Under the pieces are notes generated by a model that made no database searches, was not told the origin of the DNA, and saw nothing but the letters and a program-made list of their open reading frames with translations. Both the position numbers and the translations under genes were made by a program. A stretch of DNA of 64,000 bases, from the NCBI RefSeq assembly GCF_016097555.1, contig NC_054702.1, positions 68,138,463-68,202,462 on the forward strand, in the 5' to 3' direction. This stretch comes from Gigantopelta aegis. Lineage: Eukaryota; Mollusca; Gastropoda; Neomphalida; Peltospiridae. Every line of letters starts with the position of its first letter. The first letter of the stretch is position 1. Below, piece by piece: positions 1-64,000 of the stretch.

Positions 1-288
1 AGTCCTAAACTTCAAATGTGAAAGCGCTATATCCAACTGCTTACATCATCTATGTATTTAACTAAAGCAGCAACAGACGCGGTATTTGCGGTGACGCAAT
101 CAAAGGTATTCAAGCGTTAGCTCACTACCGAGGGCGCGCGCGAAACACCAGTCGAAGATTTGGTCGTAACGTGGCATTCTTAACGGATCTTTCAGCGTCA
201 GTTTGGTTAAACCTTGATAGTCAGTTATGCAACGCTACAAAGGTCTACAGGGCTTCAGCGTGAAAATGTGGATTATTTAGGTGTTATG
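1..288. other. Host flank left of the Polinton
   Basis: No gene or repeat is recognised here. The last six bases (283-288, GTTATG) are the left copy of the target-site duplication made when the Polinton inserted. Confidence 0.6.
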
Positions 289-618
289 AGTAGTACCAAG
301 GCCTATATGGCGCCATGACCTACTTTCCATGACCTTGACCTCGATGACGTCACGGCCTTGTCACATGACCTATTCCTAATGACCCGGCCATGACCTACTT
401 TCCGTGACCATGACCTTGATGACGTCACGGCCTTGTCACGTGACCTCATCCTACTGACCCGGTCCTGACCTACTTAGACTGGCCTACTGTGCCGTGTGCA
501 ACGTCCTACTGACCCGGCCCTGACCTACTTAGACCGGCCCCTGACCTACTTAGACTGGCACGAAAGAGTATAAAAAGGCTAGATACGGTTTAATTGTCAT
601 TCGCTCGCCGAAAACGAT
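289..618 (+). repeat. Left terminal inverted repeat of the Polinton
   Basis: This 330-bp arm is inverted relative to 19601-19918. In the outer ~67 bp I count only two differences between the arms. The interior consists of repeated blocks built on GACCTACTTAGACTGG, CTACTGACCCGGCCC and TGACGTCACGG. Their order and number differ between the arms, so the arms are not the same length (330 against 318 bp). Confidence 0.93.
569..578 (+). promoter_or_regulatory. TATA box in the left TIR, pointing inward
   Basis: TATAAAAAGG lies near the inner end of the TIR and faces the integrase and capsid genes. The right TIR has the same box facing the other way, so each end of the element carries an inward promoter. 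Start-site use is inferred. Confidence 0.6.
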
Positions 619-855
619 CAGATCTACGTTCAATCCAGAGATGGCCTGTTCCACAAGTGATGAAGCGAGATGTCGTCTAGAACTTGGAACTAACGTCTAC
701 GTTTCAAACACGTGTGAGACACTTGAATGTTTTTGACATAATTGTATGTTTTGTCATATATTTTATGTATTACATTTTTGTTGTTTAGTAATAAAATTTT
801 GTGTTGTATCCTTCTGTTATTTATAAATAGCATGACTTTGTGACATGTATGTCAG

Positions 856-1917
856 TTGAGAACCATGTCTCGGTGGGAAAGGTACCTAGAGTCTATTTAC
901 TACGATGTAAAACATCCTGGGAGTTATGCAGGTCCTAGTAAACTGTATCAAGCTGTTAAAGCAGAGGGTAAATTTAAATTTCCTCTGACACGTATTAAGT
1001 CATGGTTGAAAGGTCAAGAGACCTATACCATGACACATCAAGTGAGGCGAAAGTTTCCACGTAATACCTATGTTGTGGAAGGGTTAGACAGTCACTGGCA
1101 ATCCGATCTAATGGATATGGTCAGTTTGGCTAAATACAATGACGGGGTGAGATACCTCATGGTGATCATTGACCTGTTCTCCAGGTACTTGTGGGTGCTA
1201 CCACTCAAGTCGAAAACGGGGAACGACGTGGTAGATGCTTTGACAGAATTCTGGAAATTAGAGTCCAGAAAACCCAAACTGTTTCAGTCCGATTCAGGGT
1301 CAGAATACAAGAACCATAAGGTCAAAGCATTGTTGAAGTCGCATGGCATAACGCAGCTGTTTGCTCTAAATGAAATCAAAGCAAGTTATGCCGAACGGGT
1401 CATTAAAACCATCAAAATGCGTCTCTATCGCTACATGTTAAACAACTTTACTTACAAGTACATGGATGTCCTAGACAAGATTGTCTATAGCTATAACCAC
1501 ACCAAGCATCGAATGTTAGGTCAAACACCAGCCAGTGTCAACCAAACGAACGAAGGAGAGGTCCGTCTGTCTCAGTACCTGATCAAACCTAAAAAGGCAA
1601 TCCACAAAAAGAAGTTTACATTTAACATAGGTGATAAAGTACGAGTCAGTCATCTTCGGGGCACCTTTGATCGGGAATAACAAGAGAAATGATCTGGCGA
1701 AATATTTACCATTGAGAAAAGGTACTGGTCTCACGGTAAAGACTTGTACAAATTAAAGGACTGGGGTGGTGATGCCATCAACTGTACCGTATCCAAGACA
1801 TTGTGAAAAGGAGAACTCGTAACAAACAGAAAGAAGTGTTGGTCAAATGGCTTCACTGGCCTAAGAAGTACAATTCGTGGATTCAAGAAGCAGACGTTGT
1901 TCGATATCAGACAGTAT
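856..1917 (+). CDS. Polinton integrase region
   Basis: This is the retroviral-type DDE integrase that joins the element to its target. Visible motifs are the first acidic residue in HWQSDLMDM, the second in FQSDSGSEY, and the glutamate in SYAERVIKTIK, then the usual YNHTKHRMLGQTPA stretch. The downstream part of the region shows chromodomain-like sequence (VLVKWLHWPKKYNSWI), as in many Polinton integrases. It is the first gene inside the left TIR. Confidence 0.9.
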
Positions 1918-1952
1918 AAAAGACCTCAGCACATGTTTGACTTTTCATTATC

Positions 1953-2210
1953 ATGGAAGAAATTGTAGAGACACAACCTCTGTCAAGAAGTCATTTGGGT
2001 GATACCTGGAAATTTTTTGGTAAACGTGTGGCCAAATCGGAAACGGTATTTTTCTCTCAAATCATCATCATATACGTGGTGGTGATTACGTGTATCATCA
2101 ACTTATCTCTCGATCGAGGTAATTCTAACTTGTGGACAGCACTACTCAGCAGTAGCTTGGGTTATTTGCTGCCAAATCCCAAGATCAAAACGAATAAGCA
2201 CCATGGATAA
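1953..2210 (+). CDS. Small Polinton protein with one membrane segment
   Basis: An 85-aa frame with one strongly hydrophobic stretch around residues 30-50 (FFSQIIIIYVVVITCIINL). I do not recognise the family. It overlaps the start of the next frame by a few bases, as expected in a compact virus-like gene block. Confidence 0.55.
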   Translation: MEEIVETQPLSRSHLGDTWKFFGKRVAKSETVFFSQIIIIYVVVITCIINLSLDRGNSNLWTALLSSSLGYLLPNPKIKTNKHHG

Positions 2211-2640
2211 GTACATTACCATTCGAAGTACAGACAGCACGTCTTACTATCCCGACAACACACACTGGTCTTTTAGAGTCAATCTATATGACAGACTACA
2301 TCTCGGAAAAAAGTGTGTGGTAGCAGCCACCAAAACCACCATTCAGAACTGGGAAGTTTCGAGAAAATCAGACAGCCATGACATTTACGTGTGTTCCAAC
2401 ATCTGCTACAGCTCACACGTTGGAGAAAGAAAGGAGCCCTTGCTGAGACGCATCTGTTTGATGGGGAATAAAAAGGAAAGATCTTTTGTGTTTCCAAACT
2501 ATCATTACGTACCCATGAGACTGGAAGATGTGCAGATCGTGGACATCTATATACAGGAAGCAGATGGCAATCCAGCCTCATTTATCACAGGATCAGTGGC
2601 GGTGACACTGCATGTAAAGCCGCAGCCTTTTTGGTTTTGA
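2203..2640 (+). CDS. Probable Polinton minor capsid (penton-like) protein
   Basis: A 145-aa frame beginning MDKYITIRSTDSTSYYPDN, rich in beta-strand-like segments. Length, position before the major capsid gene, and the opening STDS..YYPDN..WSFRV pattern fit the single jelly-roll minor capsid protein of Polintons. The assignment is by pattern and position, not by a structural search. Confidence 0.65.
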   Translation: MDKYITIRSTDSTSYYPDNTHWSFRVNLYDRLHLGKKCVVAATKTTIQNWEVSRKSDSHDIYVCSNICYSSHVGERKEPLLRRICLMGNKKERSFVFPNYHYVPMRLEDVQIVDIYIQEADGNPASFITGSVAVTLHVKPQPFWF

Positions 2641-2748
2641 AACATGGCTGAATACATTCTAAAACATTACAATTATTTAAAACTGATGACGAATATTCAC
2701 GATTACCATATGAATCTGGGATTACTGAATGATATGAATGAAGAATAA

Positions 2749-3027
2749 ATGTTGGCCTTGGTGGAGATCGTTCAAGGGTTGCTGGACGGACGTATTCACG
2801 TCGGAGCAGGACAGAAACGTCGATTTTTACAGTCTAACAATGAATATCTGAACATGATGAAAATGCTCGTATCACCTGCCGTGATGAATAGAACTAGAAA
2901 ACGTATATTGAAACAAAACACCCCTTTGTTAGCCTTCATTTTGGACGACGGTCACCTGGATCAGATGAAAGCAAAAACCGTATGGTCAGTGGTCACGGAT
3001 AGCTGGAGATATGCAGGATCTCTATAA
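2749..3027 (+). CDS. Small Polinton protein, unknown
   Basis: A 92-aa frame between the two capsid genes, with basic central segments (NRTRKRILKQ). No family is recognised. Its place suggests a virion-associated role, which is inference. Confidence 0.5.
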   Translation: MLALVEIVQGLLDGRIHVGAGQKRRFLQSNNEYLNMMKMLVSPAVMNRTRKRILKQNTPLLAFILDDGHLDQMKAKTVWSVVTDSWRYAGSL

Positions 3028-3083
3028 ATAGGATGTCTGTCAAAAACCATCATCATTTGAGATAGAACCTTCAGAGGAGCAAC

Positions 3084-3482
3084 ATGTCAGACCAGTACAA
3101 GCTGTACGTTCCCGACGTGGACAAATGGACTCGTTTCTACAAACTGCAGGCACAAGGCAAACTTCAACCTCACTTCGAAATTCAACGTGGTGGGCAAAGT
3201 CAGATCATGTACAGTGTGGATCGATGTCTAGAACTCTACGATCCCACGTGGAAAAAAGAAAAAGAGGAACAGAACAAACCCCCGGCACCCAGTGTTGTCA
3301 TGGTCTCGCCAACACAACAGGTGGTAGAGCAAGCTAAGGCCGAACAGAAACGTCTTCTGAAAAGTATAAAAGGGAAAGCAACAGAGCAACCAGTCAGTTC
3401 GTCAAGAAAGCGCAAAGGAGACACAACGAGCAGAAGCAATCAGAAAAAGCAGAAGACAGATCGCTTTAGTAAAAATAAGTAA
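3084..3482 (+). CDS. Small basic Polinton protein, unknown
   Basis: A 132-aa frame with a structured N-terminal half (YKLYVPDVDKWTRFYKLQA) and a long lysine/arginine-rich tail (KRKGD..KKQKTDR). The basic tail would suit DNA or virion-core binding. The N-terminal pattern looks like a small protein that recurs next to the major capsid gene in animal Polintons, but I cannot name it. Confidence 0.5.
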   Translation: MSDQYKLYVPDVDKWTRFYKLQAQGKLQPHFEIQRGGQSQIMYSVDRCLELYDPTWKKEKEEQNKPPAPSVVMVSPTQQVVEQAKAEQKRLLKSIKGKATEQPVSSSRKRKGDTTSRSNQKKQKTDRFSKNK

Positions 3483-3520
3483 GATGGCTTCCTATATGAA
3501 TAAAGCTGAAGTAGAGGCCC

Positions 3521-4786
3521 ATGCCAAAGAATTCTCTATTTTTGAACTTCCACGTACGTTCACTTCTGTGGACAAAAATATATTATGAGGACACGAGACC
3601 CACATCCCAGATCACCACAGAAAACAGTCCTGTGGAGTTTAACGTTTATGGTCAAGGCATCGATTACATAGACCTGAAACGTACCAAACTACACGTCAGA
3701 GCTAAAATCACCAAAGCCGATGGCAGCATCTTGACAAAAGATGAAAAGGTGGGACCCGTCAATCTATGGCTCCAGAGTTTGTGGTCTCAAGTGGATCTGA
3801 CACTCAATGGAAAACTCATCACCACCTCTACCAATCTGTATCCATACAAGAGCTACCTGAAAGTGTTGTTGAATGGCACGTCCACAGCCAAGGAATCGTC
3901 TCTGCAATCCCAACTGTACTACAAAGACACGTCTGATGATATAGACAGTGTAGACCCAATAACGGGCATCAATTCGGGACTTGCTAACAGAGGTGCTTTA
4001 TGTGAATGGAGTCACACCGTGGATATGGAAGGACCTCTGTACGAAGACTTTTTAGACATCAAACGTTATCTCATCAATGGCGTCAATCTACAGATCAAAC
4101 TGTTCCGGACCAGGCCTTCCTTCCATCTGATGGCAGGAGAAGATAATCCTGATTACAAAGTCAAGATCGAAGACGTATACCTCAGAGTCTGCAAAGTGCG
4201 ACCCAATACAGCCATCATCACGGCCCACGCCAAGGCGTTGCAGGACACTGAAGCCAAGTATCCTTTCACAAGGAGCGACATCAAAGTGGCCTCCATACCC
4301 AAGGGACAACTGAGTTTCACCTGGGATCACCTGTTTCAAAATAAATGTCCCAACAAAGTCGTGGTGGCACTGGTCTCTGCCGAAGCAGTGAATGGCAGTT
4401 ACACCAAAAATCCATTAAATTTTGCCATGTATGATCTGGACATGATTGCCTTGTACGTGAATGGTGAATCCTTACCGGCTCAACCTCTGCACGTAGACAA
4501 TAATCAGTACATCTCGGCCTACAGCAGTCTGTTCAAAGGAAGAGAATCCATAGGACTGGATGTGTCTAGAGAGGATTTTAGAAGTGGATATGCTCTGTAT
4601 CAATTCACCTTGGAACCTTACCACTTGAAGGACGGATACCTGGATCTTATAAAAAGGGGTAATCTTCGACTGGACTTACAGTTTAAAAAAGCCTTACCAG
4701 AAACAGTCAACTGTTTGATCTACTCGGAAGACAACCTTCTGCTTCAAATCGACGGAGCCAGGAACATCTTGTATGCAGAACCATGA
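3521..4786 (+). CDS. Polinton major capsid protein region
   Basis: A 421-aa frame with the features of the double jelly-roll capsid protein of Polintons, the kind often annotated in invertebrates as F54H12.2-like. Visible marks are an early PVEFNVYGQGIDYIDLKRT segment, WSQVDLTLNGKLI, the YPYKSYLKVLLNG block, and a late ALYQFTLEPYHLKDGYLDL segment. It lies just before the protease, the usual Polinton order. Confidence 0.85.
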   Translation: MPKNSLFLNFHVRSLLWTKIYYEDTRPTSQITTENSPVEFNVYGQGIDYIDLKRTKLHVRAKITKADGSILTKDEKVGPVNLWLQSLWSQVDLTLNGKLITTSTNLYPYKSYLKVLLNGTSTAKESSLQSQLYYKDTSDDIDSVDPITGINSGLANRGALCEWSHTVDMEGPLYEDFLDIKRYLINGVNLQIKLFRTRPSFHLMAGEDNPDYKVKIEDVYLRVCKVRPNTAIITAHAKALQDTEAKYPFTRSDIKVASIPKGQLSFTWDHLFQNKCPNKVVVALVSAEAVNGSYTKNPLNFAMYDLDMIALYVNGESLPAQPLHVDNNQYISAYSSLFKGRESIGLDVSREDFRSGYALYQFTLEPYHLKDGYLDLIKRGNLRLDLQFKKALPETVNCLIYSEDNLLLQIDGARNILYAEP

Positions 4787-5124
4787 ACACCTTACACTTG
4801 GAATGTGCTCTGAACGCCGATCCGGTCACGAGACACGTCAGAGTCTATGCTGCAGATGAACTTCCACAACACCGACTGAATCGTTTTCCACGAGGATTCA
4901 TTGTGAACACAGAATCCTCGACCATGAAAGGACAACACTGGGTGGCCTTATGGTTAGACAGTGCTAACCATGGAGAATTCTTTGACAGTTTTGGAAAGCC
5001 TCCAGAATATTACCAGAGACAATTTCGAGCCTTTCTGCAGAGAAACGGTGTATGCATCTACTACAACGACAGGGTGCTTCAAGACGCCAACAGCAACTCG
5101 TGTGGACTTTTTGCTTTGTTTTAA
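4783..5124 (+). CDS. Polinton adenain-like cysteine protease
   Basis: A 113-aa frame, the usual length for this family. GQHWVALWLD carries the catalytic histidine, FFDSFGKPP the acidic partner, and NSNSCGLFALF the nucleophilic cysteine. This enzyme matures capsid proteins in adenoviruses and is presumed to do so in Polintons. It overlaps the end of the major capsid frame by four bases. Confidence 0.88.
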   Translation: MNTLHLECALNADPVTRHVRVYAADELPQHRLNRFPRGFIVNTESSTMKGQHWVALWLDSANHGEFFDSFGKPPEYYQRQFRAFLQRNGVCIYYNDRVLQDANSNSCGLFALF

Positions 5125-5490
5125 GTTGCTATGAAATCGACGGGATCCTCGCTCAGAGACATTAAAAATTATTTTTGTTCAGCTATTATAGTCAACGAAG
5201 CTATCGTGTATCAGTTTGCCTTAACATATTTTAATCATTGTACATTATAGTTTTTGCCCTTAAGGCCTCTCGGTGTAACCCAATGTGTGTGTCCATTGCA
5301 TGTGTAGTTTTGCAAAATTTCGCTAGCCCACACAAGTCCCGCTCGAATCGCTGGACGGTTGGGAGGTATGGCACTGCGTTCTGTTTTTACTACAACACAA
5401 CATCAACATAACAACATTTTGCAAATCATTTATTTGCTCCCGTTTCAAACCAGTGGAGATAAGGGTTAAGGAGCAGACCTCTATTCCACT
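5125..5490. other. Non-coding stretch between converging gene blocks
   Basis: Rightward genes end before it and leftward genes end after it, so it should hold the 3' ends of both transcript sets. No repeat or RNA gene was recognised. Confidence 0.5.
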
Positions 5491-5778
5491 TTACAATGAT
5501 TTCCATTTAAATAGTTTTTTCTTTCGTTGTGGTATTCCTGGTGGCCGCTTCTGTCTCTGTAGGGTTGGTTCCATCTTTATTGATTTCTCTGGGTTCAGCA
5601 TCTTCTTTGGGTCCATTGTCTTCTTTTTCACATCGGCCAAGGGTTTGGATACAATGGGAGGTGTTTGCCCTTTTCCATCTTGACCCTCTTCATGTCTTGG
5701 GACATCCATCACTTGTCCTTTTAACAGGCGTATATATTTTTCTTCAGGCACCAGAATGTTTTTTGACACGTGTTGCAT
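5491..5778 (-). CDS. Small Polinton protein, unknown
   Basis: A 95-aa frame rich in lysine and proline, next to another small leftward frame. No recognised domain. A basic virion protein is possible but unproven. Confidence 0.4.
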   Translation of the reverse strand: MQHVSKNILVPEEKYIRLLKGQVMDVPRHEEGQDGKGQTPPIVSKPLADVKKKTMDPKKMLNPEKSIKMEPTLQRQKRPPGIPQRKKKLFKWKSL

Positions 5779-6092
5779 TATACTGTCTTTAACAAGGGTG
5801 CTATACTCTGTAGCACGAGTACGATGATATCAGCTCGTAGCACGTTTTTCTTCTTCTTGACAGGAACCGTCTTGTCACCCAACACACGTAATACTTTTTT
5901 GTGTTTCTTCAACTTTTCAAATGCCTGTTTGGAGAGTGGAACGTCACTGTGCAATATGTTGGCAATAATGAAGGTCAAGGTTTTCAGTTGATCCTTGGTT
6001 ATATGTTTCAACAGCAGACTTTTCTGTTTTGTCGATTTACCAGACAGCAAGAACTGCAAGAACATCAGGTTCTCCTTGATGACTTGAGACAT
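5778..6092 (-). CDS. Small helical Polinton protein, unknown
   Basis: A 104-aa frame starting MSQVIKENLMFLQFLLSG, mostly helix-like with a basic KKKKN stretch before a hydrophobic end. The pattern resembles a small protein seen beside the ATPase in other invertebrate Polintons. I cannot give it a function. Confidence 0.5.
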   Translation of the reverse strand: MSQVIKENLMFLQFLLSGKSTKQKSLLLKHITKDQLKTLTFIIANILHSDVPLSKQAFEKLKKHKKVLRVLGDKTVPVKKKKNVLRADIIVLVLQSIAPLLKTV

Positions 6093-6122
6093 TTTGACGA
6101 TGATTTGAAAATGCAGTGCTAT

Positions 6123-6989
6123 TTATACTCTCGGGACGTAGACGGTGGAGTCTTCATTGGGAAATATCCGAGTTCTCAGTCTTAATTTGTCATCGGCGTG
6201 AGGCGACATGTCTAACACCAAGTAATTAAAAGGGGTCTTCATGGCATCTCTGTACGCTTCTACCAAAACACCCGCATGGCCAGGAAACAACTGACGACCC
6301 AGCGTCATGATCTGTGATGTATCTCTCACATTTTTAAAGAGGACAAGATACCAGGTGTTGAGAGCAATGGTTCTGGCAGTCTTTCCCTGTCCATACAGGT
6401 TTTGGGTAATAAATACGATGCTCAATCTTCTGTGATGACATCCTTGAGTAAACAACAGCTTTATGTCTTTGTGCTCCAGTACGTGATTCATCAAGTCATC
6501 CCAAATGATAAGTCCATGTTGTCCATTAGCAAACTCTTCTATTTCTGTTTGCGTAGGTAACCCCGAATGAAACATAAGGTTAGCTACAGTCTTTTCCATC
6601 TCGTCGTAAAGTGTCTGGTACACGCCATAGCAATACATGATTTTCTTTGGAGGGTCTTTGACGTACATACCATTCAGGTTTTTCAGGAGTCTGTACACCC
6701 ACTGAGTCTTACCAGCACCCGTTGGGCCTGATACACACATGCTCGAGCAAGGTTCGAATGGTGCCAAACTCTGTGTTTCCCACCAAGGTCGTGTGGGATC
6801 CACCACTGCTTCTGGACTCCACGAAATGGCACTTTTAGGTAATGTGGGTTTCACTGCTTCAAATGTCTCCTTTGTCAACCAAGATACTCTGTTTTCCAAA
6901 TGGTGTACTTGAGACAGATGGTTAGGAAGTCTCAACAAATTCTTGGCCAGACATCCTGGAACTGGACAATCTTTTCTGACACGACCCAT
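6123..6989 (-). CDS. Polinton genome-packaging ATPase (FtsK/HerA type)
   Basis: A 288-aa protein. The N-terminus shows a C2H2-like finger (CPVPGCLAKNL..NHLSQVHH). The Walker A motif is SGPTGAGKTQW near residue 90 and the Walker B is GLIIWDDLM near residue 160. A later FITQNLYGQG segment fits the sensor region of this family. Such ATPases pump DNA into virions. Confidence 0.9.
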   Translation of the reverse strand: MGRVRKDCPVPGCLAKNLLRLPNHLSQVHHLENRVSWLTKETFEAVKPTLPKSAISWSPEAVVDPTRPWWETQSLAPFEPCSSMCVSGPTGAGKTQWVYRLLKNLNGMYVKDPPKKIMYCYGVYQTLYDEMEKTVANLMFHSGLPTQTEIEEFANGQHGLIIWDDLMNHVLEHKDIKLLFTQGCHHRRLSIVFITQNLYGQGKTARTIALNTWYLVLFKNVRDTSQIMTLGRQLFPGHAGVLVEAYRDAMKTPFNYLVLDMSPHADDKLRLRTRIFPNEDSTVYVPRV

Positions 6990-7046
6990 AGCGACAAATG
7001 TATCTACTAAACTAAACTACTTTGCAAATCACAACTATTTTTTTAG

Positions 7047-7424
7047 TGTGATCCTGATGTGACCCTGAGAGTGGCCCTGTGTGGCCCTGATGTGGCCCTG
7101 TGTGGCCCTGAGTGGCCCTGATGTGGCCCTGTGTGGCCCTGATGTGGCCCTGAGTGGCCCTGATGTGGCCCTGAGAGTGGCCCTGATGTGGCCCTGTGTG
7201 GCCCTGATGTGGCCCTGATGTGGCCCTGGTGTGGCCCTGAGAGTGGCCCTGAGAGTGGCCCTGAGAGTGGCCCTGATGTGGCCCTGTGTGTCCCTGATGT
7301 GGCCCTGTGTGGCCCTGAGAGTGGCCCTGTGTGGCCCTGAGAGTGGCCCTGTGGCCCTGATGTGGCCATGATGTGGCCCTGATGTGGCCCTGTGTGGCCC
7401 TGAGAGTGGCCCTGTGTGGCCCTC
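7047..7424. repeat. GGCCCTG minisatellite, ~30 units
   Basis: Tandem units GGCCCTGATGT, GGCCCTGTGT, GGCCCTGAGT and GGCCCTGAGAGT run for about 380 bp, each unit 10-13 bp. The minus strand contains no stop triplets in any frame across the array, so three overlapping GPHQGH-type frames stay open. The array begins about 60 bp upstream of the ATPase start codon. Confidence 0.95.
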
Positions 7425-7530
7425 TAACATATAAATGTGTCCTATGATATTTCTCTCCTGTTTGCCAGAGATATAAAAGTCCCTGTTGCCCCTTGTTCAC
7501 CACGTGGAGGTCGGAGAGATTCAAACAAGA

Positions 7531-7978
7531 TATACCAAATTTGATGTTTTTATGGAGAATGTAGTGGAGGGAAAATACCAAGTTTGATGTTTCATACCGA
7601 GTTTGATTTTGGGGAACATACCAAGTTTGATGAACTATGCCTATGATTGTTTTTTTTTTTTTTTTCCAAAACATTAGTTTGCAGCTTCCTCTTAAACACA
7701 ACTTGTTTGTGTCCAAGAGGTGAGTGGAGAGTGGGATAATGCATGGAGAATTTAGATTACTTATACACAAAATTTGAATAGCCGGCCTAAAATAACGGAG
7801 TATTGACTCCATAAATCACAAATGTATCGGACTATTTAAGAAAAAAAAATACAAAAGTGAATTTGAACTGCAATCAAACAAAGTCCGATAAAAAAAAAAG
7901 TTACAGTGTGGAGACTGATACCAAGTTTGATTTTGGGGAGATAAATACCAAGTTTGATGTTTCATACCGAGTTTGATG
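7531..7978. repeat. Dispersed TACCRAGTTTGAT motif, about seven copies
   Basis: Copies lie near 7533, 7576, 7595, 7618, 7918, 7946 and 7965, often as ATACCAAGTTTGATGTTTC followed by ATACCGAGTTTGAT. They form two clusters about 300 bp apart in the spacer between two leftward genes. Iteron-like spacing suggests a protein-binding array or the remains of an older tandem repeat. Confidence 0.75.
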
Positions 7979-7992
7979 ATTCATACAGAACT

Positions 7993-10900
7993 TTAATAGC
8001 CATAAGGAAGAGTGTCCAAATTGTCTTGAATGACACGCTTGTTGTACACTATCTTGTACTTTTTCTCTTCAACTTTGTTGTAAATTTTTCTCTTCCTTTT
8101 TTCTCGTGAAATTTTGGATGGGTTCGTCACTGTAAGGGTAGCATCTCTTGTGGGTGACAAGACTATCTCACGGATAGCTTCAAAGTTGATGAGCTGTGCA
8201 TTGGCATAGTTTAAGGAAAAACCTCGCACCTTGCACACTTCTGAGCCTTTATTGGTTCTGTAGCCATAATTTTTTGGACCACCAGAAACAAATTCGGTGA
8301 TAAACTGACCATCCAATTCGTCAGTCAGTTCTCCGAGATAATCTCCCAGAGGGGGCTGACAGTCTCCAGGTCTTGCCACGAAAATGACCGAGTCCGTGTC
8401 GTAATACAACACATTTTCACCCAGCTGTTCCAACACACTGTAAGCTTCAATCTTGCCCATGAAGTGATAAACGTTGCCAGAAAAACATTGGTTTTTAAAT
8501 CTTCTGGGATGAAGGTGGACTTGTGTTGATATTCAAGCTGCAAAATGGTTTCTGTCAACACGTGGAAATCGATGATGTCTTTGGTGGGATCTGCCAACAT
8601 CTGGAACAAAACGTCTGCATTGTTTTCGTGGATGAAGGCAGACTGCTTCATATTCAGACGATGACCATACTTCCCCCAGAAACTGTTCAGACACAGTTTA
8701 GCCAGCGAACGAAGTCCCGGATTCTTTGTGATTTTGTTTCGGTCCAGCTGTATGCCCTCTTTGTCTCTGTACTGGCTAATATATGTGTCTTTGTCTTCCT
8801 CAGTTATACACCATTCGGACCATCCACTGGCTTCTTGTTTTAGCTTGAGAAAGGTGTTTATGTACTTGGCAAAGAGACCACCGTCACGTGTTGTTGGATT
8901 GTACTGTGTTGTTTCAGGCCAATGGTAGACCTCGTAGACTCTGATGACTTGGTAGCCCTTTTCCATGGCTTTAAGAATTTCTGGTATGCACCAGGTTCCA
9001 ATGATGTTCCTCTCTTCATCCAAATGATGGCATGGTGTTTGTAGTTCCTGATCCGAACAGGTTCTGCACAAAGGAAATTTGAGTTTTCCATTGGAACGGT
9101 AAGGCAGAACAGAATGGTACAGTTTTCTAGGAGGGGCAACTTTCACCTTAGCGATTCCAAAGTATTGATGCAGTGGCTTGAAATCCTTGTGTATGATTTC
9201 AGGATGTCCCACGGGATACTGACAATATTTGTTAACCCAAGGGTATAGAGACGTGAAATCCACATACTTGACTTCTTCTCGTTCCTTGACTTTGTAGTGT
9301 AACGTGCTGGCATTCGTTCTTCCTCCAAAGCATGAATCTCTGGGATTTAGTTGGTCTTGAAGATCTAACGAGTTCACAAACTGTGACAGTTCTCAGTTGG
9401 ATTTCAGAAGATGGTTAAACTCGTGTTCCCAGATTTCGATGACTTTGTATCCTTTCACTTTCAGTTCTTCTCTCTTTCTACAGGTTAGGGCATACAGTTC
9501 TTCAATGGATTGATTGGTTCTAGGATGGATGGTGTTAGAACGCTCGTGTGGGAAGCAGTGTCGACAGCCGTGCCACAAGCAGCCATGGAATTCAAAGGCC
9601 GTGTTTGTCTTAGCACAGAAACCATCCAGTCGGTAATGAGTTCCTGGTACCTGATGTTCCCCTCCATTGAGTGCATGCTGTATCTGGTACTTGTTCTGAT
9701 TTTGGTGTTGAACCCATTCCAACCACTGGATGGACACTCTGCTGAACTGATCTTTTTGGATGTATCCCTCACTTGAAACTTGAGCAATGGGACTGGGTAC
9801 AGTTTCAGACTCGAAGATGGTCATCCCACGATCTCTCAACTCTTCTTCCGTCAGCCATAAATCAGGTTTCACCTTGATGGATCCATCCTCATTGACCGTC
9901 ATCCAGTCTGTGATTTTCTGGGTGTCTGTAAGTTTGACATGCTGATGTTTCTTGAGAAAATTGCTTTGAAAGATGCCCATACATACCGAGGCAATGGTGA
10001 TGTACTGGGCAAACGGATCGATGCCATTGATGTAGGTGACAGCTTTGGTATCGAGGTCTATCTGTTTTTCACCAGTGGCTTCCAGCATCAGAGCTTGAAA
10101 TTTTAAGCAGGCTTCTCTGAGAACAGCGACGTCAGAGACACAGTATTCCCTCATCTCTTTCTGAAAGTCGAACATTCCCTGTTGTTCAGCATGCCACTTA
10201 AGAAATGTTGATCTCTCCTTGGATCCCATGTAATTGACACCATACATGTTAGGTTCGGGAAACGGTCCACGATAATTCTGGTTTCCTATGGTGTTAAAAT
10301 AATGGGGAAAGTATCCCTTCTTCAGTTCCGTCAAACCAAATGCCTTGGGGAAAGCAGCCAGCTTCATGGGGAGAAAATTCAAGCTGTCAATAATCCTGAT
10401 GTTAAGTCCTCTCTCCACTTGCAGGTACATGATTTTTGATCCATTGTAAATGATTTTTTGTGGATACATCGACTGGTCAATCATGTATTCCAGAAGAAAG
10501 TAGGCATCGTAGGCCTTGTTATTATGGGCGATAGCCGTGACATCTTTGTGGTCGTCTTGGAACAGCCATTGGCATAACCGAATGTGGGCTCCATCGCCTC
10601 GAAAGATGACTTGTCGAAATCCACAGGTCTGTTCACATGGTTCCTTCAGGAAATTCTTCTTCTTGTCTCGTTTGTTACAGCATGGACACCTTGACCCGCA
10701 TGCATGACATTTGGATGTTTCTGTGACTGGTTCGTGTTTGCACACTTCACAGGCCATCTGTGCCACCAGGTAGTTTGGCACGTGTTGTTGTTTGCCACAC
10801 CACGATTGCTGACAATGTTGACACCGAGACTGATGACTGCAGTTGTCTCCTGCACAGGTTAGGCAGACTCCACTAGGCAGGTAACCTTCCTGGCATTGAA

Positions 10901-12814
10901 GTAATTCATCCTGATGGCATTCGAAATCGTAAAAAATGAATTTTGTGTGGACCTCAATGTGTTCTTTGGGAGGCTGGTAGCAAAGATGACCTTGGTCCAC
11001 ATAGTTGTTACAGCAGGGACATTTCCATTCCCCACAGGTGTGGAGTTTAGGATCCCTCTCGCTTCTGTCGAGCATCTTTTTGCAGATGGTACATTTCCAA
11101 AAACTCTCACACTTGGAGGGGATGGTGCGTCCTTTGTTGTCTTGCTTTTGTTGTTTGTGACGTTGAAAGCATTCCGGCGATCGACAGGTCACGTGGCAGT
11201 GACGACACGACATCTGGGCTTCGGTTTCGGGACAGTTCTGGCTATGACATACGATGCAGGTTAATGAGCACGAATGGTATAATTTGTTATTGTATGGTTT
11301 CAAACAATGTTGGCAAAAGTAGGATGCCGAAAAAAATCCAGTGATGTTGGCAATGGCGTGAAAATGGGGTGTTGGCTGCTCCACAAAATATAGAAAGAGT
11401 CTGGGTACCTGTGACATCTGGTCGCCCACTTCGGTACTGATCACGAGGATTTGGCATCCCAAGACTTGTTCAAAGGCAGGAATGTCATTCAAACTGCATG
11501 GACGATTGGTGGGTACTCCTGCCAGTGCACACAGTTTCAGTGCCAGTTTTTTCTGTTCTCCTCGATTCTTATTTCTTAAGTTTTGAAATATGATATTGGA
11601 CATTTCTTGTGATGCATGATCAAGTCGATGAGCGGTGTCTTGGGGTAAGGACCACCCACGAGCTCTTGCCAATCTTTGCTCGAGATGCAGTTCAGTTTGG
11701 CCCAGGCAACGCCGATGGCACGGGACATGCACAGGTCGTCGTCATTCACGATTTCGACTAGTGATCTTTTCATGTGAACCGAATTGTCAGGTCCACTGAG
11801 ATTGGTCAGTGTGACGTCAGATCTTCCGCCTCTCGGGATTTGTATGGTACCGACTTGAATGCTGAAAGATGTGTCCAGTGGTAAATCTTCGTTGCTCTGG
11901 AGTACTTTCTCGATGTGTCCCAAGATGACGTCAGCATTCAGTTCGGATAGCGGTTGTAGGGGTACGACGATCGGTGAATTCAGGGCATCGTGATGGACGA
12001 TCACACGTCCAAGGTCGCTGCCTTGTAGATCGATGGTGGCTTCTTTGAGAACGTCTTCAAACATGACATGCAGATCGTGGTGTAAATCTTTGAGTTTTTT
12101 CCCTTTCCACTGCTGGTCAAACTTTATGTGGTAGGTCGTGTCGACTGCCGATGTTTTCTTGTGCGTCCTCGTACCTTTCTTTGTAAATGCGTAGGGAGTA
12201 GATGGTGCTTCAGTGGTCACTGGAGCGGTAGCAGCAGCAACAGGACCGATCCCTCCAACTTGATTGATGGTACCCTGGCGTTTCAATGGTGGCTCTGACG
12301 ATGTAGATGGCAGTGGAGATGGTGTCGACGATGGTCTCTGTGCACACTGTAGTCTATGCTTCATTAGATCGGGCATTCTTCTGAACATGGCATTGCAAAA
12401 CGAACATGGCAGACCTTTTCCCTGTTTAACGTCGTCGGCTTCTTCAGAGGTAACCATAGGTTCTTCTGGTTGCCATTCCCCGTCGTCAATACAAATTCTG
12501 GCCAGTTCGTCATAGGATGGATTCCAATGTTCGTCACACAGTTTGATCAGGTCGTCGTATTCCTCAGGTGTTAATGGAGACCATAAGTCTTCGACCTCGA
12601 GGGCAGGAGGAGTCTCCAACGCAGTGGCTTCTTCTGATTGTTCCATCTCCATCGCAGCGGCTTCTTCTGATTGTTTAATTTCCTGACATAGTAGCTCTAC
12701 GAGTTTTAAATTCACGTATTCGTCGTTTTCCAGCCCATATTGCTTAGCCCAGGCAAGCAAGTCGTCGCTGCTCGTGAACGAATCCACCGTGGCGTTGATG
12801 GCAAAGCGATCCAT
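7993..12814 (-). CDS. Polinton protein-primed DNA polymerase B region
   Basis: The region covers the family B polymerase with its long N-terminal extension. In protein order: an N-terminal part with a C2H2-like finger (CSFCNAMFRRMPDLMKHRLQC), many CxxC pairs, exonuclease motifs (FYDFECHQDE, AHNNKAYDAYF, YCVSDVAVL), then polymerase motifs A (DFTSLYPWVN), B (KLCLNSFWGKYG) and C (YYDTDSVIF). An REELKVKGYKVIEIWEHE segment before the polymerase domain is also typical. This enzyme would copy the element with protein priming at the TIR ends. The region is broken as it stands. Confidence 0.9.
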
Positions 12815-13690
12815 CTAAAAAAAACAAAATACAGGCCTATGGGAGAGGGGGGTTCTTTTAGGTCAATATTGAGGGGCATTATTGAGCAAAGACCCCCAGG
12901 AATTATTTTTGTAACATTTAAAAATAACCCATTGACACCCCTACTGGCTCGTAGTGTGCAGAAATACGTTTTTAGATTAGGTCAAAGGTTTTGTCATACA
13001 TCAGACCTAGTGTTTCGCATAAAATAGGATATTATAGTCATGCTATGAAGAAAATGTATGATTGGCGAAAAACAGGTATCTGTCAGATATACATGTTTAT
13101 TTGTGTGACGAGCAATTCCTTAGAAATTTCAGATCACAAGGTTACTATTTATGTACGTGCTTATTCACGTTGTCACCTTAACTATACGTGTGTGTTAACT
13201 TTACGTCATCGAGATCAGAAATAATAATTTTAATTTTTTCATATATTACACCTTAAAAACACTACTCTTGAGTATATATTTTAAATTGATATTTTAAATT
13301 ATTAATATTGCTTGTCATTCTTTTATTTCAAAATCACAATCTAATGAATGTAATTTTTTTTTTTATATGAACTGTTACAAAGTATAACATGTGACACGCT
13401 TAGCACTGATAGCAGTCAGAGACGGATCCCTGGGGTGTGCAACCTGAGGGGTGCTGTCGAAGTACTGTCTTTTTTGGGGGGAGAGGCCCTGGTCACAGGG
13501 ACCATGGTTTACTCGAATTTATTATAATATTGTAGGGTATCACAGGAAGTTTGTATTTTATTTATAAATAATTTGTCCCCTCCCTGTTGCTGCTTGGAAA
13601 GTGTAATTATGAAGAAAAACAATTCTCATTTGGTCAGAGAGATTCAAGGTTTCTAGGTCATTGACCTAGTTCCTCAGTAGGTTACTGGAA
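12815..13690. other. Non-coding stretch of the Polinton right arm
   Basis: AT-rich sequence after the start of the leftward gene block. No gene or clear repeat is seen. It separates the polymerase block from a candidate promoter near 13700. Confidence 0.5.
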
Positions 13691-14332
13691 CAATGATGGG
13701 TATAAATTCAAACACATTTTTTTGTTACAACAGATCAACATGGATACCTTCAATGACAACACGTGAGTTTAAAAATTATTTATGATATATACATTTTGAT
13801 AAACTAATATATAAAGAAATATTTACTGCTTTGATTCTTTATTTTTGGCAAAATTACAGTTAGGTAAATCATGTAAAATTTATCATTTTAAAATCAGTAT
13901 TGTTTTGTTCCAGTACAAATTATTTTTACATCAAAAGTTGAGTTTAAAAATCCCATTCACGTTAAAAGTTATAAATGTCTTTTCTTTTTTAGAATCGACC
14001 AGTTTGACCTGGAGGGGTTTCTGGACCGGTGGAGGTTAGGGCCTCAACGAGTCCAAAAAATTGGACTCGAGTACTCGTTTGTCAAACTCGACCCGGACCC
14101 GAGTACCCGGCTTTTATACGAGATGATAATAAAACTAAGGAATAACGTTTAAAAAAAGAAAGAAAGAAGGCATTATCGTGTATCCCAAATATAGTTATAT
14201 TTGACATAGTAACCAGTACTCACAATCAAGATAATATATACCTTAAGTCCTGAATGTGTTTAATTTATCCATAAGTCATGTAATCGTGTTTTTTTTAAAC
14301 ATAATTTCGTACACATGACTTAAATCATTCAT

Positions 14333-14490
14333 TGAAGTGGCGCATTGATCAATCGGAACACCTCGTCACTTTCCGCTACGTTACAAGAAATGTACGAGTT
14401 CCGAATGAGGTGGCGCATTGATCAATCGGAACACCTCGTCACTTTCCGCTACGCTACAAGAAATGTGCGAGGAGTTCCGAATGGCGCATT
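14333..14490. repeat. Two-copy direct repeat in the hAT left part
   Basis: A ~70-bp unit beginning GTGGCGCATTGATCAATCGG occurs twice in a row, with few differences and a third partial copy of its start (GGCGCATTGAT near 14482). Its place inside the left end suits hAT subterminal binding repeats, though the units are longer than usual. Confidence 0.75.
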
Positions 14491-15232
14491 GATAGAATTA
14501 TTCAGTTTATATCAGTGGTTTTGATTGGTTTCAAATGTGACGTCATTAATTTATTCACAAATTGGTTGATACTACGACGATCAGATTAAAGGAACAGTTC
14601 CGAGTTTTCAACCGAAGCATGAGTCCCCCACCCACACCCACACAAACACCCAACAAAATAAACCAAATCCTATTTGTGATACAATTTCTTATTGTAAGTA
14701 ACATCTTTTAAATATTATGGATTGTATCAATAAATACAAAATGGAGTTAATAGGAAGTATTCATTTCAAATTTCGTGTGGCGGTTGAAAGAACAAATACG
14801 CACGAAATTATCTTTGGCAAAAATAGACTTCAAGCTCGTACAAAACATTTAGGTTACCAGAAAAGTGTATTGTATTATTATTAAACTTTCAAACCTGTTG
14901 CAATGGCTACAAACTCAGTGCAGCCCTTTAATACTAAAATGTTTGCTAATTAAAACATGATAATACCCGTAGACATTTTTAGTTTCACAAAAACAATATT
15001 TATTGCAAGGAAGCATTTATTTGGCAAATAAAACACAGGAAAACTGTGAAATGTCTCCCCCTCCCCCACAACATCCAAACAAAACCGAAAACCAACAACG
15101 AATTATGAGCTTGTACTACAGAAAAAGTTCAAATTTGTTTAACTGTAAAACTCAATAATAAACATAAACTGAATAGTGTGATATTTAACTGACATCACTC
15201 TGCGTCTTTGGGTGGCAAATATAGCTATTTAG

Positions 15233-17063
15233 CTATTCGTTGTCGCTTTCAGAGAACAAACTAGGTAACTCTGGTAAAGCTGGTGCACTTTTATCTTGCT
15301 GAACTTGTGCTGTTTCACCGGTCTTTTGTTCCTCTCGGTCATGAATTAACTCCAACTTCACACCTGCTGCAAAAGGAGTCGTATTTGAAATCACAACTGT
15401 TGCTTTTTGAAGTGGACCTCGTATGTTCTTATTTAGGAATATAATTGCATCTGCTGTTTTGGAATCGAGTACTGCTCGCTGTCTAGTTACGGTGAGACCT
15501 GCAGCAGAAAAGGCACGCTCGAATGGCACACTTGTACCGGGGATACAAAGGAATTGCTGTGCCAAGACTGCCATCCTTGGAAACGCAGACGCATTTTCTT
15601 TCCACCAAGCTAGCGTTCTAGACTTGAGGTGAGTGGGTGCTTGTACCTTGTTTGGTGCGCTGAGGAAGTCTAAATATTCCTGTCGTGCATCTCTGTCCAT
15701 TTCAGTTTCGTCTGATATCTCAATGATGTCTCCCATTAGAAAAGACATGGCACTTTCATTTTCACAGAATTTATATTTTTTCAGTGGTGGGCCTGATGAC
15801 TGGGGTTCTTCCTTGATATGGACAGAATCACTGGACAAGAGTGGATCCTCTGTGGTAGCATGAATTGGACTGTTTGTGTCTGGTCTGTTGTCAGTGTGTT
15901 CTTGCTGCTGCAACAGTTCTACCACATGGTCTTGTAGTTCTTCTCTCTGCTTGTCGGAGAGGAACCGTAGGTTCTTGTAGCATGGATCCACTGCAGTGGC
16001 AATCATAGAGGGTGTCATCCAGAAAGCATCTTTCAGAAGACGAGACTTAAGACCACTGGCAATGGTAGTCTTCATTTCGGCCACAACGTTTGTATCCAAC
16101 TCCAATACCACTAGATGTTTATTGATGAGGCCAAAAATGAGAGGGTACACACCAGATGAGGTGGGGAAGTCTTCACCGCATAATACCTCAGAGTCGCAGA
16201 GACAATTGGCTTGAGAGCAACAATCAACAATTCCATTATGGTCCAGTAGTTGTCTCTAAGGTTTAAGTCCTTGTGTTTTTTAAACATTTCATTATGCAGG
16301 ACAGCGACAATGTGAGTGTGCAGATCCGTCAAACGTTGTAGCATGAAATAGACGGAGTTCCAACGTGTCACTACGTCCGTAATTAACATGCTTAGTGGCT
16401 TTTCCGAGTTTCTTCTGGTGGTTTTCCAGTTCCTGTGTAGCAAGAGTAGATTTAGAAAAAAATGCCACAAGTTTGCGAGCATGCATTAGCATATTTTCAA
16501 TTGCTTTTATTTTTAGCCCATCTTGAACTCCAAGTTGGAGTGAGTGTGCAAAGCAGCGAATGTGTGGATATCCAGCTAACATTGCTGCAAGTGACATATT
16601 GCTAGCGTTGTCTGTAGTAAGACCAGCTATTTGTTTCAATGCCGAATTCCTCCTGGATGGATTTTAGAACAGTGGCAATGTTCTCGGCAGTGTGGCGTTC
16701 AGCAACATGACGCGTTGCAAGTATACATGATTCCAGTGACCAGTCTGTGAGATAATGTGCTGTCACTGTGATGTACCCTTGAGTGGCAACACTTGTCCAC
16801 ATGTCAGTGGTTAGAGCAACAAATGGAACTGACTGCAGTGTGGATTTGAGTTGTGCTTTGCAATCTTCAAACTCTTTAAATAAATAGTTGCGTAATGTAG
16901 TTGGACACAGGACTTGATAATTAGGGTTGAGTGCTTCGCAAAAATACACGAATCCTTTACCATTAACACTATTCAGTGGTCGCAAATCACGTACACACAT
17001 CATCATCGCCTTTTTTGTAACAGTTTCGTACCACTGCCTGTCTGCCGGTTTACGACTTTTCAC
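15233..17063 (-). pseudogene. hAT transposase (ZBED-like), broken
   Basis: The sequence reads through at least four overlapping pieces in different frames: 16602-17063, 16292-16639, 16111-16482 and 15233-16150. They show VALTTDMWTS, the GLTTDNASNM catalytic region, SHC/RWNSVYFMLQRL, and the C-terminal dimerisation block PGTSVPFERAFSAAG..TVTRQRA. The piece order matches ZBED1/4-like hAT transposases. At least three frame changes make it inactive as read. It starts only ~47 bp inside the right end, leaving no room for a BED finger or promoter, so its 5' part is probably lost. Confidence 0.88.
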
Positions 17064-17837
17064 GGCAAATTGACTCGTGCCCGAGTACTCGAGTACTCGT
17101 GGAGACCCTAGTGGAGGTAAGATTTTTGTTATAGCTCACTATCGTCATAGTTGATATTTTTTTTTAATTTTACACCATGTTTTATGTTCCACACGGCGAT
17201 GTTCGGTTATTGATACAATATACACGGCTTTCATCAATGCTTGTATTTTTATGTAATTTTTGTATATTTCCAGTGACGAATATTATGCCACCACCACCAC
17301 CGCAGCAGCAACCATCACCACCACCACCACCACCGCAGCAGGCACCATCACCACCACCGCCTCCACCACCCCAACTGCCGCCGCCACTGTCACCTACCCT
17401 ACACTGAGGGCTATGTTAAACCCACAAAACACTGATATGTAAGTATGTTTACTAAAAACACACTACCTTACTGTTCTTGTAAAACCGTGCTGGTTTGTTT
17501 TTGTTGCTTTTTATATAATTAAGAAATTAATGTCCAATGGATGATATTTGTCATAGGGACGTCAGAATTAATCTGAGTCGGAGTGGGTATGGGGATGTTC
17601 TCTATACCACTACAATGTCTAGACATGATTTTATTGATTAAAATGGTATTAAAGTGAGAATCGTGCAATTATTACATATATATAAAGCTGAAATTTTCAG
17701 GAATATTAACGTTTTTGAGAGCGATTGCATCAAATTTGAAAAACTATTTCTTTTTCTTTTTTTCCAGGGACAGAAGACAAATCATGAACGAATTGGATAG
17801 TTTGATTCTTCAAATTGAAGAAATAAAAAAAAACTAA

Positions 17838-19600
17838 CTCGTTAAAAAAAATAATAAAAAATAATAATAATAATAATAACAGGTTTATGGGTATGATGCC
17901 TTGTCATTGACACTAATCGGGGCACATTCGCATATATTTGTTATTAACAATTCGACTGAACCAGCCTTTACGTGACCTACGATTCGCCCGCTATCCTGTC
18001 AACGCCAGGTGTATTATTTGTGTCGACAAAGGTCAACGCTCTAGATTAAACAAATATTTTTTTCAGGAAATAAGTGTATTTATGATTTAAAAACATTTAG
18101 CGGATGAGCATTTGTAATTGTGTTGTAATATCCCGTACTACAATATGTCGATAACACAACCGTGTTACAAGCCAGGCGCAGATCCCGGGTGGGGGGAGTG
18201 GTGGGATGACGCTGACAGTCATTGCTCGCACTATCATTTTGGCTTCGGTCATTATCCCATGTTTATATGTTAAATTTAAATTATTTTGTTGAAGTATTCA
18301 ACCGGCACGTAAACGGTGTTGTCTAATCAGTATCGAATACCATTTTAGCATGGGACCCTGGTAAGTCAAGGTACTTAATAATTGTATTAATATATTTTTA
18401 AACTGCTTTGTAAATTTATTATAATTATTAATCAAATAAAAAATTTAATTGTTACTTGAACCAACAATGCAGAAAAATATACATATTTGATGTAATCAAA
18501 AGTACACACGTGCTTACAATCGGTCTACCCCCGCCCACTAAACGAAAAAACACGATTCGTGTTATTTACTATGTTCAAGAATAGAAGCGCAAAACGTTAT
18601 AAAAACAAAGTATATAGCTGCAATTTGCTTGGTTGAATTTATATCTTAAAGAAATCAATAAAAAAAGAACTGTTTTTATGAAAAACATTATTGATTTAGC
18701 GGTCAGCAGATTGTTACGTGATGTTTAAAAAATAATGCTTGCAAGATAAGGTGGGACAAACTTCTGTTTTGTTTTTTAAATAGGTTTGATTATTTCTAAT
18801 TGTATTGATCTACATCTTAGTTTACGTTTTCAAATTTTAGCGCCCTTATTTGCTTGCATGAAAAAACGATTGACGTGTGACCTCACATTTTTACTGACGT
18901 CACTCACTAATGCGTAAAAATAAACATGCAGACACTTCGATAGATATTTTGGGCATGATCGCCATAAATTACGAAAACTACAAATGTTTTAATTGTCATA
19001 CGGGTCATGTGTTTTTGACCTATTTTGGTTCCTGTGTAGAAAAACTAATTTTTAAGATAAAATGTAATAAGTAATTGGATATACATAAAAGTTCTTAGCT
19101 ATTTGACTGTCTACACATCTTACTGTGAGACTTAGAACGTAAACAAACGGTAGGTGGTGTATTACTTTAAAAAGAGGTGAAATCCTAAATGACACGACTT
19201 AATAGAGACGACGACTCAACAGGGGTGAGAGTATAACACGTTTTCTGTCTATAATGTTTGAATGACGTCAGTCTTTGAATGACGTTGCATACAAGAACAA
19301 CTGCTTCCGTTTTCAATGTAAAATTGTTATTTATTTCACCGTGTTTGAAGAAAGAACGATTTTCAAAAAGTACCATTTGTTAAAACGTTATATTTGTCCA
19401 CCACTGCAAACACATAGATCTTCAAACTAAATCAGTATAAGAAAATTAACTTACTATTTTCAGATGAAGTCTTGATCCAGTCGATTTCTAACTGACAAAA
19501 TCTCTCAAAATTATCCAAACGAATCTTCTTTCTTCTAACAATGACGAAATATCTCAAACGAATCTCCTAACAATGACGTAGTAGATGTGATCGAATAACA
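17838..19600. other. Non-coding stretch of the Polinton right arm
   Basis: AT-rich with an (AAT)n tract near 17850-17880. A short two-copy repeat built on CAAACGAATCT and CTAACAATGACG lies at 19516-19580, just inside the right TIR. No gene is recognised. Confidence 0.5.
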
Positions 19601-19918
19601 ATCGTTTTCGGCGAGCGAATGACAATTAAACGTATCTAGCCTTTTTATACTCTTTCGTGCCAGTCTAAGTAGGTCAGGGTCGGGTCAGTAAGACGTTGCA
19701 CACGGCACAGTAGGCCAGTCTAAGTAGGTCAAGGTCAGTCTAAGTAGGTCAGGGGCCGGTCTAAGTAGGTCAGAGTCGGGTCAGTATGACGTTGCACACG
19801 GCACAGTAGGCCAGTCTAAGTAGGTCAGGGCCGGGTCAGTAGGACGAGGTCCCGTGACGTCATCAAGGTCAAGGTCACGGAAAGTAGGTCATGGCGCCAT
19901 ATAGGCCTTGGTACTACT
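19601..19918 (-). repeat. Right terminal inverted repeat of the Polinton
   Basis: 318 bp, inverted relative to 289-618. It has more copies of the GTAGGTCA/AGTCTAAGTAGGTCA block but fewer CRE-bearing blocks than the left arm. Confidence 0.93.
19640..19649 (-). promoter_or_regulatory. TATA box in the right TIR, pointing inward
   Basis: CCTTTTTATA on the + strand is TATAAAAAGG on the minus strand, the mirror of the box at 569-578. It would drive leftward transcription into the right arm. Confidence 0.55.
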
Positions 19919-21611
19919 GTTATGTAAAGACGAAATTCTTCACTCCACGAGATTTAATAGAGTTAACTAAGCCGTTTCGTAAGAGTACTGACTTTCTGTG
20001 GTCGAATTTTTAGAAGAACCTTTCTGCAAATTCGGTTATATGGCTTAAACTTTAAATTAAAAAGATATGACATCTTTTCATAAGAACTAAATTGGTCCAA
20101 GAACCAATATGCATTATTTTAGTATACATGTATAGTCTTATTATGAGTTTAGGCGCTACCTGTACAAACATATCACAATGTATTTAATGCAGGGGCGGAT
20201 TATAAAGTTTGTGTGGGGGAGTGGGGGGTGGGTGGGGGCACACAATTCTATTCCAAAAAAAGCAAGTTTGAACTTGCAATTTAATTTACATTGTGGATGA
20301 TGAATTTTATTATGTAAAAAGGTCATTAAAATGCACTTCAAACGGGCAGGGGTGGGGGGAAGGGTTAGCCAATGTAATGTAATATCCCATTTTCTTAATA
20401 TGAATTAATAATGAATGGAATATTTACACATGCATTTGCTCTATAGAATGAATAGATACAATCTTATCCACTGAAGTTTCAGGGTCGTCCATCATGGGCA
20501 TGGCCTCTGTGTGCTTATACACTGCTTATAAACATAAGCGTACGAGACAGGGTGCGGGGGCAACTGAATCCCTGAATCCCTAGTTCTGGAATTCGGACAA
20601 AAATCATACATATATTCGGTCAAAATGTGCTAACCTGAGACCTTTTTACCATGTATTTCCATCATTCTATCCTCAAAATTAGTTGGAATCCATGTAAAAA
20701 TCCGTAGCGATGCGTTTGCTGTATAGCTGTTTGATAGTAATGGTAATGTGAATAAACGTTGTTATCCACATTCGGGCATTTCGTTTTAATTCGGGCAAAA
20801 GCCAGCCTGTCCACCTCCACCCCCGCCCTACAAAAATGGAAGCCCGTCCGCTTATGCTTATAACAGTTAAATCTGAAAATGTTAACAGTATCTTCAGTGG
20901 CAATCTATTTGGTGTGGTGCAACCTTGGTCCTTGGGGGTGAGAACAAGTGGCGACCTTACACACTTGTACGGCTGCATACAGACACAACCAAGAAATACA
21001 AACATACACAACCATATATGTTAAGCCCCCTCAAGGGTCCTCCACACTCTTACATGTGCAAGCGAAGACTGCAAACAATGATTCTCCAAGGAAAGCTGAC
21101 ATCAGTTTTGCCAATAATTGTCATTACAGCGTGCTGTATCTGGAACTGCCAAATCTGCACCCTTTCATCTCCAGGGTGTATCTTGCTTCGGACAATAACG
21201 GAGAATTCCGCCAACAAGAACGAACTTTGCCGAATGGAATCCATCATCACCGTCCACTCGACTGATAACCGGCCCTAATGTCACTCAACACTTCAAAGTT
21301 GTGGACATTTCGTGAAATAAATTATTGTAACCCTTAGGTCACCGACAAGACAGCGCCAAAAGCGTAGCATGCCTTCGTGCTCGGTTAACATAACACCTGT
21401 GAGTAATTAAGCGGCCATGTTTGAGCTCGTTACATAACAAACTTGCTATTTTCACATAATAAAGATAACACTTTTTAAGTTGCAAGTTACACATACATTT
21501 GGTCCCTCAAGTTAGACTTTGAGAGAATTCAAAAGCAAACATTTTAGTTTTCATCCACCAAACTTTATGCTCTTAGGCCTACTTGTCTTCCACATTTTGA
21601 AAGTGAAAAGT

Positions 21612-21641
21612 GTGGTTTGTTTAACGACACCACTAGAGCAC
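21612..21641 (-). repeat. Fragment of a SINE tail
   Basis: TGGTTTGTTTAACGACACCA, then CTAGAGCAC, is the inverse of the tail seen at 22950-23007, 39240-39287 and 53580-53618. Only the 3' end is present. Confidence 0.6.
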
Positions 21642-22230
21642 GGTGGGTGGGGGTGGTAGAGTTGAAAATGGGCAGAATTTTGAAAATAGCAATTAGCAAA
21701 AAAGTTAAAGGGACATTCCTGAGTTTGCTTCAATCTTTAAGATGCTATCGACTAACAGAGACTTCTTTAACGATTGTAATTACATATCAAATTTATTTTG
21801 CTGCATAAACTATTCGTGGCTGTATATTAAATGTGTTTCTGATCGTTCTAATATTTGTACTAGGTTAAATTTCATTTTATTTTCGAAACAATAATTGTTT
21901 TGTACGTACGAAATTATTTGAAGACAAAATCCAGTTTGGGCTTGTTACAAATATTAAGACGACCAGAAACACATTGAATGTACAAACACTGATATTCTAA
22001 ACAAGAAAATATATTTAATATGCAAGTTTAATCGTAGAAGTATTTTATTAGTCGGAAACATCTTACAATGCAGCAAACTCAGGAATGACCCTTTAATAGA
22101 ATTAAAATAATAATAATAATAATAAAACGTTACAAGCTAAATATAAAAATAATTGACTGCTTGGCGAATATTTATGTAATTTGCAGCATGTTAGAAGGAC
22201 AATCCAATAATAAATAAGATAAAGAAGAGA

Positions 22231-22310
22231 GGATCGGACTATTTAATAATATTAACAAAATGAAAGTAATTTTGACATAAAATTTTGAATGAAGGTCTAA
22301 AAGTCCGATC
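22231..22310. repeat. Short stem element shared with the Polinton spacer
   Basis: ATCGGACTATTTAA at the left and AAGTCCGAT at the right can pair. The same two strings in the same order occur at 7826-7889. Confidence 0.4.
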
Positions 22311-22816
22311 TATATGTCCACGTGAGTGGCCTCGTTAAGGCCGTTAGGGTGCACAGCTTATAGGGACGAGATGGGTTGCATCCCGTCAAGAAAACCCCTA
22401 GATTGACAGTCATTAGACGTTGAAGGTGTAGTGCTGTGCTGAAATACAGATATTGAGAAGCCGGATCCGTCTGAACGAGAGAGAGAGAATATCAGACTAG
22501 GGTATAGTCCAGTCGTCATGGATTGGTATAGTGGTGCGGACGGGCCCGACTCCGAAGGATGCGAGATGATATCAATATAAAACAAAGTAAAGACTAGAAA
22601 AGAGTAGTAGGGGCCGACCCCGCTTCCTATTTCTTCTTAGGAAGTTAGAGTGGGGCATTTAATCTTTCAGTGCTGCTAAGAGAAATGACGTGGAGGCAAG
22701 GTTTGCCATTGTAACCAAAATCTGATATAGAGTTTGTACCCGATCCGTCAGTGCCCCCCCCCCCCCCCCCCCACCCCAAGTCGTTCCTACGGGCATGATT
22801 CATTGTTTAAAATATT

Positions 22817-23007
22817 AAAGGCCGTGGTATATGTCATATCTATCTGTGGGATATTACATATACAAGATCTATTGCTACTACTGAAGAAAATGTAACGGGT
22901 TTTCTATCTAAAACTATGTCAGAATTACCCAAATTTAATATGACATCCAATAGCTGATGATTAATACATCAATGTGCTCAAGTTGTTACGTTAAACAAAA
23001 CAAAGTT
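22817..23007 (+). repeat. SINE copy, 5'-truncated, TCGTTAAACAAAA-type tail
   Basis: It starts at AAAGGCCGTGGTAT, matching the body of the full SINE at 33181, and continues through CATCCAATAGCTGATGATTA and the tail TTACGTTAAACAAAACAAAG. It has the body of one SINE form joined to the second tail type. Confidence 0.75.
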
Positions 23008-23406
23008 TTTTCATTGTTAAAAAAAATCATCTTTGATAAAAAGTGGTTATTAGATTTACAAATTATGAAATTTTATTAAATCTTGAAAAGTTACTGTTAT
23101 CTAATTTTATGAAATAACGGCTCCTTGAGATTTTCTTTGTGTAACATCCTTCATCTTAGTAAGAGCACACGTCCATAAAAAAGACGTATGCAATTACAGC
23201 TATTTTATACCAAAAAAATTAATAATAAAAAAAAAATAAAAATATATATATATGCCAATGAAGCAAAAATGGTAATTTATACAGTATAATTACAAAATAT
23301 AATGCACAAAACGCAATGTCGTGTAATACACAAGAAGAAAATCTTTAAAACGCCTTGGACTCAAACTAAACGCGTTGCTATGGTATAACATAGCAATCGT
23401 TTACAT

Positions 23407-23430
23407 GACGTCAATTACGTTTGACGTCAG
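23407..23430 (+). promoter_or_regulatory. Twin CRE palindromes upstream of a host gene
   Basis: Perfect TGACGTCA palindromes lie at 23407-23414 and 23423-23430, 16 bp apart and about 30-50 bp before the ATG at 23459. TGACGTCA is the full CREB/ATF site. Their place suggests a CRE-driven promoter for the three-exon gene that follows. Confidence 0.55.
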
Positions 23431-23458
23431 TGGTTAACAGTAATTTAAAAATTACAAA

Positions 23459-25258
23459 ATGCCGAACGTAGGCCTAACGCCATGCCCATGGCCGACCAGG
23501 CCAAGGGGCAGACTGCCCCCATGTTCTGGGCCAACCCATGTCGATGGATTCGGTTTAAACCATTACTCTGTCGGCAGGAAGAGGGACTACTCTTATGATC
23601 AGGTGGCGAAAGTTCGTCACAGTCCACGGAATCCACCAACTCTGGTAAAACAAAAATCAGCACTGCCAAACCTTTACAACAGAAGTCAAACAGAAGATCG
23701 CCCCAGAAAAAAGAGTGGATCTGAAAGGTAGGCTATATTTTTAATTTATACACACGCATGTTTATGAATATATATTTTGGCGCGCTACCTTTAAATAGCA
23801 ATTGTGCGTCATCAAAGAAAAGCCATGACCTCAAAATATGTGGAAGTTTTTATTGATAGAAGTATTTTTTAAATTATTTTCCGAAAGACACCATGTAAAA
23901 TAATTGTCTTGTTTATTTCACTAAAGCTTAGTAGTGGGTTTTTTTCCCCTGACAAAACGTTAGAAAAAAAAGCAAGAAAAAAAACACAACTTGTTCAGAA
24001 GCTGCTACAACTGTCCCGCTTTAGTCAGTCACATTACAAAGAAGTCGCACATTCTTATAAAAAAACCCATCATTCTCAGGATAGTGCAATGGGGTTTCTA
24101 CGGAAAATAGCGTCTATGGCAAGCACTAAAATTGCGGCCCTGTCCAAACATCTTTTAGATAAGTTTACTATCCATGGATGGCTTGTCTGACTGTAATAAA
24201 TGCTCAGTGGCGCCCCATTTCAAGTGACGCCCTGGGCACGTGCCATACCTGCCATACCCTAGGTACGTCACTGGGACAGTGTCGTCCGTCGAGACTGCTT
24301 TCAATTTCTATTGTAGTCCGAAGGGACGTAGAAACTTGAAAGTGTGGTTCTATCTACGTCCGAATATGTTTACATACCCTATGCTGGTATTCAAACTTGT
24401 GGTACCATGTTTCAAGTTTGAATTTCTCGACCGAAATAGTGCAACAAAATAGATACACAAACCAAAAATGTATAACCTACCGTATTCACTAAATCCCGAT
24501 TGAAGTACTTGCATCATTATTAACAAAATAAATCTTCCAACAACATAAAAAAAAGAAGAAGCTAAATAGAGGGAAGCAACTTGCCCTGCACATTAAGGAA
24601 AGTATTGACTTAATCACAAGTTAATGTGCGCCCTGCATTATTTCTATTGTACAATAATTACGAAAATAATTACGGATACAGAGTGATTCAAAAATATTAT
24701 TGATAGTAAATCCTAAGGCAGAGATGAATTTTACTTGTAGAATGCAGGAAATTGCATTTCAGGACATCTACTTTTCAAAATTTTACACCTGTCAGTAGTC
24801 AAGACATTGTTTATTCAATATTTGAACTTCGCCAAATAAGACCATTTTTAATGATATCGTCAAAATTATTTATGGACAGTAAAGTTGAAATTGGGGGGAG
24901 TTGACCAAACCCTGGAGCGAGTTGGTAACTTTTGGGGGGCGAGTTGACTAAACATTTTGGGGCGAGTTGACCAAGCATTGGGACGAAGTGGTTTTGGAGA
25001 GAGTTGACCAGCATTCCACACACACACACACACACACATAGCTTTGCTGAATATGGAATTTAAAAAGTATGGGGATTGTAACTTTTATATTTCACGCCCA
25101 TTACTAAATGGATATTTTCCACCTTCGGTGACAATTTTAGACCCGTAGATCAAATGTTAAGATAACAGATGCAACAATGTAAGTTTTAAAAAATGTGACG
25201 CCAGACAAAAAAAAATATCAAGAAAAAAAACAACCAAAAAACCCCAGCACACATACAT

Positions 25259-25289
<31 letters not shown>

Positions 25290-25763
25290 AAAAACCCACA
25301 CAAAAAAGAAACTAACAAAACAAAACAAAAATAAGCAAACCAACAAACCAATAACCCTCACCATGTAATTATGTTCATCATGTTGATATATACGTCAATT
25401 ATCATTGTAAAAGATTAGGCCATATTTTCTTGTTTCAGTCCTCCTTGGTATTCAGACGATAAAAAACAGTTCGGAGCCAGTCCTAGAGCCAGGTCCAAGT
25501 ATGCTATAGTTTCTTATATAATAATTATTAAGTTATACTTCTTAGAATGCATAAATTGGTTTGCAGATATTATTGGTGAGATACGTGTCAAGTTTTGTCG
25601 TCACAAAAGTTTTGTTTCATCTGGCCAGTAAATTCCCAGAATTTATTTGCAACATGTCACTAAAAGTAGGATGTCAAATTGTTTGTGGAAATGAGATGGC
25701 CAAAGACGCTTCCAGTTACATGCAAATCTAGCAGCATAGACCGCATTTTTAGTAGTAGTGGTA

Positions 25764-25819
<56 letters not shown>

Positions 25820-28040
25820 ATGATATATATGATGATGGAAAAGTTGCATGTTACTATAGTCCTCTATAGGATTTTATTTGGTGGAATACACCCTGGTGAC
25901 CCAGTCATGGTCCAGTTAATAAATGTATGTAAATATGATACACGATTACCCTTTTTTAGTATTGTGTACCTATTACAACATGTTCTAGAAGTAGAAAACC
26001 AACGATGTCAACTCTTCAGAACACACCATCGACTTCCCATAGTTACCAACGTGCTCCCAATCCTCCTCACTTCCTTGAACAGCCGTAGTCATTTGTGATG
26101 AAACAGGGCATGTGGCGTCCTCGCTCAAGCCAGCTAAAGCCAAAACGTTATCGACGTGTGCATCTTCGAGACTTCTTCCCTCGAATCTTTGACATTGTTT
26201 CAATGATGTACAATACTTATTTGGAGAAGTCCATGTTCTCACGTAATCTCAGACTGAAAAAATTATATGAAAAAACCCAAACATGTATCATTTGCACCTC
26301 TCTTTTATAATATACAACGTCAACACCTTTTGGCATTTAATAACACTGCCTTTGGCGTTTGTGTATTCGTTGTAGAAATATCACCCTTTAGTTGATTTTC
26401 TGTCTGTTTTTTCTTTTCCATTTTTGCCTTCGACACTAATCTTTCGGAACTCTCATACAGCATCTCTTGCATGTCAACATCTTCAGGGATGTGAGAACTA
26501 CTCGCAAATGAGTAAATGCGCTTTTTTATTTTGTCTAAAAAAAAAAAACCAAAACATGATGTTCAATTCTGTTGACCACACAAGGTTCATTTGCATGTTT
26601 TCATCGTTTCAAGTTTAAGATGTGTGCCTTATATTATAATTTATAACCAGTTTAAATTTGTTATCATTGAATGTAATTGTTGGCAGTTCCAGGGGTTGCA
26701 AACAACAAATTTCCTTCAAGGGCCCTTGAGCAGCCCTTAGACCCCGACTGCAGTAAGCTTTTTTGTTCCAGCCCCTCTCACAACCCTGCATCTTACAATC
26801 TAGCACCACTTCCCAGTCTTTGGCTTCACATGTGACAGGTATCCTGAGTAACGAAAATCCTTGCTCACTCACCTGGCATGATTTTATGACAAAATTAATG
26901 TCTAAATTAATCCTTCAATACTAAAATGCTAGACTGCTGCTGATGGCAAAGTGGCTGTTTTAGCTCAACTCAACTGTCTCAACGATCATCACCAACGAGT
27001 TGTCAGTGTCTCCGGAATCGCTGATTTCATAAAATTAGTTAAGACTTTTAAGACTGAAAATTAGTCTTATCCAATTCAGGACATTAATCAACCACTCTAA
27101 GACATTGTAAGAAATATTAAGGAGTCGTAAAAGATCCTGCAATGTGCATCCTCCAATTTGAACGACAAAACCGTATTCCCGTATCAAAATCGTATCTCTG
27201 CACGAGGCCGTCGAAAGGATGTTAGGTAAAGCCGTGATTCCGTGATCCACTATCATGATAATAATTAACAACTGGATGAGTCTTTATCATGTCTTAACAT
27301 ACCTGTTTGTTTTCTAGCTTTCAGTTCTACTAAAACATCGTAACTACATTTCTTTACAAATGCTTATTTTTGTCTGTGATGAGGGAGTTGGGAGGGTAAA
27401 AGGAAAAAAAGTCAGTTTTAATTATGAATAGTTGTGGCTTAAAATTACTAGAGACTCATAACTGTAACTTCCGCACACGTCTCTAGAGTAATCTTTAAAC
27501 CTACTTTGACGACATGCTAGTCCATCTTAATTCACTGTAATACAACCTATTTCATAGCACTTTTTAAAAATTATTTTATTACTTCTTTCCAGATCTTCCT
27601 CAGAACAACCTAGCGTTTCAGACATGCTAGAAAGTAAAAGCAACGAAGAAGGCCTAAAACCGGAAATTATAAAACTGGAAAGAAAGAAAAGCGCCCAACT
27701 TCCAACGGTTGGAATGCATAAACACCGTCCGACATCTGGTGCTCTGTGCTTCACCGTAAAGTGGATGGACGCTAGTCACGAGGACGTGAAGGACGCCATT
27801 GAGTCTCAGCTCAGCTGTGTGATAGACCGTCTCCGCTTGGACCCCATGGACAAGGCCGACACAGAACACAAGACCATGTGGGTGTTCACCGTGAAGGGGG
27901 CAACCCTAAATAACCAAGCGTTGCAGCAAGGCATAAAGCTAAATGGCGAGCGCTCGCGCATTCGTTACCTCGACGACGTGATGCTGAGTGAACACAATGC
28001 GTACATAATTTCAAGTCCATCCAAGACGAAAAATCGTTGA
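23459..28040 (+). CDS. Three-exon host gene, 256 aa, function unknown
   Basis: Exon 1 is 23459-23727 (donor GTAGGC), exon 2 is 25439-25492 (acceptor TGTTTCAG, weak donor GTCCAA), and exon 3 is 27593-28040 (acceptor CTTTCCAG, stop TGA). Both junctions split an AG|N codon, and the lengths 269+54+448 give 257 codons with no internal stop. The N-terminal ~150 residues are basic, proline- and serine-rich and look disordered. The C-terminal ~110 residues look folded: ALCFTVKWMDASHEDVKDAI, DRLRLDPMD, KTMWVFTVKGATLNNQAL, RSRIRYLDDVML. I do not recognise the fold or family. The start is the first ATG after the CRE pair; an upstream 5' UTR exon is possible. The weak exon 2 donor is the least certain point. 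Confidence 0.7.
24888..25010 (+). repeat. Degenerate GGGGCGAGTTGACCAA tandem repeat
   Basis: About five units of TTGGGGCGAGTTGACCAA-like sequence, 22-28 bp each, in the first intron of the three-exon gene. A (CA)n tract follows at 25017-25038. Confidence 0.75.
25765..25817. repeat. (TA)n microsatellite
   Basis: About 26 uninterrupted TA units in the second intron of the three-exon gene. Open frames of alternating Y and I across it are artefacts. Confidence 0.97.
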
Positions 28041-29384
28041 AAGGTTTCAGCGCTTATGAGGGAGTGATAATCAGAATCAACTAGCTTGCTGGATCGTGTA
28101 ACAGAAACTAGCTAACATTATTATCAAGCAAATCACCTGTGATAATGGGTCAATAACCTAACAAATTGTGACTATAGGAACTGAAATTCGAAAAACAATG
28201 AATCAGCCAAAGTAATTTACTAAATTGTACATAGAAAATGAATTATTTATGAAACAGCCAGTGGGGTCAAACATTACTGAATTGTGTATAGGAACTGAAT
28301 TCTCCACAATTATAGACTCTAATAGTACAATGATTTAACATATAAAAAACAGGTATACTTAATAGGTCATGGACTACATATAGTAACAGTGGAAAATTGG
28401 GATCCACTCCAAATTTGCCACCTGTGTTTGAGGGTACCTTAAAAAAAAAATCATTTCTTCATTGACGTCAGGCCATAATAGGTACCCTTCACATGCGCCA
28501 GTGGCATGTATTATATATCAAATCAAAGCTTATGACCTACTGGACCACATGACATGCTGTAATACCACACACCCACCAACACCCACCTACCCACACACAC
28601 AAACATTACTACATTATGTGTTTTTTAGAATCCCTAACATATGTCCTGAACACGAAACTAACTGGTAACCGTGAACAACTGGGGACCCACTACTTATTTG
28701 TCACCTGTGTTCGACCATGTGACATACTCTAATATCAGATATCTACTAAAATTCCATGACTTTGTTATCATTAAGTGACCATACCCCAATTTCTTTGTCA
28801 GCTTCCCATAAAATATCCCAATTGTTATATTTTCTTTTTCACAAAATGTCTGTCACCTGCTCTTCGTTCTTCGTATTCTACACTATCATAGCTTTCATTT
28901 GACACCAATATCATCATCCTGGTGTTAAAATTAAACACGCTTTTGTACGAAATATCGGTCTCAGATTTAGGCTCTTTAGGAACATAGTGTTCACTTTGTT
29001 TGAAGTTGATTCAAAATGAACTTTTTCCTAGGAATCCGATGGTGCCAACCGATGTTTCTAAAATGTATCTAACATAATCCCCCAACCCCAATTATATTTT
29101 TGGGGGTCAGTATGAAATTTATATATGTAAATTCTAGTTGTTTCTTGAAATTTTTATATTTATTTAAATTAATTCAAGAATGGCCAATTCAATCAAATAA
29201 TTTTCCGAATCCATGATGACTGCCAATATGGTGGACATTTTTTTTATGACTTCACCAAATCCATTTCAAATCACCGTAATATCTTTATCGTATATATTAG
29301 TACCCTACCAGTCCAACTAAAACGGACTATAGGTTTTATCTTCGTTCTTCTGTTTGTCTCACATTTATTTAATTCATTTCATTT
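28041..29384. other. Host non-coding stretch
   Basis: AT-rich sequence after the three-exon gene. A diverged pair of ~50-bp segments (ATTGGGATCCACTCC.. at 28397 and ACTGGGGACCCACTACT.. at 28677) shares GCCACCTGTGTTTGA-like sequence. No gene is recognised. Confidence 0.45.
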
Positions 29385-29560
29385 CAACTTATATCCAATT
29401 AAGGTTCAAGCACGCTGTCCTGGGCACACGCCTCTGCTATCTGGGCTGTCTGTCCAGGACAGTGGGTTAGCTTTAGTTGGTTAGTGGTTAGTAAAATAGA
29501 AGAGGATGTACTGGCGGATGGCTTAACCACTGCGTCACCGAGGCCAGTTCTGCCTCACAC
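29385..29560 (-). repeat. tRNA-derived SINE, minus strand
   Basis: Read on the minus strand, the head GGCCTCGGTGACGCAGTGGT and TTAAGCCATC resembles a tRNA A-box region. The body carries CCCACTGTCCTGGACAGAC and CCCAGGACAGCGTGCTTGAA. The end is CCTTAATTGGATATAAG followed by an A/T-rich tail. The tail module resembles the 3' end of the element at 50118-51545. Confidence 0.65.
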
Positions 29561-30208
29561 ATATTTATCCAATCAATCAATAAAATATTTACATGCTCCT
29601 ATACCACGAAGGTTTCGAGCATGTCTATCCCAGGTTCGGCCACCGGATGCCAGTAGTCCAACCTGGGACAGAACAATTACTGGGGCAATTTTGATATTTA
29701 AACAAACAGGGAAAAAGGACTTTACAATAAATAATTTTGTGCGTTATTTTCCCAAACAATATTTAATATACAGCAAACAACTAACAATTTGTAACGCAAA
29801 TTTAGATCGGGCAGTCCTAAATATAAATATATTTTAAAATGATTTTTTAAATATATTAATTAGCCCTCAAAATAGGGGTGGCAGGTGACTAAGAGGTTAG
29901 GCTTCAGCCACAAAAAGGTTTTTTTAATAGGGAAATATGTTTTACTTAGGGGCACCCATCGTATTGGGGACTTCGGTGTGGCCGAAACCGGGGAAGGTTC
30001 CGGGGGGGGGGGGGGGCAGTCCCCCGGACAAACCTAACAACTCTTACGACCAAAACCGCCTACGCCTACCGCCCTAACCATCTTCCGGTGGAGTAGCACC
30101 CCCCCCCCCCCCCCCGGCCAACCCAACCGTCGTGCCCTCCAGTCTCGGTGCCCCCATCAAAAATTAGGCCCAAGGGCCAACGATTCTACCAGAGAAGGAA
30201 AAAAAAAA

Positions 30209-30239
<31 letters not shown>

Positions 30240-30545
30240 AAAAATAAATAAAAGTATTTAAACAGGGAAAGTTAAGCGTCTGGTGAGTCTGGCAATATAA
30301 AAACGTATCCTGGCGATTCCAAGTCCAGGGGCGCCTCTCCATAATCCTGGAGAAACAGAACGTTATGCCATTCATCAGACGCTGGCACCACTTTAATTTA
30401 GAAACCTAGCGCATACAAGTATGGTATAGAACCATGTTGCATACCCTAGGATAGGAGCAGCGCACCGCCCTATTAAATTCCTATATATTTATCCGGATTG
30501 TTTTTTTCCACATATTTTCTGTCAGAGTTATGGCCCTTCAATTTA

Positions 30546-30667
<122 letters not shown>

Positions 30668-31497
30668 ACCGGTCCAACCGGAGGGGACTATAGGTTTCAT
30701 CTGCGTCATTCTGTCTGTGCGTCCGCCAGTCCCGTCTTTTTATTAGTCCCCTACCGGTCCAACCAGTTAACAAAAGTGTTGGTACTCATGTTAGCAAACC
30801 AGCAACGATTCTTTCAACAGCACACTCATCATTCTGCATGCGGTTTGCAACACGTTCTGTATGCTTGTAGTTTGTGACCTTTCTCTCTCTCTATTAGTCC
30901 CTTATCAGTCCAACCGGAGGGGACCAGAGCCGGTTTAAGAATCGGGACCTGTAGCACAAATAACAGGATGCCCCCTTCCCAAGATATATATTTTGCAACC
31001 CCCTCAGGGAGAGGGGAAAAATGACCTGGGGAAAATAAATGTACACATCACCGCGGGACCCGTAGCACGTGCTACATGATGTGCTACTAGGATAAACGGC
31101 TCTGGAGGGGACTATAGGTTCCCGTACCGGTCCAACCGGAGGGGACTATAGGTTTTTTGTCTGTCCGTCTGTCCTATCTATTACTCCCCTACCGGTCCAA
31201 GACTTGCTTCGATGCAAAAGTAACCAAAATTCGAATATTTGAAAGTTAAAATTGCCTGAAAATGTAACGTGCGTAACTGTGGAATTGGCCATAGGCAGTT
31301 GTAGTTAAGACCCCCGCAATACCTACAGAAATATATTTTAAAATACATCCTTATGTAGGCTAAAGGAAAGAACCGGGTGTCTTCCCGATATTGCGCATTA
31401 GGAAGATTTGATCTCGAGCACTTACATTATTTCTCCTCTCCTCAGGAATGTATCTTCATCCTCAATGCTGCTATTTTTTTCTTTTCTTTTTGTAGTG

Positions 31498-31612
31498 GTT
31501 GTTAAAACTCGCTGTGGGTGGGAGTCGGTACCAGGCTGCGAACCCTGTACCTATCAGCCTTATGTCCGATGGCTTAATCACGACACCACCGAGGCCGGTC
31601 AATTCTGCTATT
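31498..31612 (-). repeat. tRNA-derived SINE head, minus strand
   Basis: On the minus strand: GGCCTCGGTGGTGTCGTGAT and TAAGCCATCGGACAT, a tRNA-like A box, then ACAGGGTTCGCAGCC, a B box, then GAGTTTTAACAACCACTAC. It shares its head with the SINE at 29385-29560. Confidence 0.7.
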
Positions 31613-33180
31613 ACTTTCATGATAAAATATTTGTTCTCGTAAGCAATCATCCACTATTTATATGCGCAAAATGGAATTTTATCAGCTAATCATCGTCATC
31701 TGCTAACCCTCTTTAACTTCTTGCAAGCAATGTCTACTGACAGATCCTCTTAAGTTTCTGTTTTGATTGCCGACGTATTATATGTAGTCAATGTTTCATC
31801 ACTTAAATTGCTTAGTTTGGACACCAAAAGTATACCAAAAACCGTGTCACGCACAAACACTAATCCAACAAAACATATCTATGATCTATGATCGATTTGG
31901 TTTCACTATTCAAGTAGAATTCCTTAGTCTTCCCCGCCATCCGCCTTAAAGGTAGAGTAAACTCAAACAAGAGATTTATGTGTTGGAAAGATGCATACCC
32001 GGACCACCAACACATATTGACACTTTAACAAATGAAAAACGCGTAATTTTAGAGTCAATAAAAAAACATGATTATTCATGCTAACTGGGGGCAGCCATTT
32101 TGTTTCGTTTTTGTGACGTCCGGTGGTATAGCTTGGGGCGAAATGACGTCAGCTCCGTTCAACTGCTCTATGCACAGTGTAAACAAACGCTCTAATTTAT
32201 GACAAGGCGCTTCGCTTTTATCAACCTGACTTGTAAAACAACATAAATAACTTGATAGTATAAGAACCTATTTAACTAAATATATTTCAATTTGCATCAA
32301 TAGAACGAAATTGAGTTGTAGTATTTTTCTTTTTTCCAAGGTGTCCGGACCTCCCCCCCCCCCCTTAAATTTGAGAAGTGCCCCTTTTATTTAGGTTTTT
32401 TACAAATTTATTTATTCTGTCAATGTATAGAACACTGTAGAATACGTCTGCCAGCGTCCCTGTTGTAGCACTATTATATTATGGTCCATGTGAACCGTGT
32501 GTAATTTTTCAATAGTGCCTTTTCATAATGTTATGGTGCTCGTTTTGTCTTGGACCCCCCCCCCCCCCCCCATCAGAAAAGCTGGATCCGCCCCAGAAGG
32601 TAACGCAATCACTTTACACCTGAAAAGTGAATGTTGTTGGTATCATTATGGCGTTAATATGGTACTGCATCAGGTAGAAGACCACAGTAATATGTGAATC
32701 TTCAGCTGAGAGTTATACATGCCAGCCCCTGGGATCCTGCATGCCCACAAATGGTTTACAAATAAAGGATACAGGTGTTTTTAGTCTCAAGGAAAATACT
32801 AATGGGATCATATTTATAAAGAGGACTCATTTTAAATATTTTGAGTTAAATTGTGTTACATTCCAAAATGTATCCCCGAACTGCACGATTTTGGGTGCAT
32901 TTTTGTCAATGTTCACTATTACATTTTTCACAAAATCATCGTTTGAAAATTACCCAAACTGGTCTCGCTCCACTTTTGTCTTAAGTGAAACCCGTTTCAT
33001 GAATACCAAGACTCATTACAGCCAAACAGTTTGCACTCCTGGTAAAAAAAACCCAAACATAATGCCGTTTTTAAAATTAACGCATTAGCTATTACCTAGC
33101 TTAAAATGTATTTCATATTACAAATAATTAGCCTTCAAACGTGGATCTATGCTAAAACAATAAGTAAACTATTTTCGATA
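31613..33180. other. Host non-coding stretch with repeat ends
   Basis: Holds C homopolymers at 32350-32364 and 32555-32571. The second is followed by GCTGGATCCGCCCC, which looks like one end of a decayed DNA element; GGGGCGGATTATAA near 20190 is a similar end in the other direction. No gene is recognised. Confidence 0.45.
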
Positions 33181-33502
33181 GGGGGCGGGACATAGCCCAG
33201 TGGTAAAACGTTCGCTTGATTCGCGGTCGGTCTGGGATCGATCCCCGTCGGTGGGCCCATTGGGCTATTTCTCGCTCCAGCCAGTACACCACGACTGGTA
33301 TATCAAAGGCCGTGGTATGTGTTATCCTGTCTGTGGTATGGTGCATATAAAAGATCCCTTGCTGCTAATCGAAAAGAGTAGCCCATGAAGTGGCGACAGC
33401 GGATTTTCTCTCAATATCTTTGTGGTCCTTAACCATATTATGCCCGACGCCATATAACCGTAAATAAAATGTGTTGAGTGCGTTGTTAAATAAAACATTT
33501 TC
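33181..33502 (+). repeat. Full-length tRNA-derived SINE
   Basis: The head GGGGGCGGGACATAGCCCAG then TGGTAAAACGTTCGCTTGAT is an A-box region, and GTCTGGGATCGATCCCCG holds the B box. The body includes AAAGGCCGTGGTATGTGTTA and TAAAAGATCCCTTGCTGCTA. The tail is GAGTGCGTTGTTAAATAAAA. At 322 bp it matches the reverse-oriented copy at 49211-49537 almost base for base. Confidence 0.9.
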
Positions 33503-34369
33503 TTCCTTTTCGAGAGTACACAAGGGAGCGAACTGTATGCTGCTACCTCAGGTATGTTTATAGTGGGGAAGACAAGTTCAAATTTCAGAAGAATCGTTCG
33601 CTTGTTGATACAAGCACCACAATTGGCATGACTACTCAAAATTCAAGATGGCGGCCATTTTCAAAAGGCCTGCACAAAAATATAGTATTTTCACTATATA
33701 ATTTGTCAGTGTAGTCCATTTTGATTTATCTTACTATTATATCAAGATGGTTCCATTCACAACATAAAAATCCCATAACCAGCTTAAAACTTGATCTTGT
33801 GGACTGATTGGGATTATGTTTGCATCTCAGGAGCTTCTTTCCTATGAACCTATATGAAACAACTTTTGAACACAAGTATTGTTATTAGGCCTACTGATCG
33901 ACTTAAAAATGTAATTTTTAAGTGGCTAGCAAACTTTGTGACCCAAGTTGGTTACATATGCCAAAATTGGTGCTTGTATCACAAATTTTCATTTATCTTC
34001 CCCACTATTAGTAAAACGGTAAAACGATCTCAAAGTATTTGTTGCAAAACTTTCAAAGCCTTCAACGCTATAAACTTCAGGGTAAAGAGGTACCATTGTT
34101 TAATAGCAGCATAGAATGAACATGTAAAGCAGGTTTAGGAATAAGTTTCTGTTATAATATTATGTAGGTTTGAATACCAAAAATGCATGTTCAGTTGTAC
34201 ACGTTTTCAATTCAATTAAAAGGCATTGGCGGAGGGAAAACATTTAATTGCCTTAGACAAGTCTTTCAGTAAACATTTGTCAGAGAAAACATCAATTTAT
34301 TCTTAAGAATAACATGTTGTACTTAATAAATGAGCACTCTGAAAACCATGTGAATAAAAAAAAAAAAGG
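33503..34369. other. Host non-coding stretch
   Basis: AT-rich. No gene or clear repeat recognised. Confidence 0.4.
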
Positions 34370-34905
34370 CCGTCAGGGTTGTGGAGGTGAACACATTCTA
34401 CTGGCTATCAGGAGGGAACTTTCAAGACCTTAGCACAACAATAAACGTGATCTTTCAGTGGATACCATCCCACTGTGACGTGCCAGGTAATGAAAAACAG
34501 ACAGGCTCTCAAAAGCGGGAAGCAGACCCCAGCAGATATCCAATCCCACATCATACCCAGAGGTGAAAACCATCATAAAGAACAACTTTAACACCATCTG
34601 GAAGGCAAGAAAGGAAGTGGGAAAAACCGAGGATTACCTGGAAACCCTGGTCAGGACAGCAAGTAATCATATTTAGAGTGAGAACTGGGCATTGCCGCCT
34701 ACTCTCCCGTCTCTATAGACTCAAACTTGTAACCTCTGATGAATGCGCATGTGGCACAGGTACCCAAACACCGCAACACACCCTTCAGTCCTGCCCATCA
34801 AGTAACAATGAGACAAGAAACCTGGCTGTATCCTGTGGACCTCAAAGAGAAACTGGGGACCAGCTATGTCCCTTCAACGGACAGCAGACTTCCTGGTGAG
34901 AACAA
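34370..34905 (+). pseudogene. LINE fragment: RNase H and C-terminal zinc-knuckle region
   Basis: Two pieces in different frames. The first has the RNase H end VIFQWIPSHCDVPGNEK. The second has MRTGHCRLLSRLYRL and ECACGTGTQTPQHTLQSCP, the cysteine/histidine tail seen in non-LTR retrotransposons with RNase H (Jockey/I-like group). No reverse transcriptase is present. It is an internally broken 3' fragment on the + strand. Confidence 0.8.
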
Positions 34906-35096
34906 GATTGGATGTCTGAGCATGGCTTTGGGATCGCAGATCGGAAAGGAATATTTGTTTAATTTTAACACGTTTGGAGAGAGAGAGAGACAGATCCAGT
35001 GTAACCATATAGGCAACTCCTATTGATAAAACAGAAATAATCTTTTATATGTGATTTCCCACAGAGATGTAGAAGATGTGAATTACTGGTTGAGAT

Positions 35097-35190
35097 GGGG
35101 GGGGGGGGGGGGGGGGGGGGGACATCTGAATCATTCAAGGCCTCAGGCAAGCACTCTTATCACTGAGCTATACATTGCCTCATAATAGAT
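35097..35190 (-). repeat. tRNA-like SINE remnant with G/C homopolymer
   Basis: On the minus strand, GAGGCAATGTATAGCTCAGT then GATAAGAGTGCTTGCCTGAG resembles a tRNA A-box half. GATTCAGATGTC follows, then 25 C in a row (35097-35121 on + is G). A complete tRNA fold is not present, so it is read as a decayed SINE. Confidence 0.5.
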
Positions 35191-36540
35191 TGTATGGTGT
35201 GAAAAACCCCCCTCACCCCCAAAACAACAATAAAAAACAAACAAACTTGTACACAAAGAAGAATTAAACTGTTTATCTTCCTTAGATTAGATATACCCTC
35301 ATGAATATAGCCTGAAAGATGGATGGACCAAGTTTTACAATAAACTTGCTAGATTAAATATAAAACCTAAAATCCTCTACACAAGAGTAAAATGTTAACC
35401 TAAATAAATTAAAATGAAAGAAAAACATTAAATTATGTAAATAGACATACTGCCACAAAGCTGACCAATGATGCAATTAAACCTTTATTTGCATAAAAAT
35501 AAAATATTCTAGATAATATATAGAGCACAGAGAATGAAAATAAAAACCTTATTAAAAGGACATAATATTTGAATTGTAATCAGCAGATATATGTTTATAT
35601 CTATACCGTAATCGACAATGTCAAACATTGAAATTATGAACAGAATGTCTACTTGTTTGTGTTATTACATATAATAATGGTTCCAGAAGGCATGCATGCG
35701 TACCATACCAAATTACTGAAGATATGAATTTTCTTAGTATAATTTATAAAAACAATATCTGATTGAGAAAATAGGATCTAAAATTCTAATTAGACTATAG
35801 CTACTCTTGCATCTAATAAAGACTAAAGCAGAACAAATCTATTACTTTAAAAATGTTGTATACGTGTACTAGTATATATACTATTATTTAACATTAGTTA
35901 TCACAAATCACATTTAACATTTCAACAATAAATTCATTATTAGAGTATGTATCAAGGATTACAATTTACATTCAAACTGCATCCTATAAGCCACAGCAAT
36001 TGTTAAACATAAACGAAACGCACACTGGTCATATAGTGGAATTAATCACCCACCCCATATCCCTCCCGCCCACAAAATATATAAAATATTAAACTATGTA
36101 AAAACATTTAGTAAAATTCACATAATTGTTTTTGATCATCACATTAAGATTACTAGGCTGATATGCAAAACAATAATATTACCCGGTAAATCATTATTCA
36201 TATGATTGAAAATAAACTGTACTGTTAATATCAATATAACATTATAAATACAGCTGTAATATCAAGTCTCAGTATGTGGTAAAGTTATGCAATGTAATAT
36301 ATATGAAATGAAACAATAAACGTTTTGTGGAAGGACAAAATTAGCATTAATTAATCTATTTGCTGAATGTTAGTATATTCAAACTGATTGGAATGGGGGT
36401 TTTGACATACCGGAATTTTTAAAATATAAACCTTTCAGGATTGATAACCTATTGTTAGACCTTTTTATTAATTTTCCAAAATCTGACATTGTTTTTACTA
36501 CTAATAAAACAATATATACACTCGTATATAACTCTATATA

Positions 36541-36544
<4 letters not shown>

Positions 36545-36616
<72 letters not shown>

Positions 36617-36633
36617 TATATAGTTATATATAT

Positions 36634-36672
<39 letters not shown>

Positions 36673-36677
36673 TATAT

Positions 36678-36708
<31 letters not shown>

Positions 36709-36730
36709 CACACACATACACACAAACACA
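36545..36730. repeat. Composite (TA)n and (CA)n microsatellite
   Basis: About 65 bp of pure TA, then TATAGTTATATA blocks, more TA, and interleaved ACACAC runs. Confidence 0.95.
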
Positions 36731-36867
36731 TGCAGAATGAAAAAAAGGTACTATTAAATTTTAAAATTGAAAATATAAATTCTTGGGATTTTTTTGTGTG
36801 CACAGAATAAAACATTTTACAAACCATGAAACACAACACAGTCCTGTAGTTCTCTATTTCATATCTA

Positions 36868-36995
36868 CATGAAATAACAGAAAATCTCATACAGATATTT
36901 ATATCAGTATGATATACATGTATGCAATGTATACCATGAAATAACAGACAATCTCGTACAGATATTTATATCAGCATGACATATACAATGTATAC
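36868..36995 (+). repeat. Tandem duplication of a ~65-bp segment
   Basis: Two neighbouring copies begin CATGAAATAACAG (36868 and 36935) and run through ATCTCRTACAGATATTTATA and CAATGTATAC. They differ at a few bases and one short indel. Confidence 0.85.
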
Positions 36996-37939
36996 ATCCA
37001 AGATATACGTCTGATTCACTGGCTTTACCAACTTCTAAATGTCTTGAACAACTTAAAACCACCAGGACAACCAGAAACCAATGGATTAATGAATGTGAAA
37101 AAATACACTTGTAACAGTTATAAATGAATGTACTGTTACAAATGCCAAGTCAAGAACTGGTTTTAATGGTCATTTGGAATATAGACAAAAAGTCTACTAA
37201 TTAAACTATAATACCAAATTCATCCAAAGATTCATGACACTTATTCCACTAATAAAAAAAATGATTTGTCTAATTGGTTTCTGCAAACTTATTATAGTAA
37301 AAATATTTAACACTGAGGTGCAGAAATTAAGAAAACTTTAAAAAATATATTTTAAGAAGTAAAATGGAAAGGGCTTGTACATCAGTTAAATGTATGATAT
37401 TTACATTGGGAGAAAATCCCAACAAAACATGAACCACAAATCAAAACGAATACCAATGACAGATTCTGTAGGCAATCAAAAGGTAACACTTGCTTTGAAA
37501 GATTCAACCTGAGGATGACTGGCTGGTGCTTCTTATCACAGCTATTACAAACAAAACATTATGAATGCCAGAACTAGTCCAACTCTGTGGACATGTGAGA
37601 ATCGACAACAAATTATTCAGATTCAGACTCCCAATTGATATTTTCGGATGTGTTCATTAATGCAGTCTAATTAACCCTTCAATAAGCAATCAGGCTTTCT
37701 GGTAACCATACTCTATAGTATAGCAGTGAAAAGTACTGACCCACCTCCAATTTGTGCTACAGCAAACTATTTGTAGTTGTTGTTTGAACTGATGATGTAT
37801 AATAGATACTGGAAAGTAACAGAATGCTTAACAACACCGGAACACAGTGTTAATCAATGGCTATTACAAGCAGGTGTCCACAATAAAACCAACCAGTAAC
37901 TGCAACATGCTTTAAAGCAGGGAAAGAAGTCGGATGTTG

Positions 37940-38030
37940 CCACATTGACTCCTTTCACCATTAGCACCAAGGGGTCTTCTATATGCACTTCCCCCACAGA
38001 CCGAACAGTACATACATATAAAACCCATGA
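37940..38030 (-). repeat. Decayed SINE body
   Basis: On the minus strand, GTCTGTGGGGGAAGTGCATA then AGACCCCTTGGTGCTAATGG matches the body of the SINE at 33181 with many changes. Confidence 0.5.
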
Positions 38031-38503
38031 ATTTCCAGCTATTCAGTTTTTGCTACAAACTGAAATTTAAAAACATTCATGATCTTCTATAACCTTGTTC
38101 TTGTCAAACAAACCCAAACACTTTATCAACACTTACATCACATATTACAACAAAATTGTGAAAACAATTAAACAGTTGCGTTTAATGCACGTTTCAAATT
38201 CCAGTCACATAGTCGTGTCACACAATGAAGTTTAAATGTATTACAAACATTGAGATCTTGTACTTCCACTAAGGCATAATGAACACATCCGATGATTCTT
38301 TATTGTCGACTTGATTTCAATTTGTAATACTATGTCCCACAGTTGCATATAACAAGCACAATGGACATGTCAGTATTATGCATGATGATACGCATGTAAT
38401 GACATCAACAACAAGGTTTTTTTGTTTGTTTCACAACAGCTGTTTTTAGAAAATGCCTTAACCCGAGTGATTACATTTCATATATACACATAATGTAATA
38501 CTG

Positions 38504-38758
38504 CAGGGTTTCTGCCAGAGGGTAAAATGGGTATGGTGCCATATCCAAATATTTTTGCAATTTTTTAAGTTAACCTTTTGACAAAATTAATTACTCTTAT
38601 CATTACTGTATGATTTTCTTAACCCTAACTCTAAACGTAACCCATTTTCTTTCTGGGGGAGGTCCCCCATACCCCATGTTGACTGTGACTGCATTCATCA
38701 CACCAATATTCAATTCCATAGTGCCATACTGAAACATTTCTTTCATGCAGAAACACTG
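38504..38758. mobile_element. Candidate MITE with CAGKGTTTCTGC ends
   Basis: The left end CAGGGTTTCTGCC and the inverse of the right end CAGTGTTTCTGC agree. Further in, GGTATGGTGCCAT on the left mirrors AGTATGGCACTAT from the right. The ends suggest a hAT-like type, but I find no clear 8-bp duplication. Confidence 0.45.
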
Positions 38759-39174
38759 AATAGTAATAAACAAAATTTAATATCATAGTAAAACTACCTG
38801 TGTATAGCCCTTCCTAATAATTTTATTACAAATAAAATTAAATTTAATCTCAACATTTCTCTCAAACTTGCACGTAATGTTATTTATGTTTACATTAATT
38901 ACAACCACCATGGTCATGTAGATATACAACTACAATTACAAAACATTTACCAAATTTTACTAATACATGTACATGTACAATCAAATAGTACACTGTTACT
39001 TTGTTCACATGTATGTAAGTGACACCTAAACCTTGCTATAGAAGGCACCTTGTATAACAAACAGCTGTCTATAAAGGTCACTCAAGACACTTTTAAAAAC
39101 AAAACATTTTCAAGTCAATATAGGTGATTTGGTGTACCTCTATAAAAAGGTCACCTTGCTGCATTAGAAAAAAT

Positions 39175-39287
39175 GTAGCAGGTTTCCTCTGATGACTGCG
39201 AGTCAGAATGACCAAATGTTTCACATCCAACAGCCAATGATTAATTAATCAATGTGCTCCAGTGGTGTCGTTAAACAAAAACAAACT
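39175..39287 (+). repeat. SINE tail copy
   Basis: GCAGGTTTCCTCTGATGACT, CATCCAACAGCCAATGATTA and CAGTGGTGTCGTTAAACAAA match the second SINE tail type seen at 22817 and 53496. The tRNA-like head is missing. Confidence 0.75.
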
Positions 39288-40867
39288 ATAAAAAGGTCAC
39301 ATGCAAATAATGACTTGTAGTGCCCTCGAGTAGCCTTTAAGGTGCATTCTCACGGTGTGATTTGTAGTAACGAGTTGCAGTATGGGATGAAGCTGTATGG
39401 TGAAAACTGCTAAATTATAACACTATCAGTTTTAGTCACATGTGACAATTTATGCAGCAGGGCTTCTAGATTATGGTAGCCCCACTCCCATGGTTAGTAA
39501 TATTCAATGTTGGTCTAGTAAATAACTATTACTGCCATGTCCGATGGCTTTGGTTTTTGATCATACGTTGCAGTTAAGTCTATTTTGTAAATATGAATAT
39601 CCTGCCGCCACCCCAAACCCCCAATATCAGTGTTTTTAAGCTCTATCTCCCTTTTCAGGTGATATATCCGATTATTACTATTATTTAGTAAAATTGCATA
39701 ACTTAAAGTAAGTAAAGTAGGGCTAGTGAATTTTTAATCGTGACTAGTAAGTTTTTTTTACATCACTGATCCTATGGCTAGTGGATTTTATAAAAAATTC
39801 TAGAAGCCATGTTTATGCAGCACCAAAAATCTGCAAAACTAAACAACTACAAAGTGCATGCTATAAGGTTGTGGCAATGCCCCTTTGTAGACAGTGTTGG
39901 TTGTACATACAAAGGCATAAAAAGATGAATAGACAAGCAAACTGAAACACAAATAGTGTACACATACATGTAGGAATGTAAACAAATAACACTTTCTAAA
40001 CAGCAAGCCAAAGTAAAAGATCAATTAAAAAAACAATGTTAAACCCTAAAAGGATATAATCACTAAAAATATAAATGCAAAACATGTTAAAAGCAAACAA
40101 TAAAATTTAAAAGTTGCATTTTTTATTATGTTGTTTCTTGTATATTTTGCATTGTTGCTAAGAGGTTTTGTGGTTCTGGCTGCTGGATATTGCTAATGTC
40201 CCTTACAAGACAAATGTCCCACACATGTTGAAGACATTCAAACCCAACATGATCAAATATTTGACTGAAATGAGCCTAAATAACATAAAAAATAAATGTT
40301 TGACATCTTTGTTTTGACTATCTTCAATAAAAAATATTTTTATTTTTGGCAATATAAAAATGATGAATATGTCAATTTTAAAAACAAATAATTAAAAGTA
40401 TTTCATTTGCATACATGCTTATGTACTAAGTATAAAAAAATTAAATAAAAATATAGGAACCTTCTCTTAACTTCAAGTTAGCCATGGCATCTAACAATTA
40501 TAGTCCTTCCCATAGGGATCGCATTTTTTCATACTATGTGATTTACTACAAGATTGATTTGTAAATTGCACACACAAATTGTATTTCTTTCTTAACACTT
40601 TTACTTTTCTTCTTACGTCAAACCAAACTGAAATTATTTTTAAAAAAACCTTTTAATAGAATAACTGGATAGGCTATAAATAAATTAAACATGATTATTA
40701 TTAATTTTTGAAGTTTTTGCAATTTTTAATTAATTCTTTATTAATTTTTTCATACATGATGTCCACATTTTGGAAGAAAGGAAAATAGACATAATAACAA
40801 CAGTTTTACACATATTAAAGATATATATTCTAAATTTATGCATGTGTCCTTATCAAGTATTGTGAAA

Positions 40868-43465
40868 AACCGTGAACCGGGCTAACCCATAAACCGGTCT
40901 ATTTACATCATGCTTGTTTTTAATGGATCTGCACGCGAGTGAACTTTGACATGTGAATAATTTTTGTTGAAGAAACCAAAACTTTACTGACAAATTGCAC
41001 AAATGAGGAAAAAACAGGTAAGATTTATTTTTTATGCACAATACAATGTACACAATATTAAAATATTTATATTATTAATACAAACCAGTATGCAAATAAA
41101 CAACAGGTCTCGAAGGTAGACGTCTGCTTTCACCTTTGGGTGAGGTCACGTGACCTACGTCATTCTTCCCAAGGAAAACAAACTATGGAAGCCCATACTG
41201 GCCACCATAATCAATGATTAAAATTAAGTTAATGTTAGCTGCCTGGAAAGCAGTTCAAAATGGCATGACAATATACAAGGCTTCAAAACATTTTGGCATA
41301 CCAAAATAAACACTTGGCAACCGAAAATCAGGAAAATTACATACCGGTAACCCCTAAAAAACTGGCAGCCAAAAACTTCCAAAATTTGAAAAGGTTAATG
41401 AGAAGAAGCTGGTTGCTCAAATAACCTATCTGGCTAGTTTAGGTTATGGGACTCAAGAGCAGAAGTGGTTATGTTAGTGACTGATTATGCCCATTTCTTG
41501 TCTGTTTTGCCACCTGATGGATGGTTGAACTGATTCTTTGATAGATGGCCTGAAATTCAGCTGATCCGACCAAGAAGCACAGAGTTATACAGAACAAATT
41601 GTGCCACACCTCTCCGAGATGAAAACTGTGATGGACAAGTACGATTTGCATTAAAAACTGCATTGTACTTACAATGTTGACGAGACTGGCATAAACACCA
41701 AGCATAAGCCTGGTGAGGTTGTGTCTAAAAAGGAGAAAACCTGCTGCCACTACAAGTTCCAGGTCTTCGTAAGTGACTGTCATCGCTTGTTGAAATGCAG
41801 TTGGCACAAATATTCCACCTTTTATTATTTTTAATGGAAAAAGAATGAATCCTGATTTATCACAAAAGTGCATACCCGGTACTGAAGTTCGTATCTCTGA
41901 GATAGGTTGGTCGAACAATGTTTCTATTCATGGATTTTATTCAGAATCACTTTGTAAAATTCACCATGGGCTCCGATTCAGATCACAAATTACTGCTCTA
42001 TGATGGCCATGCCAGCCATATAAATATTGCACTCAGAGTCATTCTGTTTGGCTTGCCTCCACACACCAGTAACCTGACCCAGCCATTGGATGTGGGTTGT
42101 TTCGGTCCATTCAAGCGGTATTTACATGCTGAGTGTGGTACCTTCATGAGGAGAAACATCACAGAGGCCATCACCAAGTATGACTTGGGTGAAATAGTCT
42201 GTAAGGTTTACCCAAAGGCTCTTTCACATCAGAACTTGGTGTCAAGTTTTTGCAAGACAGGCATCTACCCTTTCGATCTCAGTCATTGACAACAACCAGC
42301 TGTCTGTGTCATCAGTGTTCACTGGTAATTCTCCACACTGCAGACCAACAGACACAGACCTTTTTTTTATGCTAGAGACCCAATGAAAAACCTCCATAAT
42401 AAAACAACAAAGAAGCAGAAAGATAAAGTTGTAAAAACTGGAGGAACATCAGTGTCTAATTTTCCAATAGTGACACCAGCAGTGACATCGAGTTTAATGA
42501 TGAAGAAAAATGTTGTTTGTGGACTTTTCGAACCAGCACAGCTGAAAAATCTATGCTGTGTCAAACTGGTTAATTGGGCTCAGTGTGATGCTTACAGTCA
42601 TTGGGTGCAACTGAACTTTTGTGTTTCACAAAATGTTGTAAGATGCCACACAAAGTTGTTCTGCCCATACTGTCATTCAGATGAAGAATAGTTTACTTCT
42701 AACAACAGTGTAGTACTTTGTAAATATGTTCCTTTGTTACATTATTCACATTTTCAAGCATCTTCATAAATCAAGGCTAATATTCGTTCCTCGTATTCAG
42801 CCTTGATACATGTAGTCAAGATTACTGATATCCACTACTAGCGCCCTCTATTGGAAGAAAATTTGTAACACCGATTATGTCCCTTACACGATGACATCGC
42901 TGACCAATCACAGCATCGGTAACATGTGACAATCTTGAAAGCAATATCAAAAATTAACCGCTGGATGCTGACTCTGCCATCTTTGTTTGCAATAACAAGG
43001 GAATCTATAAGGAGCGTTGCGATTCGTTGCAATCAGATCTCATCGCATCCAATGAAATTTAAGCATTTTGTGGCACGATTTCTTGACATGTATCAAGGCT
43101 GAATACGAGGAACGAATATTAGCCTTGATTTATGAAGATGATTTTCAAGTTGACAAACTGTTGTTTTTAAAGTACTTTTCCAATGATGACCGATATTATC
43201 TACAATACTTTTTGCGATGCCGTAAATAGACTGGTTTACACATTTAGCAGTAGTCTGCTTTTAGAGAGGACCTGGAAAATGTTAACATTCAACTATGGCA
43301 TGCATTTCATCTATCTACAAGCTGTAATGGTAAGATTGTGAAAATTATATTGCTTGATTTCTATAGTAACTTAAATAATGTAAAATATTAATTCTTCAAA
43401 TTGATTGTGTGATTACAATGCGTGTGTGTAGAAGTCATTTTCTGTTAATAGCCCGGTTCACGGTT
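40868..43465 (+). mobile_element. Decayed pogo/Tigger-like DNA transposon with PHD-type finger
   Basis: The ends are AACCGTGAACCGGGCTA (40868-40884) and its exact inverse (43449-43465). Broken + strand coding runs from about 41220: a psq-like start (TIYKASKHFGIPK), YNVDETGINTKHKP with the first catalytic aspartate near 41670, then LLLYDGHASHINI and SNLTQPLDVGCFGPFKRYL in one open frame (41918-42289). A last frame (42383-42691) ends with a cysteine-rich WAQCDAYSHWVQLNFC..CPYCH finger, like the PHD fingers of this transposase group. Several stops and frame changes disable it. A MITE is inserted near its 3' end. The TA duplication expected for this group is not clear on the left. Confidence 0.75.
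42759..43140. mobile_element. MITE with perfect 55-bp TIRs and 9-bp duplication
   Basis: The left arm (42759-42813) begins CATCTTCATAAATCAAGGCT. The right arm (43086-43140) is its exact inverse over all 55 bp. ATTTTCAAG flanks the element on both sides (42750-42758 and 43141-43149). A 9-bp duplication with long TIRs suits Mutator-like elements; Merlin is an alternative. The 382-bp element has no coding capacity. Identical arms point to a recent insertion into the older Tigger-like element. Confidence 0.92.
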
Positions 43466-44392
43466 ACTCGAGGATATATCAATAGTGTCAATTTGTTTAT
43501 TATTCACAGAAACAATATTCGATACACCCAACAAGAACTTGTAACCAAAAAGTATACATACTTATAATAAGGTCAATATTAATCTTTGAAAACAGAATAT
43601 TGTTATCTTAATTATTGATTAAGAAAAAGAAAAAAATCATCAACAACAAAAATTGCATGTTTTTGCAGTAATATATACATATTTTTTTGTACTTCTGTTG
43701 GTATTTTGAAATTCTCAAGAGAAATGTCATTTGCCATTGGCAGTCCTGTGACAATAATCATAAATAATCATAATAAATTGAATATACCATTCAACTATGT
43801 AAGTGTGTACTGCTTTCACTGTGTATGAAAGGAATCTTAATTGAGAAACATCCAAGCACTTTGTTTTGTCAGTGGCCGTGAGGTATCCAACATAAAGTAA
43901 TTGTTACACCTGGTCTAGAAAATCAAAGAAGAAACCTGCTGATAGCATACAGGCAAACATTTTCAATTACCAACAAGGAATCTTTTATATTCACTTTATC
44001 ACAGACAGTACATGTTGACAGTATGACGGAAATCAGAATAACATTCGTTAAAATTAAGACCCAGTTACCATCTTCATATCTGCACACAATTCAAATGCTC
44101 CTCAAAACATATATTAATAAATACTAAGTTTTACCAACATCAAATGGTGCACAGCAAACCATGACTATTACAAAGAGCTTAGACACACACTTGCCAACTT
44201 CCACAAACACCAACAATAGTTTTAATTCTCAGTTCTAGGTGCTGATACCAGTGCCACAGCATCCTAACTCAATATATTATTTACTATCACTGATCCTTTC
44301 ATCTTGTTTACAACAGTTGCTATAATCCGTGATAAATGTGATGGAATATTCTCACAAAGAAAAAAATGGCATCTTCTACAGCTTTGTCTTCA
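43466..44392. other. Non-coding stretch, likely CPT1 3' side
   Basis: Holds a decayed SINE body on the minus strand near 43870-44020 (AAAGATTCCTTGTTGGTAAT). The part next to 44393 is likely CPT1 3' UTR, but no polyadenylation site could be chosen. Confidence 0.45.
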
Positions 44393-44467
44393 TTAAGAAC
44401 TTTCATCAAACAGACTCTTCATATCTGCAAATGCCTTGATGAGATTGTTCCCAAACTGGTTAGCATT
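44393..44467 (-). CDS. CPT1: CPT1 last exon with stop
   Basis: Encodes [24 protein letters not shown] in one run, then TAA (44393-44395). The acceptor is CTTCAACAG. It matches the C-terminal helix of CPT1. Confidence 0.88.
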   Translation of the reverse strand, partial: NANQFGNNLIKAFADMKSLFDESS

Positions 44468-47319
44468 CTGTTGAAGAAAAATTGATCACTGATAAAAGAG
44501 CACCAACAAGAACTATTAAGTGGACATGAGGCTATTATGTTATTGACTAGTCAGGTTCGACTGTTTGTGAGTGAATGTGTGTAGAATGTTGGGTGGACCT
44601 AACACTTATAGTATTTGAGAAACAACAATTAACATAGCCATAAATGCAAGTTCAGACCTGTAGATAAGTCTAAAAATATAGCGGGATGGTGGTGGTGGTG
44701 GGGGGGGGGGGGGGGGGGAGAAAAAATAATGAGGGAATTGTAAAATAGGGTCTTCTCTAGTTAAATATAAGGAGATTTTTGGAGATGGTTCTGCCCCTTA
44801 CACAGCTCCCCACCCTCACTGCCAGATACAGCTCTGAAAATGCTGGAATTGTTTCTATTGGTTACAAAATGGAATTAAAAGGTCTTAATTTCAAAAATAC
44901 AGAATTAATGTTTATAAATATAGAAGTAAAAAATTATGCCATAAGAATGGGTTAATTTGGAGGGTCTGCCATGTATGGGGGTCAGAGAGGGAGAAATGTT
45001 ATTTCAAACACTCTGGTCTGAGCAAATAAATCTGTTATTAAAGAATCACCATCCATCAATATGTAATTGGGGAAACAACACTGACGAATAAATAACATAA
45101 TTATTATATATTTGATTTGAATACTGTGAATGCTATCAACACAAATGGGTTGCAGATAATGATAAAAGAAATATATAAATATTATATATCCAGTAACAAC
45201 AGGCTATTCATTGCTAACTACAAGTTTCAAATATATTTTTATTATTTAGCAATTTAGAAAACGTCATTCACATATACATGTACATTAGATGAATTTCATA
45301 ATCCAGCTTATTTTTAAAACACAATTTTAATATTTGCCATTTCAACTTCTCCATTATTCAGTGATAAAATTAATTAAAACCATTGAGGTTATTAAAACTG
45401 CAATTATGTTTGTATTTTGCATTAGTAAACAGCATTATCAGATTCAAAGGGGGAAGAGATGGGGTGGGGATGGAGAAGGATGGTTACAGCTCTAAAATAT
45501 TTTTCAGACAGTGTTTGATAAGAATCACTCACTGTGGTTGAGCATGATTTTTTGCAAGAGATATGAAAGAAGACTGTGTCTTCACCAGCCACAATGTAGG
45601 ACACCCCATAACCATCGTCAGCAACCTGCAACACAAAATAATATAACATAAAATGATTAAAAACCAGATAAAACAAAACACTCAATTTATTATATCTGTT
45701 TCACCCTGAATTTTACTGTATCATAACCATAATTGATCAGTTCATTCAATATGTTAAACCAAACTAAACATTCACAAATCCTATCTTAATTACCCATTTA
45801 TAAGCAGAGAACAGACTAACTTATTTTATTTTTAATTTTGGCTGAAGTAACTCAAAAGTTCCAGTAAATACTAGAGACAAATGACAGTAAAATAGGTAAA
45901 CTTGGTTAAAATCTTAAATTTGGAATAAATGAATACAACATCCCATTAAAAATTTAAAAATCTTAATGGTAAACTCATACTACAATATAAGGCTATATTA
46001 ACTTACTGGACCAAATCCACCACCGCCACATATTCGATTTGGGTATTTTTCAATGTCGAGTCTTTGTGCTTGCTGGTGAGGTGTCTGAAATTAAACAAGC
46101 AGGTTTATATACTACCAGACTGGGTACAACTCAAATAAAGTAAGTGAAAAACAGAAATGCATGAAAACAATCCAGCAAAATCAAATTAATGACAAAGTTT
46201 CCACAAGGAGAGAAATGATATCGTGCAGTGATGTAAAAGCAAATAAATTAATGACAAGTAACATGTATTGGAACTGTAACTAATTTGCAGCTTTGTTCAT
46301 AAAAATGCAAACACAAATTTAATTCACATTTTGTCTGCCAAAAAGACTGAATAATATGATTTAGACTTTAAATTTCTCACAATGATAAGACAAAATTTAT
46401 GTTAGATAAACCAAATAGTTTTTTGGGGGTTGGGTGGTGGTGGGGATGGTGGTGGGGCTTTGTTTGGTATTGGGGGAGGAGGTGCCTGCTCTTTTAATAA
46501 TTATGGCCATTCATATTGACTTAAATTGATAACAAATATACAGTGGGTTTTTTGGTATCACAGAATTCGCCATGAGCAAAATTAAGGCAAGCCGAAGATC
46601 ACTCTTCTGAAATGTTGCCACGTGAGCAATCACATGCAGTTTCAAAAATAATTTATTACAAATATTTGCAGCTCTCCTAAAATGTTCTAGGCGAGTGTGG
46701 AGGGGAGCAAGAGTAATCACTCGTCTTTCCTTGTGAAGACAAGTTAGCAATATTCAACAGTATTTATAAGCTGTAATAAGATAGATATAATGTGTAGGAA
46801 GGTATTTCACACAAAAAACTCTCGACTAAACTAACAGAAAAAACTGGAGCAAAGAAAAAAGACATCCGTACCAAGCCAGCAAAGGAGAAACAGGCCTCTG
46901 AAAATTGCAAGAATGGTTGTTTCATTTGCACAAATCCATTTATCTTTGTCATCTATCACCCTCTGCCTACCATTCTCATTATCTTAATATAAAAAACTTT
47001 CCAATTTACTCCTGCAAATTTTTTATAACCTATTTTTGTGTGTGTAAAATTTCTAGCACCATTTAAATGGATGTAACAGATTACGCAAAAAGAAAATAGG
47101 TTACATAGATTTATTTCTGCATAACCGACAAATGGGTTACACAGATTTTCAATTCTCAGGCCCGACAAAGAAGGAAGTGTCAGTCACGTGACCAGAACAG
47201 GAAGTAAAGGACTCATTGGCAAATTTTTAGCCATCCCATTGGCTGTTGGGATGTGGGATGTTCGGACCAGACTACTATCCCTACTATCCTGTTTGAGGTT
47301 AGGTTAAGTAGAAAAACAA

Positions 47320-47352
<33 letters not shown>

Positions 47353-50300
47353 AATATATATATATATATATATTTAAAAAAAAAAATTACTAAGTCAACT
47401 GTTTCTCTTCAGTGGTACTCTGAACTAAAAATCTTCTGACTGACTTACCTGACTTGTAGACAGTCTCCATGGTTCACTGAGCACCTCAGAGAGGAACGGC
47501 GAATCCAGACCCAGGTACTTCTCCACCACGTACAGACAGAAGAGGTGGCGGTCAATGCCAAGTCCAGTCATTGCCTCGCGGTATGCCCTCTGGTGGCAGT
47601 CTGCTGCTATCTGCATCAGCTTGATACTCTCGGCATTCTACAACAACAACAAAATGATACAAAACCCCACAATAGTAAAGTTTGTTTGCAAGCCTCTGGC
47701 GAGCATAATACATTATTTTTATTCCTAATATATGATATTGACGATACCAAAATACACGAGGGTAATAATCTCTTTATCATATAAGCTCAAGGTTAATACA
47801 TGTTTTTGTAAACTGTACATGCAACTTTAATTCCAGTCCGCCATTACTAGATATTCAAATGACGTAAGAATATGTGGTGCGGTGTATTTTTGAATGGAAA
47901 TGATGTCAAACTCGAATGACGTCATTTTGGATGTCCTTACATCAAAATAAAGTTATGCCTAACGTTTTTTGTTTTCTGAATGCTGGACAGCTTTCAGTGT
48001 CAAACTGCCATTGAAATGTTTTTATTTGACGACGTCATACGTCAATCATGGAGTGTCACCCAAGTACGTCTGCTTAAATGTCAATAAACCTAGTGCCGAG
48101 ATCTCGAGTAATTTACATCTAATTTGCTAAGTTATCAAATTCTTAAACTATGTGATCTGAAAAATATTATACTTTGATTGCACTGAAAATGTAAGATATT
48201 ATATGATAAATATATATATATTATATAGTTGTAAATATCTGAATAAGATTATAACAGAGATAACAAAAGTTTGTGATACCTAAGTGGGATTATACCATCC
48301 AAAAATAGACTGGAGCTTGTCTGGATAACCATTACTTTTCAGACGCACTTAAGGTGTACAAAATTAATAATAAAGTGTAAGTACTTCTAATTTAAATGAT
48401 CAAAAAATGACATTAATAGTGAAACATATATGTCGTAGTGATTAAAAACTAGCGTCTGTCGCTTTAACTGTTTATTTACTATAAATCTGGAGCCTTGAGA
48501 AACTTCAACTTACAGTTTTTTTGGGGTCATCCATGGACCTGACAAAAGCACACGATTCAGCAGTGCAGGATCTCACAGTCTCCGTGCGGCCCTCTCGGAA
48601 CAGTCGAGTCATTGAAGACTCGTAGGTGAGGCAGAATTTACCTTCAGACTGGAAAACACACACACACACACACAAACAAAAGTTACTTTCTTGTACTAAT
48701 AGCAAAAAAAAAGAAAGAAGAAAAAGAAGAAAAAAAAAAGAGAAAAAAAGACACCACCCACCCAAAATTAAGCAGTTGCAGCTTTAATAAACATTGTCAA
48801 GAATTTTGTATCATAGAAACTTTAAATTGGCTATTGTCAAAACCATATAAAAATATGGTTACTTTTCCCTGATCAATTTTCCCCTGATGTTATGGCAATT
48901 GCTCCTTTATCAGGATTTTGTTTAACTTTCTACATTACTGTTATCTAATCGCGGCAGAGAGGCGAGTGTCAACATTTTTATTAACTTATCCTTATTTGGA
49001 AAATTTGTATAGCGTACACACGTATGCATTGGTACTTCCAATTATATTTTAATTTTTAGTTGTTCTCTGGACAGAGATGAGGAGGAATTATCCTCACGTG
49101 TGTGTGTGTGTGTGGGTGGTGTGTGGTGTGTCTGTGCGGTGTGTGTGTGTGTGCATATGCGGTGTGTGTTTGTAGGCCTGTGTACATACATGAGTGTGTA
49201 CACGTGTGGGAAAGAAAGAATGTTTTATTCAATGACGCACTCAACTCATTTTATTTACGGTTATATGGCGTCAGACATATGGTTAAGGACCACACAGATA
49301 TTGACAGAGGAAACCCGCTGTCGCCACTTCATGGGCTACTCTTTTCGATTAGCAGCAAGGGATCTTTTATATGCCCTATATCACAGACAGGATAGTACAT
49401 ACCACGACCTTTGATATACCAGTGGTGGTGCACTGGCTGGAACGAGAAATAGCCCAATGGGTCCACCGACGGGGATTGATCCCACACCGACCACACATCG
49501 AGTGAGCGCTTTACCACTGGGCTATGTCCCGCCCCCTATGTGTGTGGGAATGCACAAGATTCCATGTTCTAACTATAGTCTTGAATGCACTTACTCTGTA
49601 GTAAGTCAGTTGAAGGGCCATCTGTATGAATGCATCTGGACTGACTTTACATTTCTTCATGAATCTCTTTCCATAGTAAGTATACATCATCACATGGAGA
49701 TCCACATCATTGATCAGCTGTCTAGCAACAGACAGGCTCTTTGTTATTACGTATAGGCACTGTTAAAGAGTGAACAATTAAACATCATGTCACAATGTAT
49801 ATTCAGTAACTATATAAATACAGATAAAAACAAACATGTACAGCTACTATATAACATACCAATAATCTGGCACCCTACATGACCCTTCCCATACGTGTAA
49901 TCATCAAAGAAAGATTTCAAGAATCATAGCAGAATTTTGTAGCATTTTTTTTTTATGAGGAACTATATATTTCCTATACTGATCTATATTAAGCTGCTAA
50001 AGGAAGTAATCACACAACAAGTGGTGGTGTGGTGCCTTTATTTTTCTTCTTTGTTTTTAAACAATAAAACAAAAAAAACATTCTCAATATGCATGACTTC
50101 TGCCTGACTTTCAAGCAATGAAGTTGTGTTTAGAGAGCGTGGAGATTTCTCTCCCCCCCACCCTAGGGGCTGTGCTCCGGTCGCTTGGGCCATTGTCCAA
50201 GTACTGGATTGAGCACAATGGCGACTCGGCGACCGTCACGCTATTATACGGCAGTGACAGGAAGCAAGCTACAACCAGCAGAAGACGGAGGAGGCGACCC

Positions 50301-53300
50301 AAGTCTTCGCAGAGGGTACCTAACTTGGCGGCTCAACCGCCAAGGGCGGTCCCACCTGTCCCGAAGAGGAGAACGAGACCAGGAGCGGCGCAGGGTGAAC
50401 CAAACCCGGTGGCTCAACCACCGGGGGCGGTTCATTCTGCTCAACCAAGTTTACCTGCTCGATCGAAGCACTCGCCAGGAAAGACCCAGGGGGGACCAAA
50501 GCTGTCAGCTCCACTGACAGTGGCGGCCCCTTCTGTCGATCTACCGAGTACCATGGACACGGGCCACGTGGTCATTGATGAGCCACCGGCAAGTCCACCA
50601 CTACCTCCGGTAGTTGTTGAAACCACGGCGGTCCAGCGAGAATTCAAGAAGAGGAAGATGTCATCGACCACCATACCGATGACGTCTGATGAATCCGATT
50701 GGATTCTCGTTTGTGACAGACTGCCAACGAAATACACGGGGGCGGTTATCGGTGACTTCACCGATAACAAACATCTAAAGGGACCTTGGGACGACAAGCA
50801 CTGGCGCCAACTTCCATCCGGACAAGGGAAGTACCAGCTACAAGGTGCCCTAAACTCCGACAAACTTTATGTGACAGCTCAGCAGGAAGGACTGTACAGG
50901 CAGGGGCTCCTGATGCCATCGATGTCAAACGGGACCATCCACCGCATCTTAAAGATGGTTCTACGAGACATCTACCCAGGAGCCATCGACCGCAACATCC
51001 AGGTCTTGACCGAAGGACTCCCCAACTTCAAGCCTGAACAGTCCATCAACTCGCCATGAATCCTGCTGCGCCAACCTTAACTAGGACAGGTAACCTCCTT
51101 TTTGGGCTTAGTTGGACTTTAAACACGTTTTGATCGACCTTCCAAATTCTTATGTTTATTTTTTTATAAACAGTCCAACGCATTTTACTTTGGCGCCCGT
51201 TCAATTGCTCAAATCACCTTAAAACCTTTTCGGCCGAGCAATCAAACTTATTTTTGGGTTTAAATTCTTAGTCCGGACATGATGTTAGGTGCAGTTAGTC
51301 TCCGTAGACTTAGGTTTTTCTAGTTAGATCCGAAGGAATCGAAATTCAGCCAGTCAGAACACGGCCCATTTTCGGTGTCTACTAGTCAGTCCGCGCAGTC
51401 GCTGGACGCTACTAAATACTTATTCAAAATTCTGCCCACTTCAAACTCATCCCCCCCCCCTTGTCCTGGACTTAGTCACTGGCAAAGGCCAGAGATTAAG
51501 CCCAGGACAGGCGTGCGTGAAACCTTCGTGGTATATATGCACGAAAAAGTTTTAAACAACAACAATCAATATGCATTTGGATGAACTTTGTTGATGCAGA
51601 ATGCTTATGATTGTAAATCTAAAATGTCTATTAAAAACAACAGGTATTTTTCATCTGCCAACATACGACCCGTCCCGCTATTGCATTTTGCTGCCCTCCT
51701 TTCACGTTCTCCGCCCTCCTTTATTTTTCTGCACACCCTCTTTATTTTCACACACCCTACTATATTTTACAGATCCTATCTCCGCTATTTCCAAATGTAC
51801 ATTTTTTTCCACATCTAAAAAAAACCCAAAAAACTTATCAGTCTGCACACTGGATATCAAAGGAAACAAGCTGCGTTGTGTGTACGGAAAAGCAACTGAT
51901 GAAAAATTCACGACAGTTACCGCAATGTAATTTAACAGTATTTTTAACAGCCTCTATTTTGTCCCATACCTGTATCCATTTGTATGTTTAATACAAACAA
52001 TAAAAGTTATATTTTATTTGAGCAATGAAATCATTTTCTTTTTTATGGATTCGGCACAATCGATTGAAAACCCCCACTTATTTGGCGCCAAATTTGTCAC
52101 GTAATCATTCTGTCTTTTGTTTCCACTATCGTCTGATATTTTGTCCTCAATTGCAGATATAATTGGTTGTAACTGATGATTTTTACTTTCTGTCATTTCT
52201 GTCATTCTGTTTATTCAGCAATTCTTTATAAAATATTATAAACTTTTCATTTTGGGGGATATCACTGCTTATAAAAACAACAGAAGTGATAGTGTTTATC
52301 ATTAAAATAATTTATATTGGGTGCCAAATAATATATACACCGCCTTTACAAAAACGAAAATACTTTTTATCAACTGGCGATAATATTTTATCACAGTGAT
52401 TGATTCATTCAATGAAGATGGAAATAACAAAAAATGTATCCGACATTAGGGGATCACTTTACAAACATCTTTATTGTTTTTCGTATATCTTGAAATCTTT
52501 ATTAAAATAATAACGTTAAAACTTTAATCAGTTCAGCAAAACCAGAACTGCCCGTGAAGTCAGACCGACAACATCTTCGGTTCAACTGTATTTCGTATAA
52601 ACTTTTTTGTAGGCAAAATAAGGAGTATGTCTTTCCACAAAGTCAGCCAACACACAACCAATATGGTAACCAAGCTCCCACAGACCCCTTTTTTCTTTTT
52701 CTTTTTGCTTTTCGGTTTTTTGGGGTTTTTTTTTTGAAGGGTGTGGTACCACACGGCCGCCCTCCTTTAATTTTTACCCAGCAAGAACACTGTCATTTGT
52801 AGATTTTGACAACTACTGCTGCCACCACTTTCACCTACTTTTCATACTTACAATAATGATACAACTCACTGAACTCGGTAGATATTGGCCACCTACTTTT
52901 CTCAAACAGCCTTCTCAGTGTTTACCATGAACAAAATCAAAACGAGCTTAGGATCTCTCTCCTAAAATGGTGCTAGGTTAGCAATCACATGAAGTTTTAA
53001 TAAAATGGTGCTAGCTTAGCAATCACATGAACTTTTAATAAAATGTATTTAAAATTTTACTGCAAACCAATCACTTTTTTGCTCTCCTAAAAGTTTTTCA
53101 GGCTAGTGTTTGATGGGTGTGGGTGTGATCACTAGTTTTTTCTGGCGAAGACTGCTTCTACCTTCAAAGGTAATGAACCCCTCCCCGATTACAGCTGAAC
53201 GTTTGGTTTAAACGGACTACATACTGGTGAAGGAAGGTCCCATTCCAGTCTTATTGGATTTGGTACTTGATCAGATAGTTTGCCACTGCAGTGCCCATCA

Positions 53301-55941
53301 GCTGTGTATCTGGTGTGGAAAAAAACAATTACATGTAGTGATAAAATGAAGACTTTTTCTTCCGTTATTACATTTTATAAAGTGCACTGCAAACAGTAGA
53401 ACATAATAATTTATATACTGTTAACTTTGCTTCATTTGCTGAGAGGGAGTATCTAGTACATGTATGCTAATTATTAATTAAGTAAACAAAGTTAAAGTAT
53501 CCCTTGCTGCTAAAGTGAATTTTTTTTAGACTTTATGTCAAAAACTACCCAATGTCCAATAGCTGATGATTAATATAATAAATCAATGTGCTCTAGTGGT
53601 GGGTAAACAAAACAAAATTTAAACTTTAACATGCAGTAAAAGTTATAATATACATGTATCATAACAACTTGGGGGAAAAAGATGATTCAGAACTATTGAC
53701 TCAAAAAGCTAAAAACTTAAATAATATATATTATATTAAGCATGATGTTTGCCTTTATCAACAATCAAAGCTACATGATCAATATCAATACAAGTATATA
53801 TATATATATATACTTAACTCCAAAAGAAACGCGAAAATTTTAAAATATTAAAAAACCCACATTTGAATAAACTATGTACAAATTGATTAAGTTGACCAAT
53901 AGCCATCTTGTCAGCGTACCCAATTCCACATAACGCATGAAAAAAACGAGTACAGTGTGACGTCACGCACGTGCTGAAATTGACGACCAAAATCGATCTG
54001 GAATGCAAAACGGGTGGATCATGAAAGATGCGAATTGCACGTGAAACACTACCAGGCCTGGGTATAAAAGAAACGCCAGACAGCAATGTTCAACTCATTT
54101 TACGAGTAGCGATACAACGATGCCACGACTTAACGCTGATTCCAGACATAGAGCTTTGGGGAATTTGGAGGCCGGAATGGATGCCAGGCAGGTTGCACGT
54201 GCTTTCGGTGTCCATGTCTCGACAATCTACCGTCTCATAGACCGATTTCTACAAAACAACAACGTCGTCGACCGTCCACGTAGCGGCCGTCCCAGCGCCA
54301 GGACCGTTACATCATCCGAACTCACATGCGTGATCGGTTCGTACCAGCCACCACAACAGCCCGGCAGACAGTGGGAACCCACAACCGCCCCGTTTCCTAC
54401 ACCACGGTACGACGTCGTCTGATCGCCATCCATCTGAACTGTCGTCGACCGTACATTGGACAACGTCTCACACAGCGACACCGCCTTGCACGACACAACT
54501 GGGCTGTTCTGCATCGACAGTGGCGGAACCGACAGTGGCAGAACATCGTCTTCTCTGACGAAAGCCGCTACTGCTTAGATAGGGCCGACGGTCGTATGAG
54601 GGTGTGGAGGCGTCGAGGTGAGCGCTTCACAGATGTGTGTGTTATGGAGAGGGACCGTTGGGGAGGGCCTTCCGTCATGCTGTGGGGTGCCATATCCTGG
54701 GGACGTCGTGTACAACCTGTCATCTTCGACAACAACGGCCGAGGACGCGGCAGGGGCATCACAGCACAGCGCTACATCGACGAAGTGCTCACGCCTGTGG
54801 TGGTGCCTTTTTTCGCGGGTCACCGTCAGATGGTTTACCAGCACGACAACGCCAGGCCACACACGGCACGGGCCACCCAGGCATTCCTGGCACAGCACAA
54901 CATCATCACAATGGACTGGCCAGCTTTAAGCCCGGATCTGAACCCCATCGAGCACTTGTGGGACGAGGTTCAGCGCATGATGAACCAACGCCCCTGCTCC
55001 CGTGGTGACACAGCAGCAGCTCCGCCAGGCCGTCGTGGACACCTACAACAACGTGCCCAGGGCCTTCATCAGGAACCTCTTCCTCTCCATGGGTAGGAGG
55101 TGTGCGGCGGTCATGGCCAGCAATGGCGGACACACCCGCTATTAGTGGACATGTTTGAGTGGCATGTGACGCCATTGAAGAAGCGCCATGGCCTTGACAT
55201 TTCAAATGACAATGCGACCTCGATTTTTAACATGTCAATAACATGAAATCTCATCTTTACGAATTGTTTAAGTTTTTCATAGAAACGATTATTTTAAGAA
55301 CTTTGGGACGTATTTCAATGAGTGCACTCAAAACCTCCAATCTACGTATTCGCGTTTCTTTTGGAGTTAAGTATATATATAATGTAGATTGGTCATGCCA
55401 AAAACCCCAACAAAAACCAACAATGACCCACCAACCACCACCCCATTATTGAATTTAAAAAAATAGGTTATGCAAAACGAGACCTGCACAAGCAAGAGGC
55501 AAACAAAGTTTATCATTACTGCATTTTTTAGAAGCTGTTACGTTAAAGCTTGACCAAAACAGGTAAAATTAATGCTTGCATAAAACTAATGATTTACTTC
55601 ATCATTTAAGGCACACTAGGTGCAGTATATGTACTGTAAAAATTTAAAAATGCATTAATAATGTTAATTCACATTGCAAATGGTTAGAATAACAAATAAC
55701 ATAATTATATACAATCCAGTAAATGAATTTGCTGTGTGTAAAAGATGAAAATGTGCCAGTATTTTAATTTTAACAACCACTAATATAACCCATATTAATC
55801 ATCACCCATGCTAATATAATTTAAGCACCTCACAATTCATCTAAACTTTGAATAAGTATAAAACTGTTTACATCATGGAACTATTAAAATATAATTTTTT
55901 AGATTCCATTAGGTGGACACACACACACACTCACAAATACT

Positions 55942-55980
<39 letters not shown>

Positions 55981-58900
55981 TCACACACATACACACACTT
56001 TCACACAATCATGTAACATTGATGAAAACAGCAATAAGTCGAAAATCAGCCCTTGAAATCCAGTAAAACTTATCAGCATCAACATTTTTATCATTATCAG
56101 ATATTTACTTTTATTATTATTTGTATTAAAATGATTAATACGTGCTACAAAATATCAAACCAGTACACCATCATGACACAGAATCAGGGCTCGAAATAAC
56201 AGACTGCAAAAAACAGTCCATTTGTTTTAGACCTAGCAGGTGAAATAGAAATTCACCTGCTAAAACTACCGCAGACAGATGTATGTACGATTATGTCATC
56301 GGTTATTTAACCTGTGAATCTGTTGTATTTTAACTCCATAATCCTATAAAATATACCTTAGAGGACCTCCATGAAAAGATCTTAGATGAGAAGTATGTAG
56401 TTTATTAATTAAGATCAGAAAGCTAAGCCTACTGAATAAGTCTGGTAATAATGAACCAGTTACAAAACCATCCATTAACTTTCAAAAGAACTCAAATGAT
56501 AAAAGAACAGTAAATAAGCACTGATAGCATAGATAGCAGATATAAAGAAACATACTGCTGTAACAGATGATTTGCCGACAGGAGTAACAGATCTGGGACA
56601 CACACACGCACTAACTACACACAGCCCTCGAAGTAAGTCATCAACAACTGTTCACTTTCTGCATCCATTATGACCACATGTTATACTTTTAGTTCAACTT
56701 TGATTGCAGTGAACTGCCCCTGTTTCTGGCATGCTATACTACAGCTGATTTTGATCCCGATTCTGAATCTGATATTGTATGATACGTAAACAAGCTTCAA
56801 AGTTTGTAATCCTATTCATGTCTGATTTTCAAACTCTATGATGCCTATTTAATGCAATATCTCAAGTCGTTACCATAATGAGACCATTCAAGTTTGCTGC
56901 CATTGTTAAGACCTTTCTGATTAACATTATAGCTTTTTTTAAACCACTAAAATTACATAATGTTAAAGAACATTTTCTTGTTTAAAATAAGTATCTGTAT
57001 TTTCAGCAGGTTTCTGATTAATCTAATGTTTATAGTAGCTCAAATTTCATTCTGTTTCCACCAAAGATTTTTTCATATTTATGAAATTAATGGGAGGTCC
57101 AAGTAAAATTCAGTTTGGGCTGTTATGAACATTACACAGATTATATATGTAATCTTCTTCTTTTGCACAGAAGAATCTTGTTTGGGTTGTCATATCAGTA
57201 TTACGAATGTGGCAGTAAGGTATGCTGTCTTTCCAGAATTTAACAGTTTTGTGTTGAGTCTCTTTTAGGTAAGAAAAGATCTTTAGAATGTGATCCAATG
57301 TTTGCTCGTCAAAACCTCATTCACACTGGACAAACACTGCAAGTCCTATCCTTGTTAGGTGCTTCTTTAGACCACAATGTCCAGTATGAAGATGCACAGG
57401 GATACCGAAATGAAAAATATTTCACTAGCCCGTTCGACCTGAACAAACTAAAATTTACTAGCACGCCAGATTTTCTACTATTCAACGAGCCTATAGAACA
57501 ATATATTGATGTTTAATAATATACACTGTATTCACATCAAATGATATATATATTTTGAAATATTCAAATAAAGACAGTTTTTCACAGTTCTTTCATATAG
57601 ATTTACAAAATTCTAAATTTATAAAATAAAAACAAAATACCACGAGTCAGAAAAGGACAGATCGCCTGTCGGACTAATAGTTGGATTTTCAGCTCGTACA
57701 TGAGAATATTTACTTGCATTTGGAGAGCAGGCAAGTACTTTCTGCACCCTTGATGGATGAATGAAATTTGTTTTTAACAAATGTAGCAGGGTCATTTTAG
57801 TACATGTATTTTACGATTGTTTTATTTTCAGCAGTTAACATGACAAGCTTGGCACAACTCACCTAAGCAAAAGTTTTACACCATCAACTAACACTCTTTC
57901 CTTTGTTAGGTATTTTCTGTAGCTTGGGTGTTATATAACGTACCTGGGTAAAAGCTTTAGAGTTATTAGGATCTGGGCAGTTCATCTCAGATATTTAGAG
58001 AGTTAACAACTTTTATACAGTTAAGAATTTTCCAAGAGAAACAAAGAAACGGATACTTGTATGATTATAAGGTTAGTAAATAGATAATTAGTTGTAATGT
58101 TGGCACTAACGGTCAGCATGATATTAAATAGTGTTTAAAATTAAATATAATAATAGTTTAAATATAATGGTTTTAATGTGTAAATTTAGATATACATTAT
58201 GATACTTAACTTGAATCTGTTTAATAATATAATAATAATATTTCCATATACAGTAAATAATACATTAAAAATAATGTATGAATGAGTTATGAGTTATGAG
58301 TGAGCGTTGATATATCCTTTGTATTCAGTGGGTTGTGTGTTTATTTTATATCATATTTTATTAGTATAGTATTCATTGAGCTTTATTTTATATCGTGTAA
58401 ATAGTGTTAATCATGTGCTTACGTTAGATTAATTATTTTTATAGGCACATGGACCTGTTTTAGCAGCAGTATCAGGTGTAAAGGGCCCTTGTCCCATATA
58501 CTTAGTAAGAGATATAAATTATAATTATGAATACCTGCATTATATATTATTGAGTGCATATGAATGTTATAAATGTAAGATACAAATACAACTTATACGA
58601 ATATGAATGTTTATGTTATATGTGTATTTGTATATGTAATAGTTATCTAACACATTTGATGTTGATTATTATATTTATCAGGACTATTGCATGATTCAAA
58701 CCCAATTTATGATGATGATGAATAATAGTGGATTTATTCCGATATGCATTTAGTTTAAACAATATTTATTTGCAGATCAAATTTGGGATTGGCCAACAAT
58801 ATTAAGGCCTCTCCCTACATGTAACCAATATACATGCTATACATCAAGGTGGCTAGAACAATATTACAATAAAGATAACACAGATAGTTGGGGGTGGGGG

Positions 58901-61606
58901 GAGAATAGAAGAGAGGAAGGTGTTGAAGAAACAAAGAATAAATAGCAAATTATATTATGCATGATGTGCATTTGAATGTATATACCTGTACTAAGTATAT
59001 TGTCTCTTTTACATAGATTGTGTTATTGTTATATTTTATATTTTAAGGCTTATAGATTCTTTCTTTCACTATTGTTTACTTGTACTGGGTTATGGAATAA
59101 ACCAAGCATCATTTGAACCAGCAGTTGTGTCTACTTAATCTACACACAAAAAACACCTGCTACACAAACATACAGTCCCTGAATTTAGTTCACTGCAAGT
59201 TTATTTGGTGGTTTTGTTTTTTTCCTACTGGAGTTTTATTTATTTAAATGCGACACGATATATTCACAACAGGATATTTATGTGCATTACCTGTTTTATT
59301 ACACATTACACATTTTTTGCATTAATATCCTGGTTCGCATTAGCATACAGACGCTGACATATTCAACAAAAAAAAAAAAAGGTTTTAAAAAAAGGTACCA
59401 TATTTAATATGTAATTTTAGTGGTTAAAAAGGCTCCATCAGTCGGAACATGGTACGATGCAGCAAACAGTCTCTTAACAGGTTACGACTCAGTACTTTGA
59501 TGTAATGCAATGATCAGTTGTTCTGTTTTGACATTTATTCCGAGGGCCGCTAGCTCACAAACTACAAACGCATTACCTAGTGGGTATCCCATCTTCCTCC
59601 ATCATGTACTCCCAAAAGTGAGCCATGATTGGCCCATCAGCCCTGTTATTACAAACAACATACAAGATGAAACACATGGAATGAGCTGCACGTGGGATGA
59701 ACCAAAACAATGCAAACAAATGATACATGCTTAACATAACAAAATCAAAATGGGTGCACAAAAATTAAATAAAATGAAAATTTGTCACTACAAAAACAAT
59801 TTTACTTTGTTTTCTGTTGCTTATAGCCAAATAATTTATAAATTGTATGTTTACGTTCATTAATAAATGTTTTTGTAAGTATTATTAAGTGAACTTTTGC
59901 AATATATAAACTTTCTATTTGTTTTGTCTTTTAAGAGCTTCCCATAACCAACATTTTGTTTTTTTTAAATTTGAAGTTCACAGATTTCCCCCCCCCCACC
60001 CCAAAACTTAGGAACATGTAAATATTAGACTCTTTTTATTTTTAATATGCTAAATGTTGATTACTTTAAAACAACATATTTAAAACAAATATTTTTGTAG
60101 TGACACAGTTTGAGAAATTCTGAACATAGTTACTGGAATCCATGCATGTTAGAATAGTTAGTCAAATCAAGAAATAGCCATGCAAAAGCTGAAGAACATG
60201 TCTGAAATCTATGCTGTATATCAACTGGTCTTCATACATACTCCAGTTTTTAACAGTTGACAGTGAATGGTGGCAAACTAGTACAGTTTAGGGCTATCTC
60301 TGGCACTCACCAAATTTGCAAACTGCAAATTTTAAAAACTGGTGAATTTTATTTTAATTATACGATCACATTTTCTGTTAATAATTATTAGAAAATAATT
60401 AGGTTTTTGAACTTTGAGCTAGCTGAAACTGGCTTAATGGTAACCTACCTGTACAGAACAGCCACCTGACCATAACGGCAGAACTTGTCTTGGAAATGTT
60501 TATAGGTTAGGTGAGTTGTAGTTTACATCTTTAATAGCCACTGGAACTTAACATTGTAGAAGTTAGGGAAATAGCTTTGTACAGATTTGACTTAACAGGA
60601 ATTATAATTCCTTTAAAGTTGAAAACCCTAAATGTAGTTTTTTAAACACTACGGCATATTTTTCAATATTAGAGCCGTTATTTATAACGCAATCAGACAT
60701 TACTTGGATTTTATTGTTTAGATTATAGATTTTCGTACATCCAAAGTGTTTCTGGTCATCCTGGTGTTTCTAATACACAAAATACATTTTTCATTTTTAA
60801 AAAACATGTGTGTACCTCTAAGAAGTAAGAGTTATGGAGATGAACTCTAGTTTATTTTAAAGAGTATTTCTCCATTTCAATGTCATAGACTCTTGTTTTA
60901 GCCTATTGTAACTTAGTGTGTGTGTTTGTGTGGGTGGGAGATATGTGTACCTCAGTGGTAAAGCATTTGCCTCATGTGCAGTCGGTTTGGGCCCATTGGG
61001 CTATTTCTCATTCCAGCCACTGCACCATGACTAGTACATGTATATCAAAGGCTGTGGTATGTGCTATCCTGTCTGTAGGATGGTGCTGTGACAACAGTAA
61101 TCACTCCATTATTTAACATACATAGCAGTTTAATAGTAGCTATAAAACATTTATTACTATCTGTATTTTCTTTTCCAATACGCTAAAAGGCTGTGTGTCA
61201 AAAAACAATCACTTTTGTAAGGCCCTGTGGTTAGCCGTTTTATACAGGATTGATTGTACTTATAAAAAAAGATAAACTGTCAGACTTTTAGCCATTACTG
61301 TCATATAGCTATAATGTTAATATATGGCAAACATGTACATGTATATTACTTAATTTTAACTTTCACGGTGAATATATATAGTATGTAGTTGTTGTGATCA
61401 AATTGTGTCAACATATAGTGATATACAGCATAAATTCCAGCTACTGTTTAATATTATGACCATGTTAGCAGTCATGAACCAAAAGCAGTTCTAGCAGAGA
61501 AAACGTTTGATCCACCATACAACAAAAACCTATAAGTTACCCTAGCTCTTGAAACTCCCGACTTAACGCACACTCCCACATATGGGCCATTATGGGTGCA
61601 TCTGCC
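44393..61606 (-). CDS. CPT1: Carnitine palmitoyltransferase 1, 3' part of gene
   Basis: CPT1 sits in the mitochondrial outer membrane and moves long-chain acyl groups from CoA to carnitine, the controlled step of fatty-acid oxidation. The window holds eight exon positions: 61541-61606 or 59577-59642 (alternatives), 53225-53309, 49595-49759, 48514-48648, 47449-47637, 46007-46084, 45533-45625 and 44393-44467. Together they encode about 294 residues, close to the vertebrate length from just after the catalytic histidine to the stop. Key motifs: [56 protein letters not shown], the [17 protein letters not shown] block, [13 protein letters not shown] (STS carnitine site) and [19 protein letters not shown]1 rather than CPT2 or CROT is indicated by [22 protein letters not shown] and the C-terminal layout. 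The first half of the gene, with the membrane segments and catalytic HSW, lies beyond the right edge. Confidence 0.96.
45533..45625 (-). CDS. CPT1: CPT1 exon ([11 protein letters not shown])
   Basis: 31 codons, phase 0 at both ends. Encodes [16 protein letters not shown] and [13 protein letters not shown]. Acceptor GTGTTGCAG, donor GTGAGT. Reading past the donor gives an unrelated tail, which supports ending here and using the exon at 44393. Confidence 0.9.
46007..46084 (-). CDS. CPT1: CPT1 exon (ICGGGGFGP)
   Basis: 26 codons, phase 0. Encodes [18 protein letters not shown] then CGGGGFGP, the glycine-rich loop before VADDGYG. Acceptor TTAATTTCAG, donor GTAAGT. Confidence 0.92.
46616..46743. 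repeat. Dispersed repeat in a CPT1 intron
   Basis: GAGCAATCACATGCAGTTT, GCTCTCCTAAAATGTTCTAG, GAGTAATCACTCGTC and GTGAAGAC recur in the same order in another CPT1 intron at 52971-53150. Confidence 0.6.
47340..47390. repeat. A-rich and (TA)n tract
   Basis: (AAT)n, an A run, (TA)n and another A run lie in a CPT1 intron just downstream of the exon at 47449. Confidence 0.9.
47449..47637 (-). CDS. CPT1: CPT1 exon with STS motif
   Basis: 63 codons, phase 0. Encodes [20 protein letters not shown], then [18 protein letters not shown], then [13 protein letters not shown]. The serine-threonine-serine contacts carnitine in this enzyme family. Acceptor GTTGTTGTAG, donor GTAAGT. Confidence 0.96.
48514..48648 (-). 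CDS. CPT1: CPT1 exon ([17 protein letters not shown])
   Basis: 45 codons, phase 0. Encodes [40 protein letters not shown] and DPKKT. This is the most conserved stretch of the family. Acceptor TGTTTTCCAG, donor GTAAGT. Confidence 0.96.
49211..49537 (-). repeat. Full-length SINE in a CPT1 intron
   Basis: Inverse of the copy at 33181-33502, with the same head (GGGGGCGGGACATAGCCCAG) and the same TTATTTAACA-type tail read on +. It lies between the CPT1 exons at 48648 and 49595, in the same direction as the gene. Confidence 0.9.
49595..49759 (-). CDS. CPT1: CPT1 exon ([17 protein letters not shown])
   Basis: 55 codons, phase 0. Starts [20 protein letters not shown] and ends [20 protein letters not shown] plus R. 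Acceptor TCTTTAACAG, donor GTAAGT. Confidence 0.93.
50118..51059 (+). CDS. Unidentified intronless ORF, 313 aa, probably transposon-derived
   Basis: A 942-bp open frame, GC-richer than its surroundings, antisense within a CPT1 intron. Residues 1-60 look partly structured ([19 protein letters not shown]). Residues 50-190 are a basic, proline-rich linker with repeated [16 protein letters not shown] phrases. Residues 195-313 look folded: [61 protein letters not shown] do not recognise it. Sequence downstream (51461-51545) resembles the tail of a SINE at 29385, so it may be the first ORF of a LINE whose main ORF is missing. A host retrogene is the alternative. Confidence 0.5.
   Translation: MKLCLESVEISLPPTLGAVLRSLGPLSKYWIEHNGDSATVTLLYGSDRKQATTSRRRRRRPKSSQRVPNLAAQPPRAVPPVPKRRTRPGAAQGEPNPVAQPPGAVHSAQPSLPARSKHSPGKTQGGPKLSAPLTVAAPSVDLPSTMDTGHVVIDEPPASPPLPPVVVETTAVQREFKKRKMSSTTIPMTSDESDWILVCDRLPTKYTGAVIGDFTDNKHLKGPWDDKHWRQLPSGQGKYQLQGALNSDKLYVTAQQEGLYRQGLLMPSMSNGTIHRILKMVLRDIYPGAIDRNIQVLTEGLPNFKPEQSINSP
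51060..52960. other. CPT1 intron sequence downstream of the ORF
   Basis: 51060-51560 probably belongs to the same element as the ORF. At 51461, TTGTCCTGGAC and GCCCAGGACAGGCGTGCGTG are followed by a TATATATGCACG end. Beyond that no gene is recognised. Confidence 0.45.
52971..53150. repeat. Dispersed repeat with tandem start, CPT1 intron
   Basis: A ~39-bp unit (GGTGCTAGSTTAGCAATCAC plus ATGAASTTTTAATAAAAT) occurs twice in a row, then TTGCTCTCCTAAAAG, GGCTAGTGT and a GATCACTAG..GCGAAGAC end. The order matches 46616-46743. Confidence 0.6.
53225..53309 (-). CDS. CPT1: CPT1 exon ([11 protein letters not shown])
   Basis: 85 bp: one base completing a split codon, then 28 codons ending in phase 0. 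Encodes [20 protein letters not shown] then LEWDLPSP, matching YTEEGHC..RLQWDIP of vertebrate CPT1. Acceptor TTCCACACCAG, donor GTATGT. Its entry phase fits both alternative upstream exons. Confidence 0.93.
53496..53618 (+). repeat. SINE tail copy in a CPT1 intron
   Basis: AGTATCCCTTGCTGCTAAAG, CAATGTCCAATAGCTGATGA and a GGTAAACAAAACAAAATTT end. It is 5'-truncated, with the second SINE tail type. Confidence 0.7.
53811..55372 (+). mobile_element. Tc1-like DNA transposon
   Basis: The ends are TACTTAACTCCAAAAGAAAC and its exact inverse, about 25 bp each, flanked by TA-rich sequence so the TA duplication cannot be pinned to one site. Length is ~1.56 kb, typical of Tc1. It carries one transposase gene on the + strand and lies in a CPT1 intron, antisense to the gene. 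Confidence 0.93.
54120..55143 (+). pseudogene. Tc1-type DD34E transposase, frameshifted
   Basis: The N-terminal frame (54120-54422) has paired helix-turn-helix sequence: [31 protein letters not shown]. The catalytic frame (54326-55096) has [11 protein letters not shown] (first D), [12 protein letters not shown] (second D) and [13 protein letters not shown] (E), with 34 residues between the second D and the E. The coding shifts frame once between the DNA-binding and catalytic parts and again near 55000, where the true end ([20 protein letters not shown], stop at 55143) lies in another frame. It is therefore inactive but young-looking. Confidence 0.92.
55373..59576. other. CPT1 intron sequence
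   Basis: Part of the 6.3-kb intron between the exon at 53309 and alternative exon B. AT-rich with a (CA)n tract at 55917-55995. Two open frames at 57110-57516 on opposite strands show no recognised protein. Confidence 0.5.
55917..55995. repeat. (CA)n microsatellite
   Basis: Interrupted ACACAC runs of ~80 bp. Confidence 0.95.
59577..59642 (-). CDS. CPT1: CPT1 alternative exon B ([14 protein letters not shown])
   Basis: 66 bp: G, 21 codons, AG. With TG from the previous exon it gives W, then [21 protein letters not shown] and R with the next exon. Acceptor TTGTAATAACAG, donor GTAATG. Size and phases equal exon A. It is closer to vertebrate CPT1 at WEYMM but ends IPTR instead of FQLG. Confidence 0.88.
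60945..61086 (+). repeat. SINE copy, 3'-truncated and decayed
   Basis: TACCTCAGTGGTAAAGCATT then TGCCTCATGTGCAGTCGGTT matches the head of the SINE at 33181 with a gap, followed by GGGCCCATTGGGCTATTTCT and GTGGTATGTGCTATCCTGTC. It lies in the intron between alternative exons A and B. Confidence 0.75.
61541..61606 (-). CDS. CPT1: CPT1 alternative exon A ([14 protein letters not shown])
   Basis: 66 bp: G, 21 codons, GG. With TG from the previous exon it gives W, then [21 protein letters not shown] and G with the next exon. Acceptor TTACTGCAAACAG, donor GTAACT. It is closer to vertebrate CPT1 at ADAPIM and at its FQ.LG end. Splicing A to B would shift the frame: 66 bp is a multiple of three, but it would insert a second copy of the segment, so joint use is unlikely. 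Confidence 0.88.
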
Positions 61607-61823
61607 CTGTTTGCAGTAACAAAGGAAAAACATCAACATTTAGAAATACTAATTAGTTTGGAACCCACCTCATGAGCTCCACATAGAACATACCACCACT
61701 GAAGTCATTTTAGATAATGTGTCTTACATTATTACAGCAGACCACAGAATATTATTTTTATTTTTATTTAACACTAACTTAAAGATATAATTAGCAAAAT
61801 CTAGTTAATGCCTTAAATACATA

Positions 61824-62798
61824 CAGTCAAACCTATCCAACCAGGCACCTGTAATCAGTGGTCAGCTGCCCTAAGTAGTCACTTTTGCACTCATAATAAG
61901 TGGTCACCTGTTTAACATGGCCAGCGGCCACCTAAATTAGATCCCAATCACTAAAATACCTGTATTATGCAGCCACATGTCATGTCATGTCATAGGGTTT
62001 TACGTGCACATTCAGAACAAGCTGTTGTGGCGCACACCTGTCGTGGGCACAAGAGGAAATGTGGGGGGAGGGGAGAGGAGGGACCACCTGCACTGGCAGG
62101 TGCAAGGGAGCACCAGCAGCCTGATCAAATCTGTAGCAGGCGGGTGGGGGTGATGGTGGTGCTATGGAATTTTGAATGGAGCAGTTAATGCCAAAGAGAA
62201 AAGGGTGCGCAATTTTGATTGAGGAAATTTGGCGCAATTTTGAACGGTCAGTCGAAAGGTAAATGACTGAGCTAATATAGGTTTTGGTATTAGTGAATCA
62301 GCCACAGTAAATGTTTACTATTAAATAAAGGGGCTATTTTTATCAACAGTGACAGTGACATAGCCAATCTTCACACCTTCTGGAATACTTGTAGCCATTC
62401 AGTCTTGACATCTCTACTGTGTATCAATTAAGAAAGGGTGACTCTGGAATGCATCTAATTGCCTCTGGGCAGGTTAAGCTTGACATTTGTAGATTACTTA
62501 CTATGTCAATCCACCTCATGAAGAAGGAATTAAATAATTAAATGGAAAACGAAAACAAACTTGTTGAGAACGGTTAAATTAATACATTCCAGTTACAACT
62601 TCAGTTGTATGTCGAAAGTGGATTTATAGTCAGCTGTGGAGCACACATCCGTTAATTAGCAGTACAGACAGTGAAAAAAGAAACAACAACAAATGTTTTA
62701 AAGACTGTATATGTGGCAACCAGTATTCAGCGGCCACCTGTCTTAAACAATTGCTTTTCTCTGCTCCCTTGTGTGACCACTTAAGACAGGTTTGACTG
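61824..62798. mobile_element. Non-coding pogo-type element (TA-CAGTCAAACCT ends)
   Basis: The left end CAGTCAAACCTATCCAA and the inverse of the right end CAGTCAAACCTGTCTTAA match at the tips, with TA on both sides (61822-61823 and 62799-62800). GTGGTCA- and GCGGCCACCTG-like phrases recur inside both ends. The middle (about 61985-62250) starts with ATGTCATGTCATAGGGTTTT and looks like a separate insertion. There is no transposase. Confidence 0.65.
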
Positions 62799-62800
62799 TA

Positions 62801-63284
62801 TATGCATATTCTGTGCGCATGTTTGAAAGAAGGAAAAAATAACTTTGTCATTAGGTATCAACATTATGGTAATTGTGAAAATTGTCCTCCTTTTAGAGAA
62901 GAAACCATCTGCCACCTGGAACCACACTGTCTAGCTTACCAAACAGCAGCAAGGGATTGCAAAGTTTGAAGAAATTATCTGCCAAACTAGAATCTATAGG
63001 GGCTGGGGTAGATTATTTATCACATGATTATTATCTTTTGTATAATCCGTGTTTTACAATACTTCCAATAAACTGCAGTTACAATTAATAATAATACTTT
63101 TTTAAAATTCAAACAAAACCAAAAAACTAACACATACCTGGTCCAATATTTTACAATCTTTAGTTATATGGAATAAAAGTCTGTTTAAAATACCTACTTG
63201 TGTATATATATACATGTATATATATACATATATACACAAGTAGGCATTTTAAACAGACTTTTATTCCATATAACTAAAGATTGT

Positions 63285-63321
<37 letters not shown>

Positions 63322-64000
63322 TTGCTGGTATTTGGTAAGAGTAACCTATTTAGTGACAGTGGATTTGCTCTTATAATATCAAGTGTCACAACAAACACTG
63401 TTAGACACCAAACTGCAATAGTTCAAAATGTCTTCAGGTACAAGACACTTTACAAATATCAAATTTATTCTCCAAATGAAAACAAAAAATTGCATAAAAT
63501 AATGTCTGTGAAAATCAGATTTTAAAGAAAATAATTATTGTATATCAGTGGTTTAATTAATGGTGAAAACAGAAATAGTCATCATTTGCAAAAGGTTTGT
63601 GATAACTGCTCAGTAGCTCAGTCTATGTTATTAATGAAATCAGAAAAATTAATTGTAATACTGTAAAACAGGTATTATTTCCATATTTGTAATTTTTTGC
63701 GTTTTTAATTTACGCAAATAATTACTACTGGTAAGTTTCATTAAGAAAAAGCAAAGAAAAAAGCAAGAAGACGACAAACGTAACATGGTACATTTACTCA
63801 CAATATTTGTACTACTAATAAATATGGTAAAACAATAAATAAAAAACAACAAACTGCTACAAAACAAATAACAAAGTTTGTTTTGTTATTATTCCAAAAC
63901 AGAATATGGACAACAACATGCTTCTTGCTCAGTACTGCATTCAATTTTTAACTAGCCAATCAGAATAAAGGACATTGACTGTTTTGTAAACTTCCGACAT
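62801..64000. other. CPT1 upstream intron sequence
   Basis: AT-rich, with a long palindrome and a (TA)n tract. No further CPT1 exon was found to the window end, so the catalytic-histidine exon lies outside. Confidence 0.5.
63146..63291. repeat. Long near-perfect palindrome
   Basis: The left arm starts ATATTTTACAATCTTTAGTT and the right arm ends with its inverse. Arms are about 60 bp with one clear mismatch (TACCTACT against TGCCTACT), around a TATATACATGTATATATA centre. A (TA)n tract follows at 63288-63320. Confidence 0.93.

Follow-up and report, generated by a model that had tools for sequence, protein, structure and literature searches.

In the window, the whole stretch of 64,000 nucleotides of DNA from the deep-sea vent snail Gigantopelta aegis that was analyzed, the minus strand encodes the 3' portion of a CPT1 gene. 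Its downstream exons were recovered in order by tblastn with a human CPT1A query. The downstream part of the gene comprises the first common exon after an alternative pair (53225-53309), exons at 49595-49759 (CLYVITKSL...LTYYR), 48514-48648, 47449-47637 (...LSTSQ), 46007-46084 and 45533-45625, and the last coding exon (44393-44467), all on the minus strand. This last exon ends in the stop at 44393, and its C-terminus is the same in the public protein P0001. The entire downstream part of the gene, up to the stop, lies inside the window, while the N-terminal part is encoded outside it. P0001 is annotated as Gigantopelta aegis CPT1 isoform "X2", falls in a cluster of two sequences, contains the second of the alternative exons (exon B) and has the domains PF00755 (Carn_acyltransf, 625 bits) and PF16484 (CPT1 N-terminal, 81 bits). 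The B form, translated from exon B through 45533, has 100% identity to P0001 over 271 residues, the opening Trp codon being completed by hand at its first two bases, which belong to an exon outside the window. The exon order and this identity confirm that the gene is a molluscan CPT1, as an earlier note on this DNA had proposed.

Two alternative exons precede the common exon on the same strand: the proximal exon A (61606-61541) and the distal exon B (59642-59577), separated by an intron of 1,898 nt (59643-61540). Both are 66 bp long and have the identical phase (1 nt, 21 codons and 2 nt), so that the earlier description of the two exons was exact. Each has an ag acceptor and a gt donor (GT-AG); the acceptor of A reads ...caaacag, and the donors are gtaact for A and gtaatg for B. 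The two are alike in 9 of the 21 full codons and in 32 of 66 nucleotides, and each joins the exon at 53309-53225 in frame (...G/R-YTADGHC), which verifies the predicted fit of either exon to YTADGHC. A and B are adjacent homologous exons of compatible phase, which is one mark of a mutually exclusive pair. No third copy was found by a motif search of the window on both strands and in all frames. The earlier note had also placed the pair right after the catalytic histidine. The position of the helix agrees with this: in an AlphaFold2 model of P0001 (mean pLDDT 81.7), a helix at residues 476-490 lies within the exon, just past catalytic H471, and the local confidence is lowest at this key site (mean pLDDT of 65 for residues 471-480 and 84 for 481-500). 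The histidine itself, however, lies in an upstream exon outside the window; within the window there was no EHSW-like motif and no match to human residues 440-475.

The donors of A and B both lack the G at +5 that is present in 6/6 downstream CPT1 donors of the window, a feature that fits weak 5' splice sites under regulation. The exons are symmetric, and with an intron of this length neither the frame nor the intron length forces exclusivity. Between the introns, the longest exact Watson-Crick stretches were 12 and 15 nt, no longer than those reached in 40 letter shuffles (maxima 14 and 16), and a 22-nt complementary match proved to be a TA microsatellite. A recognisable exclusion mechanism (frame, steric, minor-spliceosome mix or RNA pairing) was thus not found at A/B. 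Many real mutually exclusive pairs have no such recognisable mechanism, and we do not count its absence against the pair. We infer that the exons are used exclusively, each mature CPT1 message taking either A or B.

Tandem copies of the exon are present in other animals. Both exons stand back to back in 15 gene models among 128 retrieved CPT1 proteins, a sample that is not random, being ranked by similarity to the Gigantopelta B form and partly targeted at tandem models. By source, 8 of the 120 proteins from the similarity list (the best 120 of 3,562) were tandem models, as were 7 of the 8 from the search aimed at them. The models belong to one brachiopod, one annelid, three molluscs, three crustaceans, six bees and one beetle (7/15 are insects), and all 15 have the same W/AD and /Y junctions. 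Several protostome phyla therefore have the insect arrangement at this one site, and a private molluscan invention is ruled out. One further candidate, P0065, taken at first for a cephalopod protein with an arthropod-type ADAA exon, was set aside because it best matches proteins of arthropods. Among the literature matches listed, which were open-licence papers only, none dealt with a CPT1 exon pair outside insects, and a term search of the main text of the Gigantopelta hologenome paper gave no occurrence of carnitine, CPT1 or fatty acid (PMC7895826).

Two copies at the same boundaries in several protostome phyla suggest that the arrangement may well predate the mollusc-arthropod split; both the site of the exon and its duplication appear old. 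Between an ancient arrangement and a second, independent origin, which the earlier note had left side by side, the old arrangement is favoured by the identical boundaries in molluscs, a brachiopod, an annelid, crustaceans and insects. One-to-one descent of A and B from the insect exons gained no clear support from the sequences, and Gigantopelta's own pair points against it: matched pairing was favoured in 0/5 of its arthropod comparisons. This result would also fit independent duplications of the same small, symmetric and easily swapped exon in arthropods and lophotrochozoans, perhaps several times, an explanation that we consider possible but rather unlikely. In all lophotrochozoan-arthropod comparisons, matched pairing beat crossed pairing in 16/30, no better than chance; these comparisons and the exon tree took 11 of the 16 pairs (12 of 16 in one further analysis). 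Independent duplication is favoured as well by the similarity of the two copies within a gene, which is higher in crustaceans (BLOSUM 74-77) than in bees (44-46), by exon lengths or order that vary among Gigantopelta (22/22), Lingula (22/21) and Mercenaria (21/22), and by the beetle model, whose two identical copies stem from recent copying or from an error in the model. In the exon tree, which with 23 rows and few columns has little resolution, an all-arthropod clade was not rejected (AU p 0.579). The identical boundaries argue against repeated origins, as does the matched pairing in 15/20 comparisons of Lingula, Paralvinella, Lymnaea and Biomphalaria with five arthropods, comparisons that are not independent of each other. 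The 1/5 obtained for Mercenaria would fit matched descent if its reversed order were taken as a swap. The alignment of A and B with other species that had been proposed at the outset yielded shared boundaries, but a clade of first exons was neither supported nor rejected (AU p 0.645).

The exon covers human residues 476-497. Exon A retains Ala478, Pro479 and His483, which we take to have a part in the malonyl-CoA inhibition of mammalian CPT1A; the roles of Ala478 and His483 in this inhibition were reportedly addressed by Morillas et al. in 2002. The N-terminus of CPT1 also matters for its inhibition. In exon B the residue at human position 478 is Gly, in contrast to Ala in the other 141 of 142 exon copies. 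These copies come from 127 of the 128 proteins, P0122 having been dropped because of a pattern mismatch, and a second pattern gave 143 copies, again 1 with Gly. The pattern used for the residue count truncates some segments after position 486, and lengths from that count were not used. A search for B-like proteins returned 4 proteins from 6 candidates, with Gly478 in P0001 only, through a candidate step too narrow to speak for uniqueness. The same position is Gly in CrAT (EHAAAEGPP) and CPT2 (EHSWGDGV), which are not inhibited by malonyl-CoA, and Ala in COT (HAPYDAM), which is inhibited. Because Gly478 is the state of the malonyl-CoA-insensitive CPT2 and CrAT, the B form should be less inhibited, and this residue may weaken the normal off-switch of CPT1. 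At the residue level, the sequences lend support to the proposed difference between A and B in malonyl-CoA response.

Other positions of the segment also vary. His483 is lost in 8/15 second exons and in 0/15 first exons; the losses fall in pulmonate snails and in bees, two lineages within each of which the rows are not independent. Against a clear-cut pattern of loss in second exons, it is also absent in 11 of 112 single-copy segments, 4 of them bryozoan or bryozoan-like, for which first or second exon status is not assignable. Likewise against it, Pro479 is replaced by Ala in arthropod first exons (10/10). We offer as a tentative idea that exon choice in Gigantopelta might toggle between a malonyl-CoA-inhibited and a malonyl-CoA-insensitive CPT1, exon B having acquired the Gly478 state of CPT2 and CrAT within a CPT1, and that the pair, with second exons altered repeatedly at the malonyl-CoA site through loss of His483, might be an ancient splice-controlled bypass of the fat-burning brake. 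Two human CPT1A deficiency mutations, P479L and L484P, affect positions inside the exon; an excerpt of the source connects P479L with low activity and L484P with stability, and neither with malonyl-CoA (PMC10076611).

Taken together, we regard it as fairly probable that Gigantopelta aegis has a tandemly duplicated, alternatively used CPT1 exon at an old site, with A giving the normally inhibited enzyme and B one less sensitive to malonyl-CoA. Exon choice would swap the helix after the catalytic histidine and leave the rest of the enzyme unchanged. Form A, with its three conserved residues, would be a normally inhibited CPT1, and form B a less inhibited one that would still burn fat at high malonyl-CoA. 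The doubled exon would perhaps be older than the mollusc-arthropod split, and its copies would later have diverged or been overwritten in each lineage. That B (or A) is instead a decaying duplicate, or a chance-spliced cassette without separate function, seems improbable: B has a long branch in the exon tree (0.87) and alters an otherwise constant Ala, but it is open, has clean splice sites, keeps A474, D475, W483 and E484 (P0001 numbering), which do not vary among 33 aligned CPT1 proteins, and is the exon present in P0001, while A finds its best match in the first exon of Lymnaea (score 85, among 11 pairs compared). Use of A and B together in a constitutive, longer CPT1 is very improbable. 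The 15 models that hold both, including four bee models named isoform X1, speak for it, but could reflect occasional double inclusion or annotation errors. Against it, one copy is present in the other 112 of 127 readable models, Gigantopelta P0001 among them, and a second helix behind the catalytic histidine would probably disrupt the fold.

CPT1 admits fats to mitochondria and is the step at which their oxidation there is controlled. The vertebrate CPT1A, CPT1B and CPT1C differ in malonyl-CoA and substrate response and are separate genes, while in Gigantopelta an exon is swapped; the brake on CPT1 is varied by separate genes in vertebrates and by exon choice in insects. Should molluscs, brachiopods, annelids and arthropods all share the pair, control of the CPT1 step by splicing would be an old protostome feature. 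In that case natural A/B pairs would serve as an existing set of mutants of the malonyl-CoA site, among which Gigantopelta B singles out one residue. An alternative exon pair in insect CPT1 (Drosophila whd) was reportedly described by Price et al. in 2010 (J Biol Chem 285:7857), a paper cited in two reference lists, and the swapped segment is presumably the 21-residue stretch after the catalytic histidine. The insect precedent named in the earlier note is real: according to an excerpt of a review, alternative splicing of whd yields two isoforms with different kinetics of activation and inhibition (PMC7767417). Kinetic differences between exon forms are known only from Drosophila. Mutually exclusive pairs in general, such as the exon 11 copies of the Na+/K+ ATPase in barnacles and other arthropods (PMC3793950, in excerpt), likewise consist of tandem homologous exons of equal phase, of which one is chosen; at the Gigantopelta pair no mechanism for such a choice was found. 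The likeness to the insect CPT1 pair extends to the gene, the place and the swapping of one short exon, with boundaries as in the bee tandem models. The two pairs differ in their residues: the six bee models have ADAA in the first exon and ADAP, with Ser or Thr for His483, in the second, whereas both Gigantopelta exons, each of 66 bp, read AD[A/G]P, and B carries Gly478.

Between 61606 and 44393, the minus strand of the window encodes the 3' portion of a CPT1 gene: a pair of alternative exons, then six internal exons shared by both forms, and the last coding exon with its stop. The alternative exons, A (61606-61541) and B (59642-59577), both on the minus strand, are 66 bp long with ag/gt borders and identical phase, and either one joins the first common exon (53225-53309, minus strand) in frame at 53309, as the earlier note had described. 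Translated from exon B and the common exons, the protein shows 100% identity across 271 residues to P0001, the public Gigantopelta aegis carnitine O-palmitoyltransferase 1 isoform X2 (from a cluster of two sequences), which confirms the assignment to a molluscan CPT1 and places the window in this vent snail or in an animal that this stretch does not tell apart from it. The 24 C-terminal residues of P0001 are the product of the last exon in the window. The window yielded none of the exons that precede A, among them the one coding for the catalytic histidine; a motif search detected no EHSW-like motif in any of its frames, and human residues 440-475 matched nothing in it except the exon pair itself. 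Exons A and B look like old duplicates, since only 9/21 whole codons and 32/66 nucleotides agree.

The two exons are symmetric, and the frame is kept when both or neither is included. Both have GT-AG borders, and the intron between them measures 1,898 nt, which probably exceeds the length at which exclusion would be steric. No exact complementary intron stretches rose above those of 40 shuffles, a TA microsatellite excepted. The donors of A (gtaact) and B (gtaatg) lack the G at +5 that is present in all six downstream CPT1 donors in the window, a difference that fits weak sites needing regulators. We infer that the use of A and B is mutually exclusive.

The intron that precedes exon A carries a 46-nt exact inverted repeat, MITE-like, at 63146-63291. 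A Tc3-like transposase ORF (54284-55096, plus strand; PF13358 and PF01498) sits within the CPT1 intron that separates B from the next exon, in opposite orientation to the gene, and a DDE_1 transposase fragment (PF03184; 41906-42286, plus strand) is located about 2 kb past the CPT1 stop. An integrase core ORF (PF00665; 844-1677, plus strand) and two fragments of DNA polymerase B (PF03175; 9396-11741 and 8328-9392, minus strand) point to an integrated element, Polinton-like or virus-like, at 844-11741, where the ORFs 3515-4783 (plus strand) and 6126-7016 (minus strand) have no Pfam match. Among repetitive ORFs within this element there is a match to the HDV-like ribozyme RF02682 (7452-7529, minus strand), which may be due to chance (44.2 bits against an Rfam gathering score of 44). 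A hAT transposase C-terminal dimerisation domain (PF05699) was detected at 15236-16255 on the minus strand.

The exon segment was examined in 128 CPT1 proteins, the best 120 of 3,562 matches plus 8 new ones from a tandem-aimed search. Fifteen gene models carry both copies back to back, each copy after the same Trp and before the same Tyr: eight of the 120 top matches (Lingula, Paralvinella, Mercenaria, Lymnaea, Biomphalaria, Petrolisthes, Oratosquilla and Trinorchestia) and seven of the 8 others (six bee models and Diabrotica). These pairs were deduced from the proteins, without those genomes, as a protein with both exons implies a gene that has both at the same borders, even if the message itself is a misprediction. 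The two copies in the beetle Diabrotica are identical, and this model is weak evidence for a pair. In Mercenaria the 21-residue copy comes first, the opposite of the order in Lingula, Paralvinella, Lymnaea and Biomphalaria. Babylonia areolata has two separate CPT1 clusters, P0008 and P0022, whose contigs differ in length, one with a 22- and the other with a 21-residue exon segment, which hints at a neogastropod gene duplication.

The earlier note had left the choice between an ancient protostome arrangement and an independent origin. We favour one old duplication, because the borders are common to molluscs, a brachiopod, an annelid, crustaceans and insects, but neither the pairing scores of the exon sequences nor a tree of them confirms it. 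When six lophotrochozoan pairs were compared with five arthropod pairs, the matched score (first-first plus second-second) exceeded the crossed score in 16/30 comparisons. Matched pairing won 15/20 for Lingula, Paralvinella, Lymnaea and Biomphalaria, and 1/5 for Mercenaria, as its swapped exon order would predict. For Gigantopelta it won 0/5, a result that argues against a simple orthology of this pair. The exon-segment tree (23 rows) was mostly without resolution; the AU test rejected neither monophyly of all first exons (p 0.645) nor that of all arthropod exons (p 0.579). Independent duplication or gene conversion is a possible source of the pairs.

An AlphaFold2 model built for P0001 (mean pLDDT 81.7, 33 sequences) predicts that strand 465-469 runs into the catalytic H471, followed by helix 476-490 within the exon. 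Confidence is lower at this site (mean pLDDT 65 for 471-480, 84 for 481-500). The exon corresponds to human residues 476-497, including Ala478, Pro479, His483 and Leu484. According to Morillas et al. in 2002, mutation of Ala478 or His483 in liver CPT1 reportedly lowers malonyl-CoA sensitivity, as is also said of COT Ala332, which matches Ala478. In PDB chain alignments the equivalent of 478 is Gly in CrAT and CPT2, which malonyl-CoA does not inhibit, and Ala in COT, which is inhibited by it. At 478, exon A has Ala and exon B has Gly, the sole Gly478 among 142 exon copies scored; if the enzyme does behave as predicted, this residue would be a variant of interest. The passages on P479L and L484P in one source (PMC10076611) list them among CPT1A deficiency mutations and connect them with reduced activity and reduced stability rather than with malonyl-CoA. 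In the tandem models His483 is present in 15/15 first exons and absent from 8/15 second exons, those of two pulmonate snails and six bees; it is also absent from 11/112 single-copy segments, which may be of first or second exon type. Arthropod first exons have Ala at 479 in 10/10 cases. The copies of a pair differ at 478, 479 or 483 in 9/12 pairs, but neighbouring positions differ as well (480 in 6/12, 482 in 7/12), so that these differences are a pattern to test and not proof.

A CPT1 exon pair in insects was reportedly described by Price et al. in 2010. The insect precedent named in the earlier note has a counterpart in Drosophila, whose CPT1 gene is reported to give two isoforms by splicing that differ in kinetics (PMC7767417). 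Among the matches listed from the open-licence literature, which covers few subscription journals, none described a CPT1 exon pair in molluscs, annelids, brachiopods or crustaceans. CPT1 isoforms are already named in public annotation for many of these animals. The Gigantopelta pair would add to an already known CPT1 exon-pair system, with the single-residue change in exon B as its own twist.
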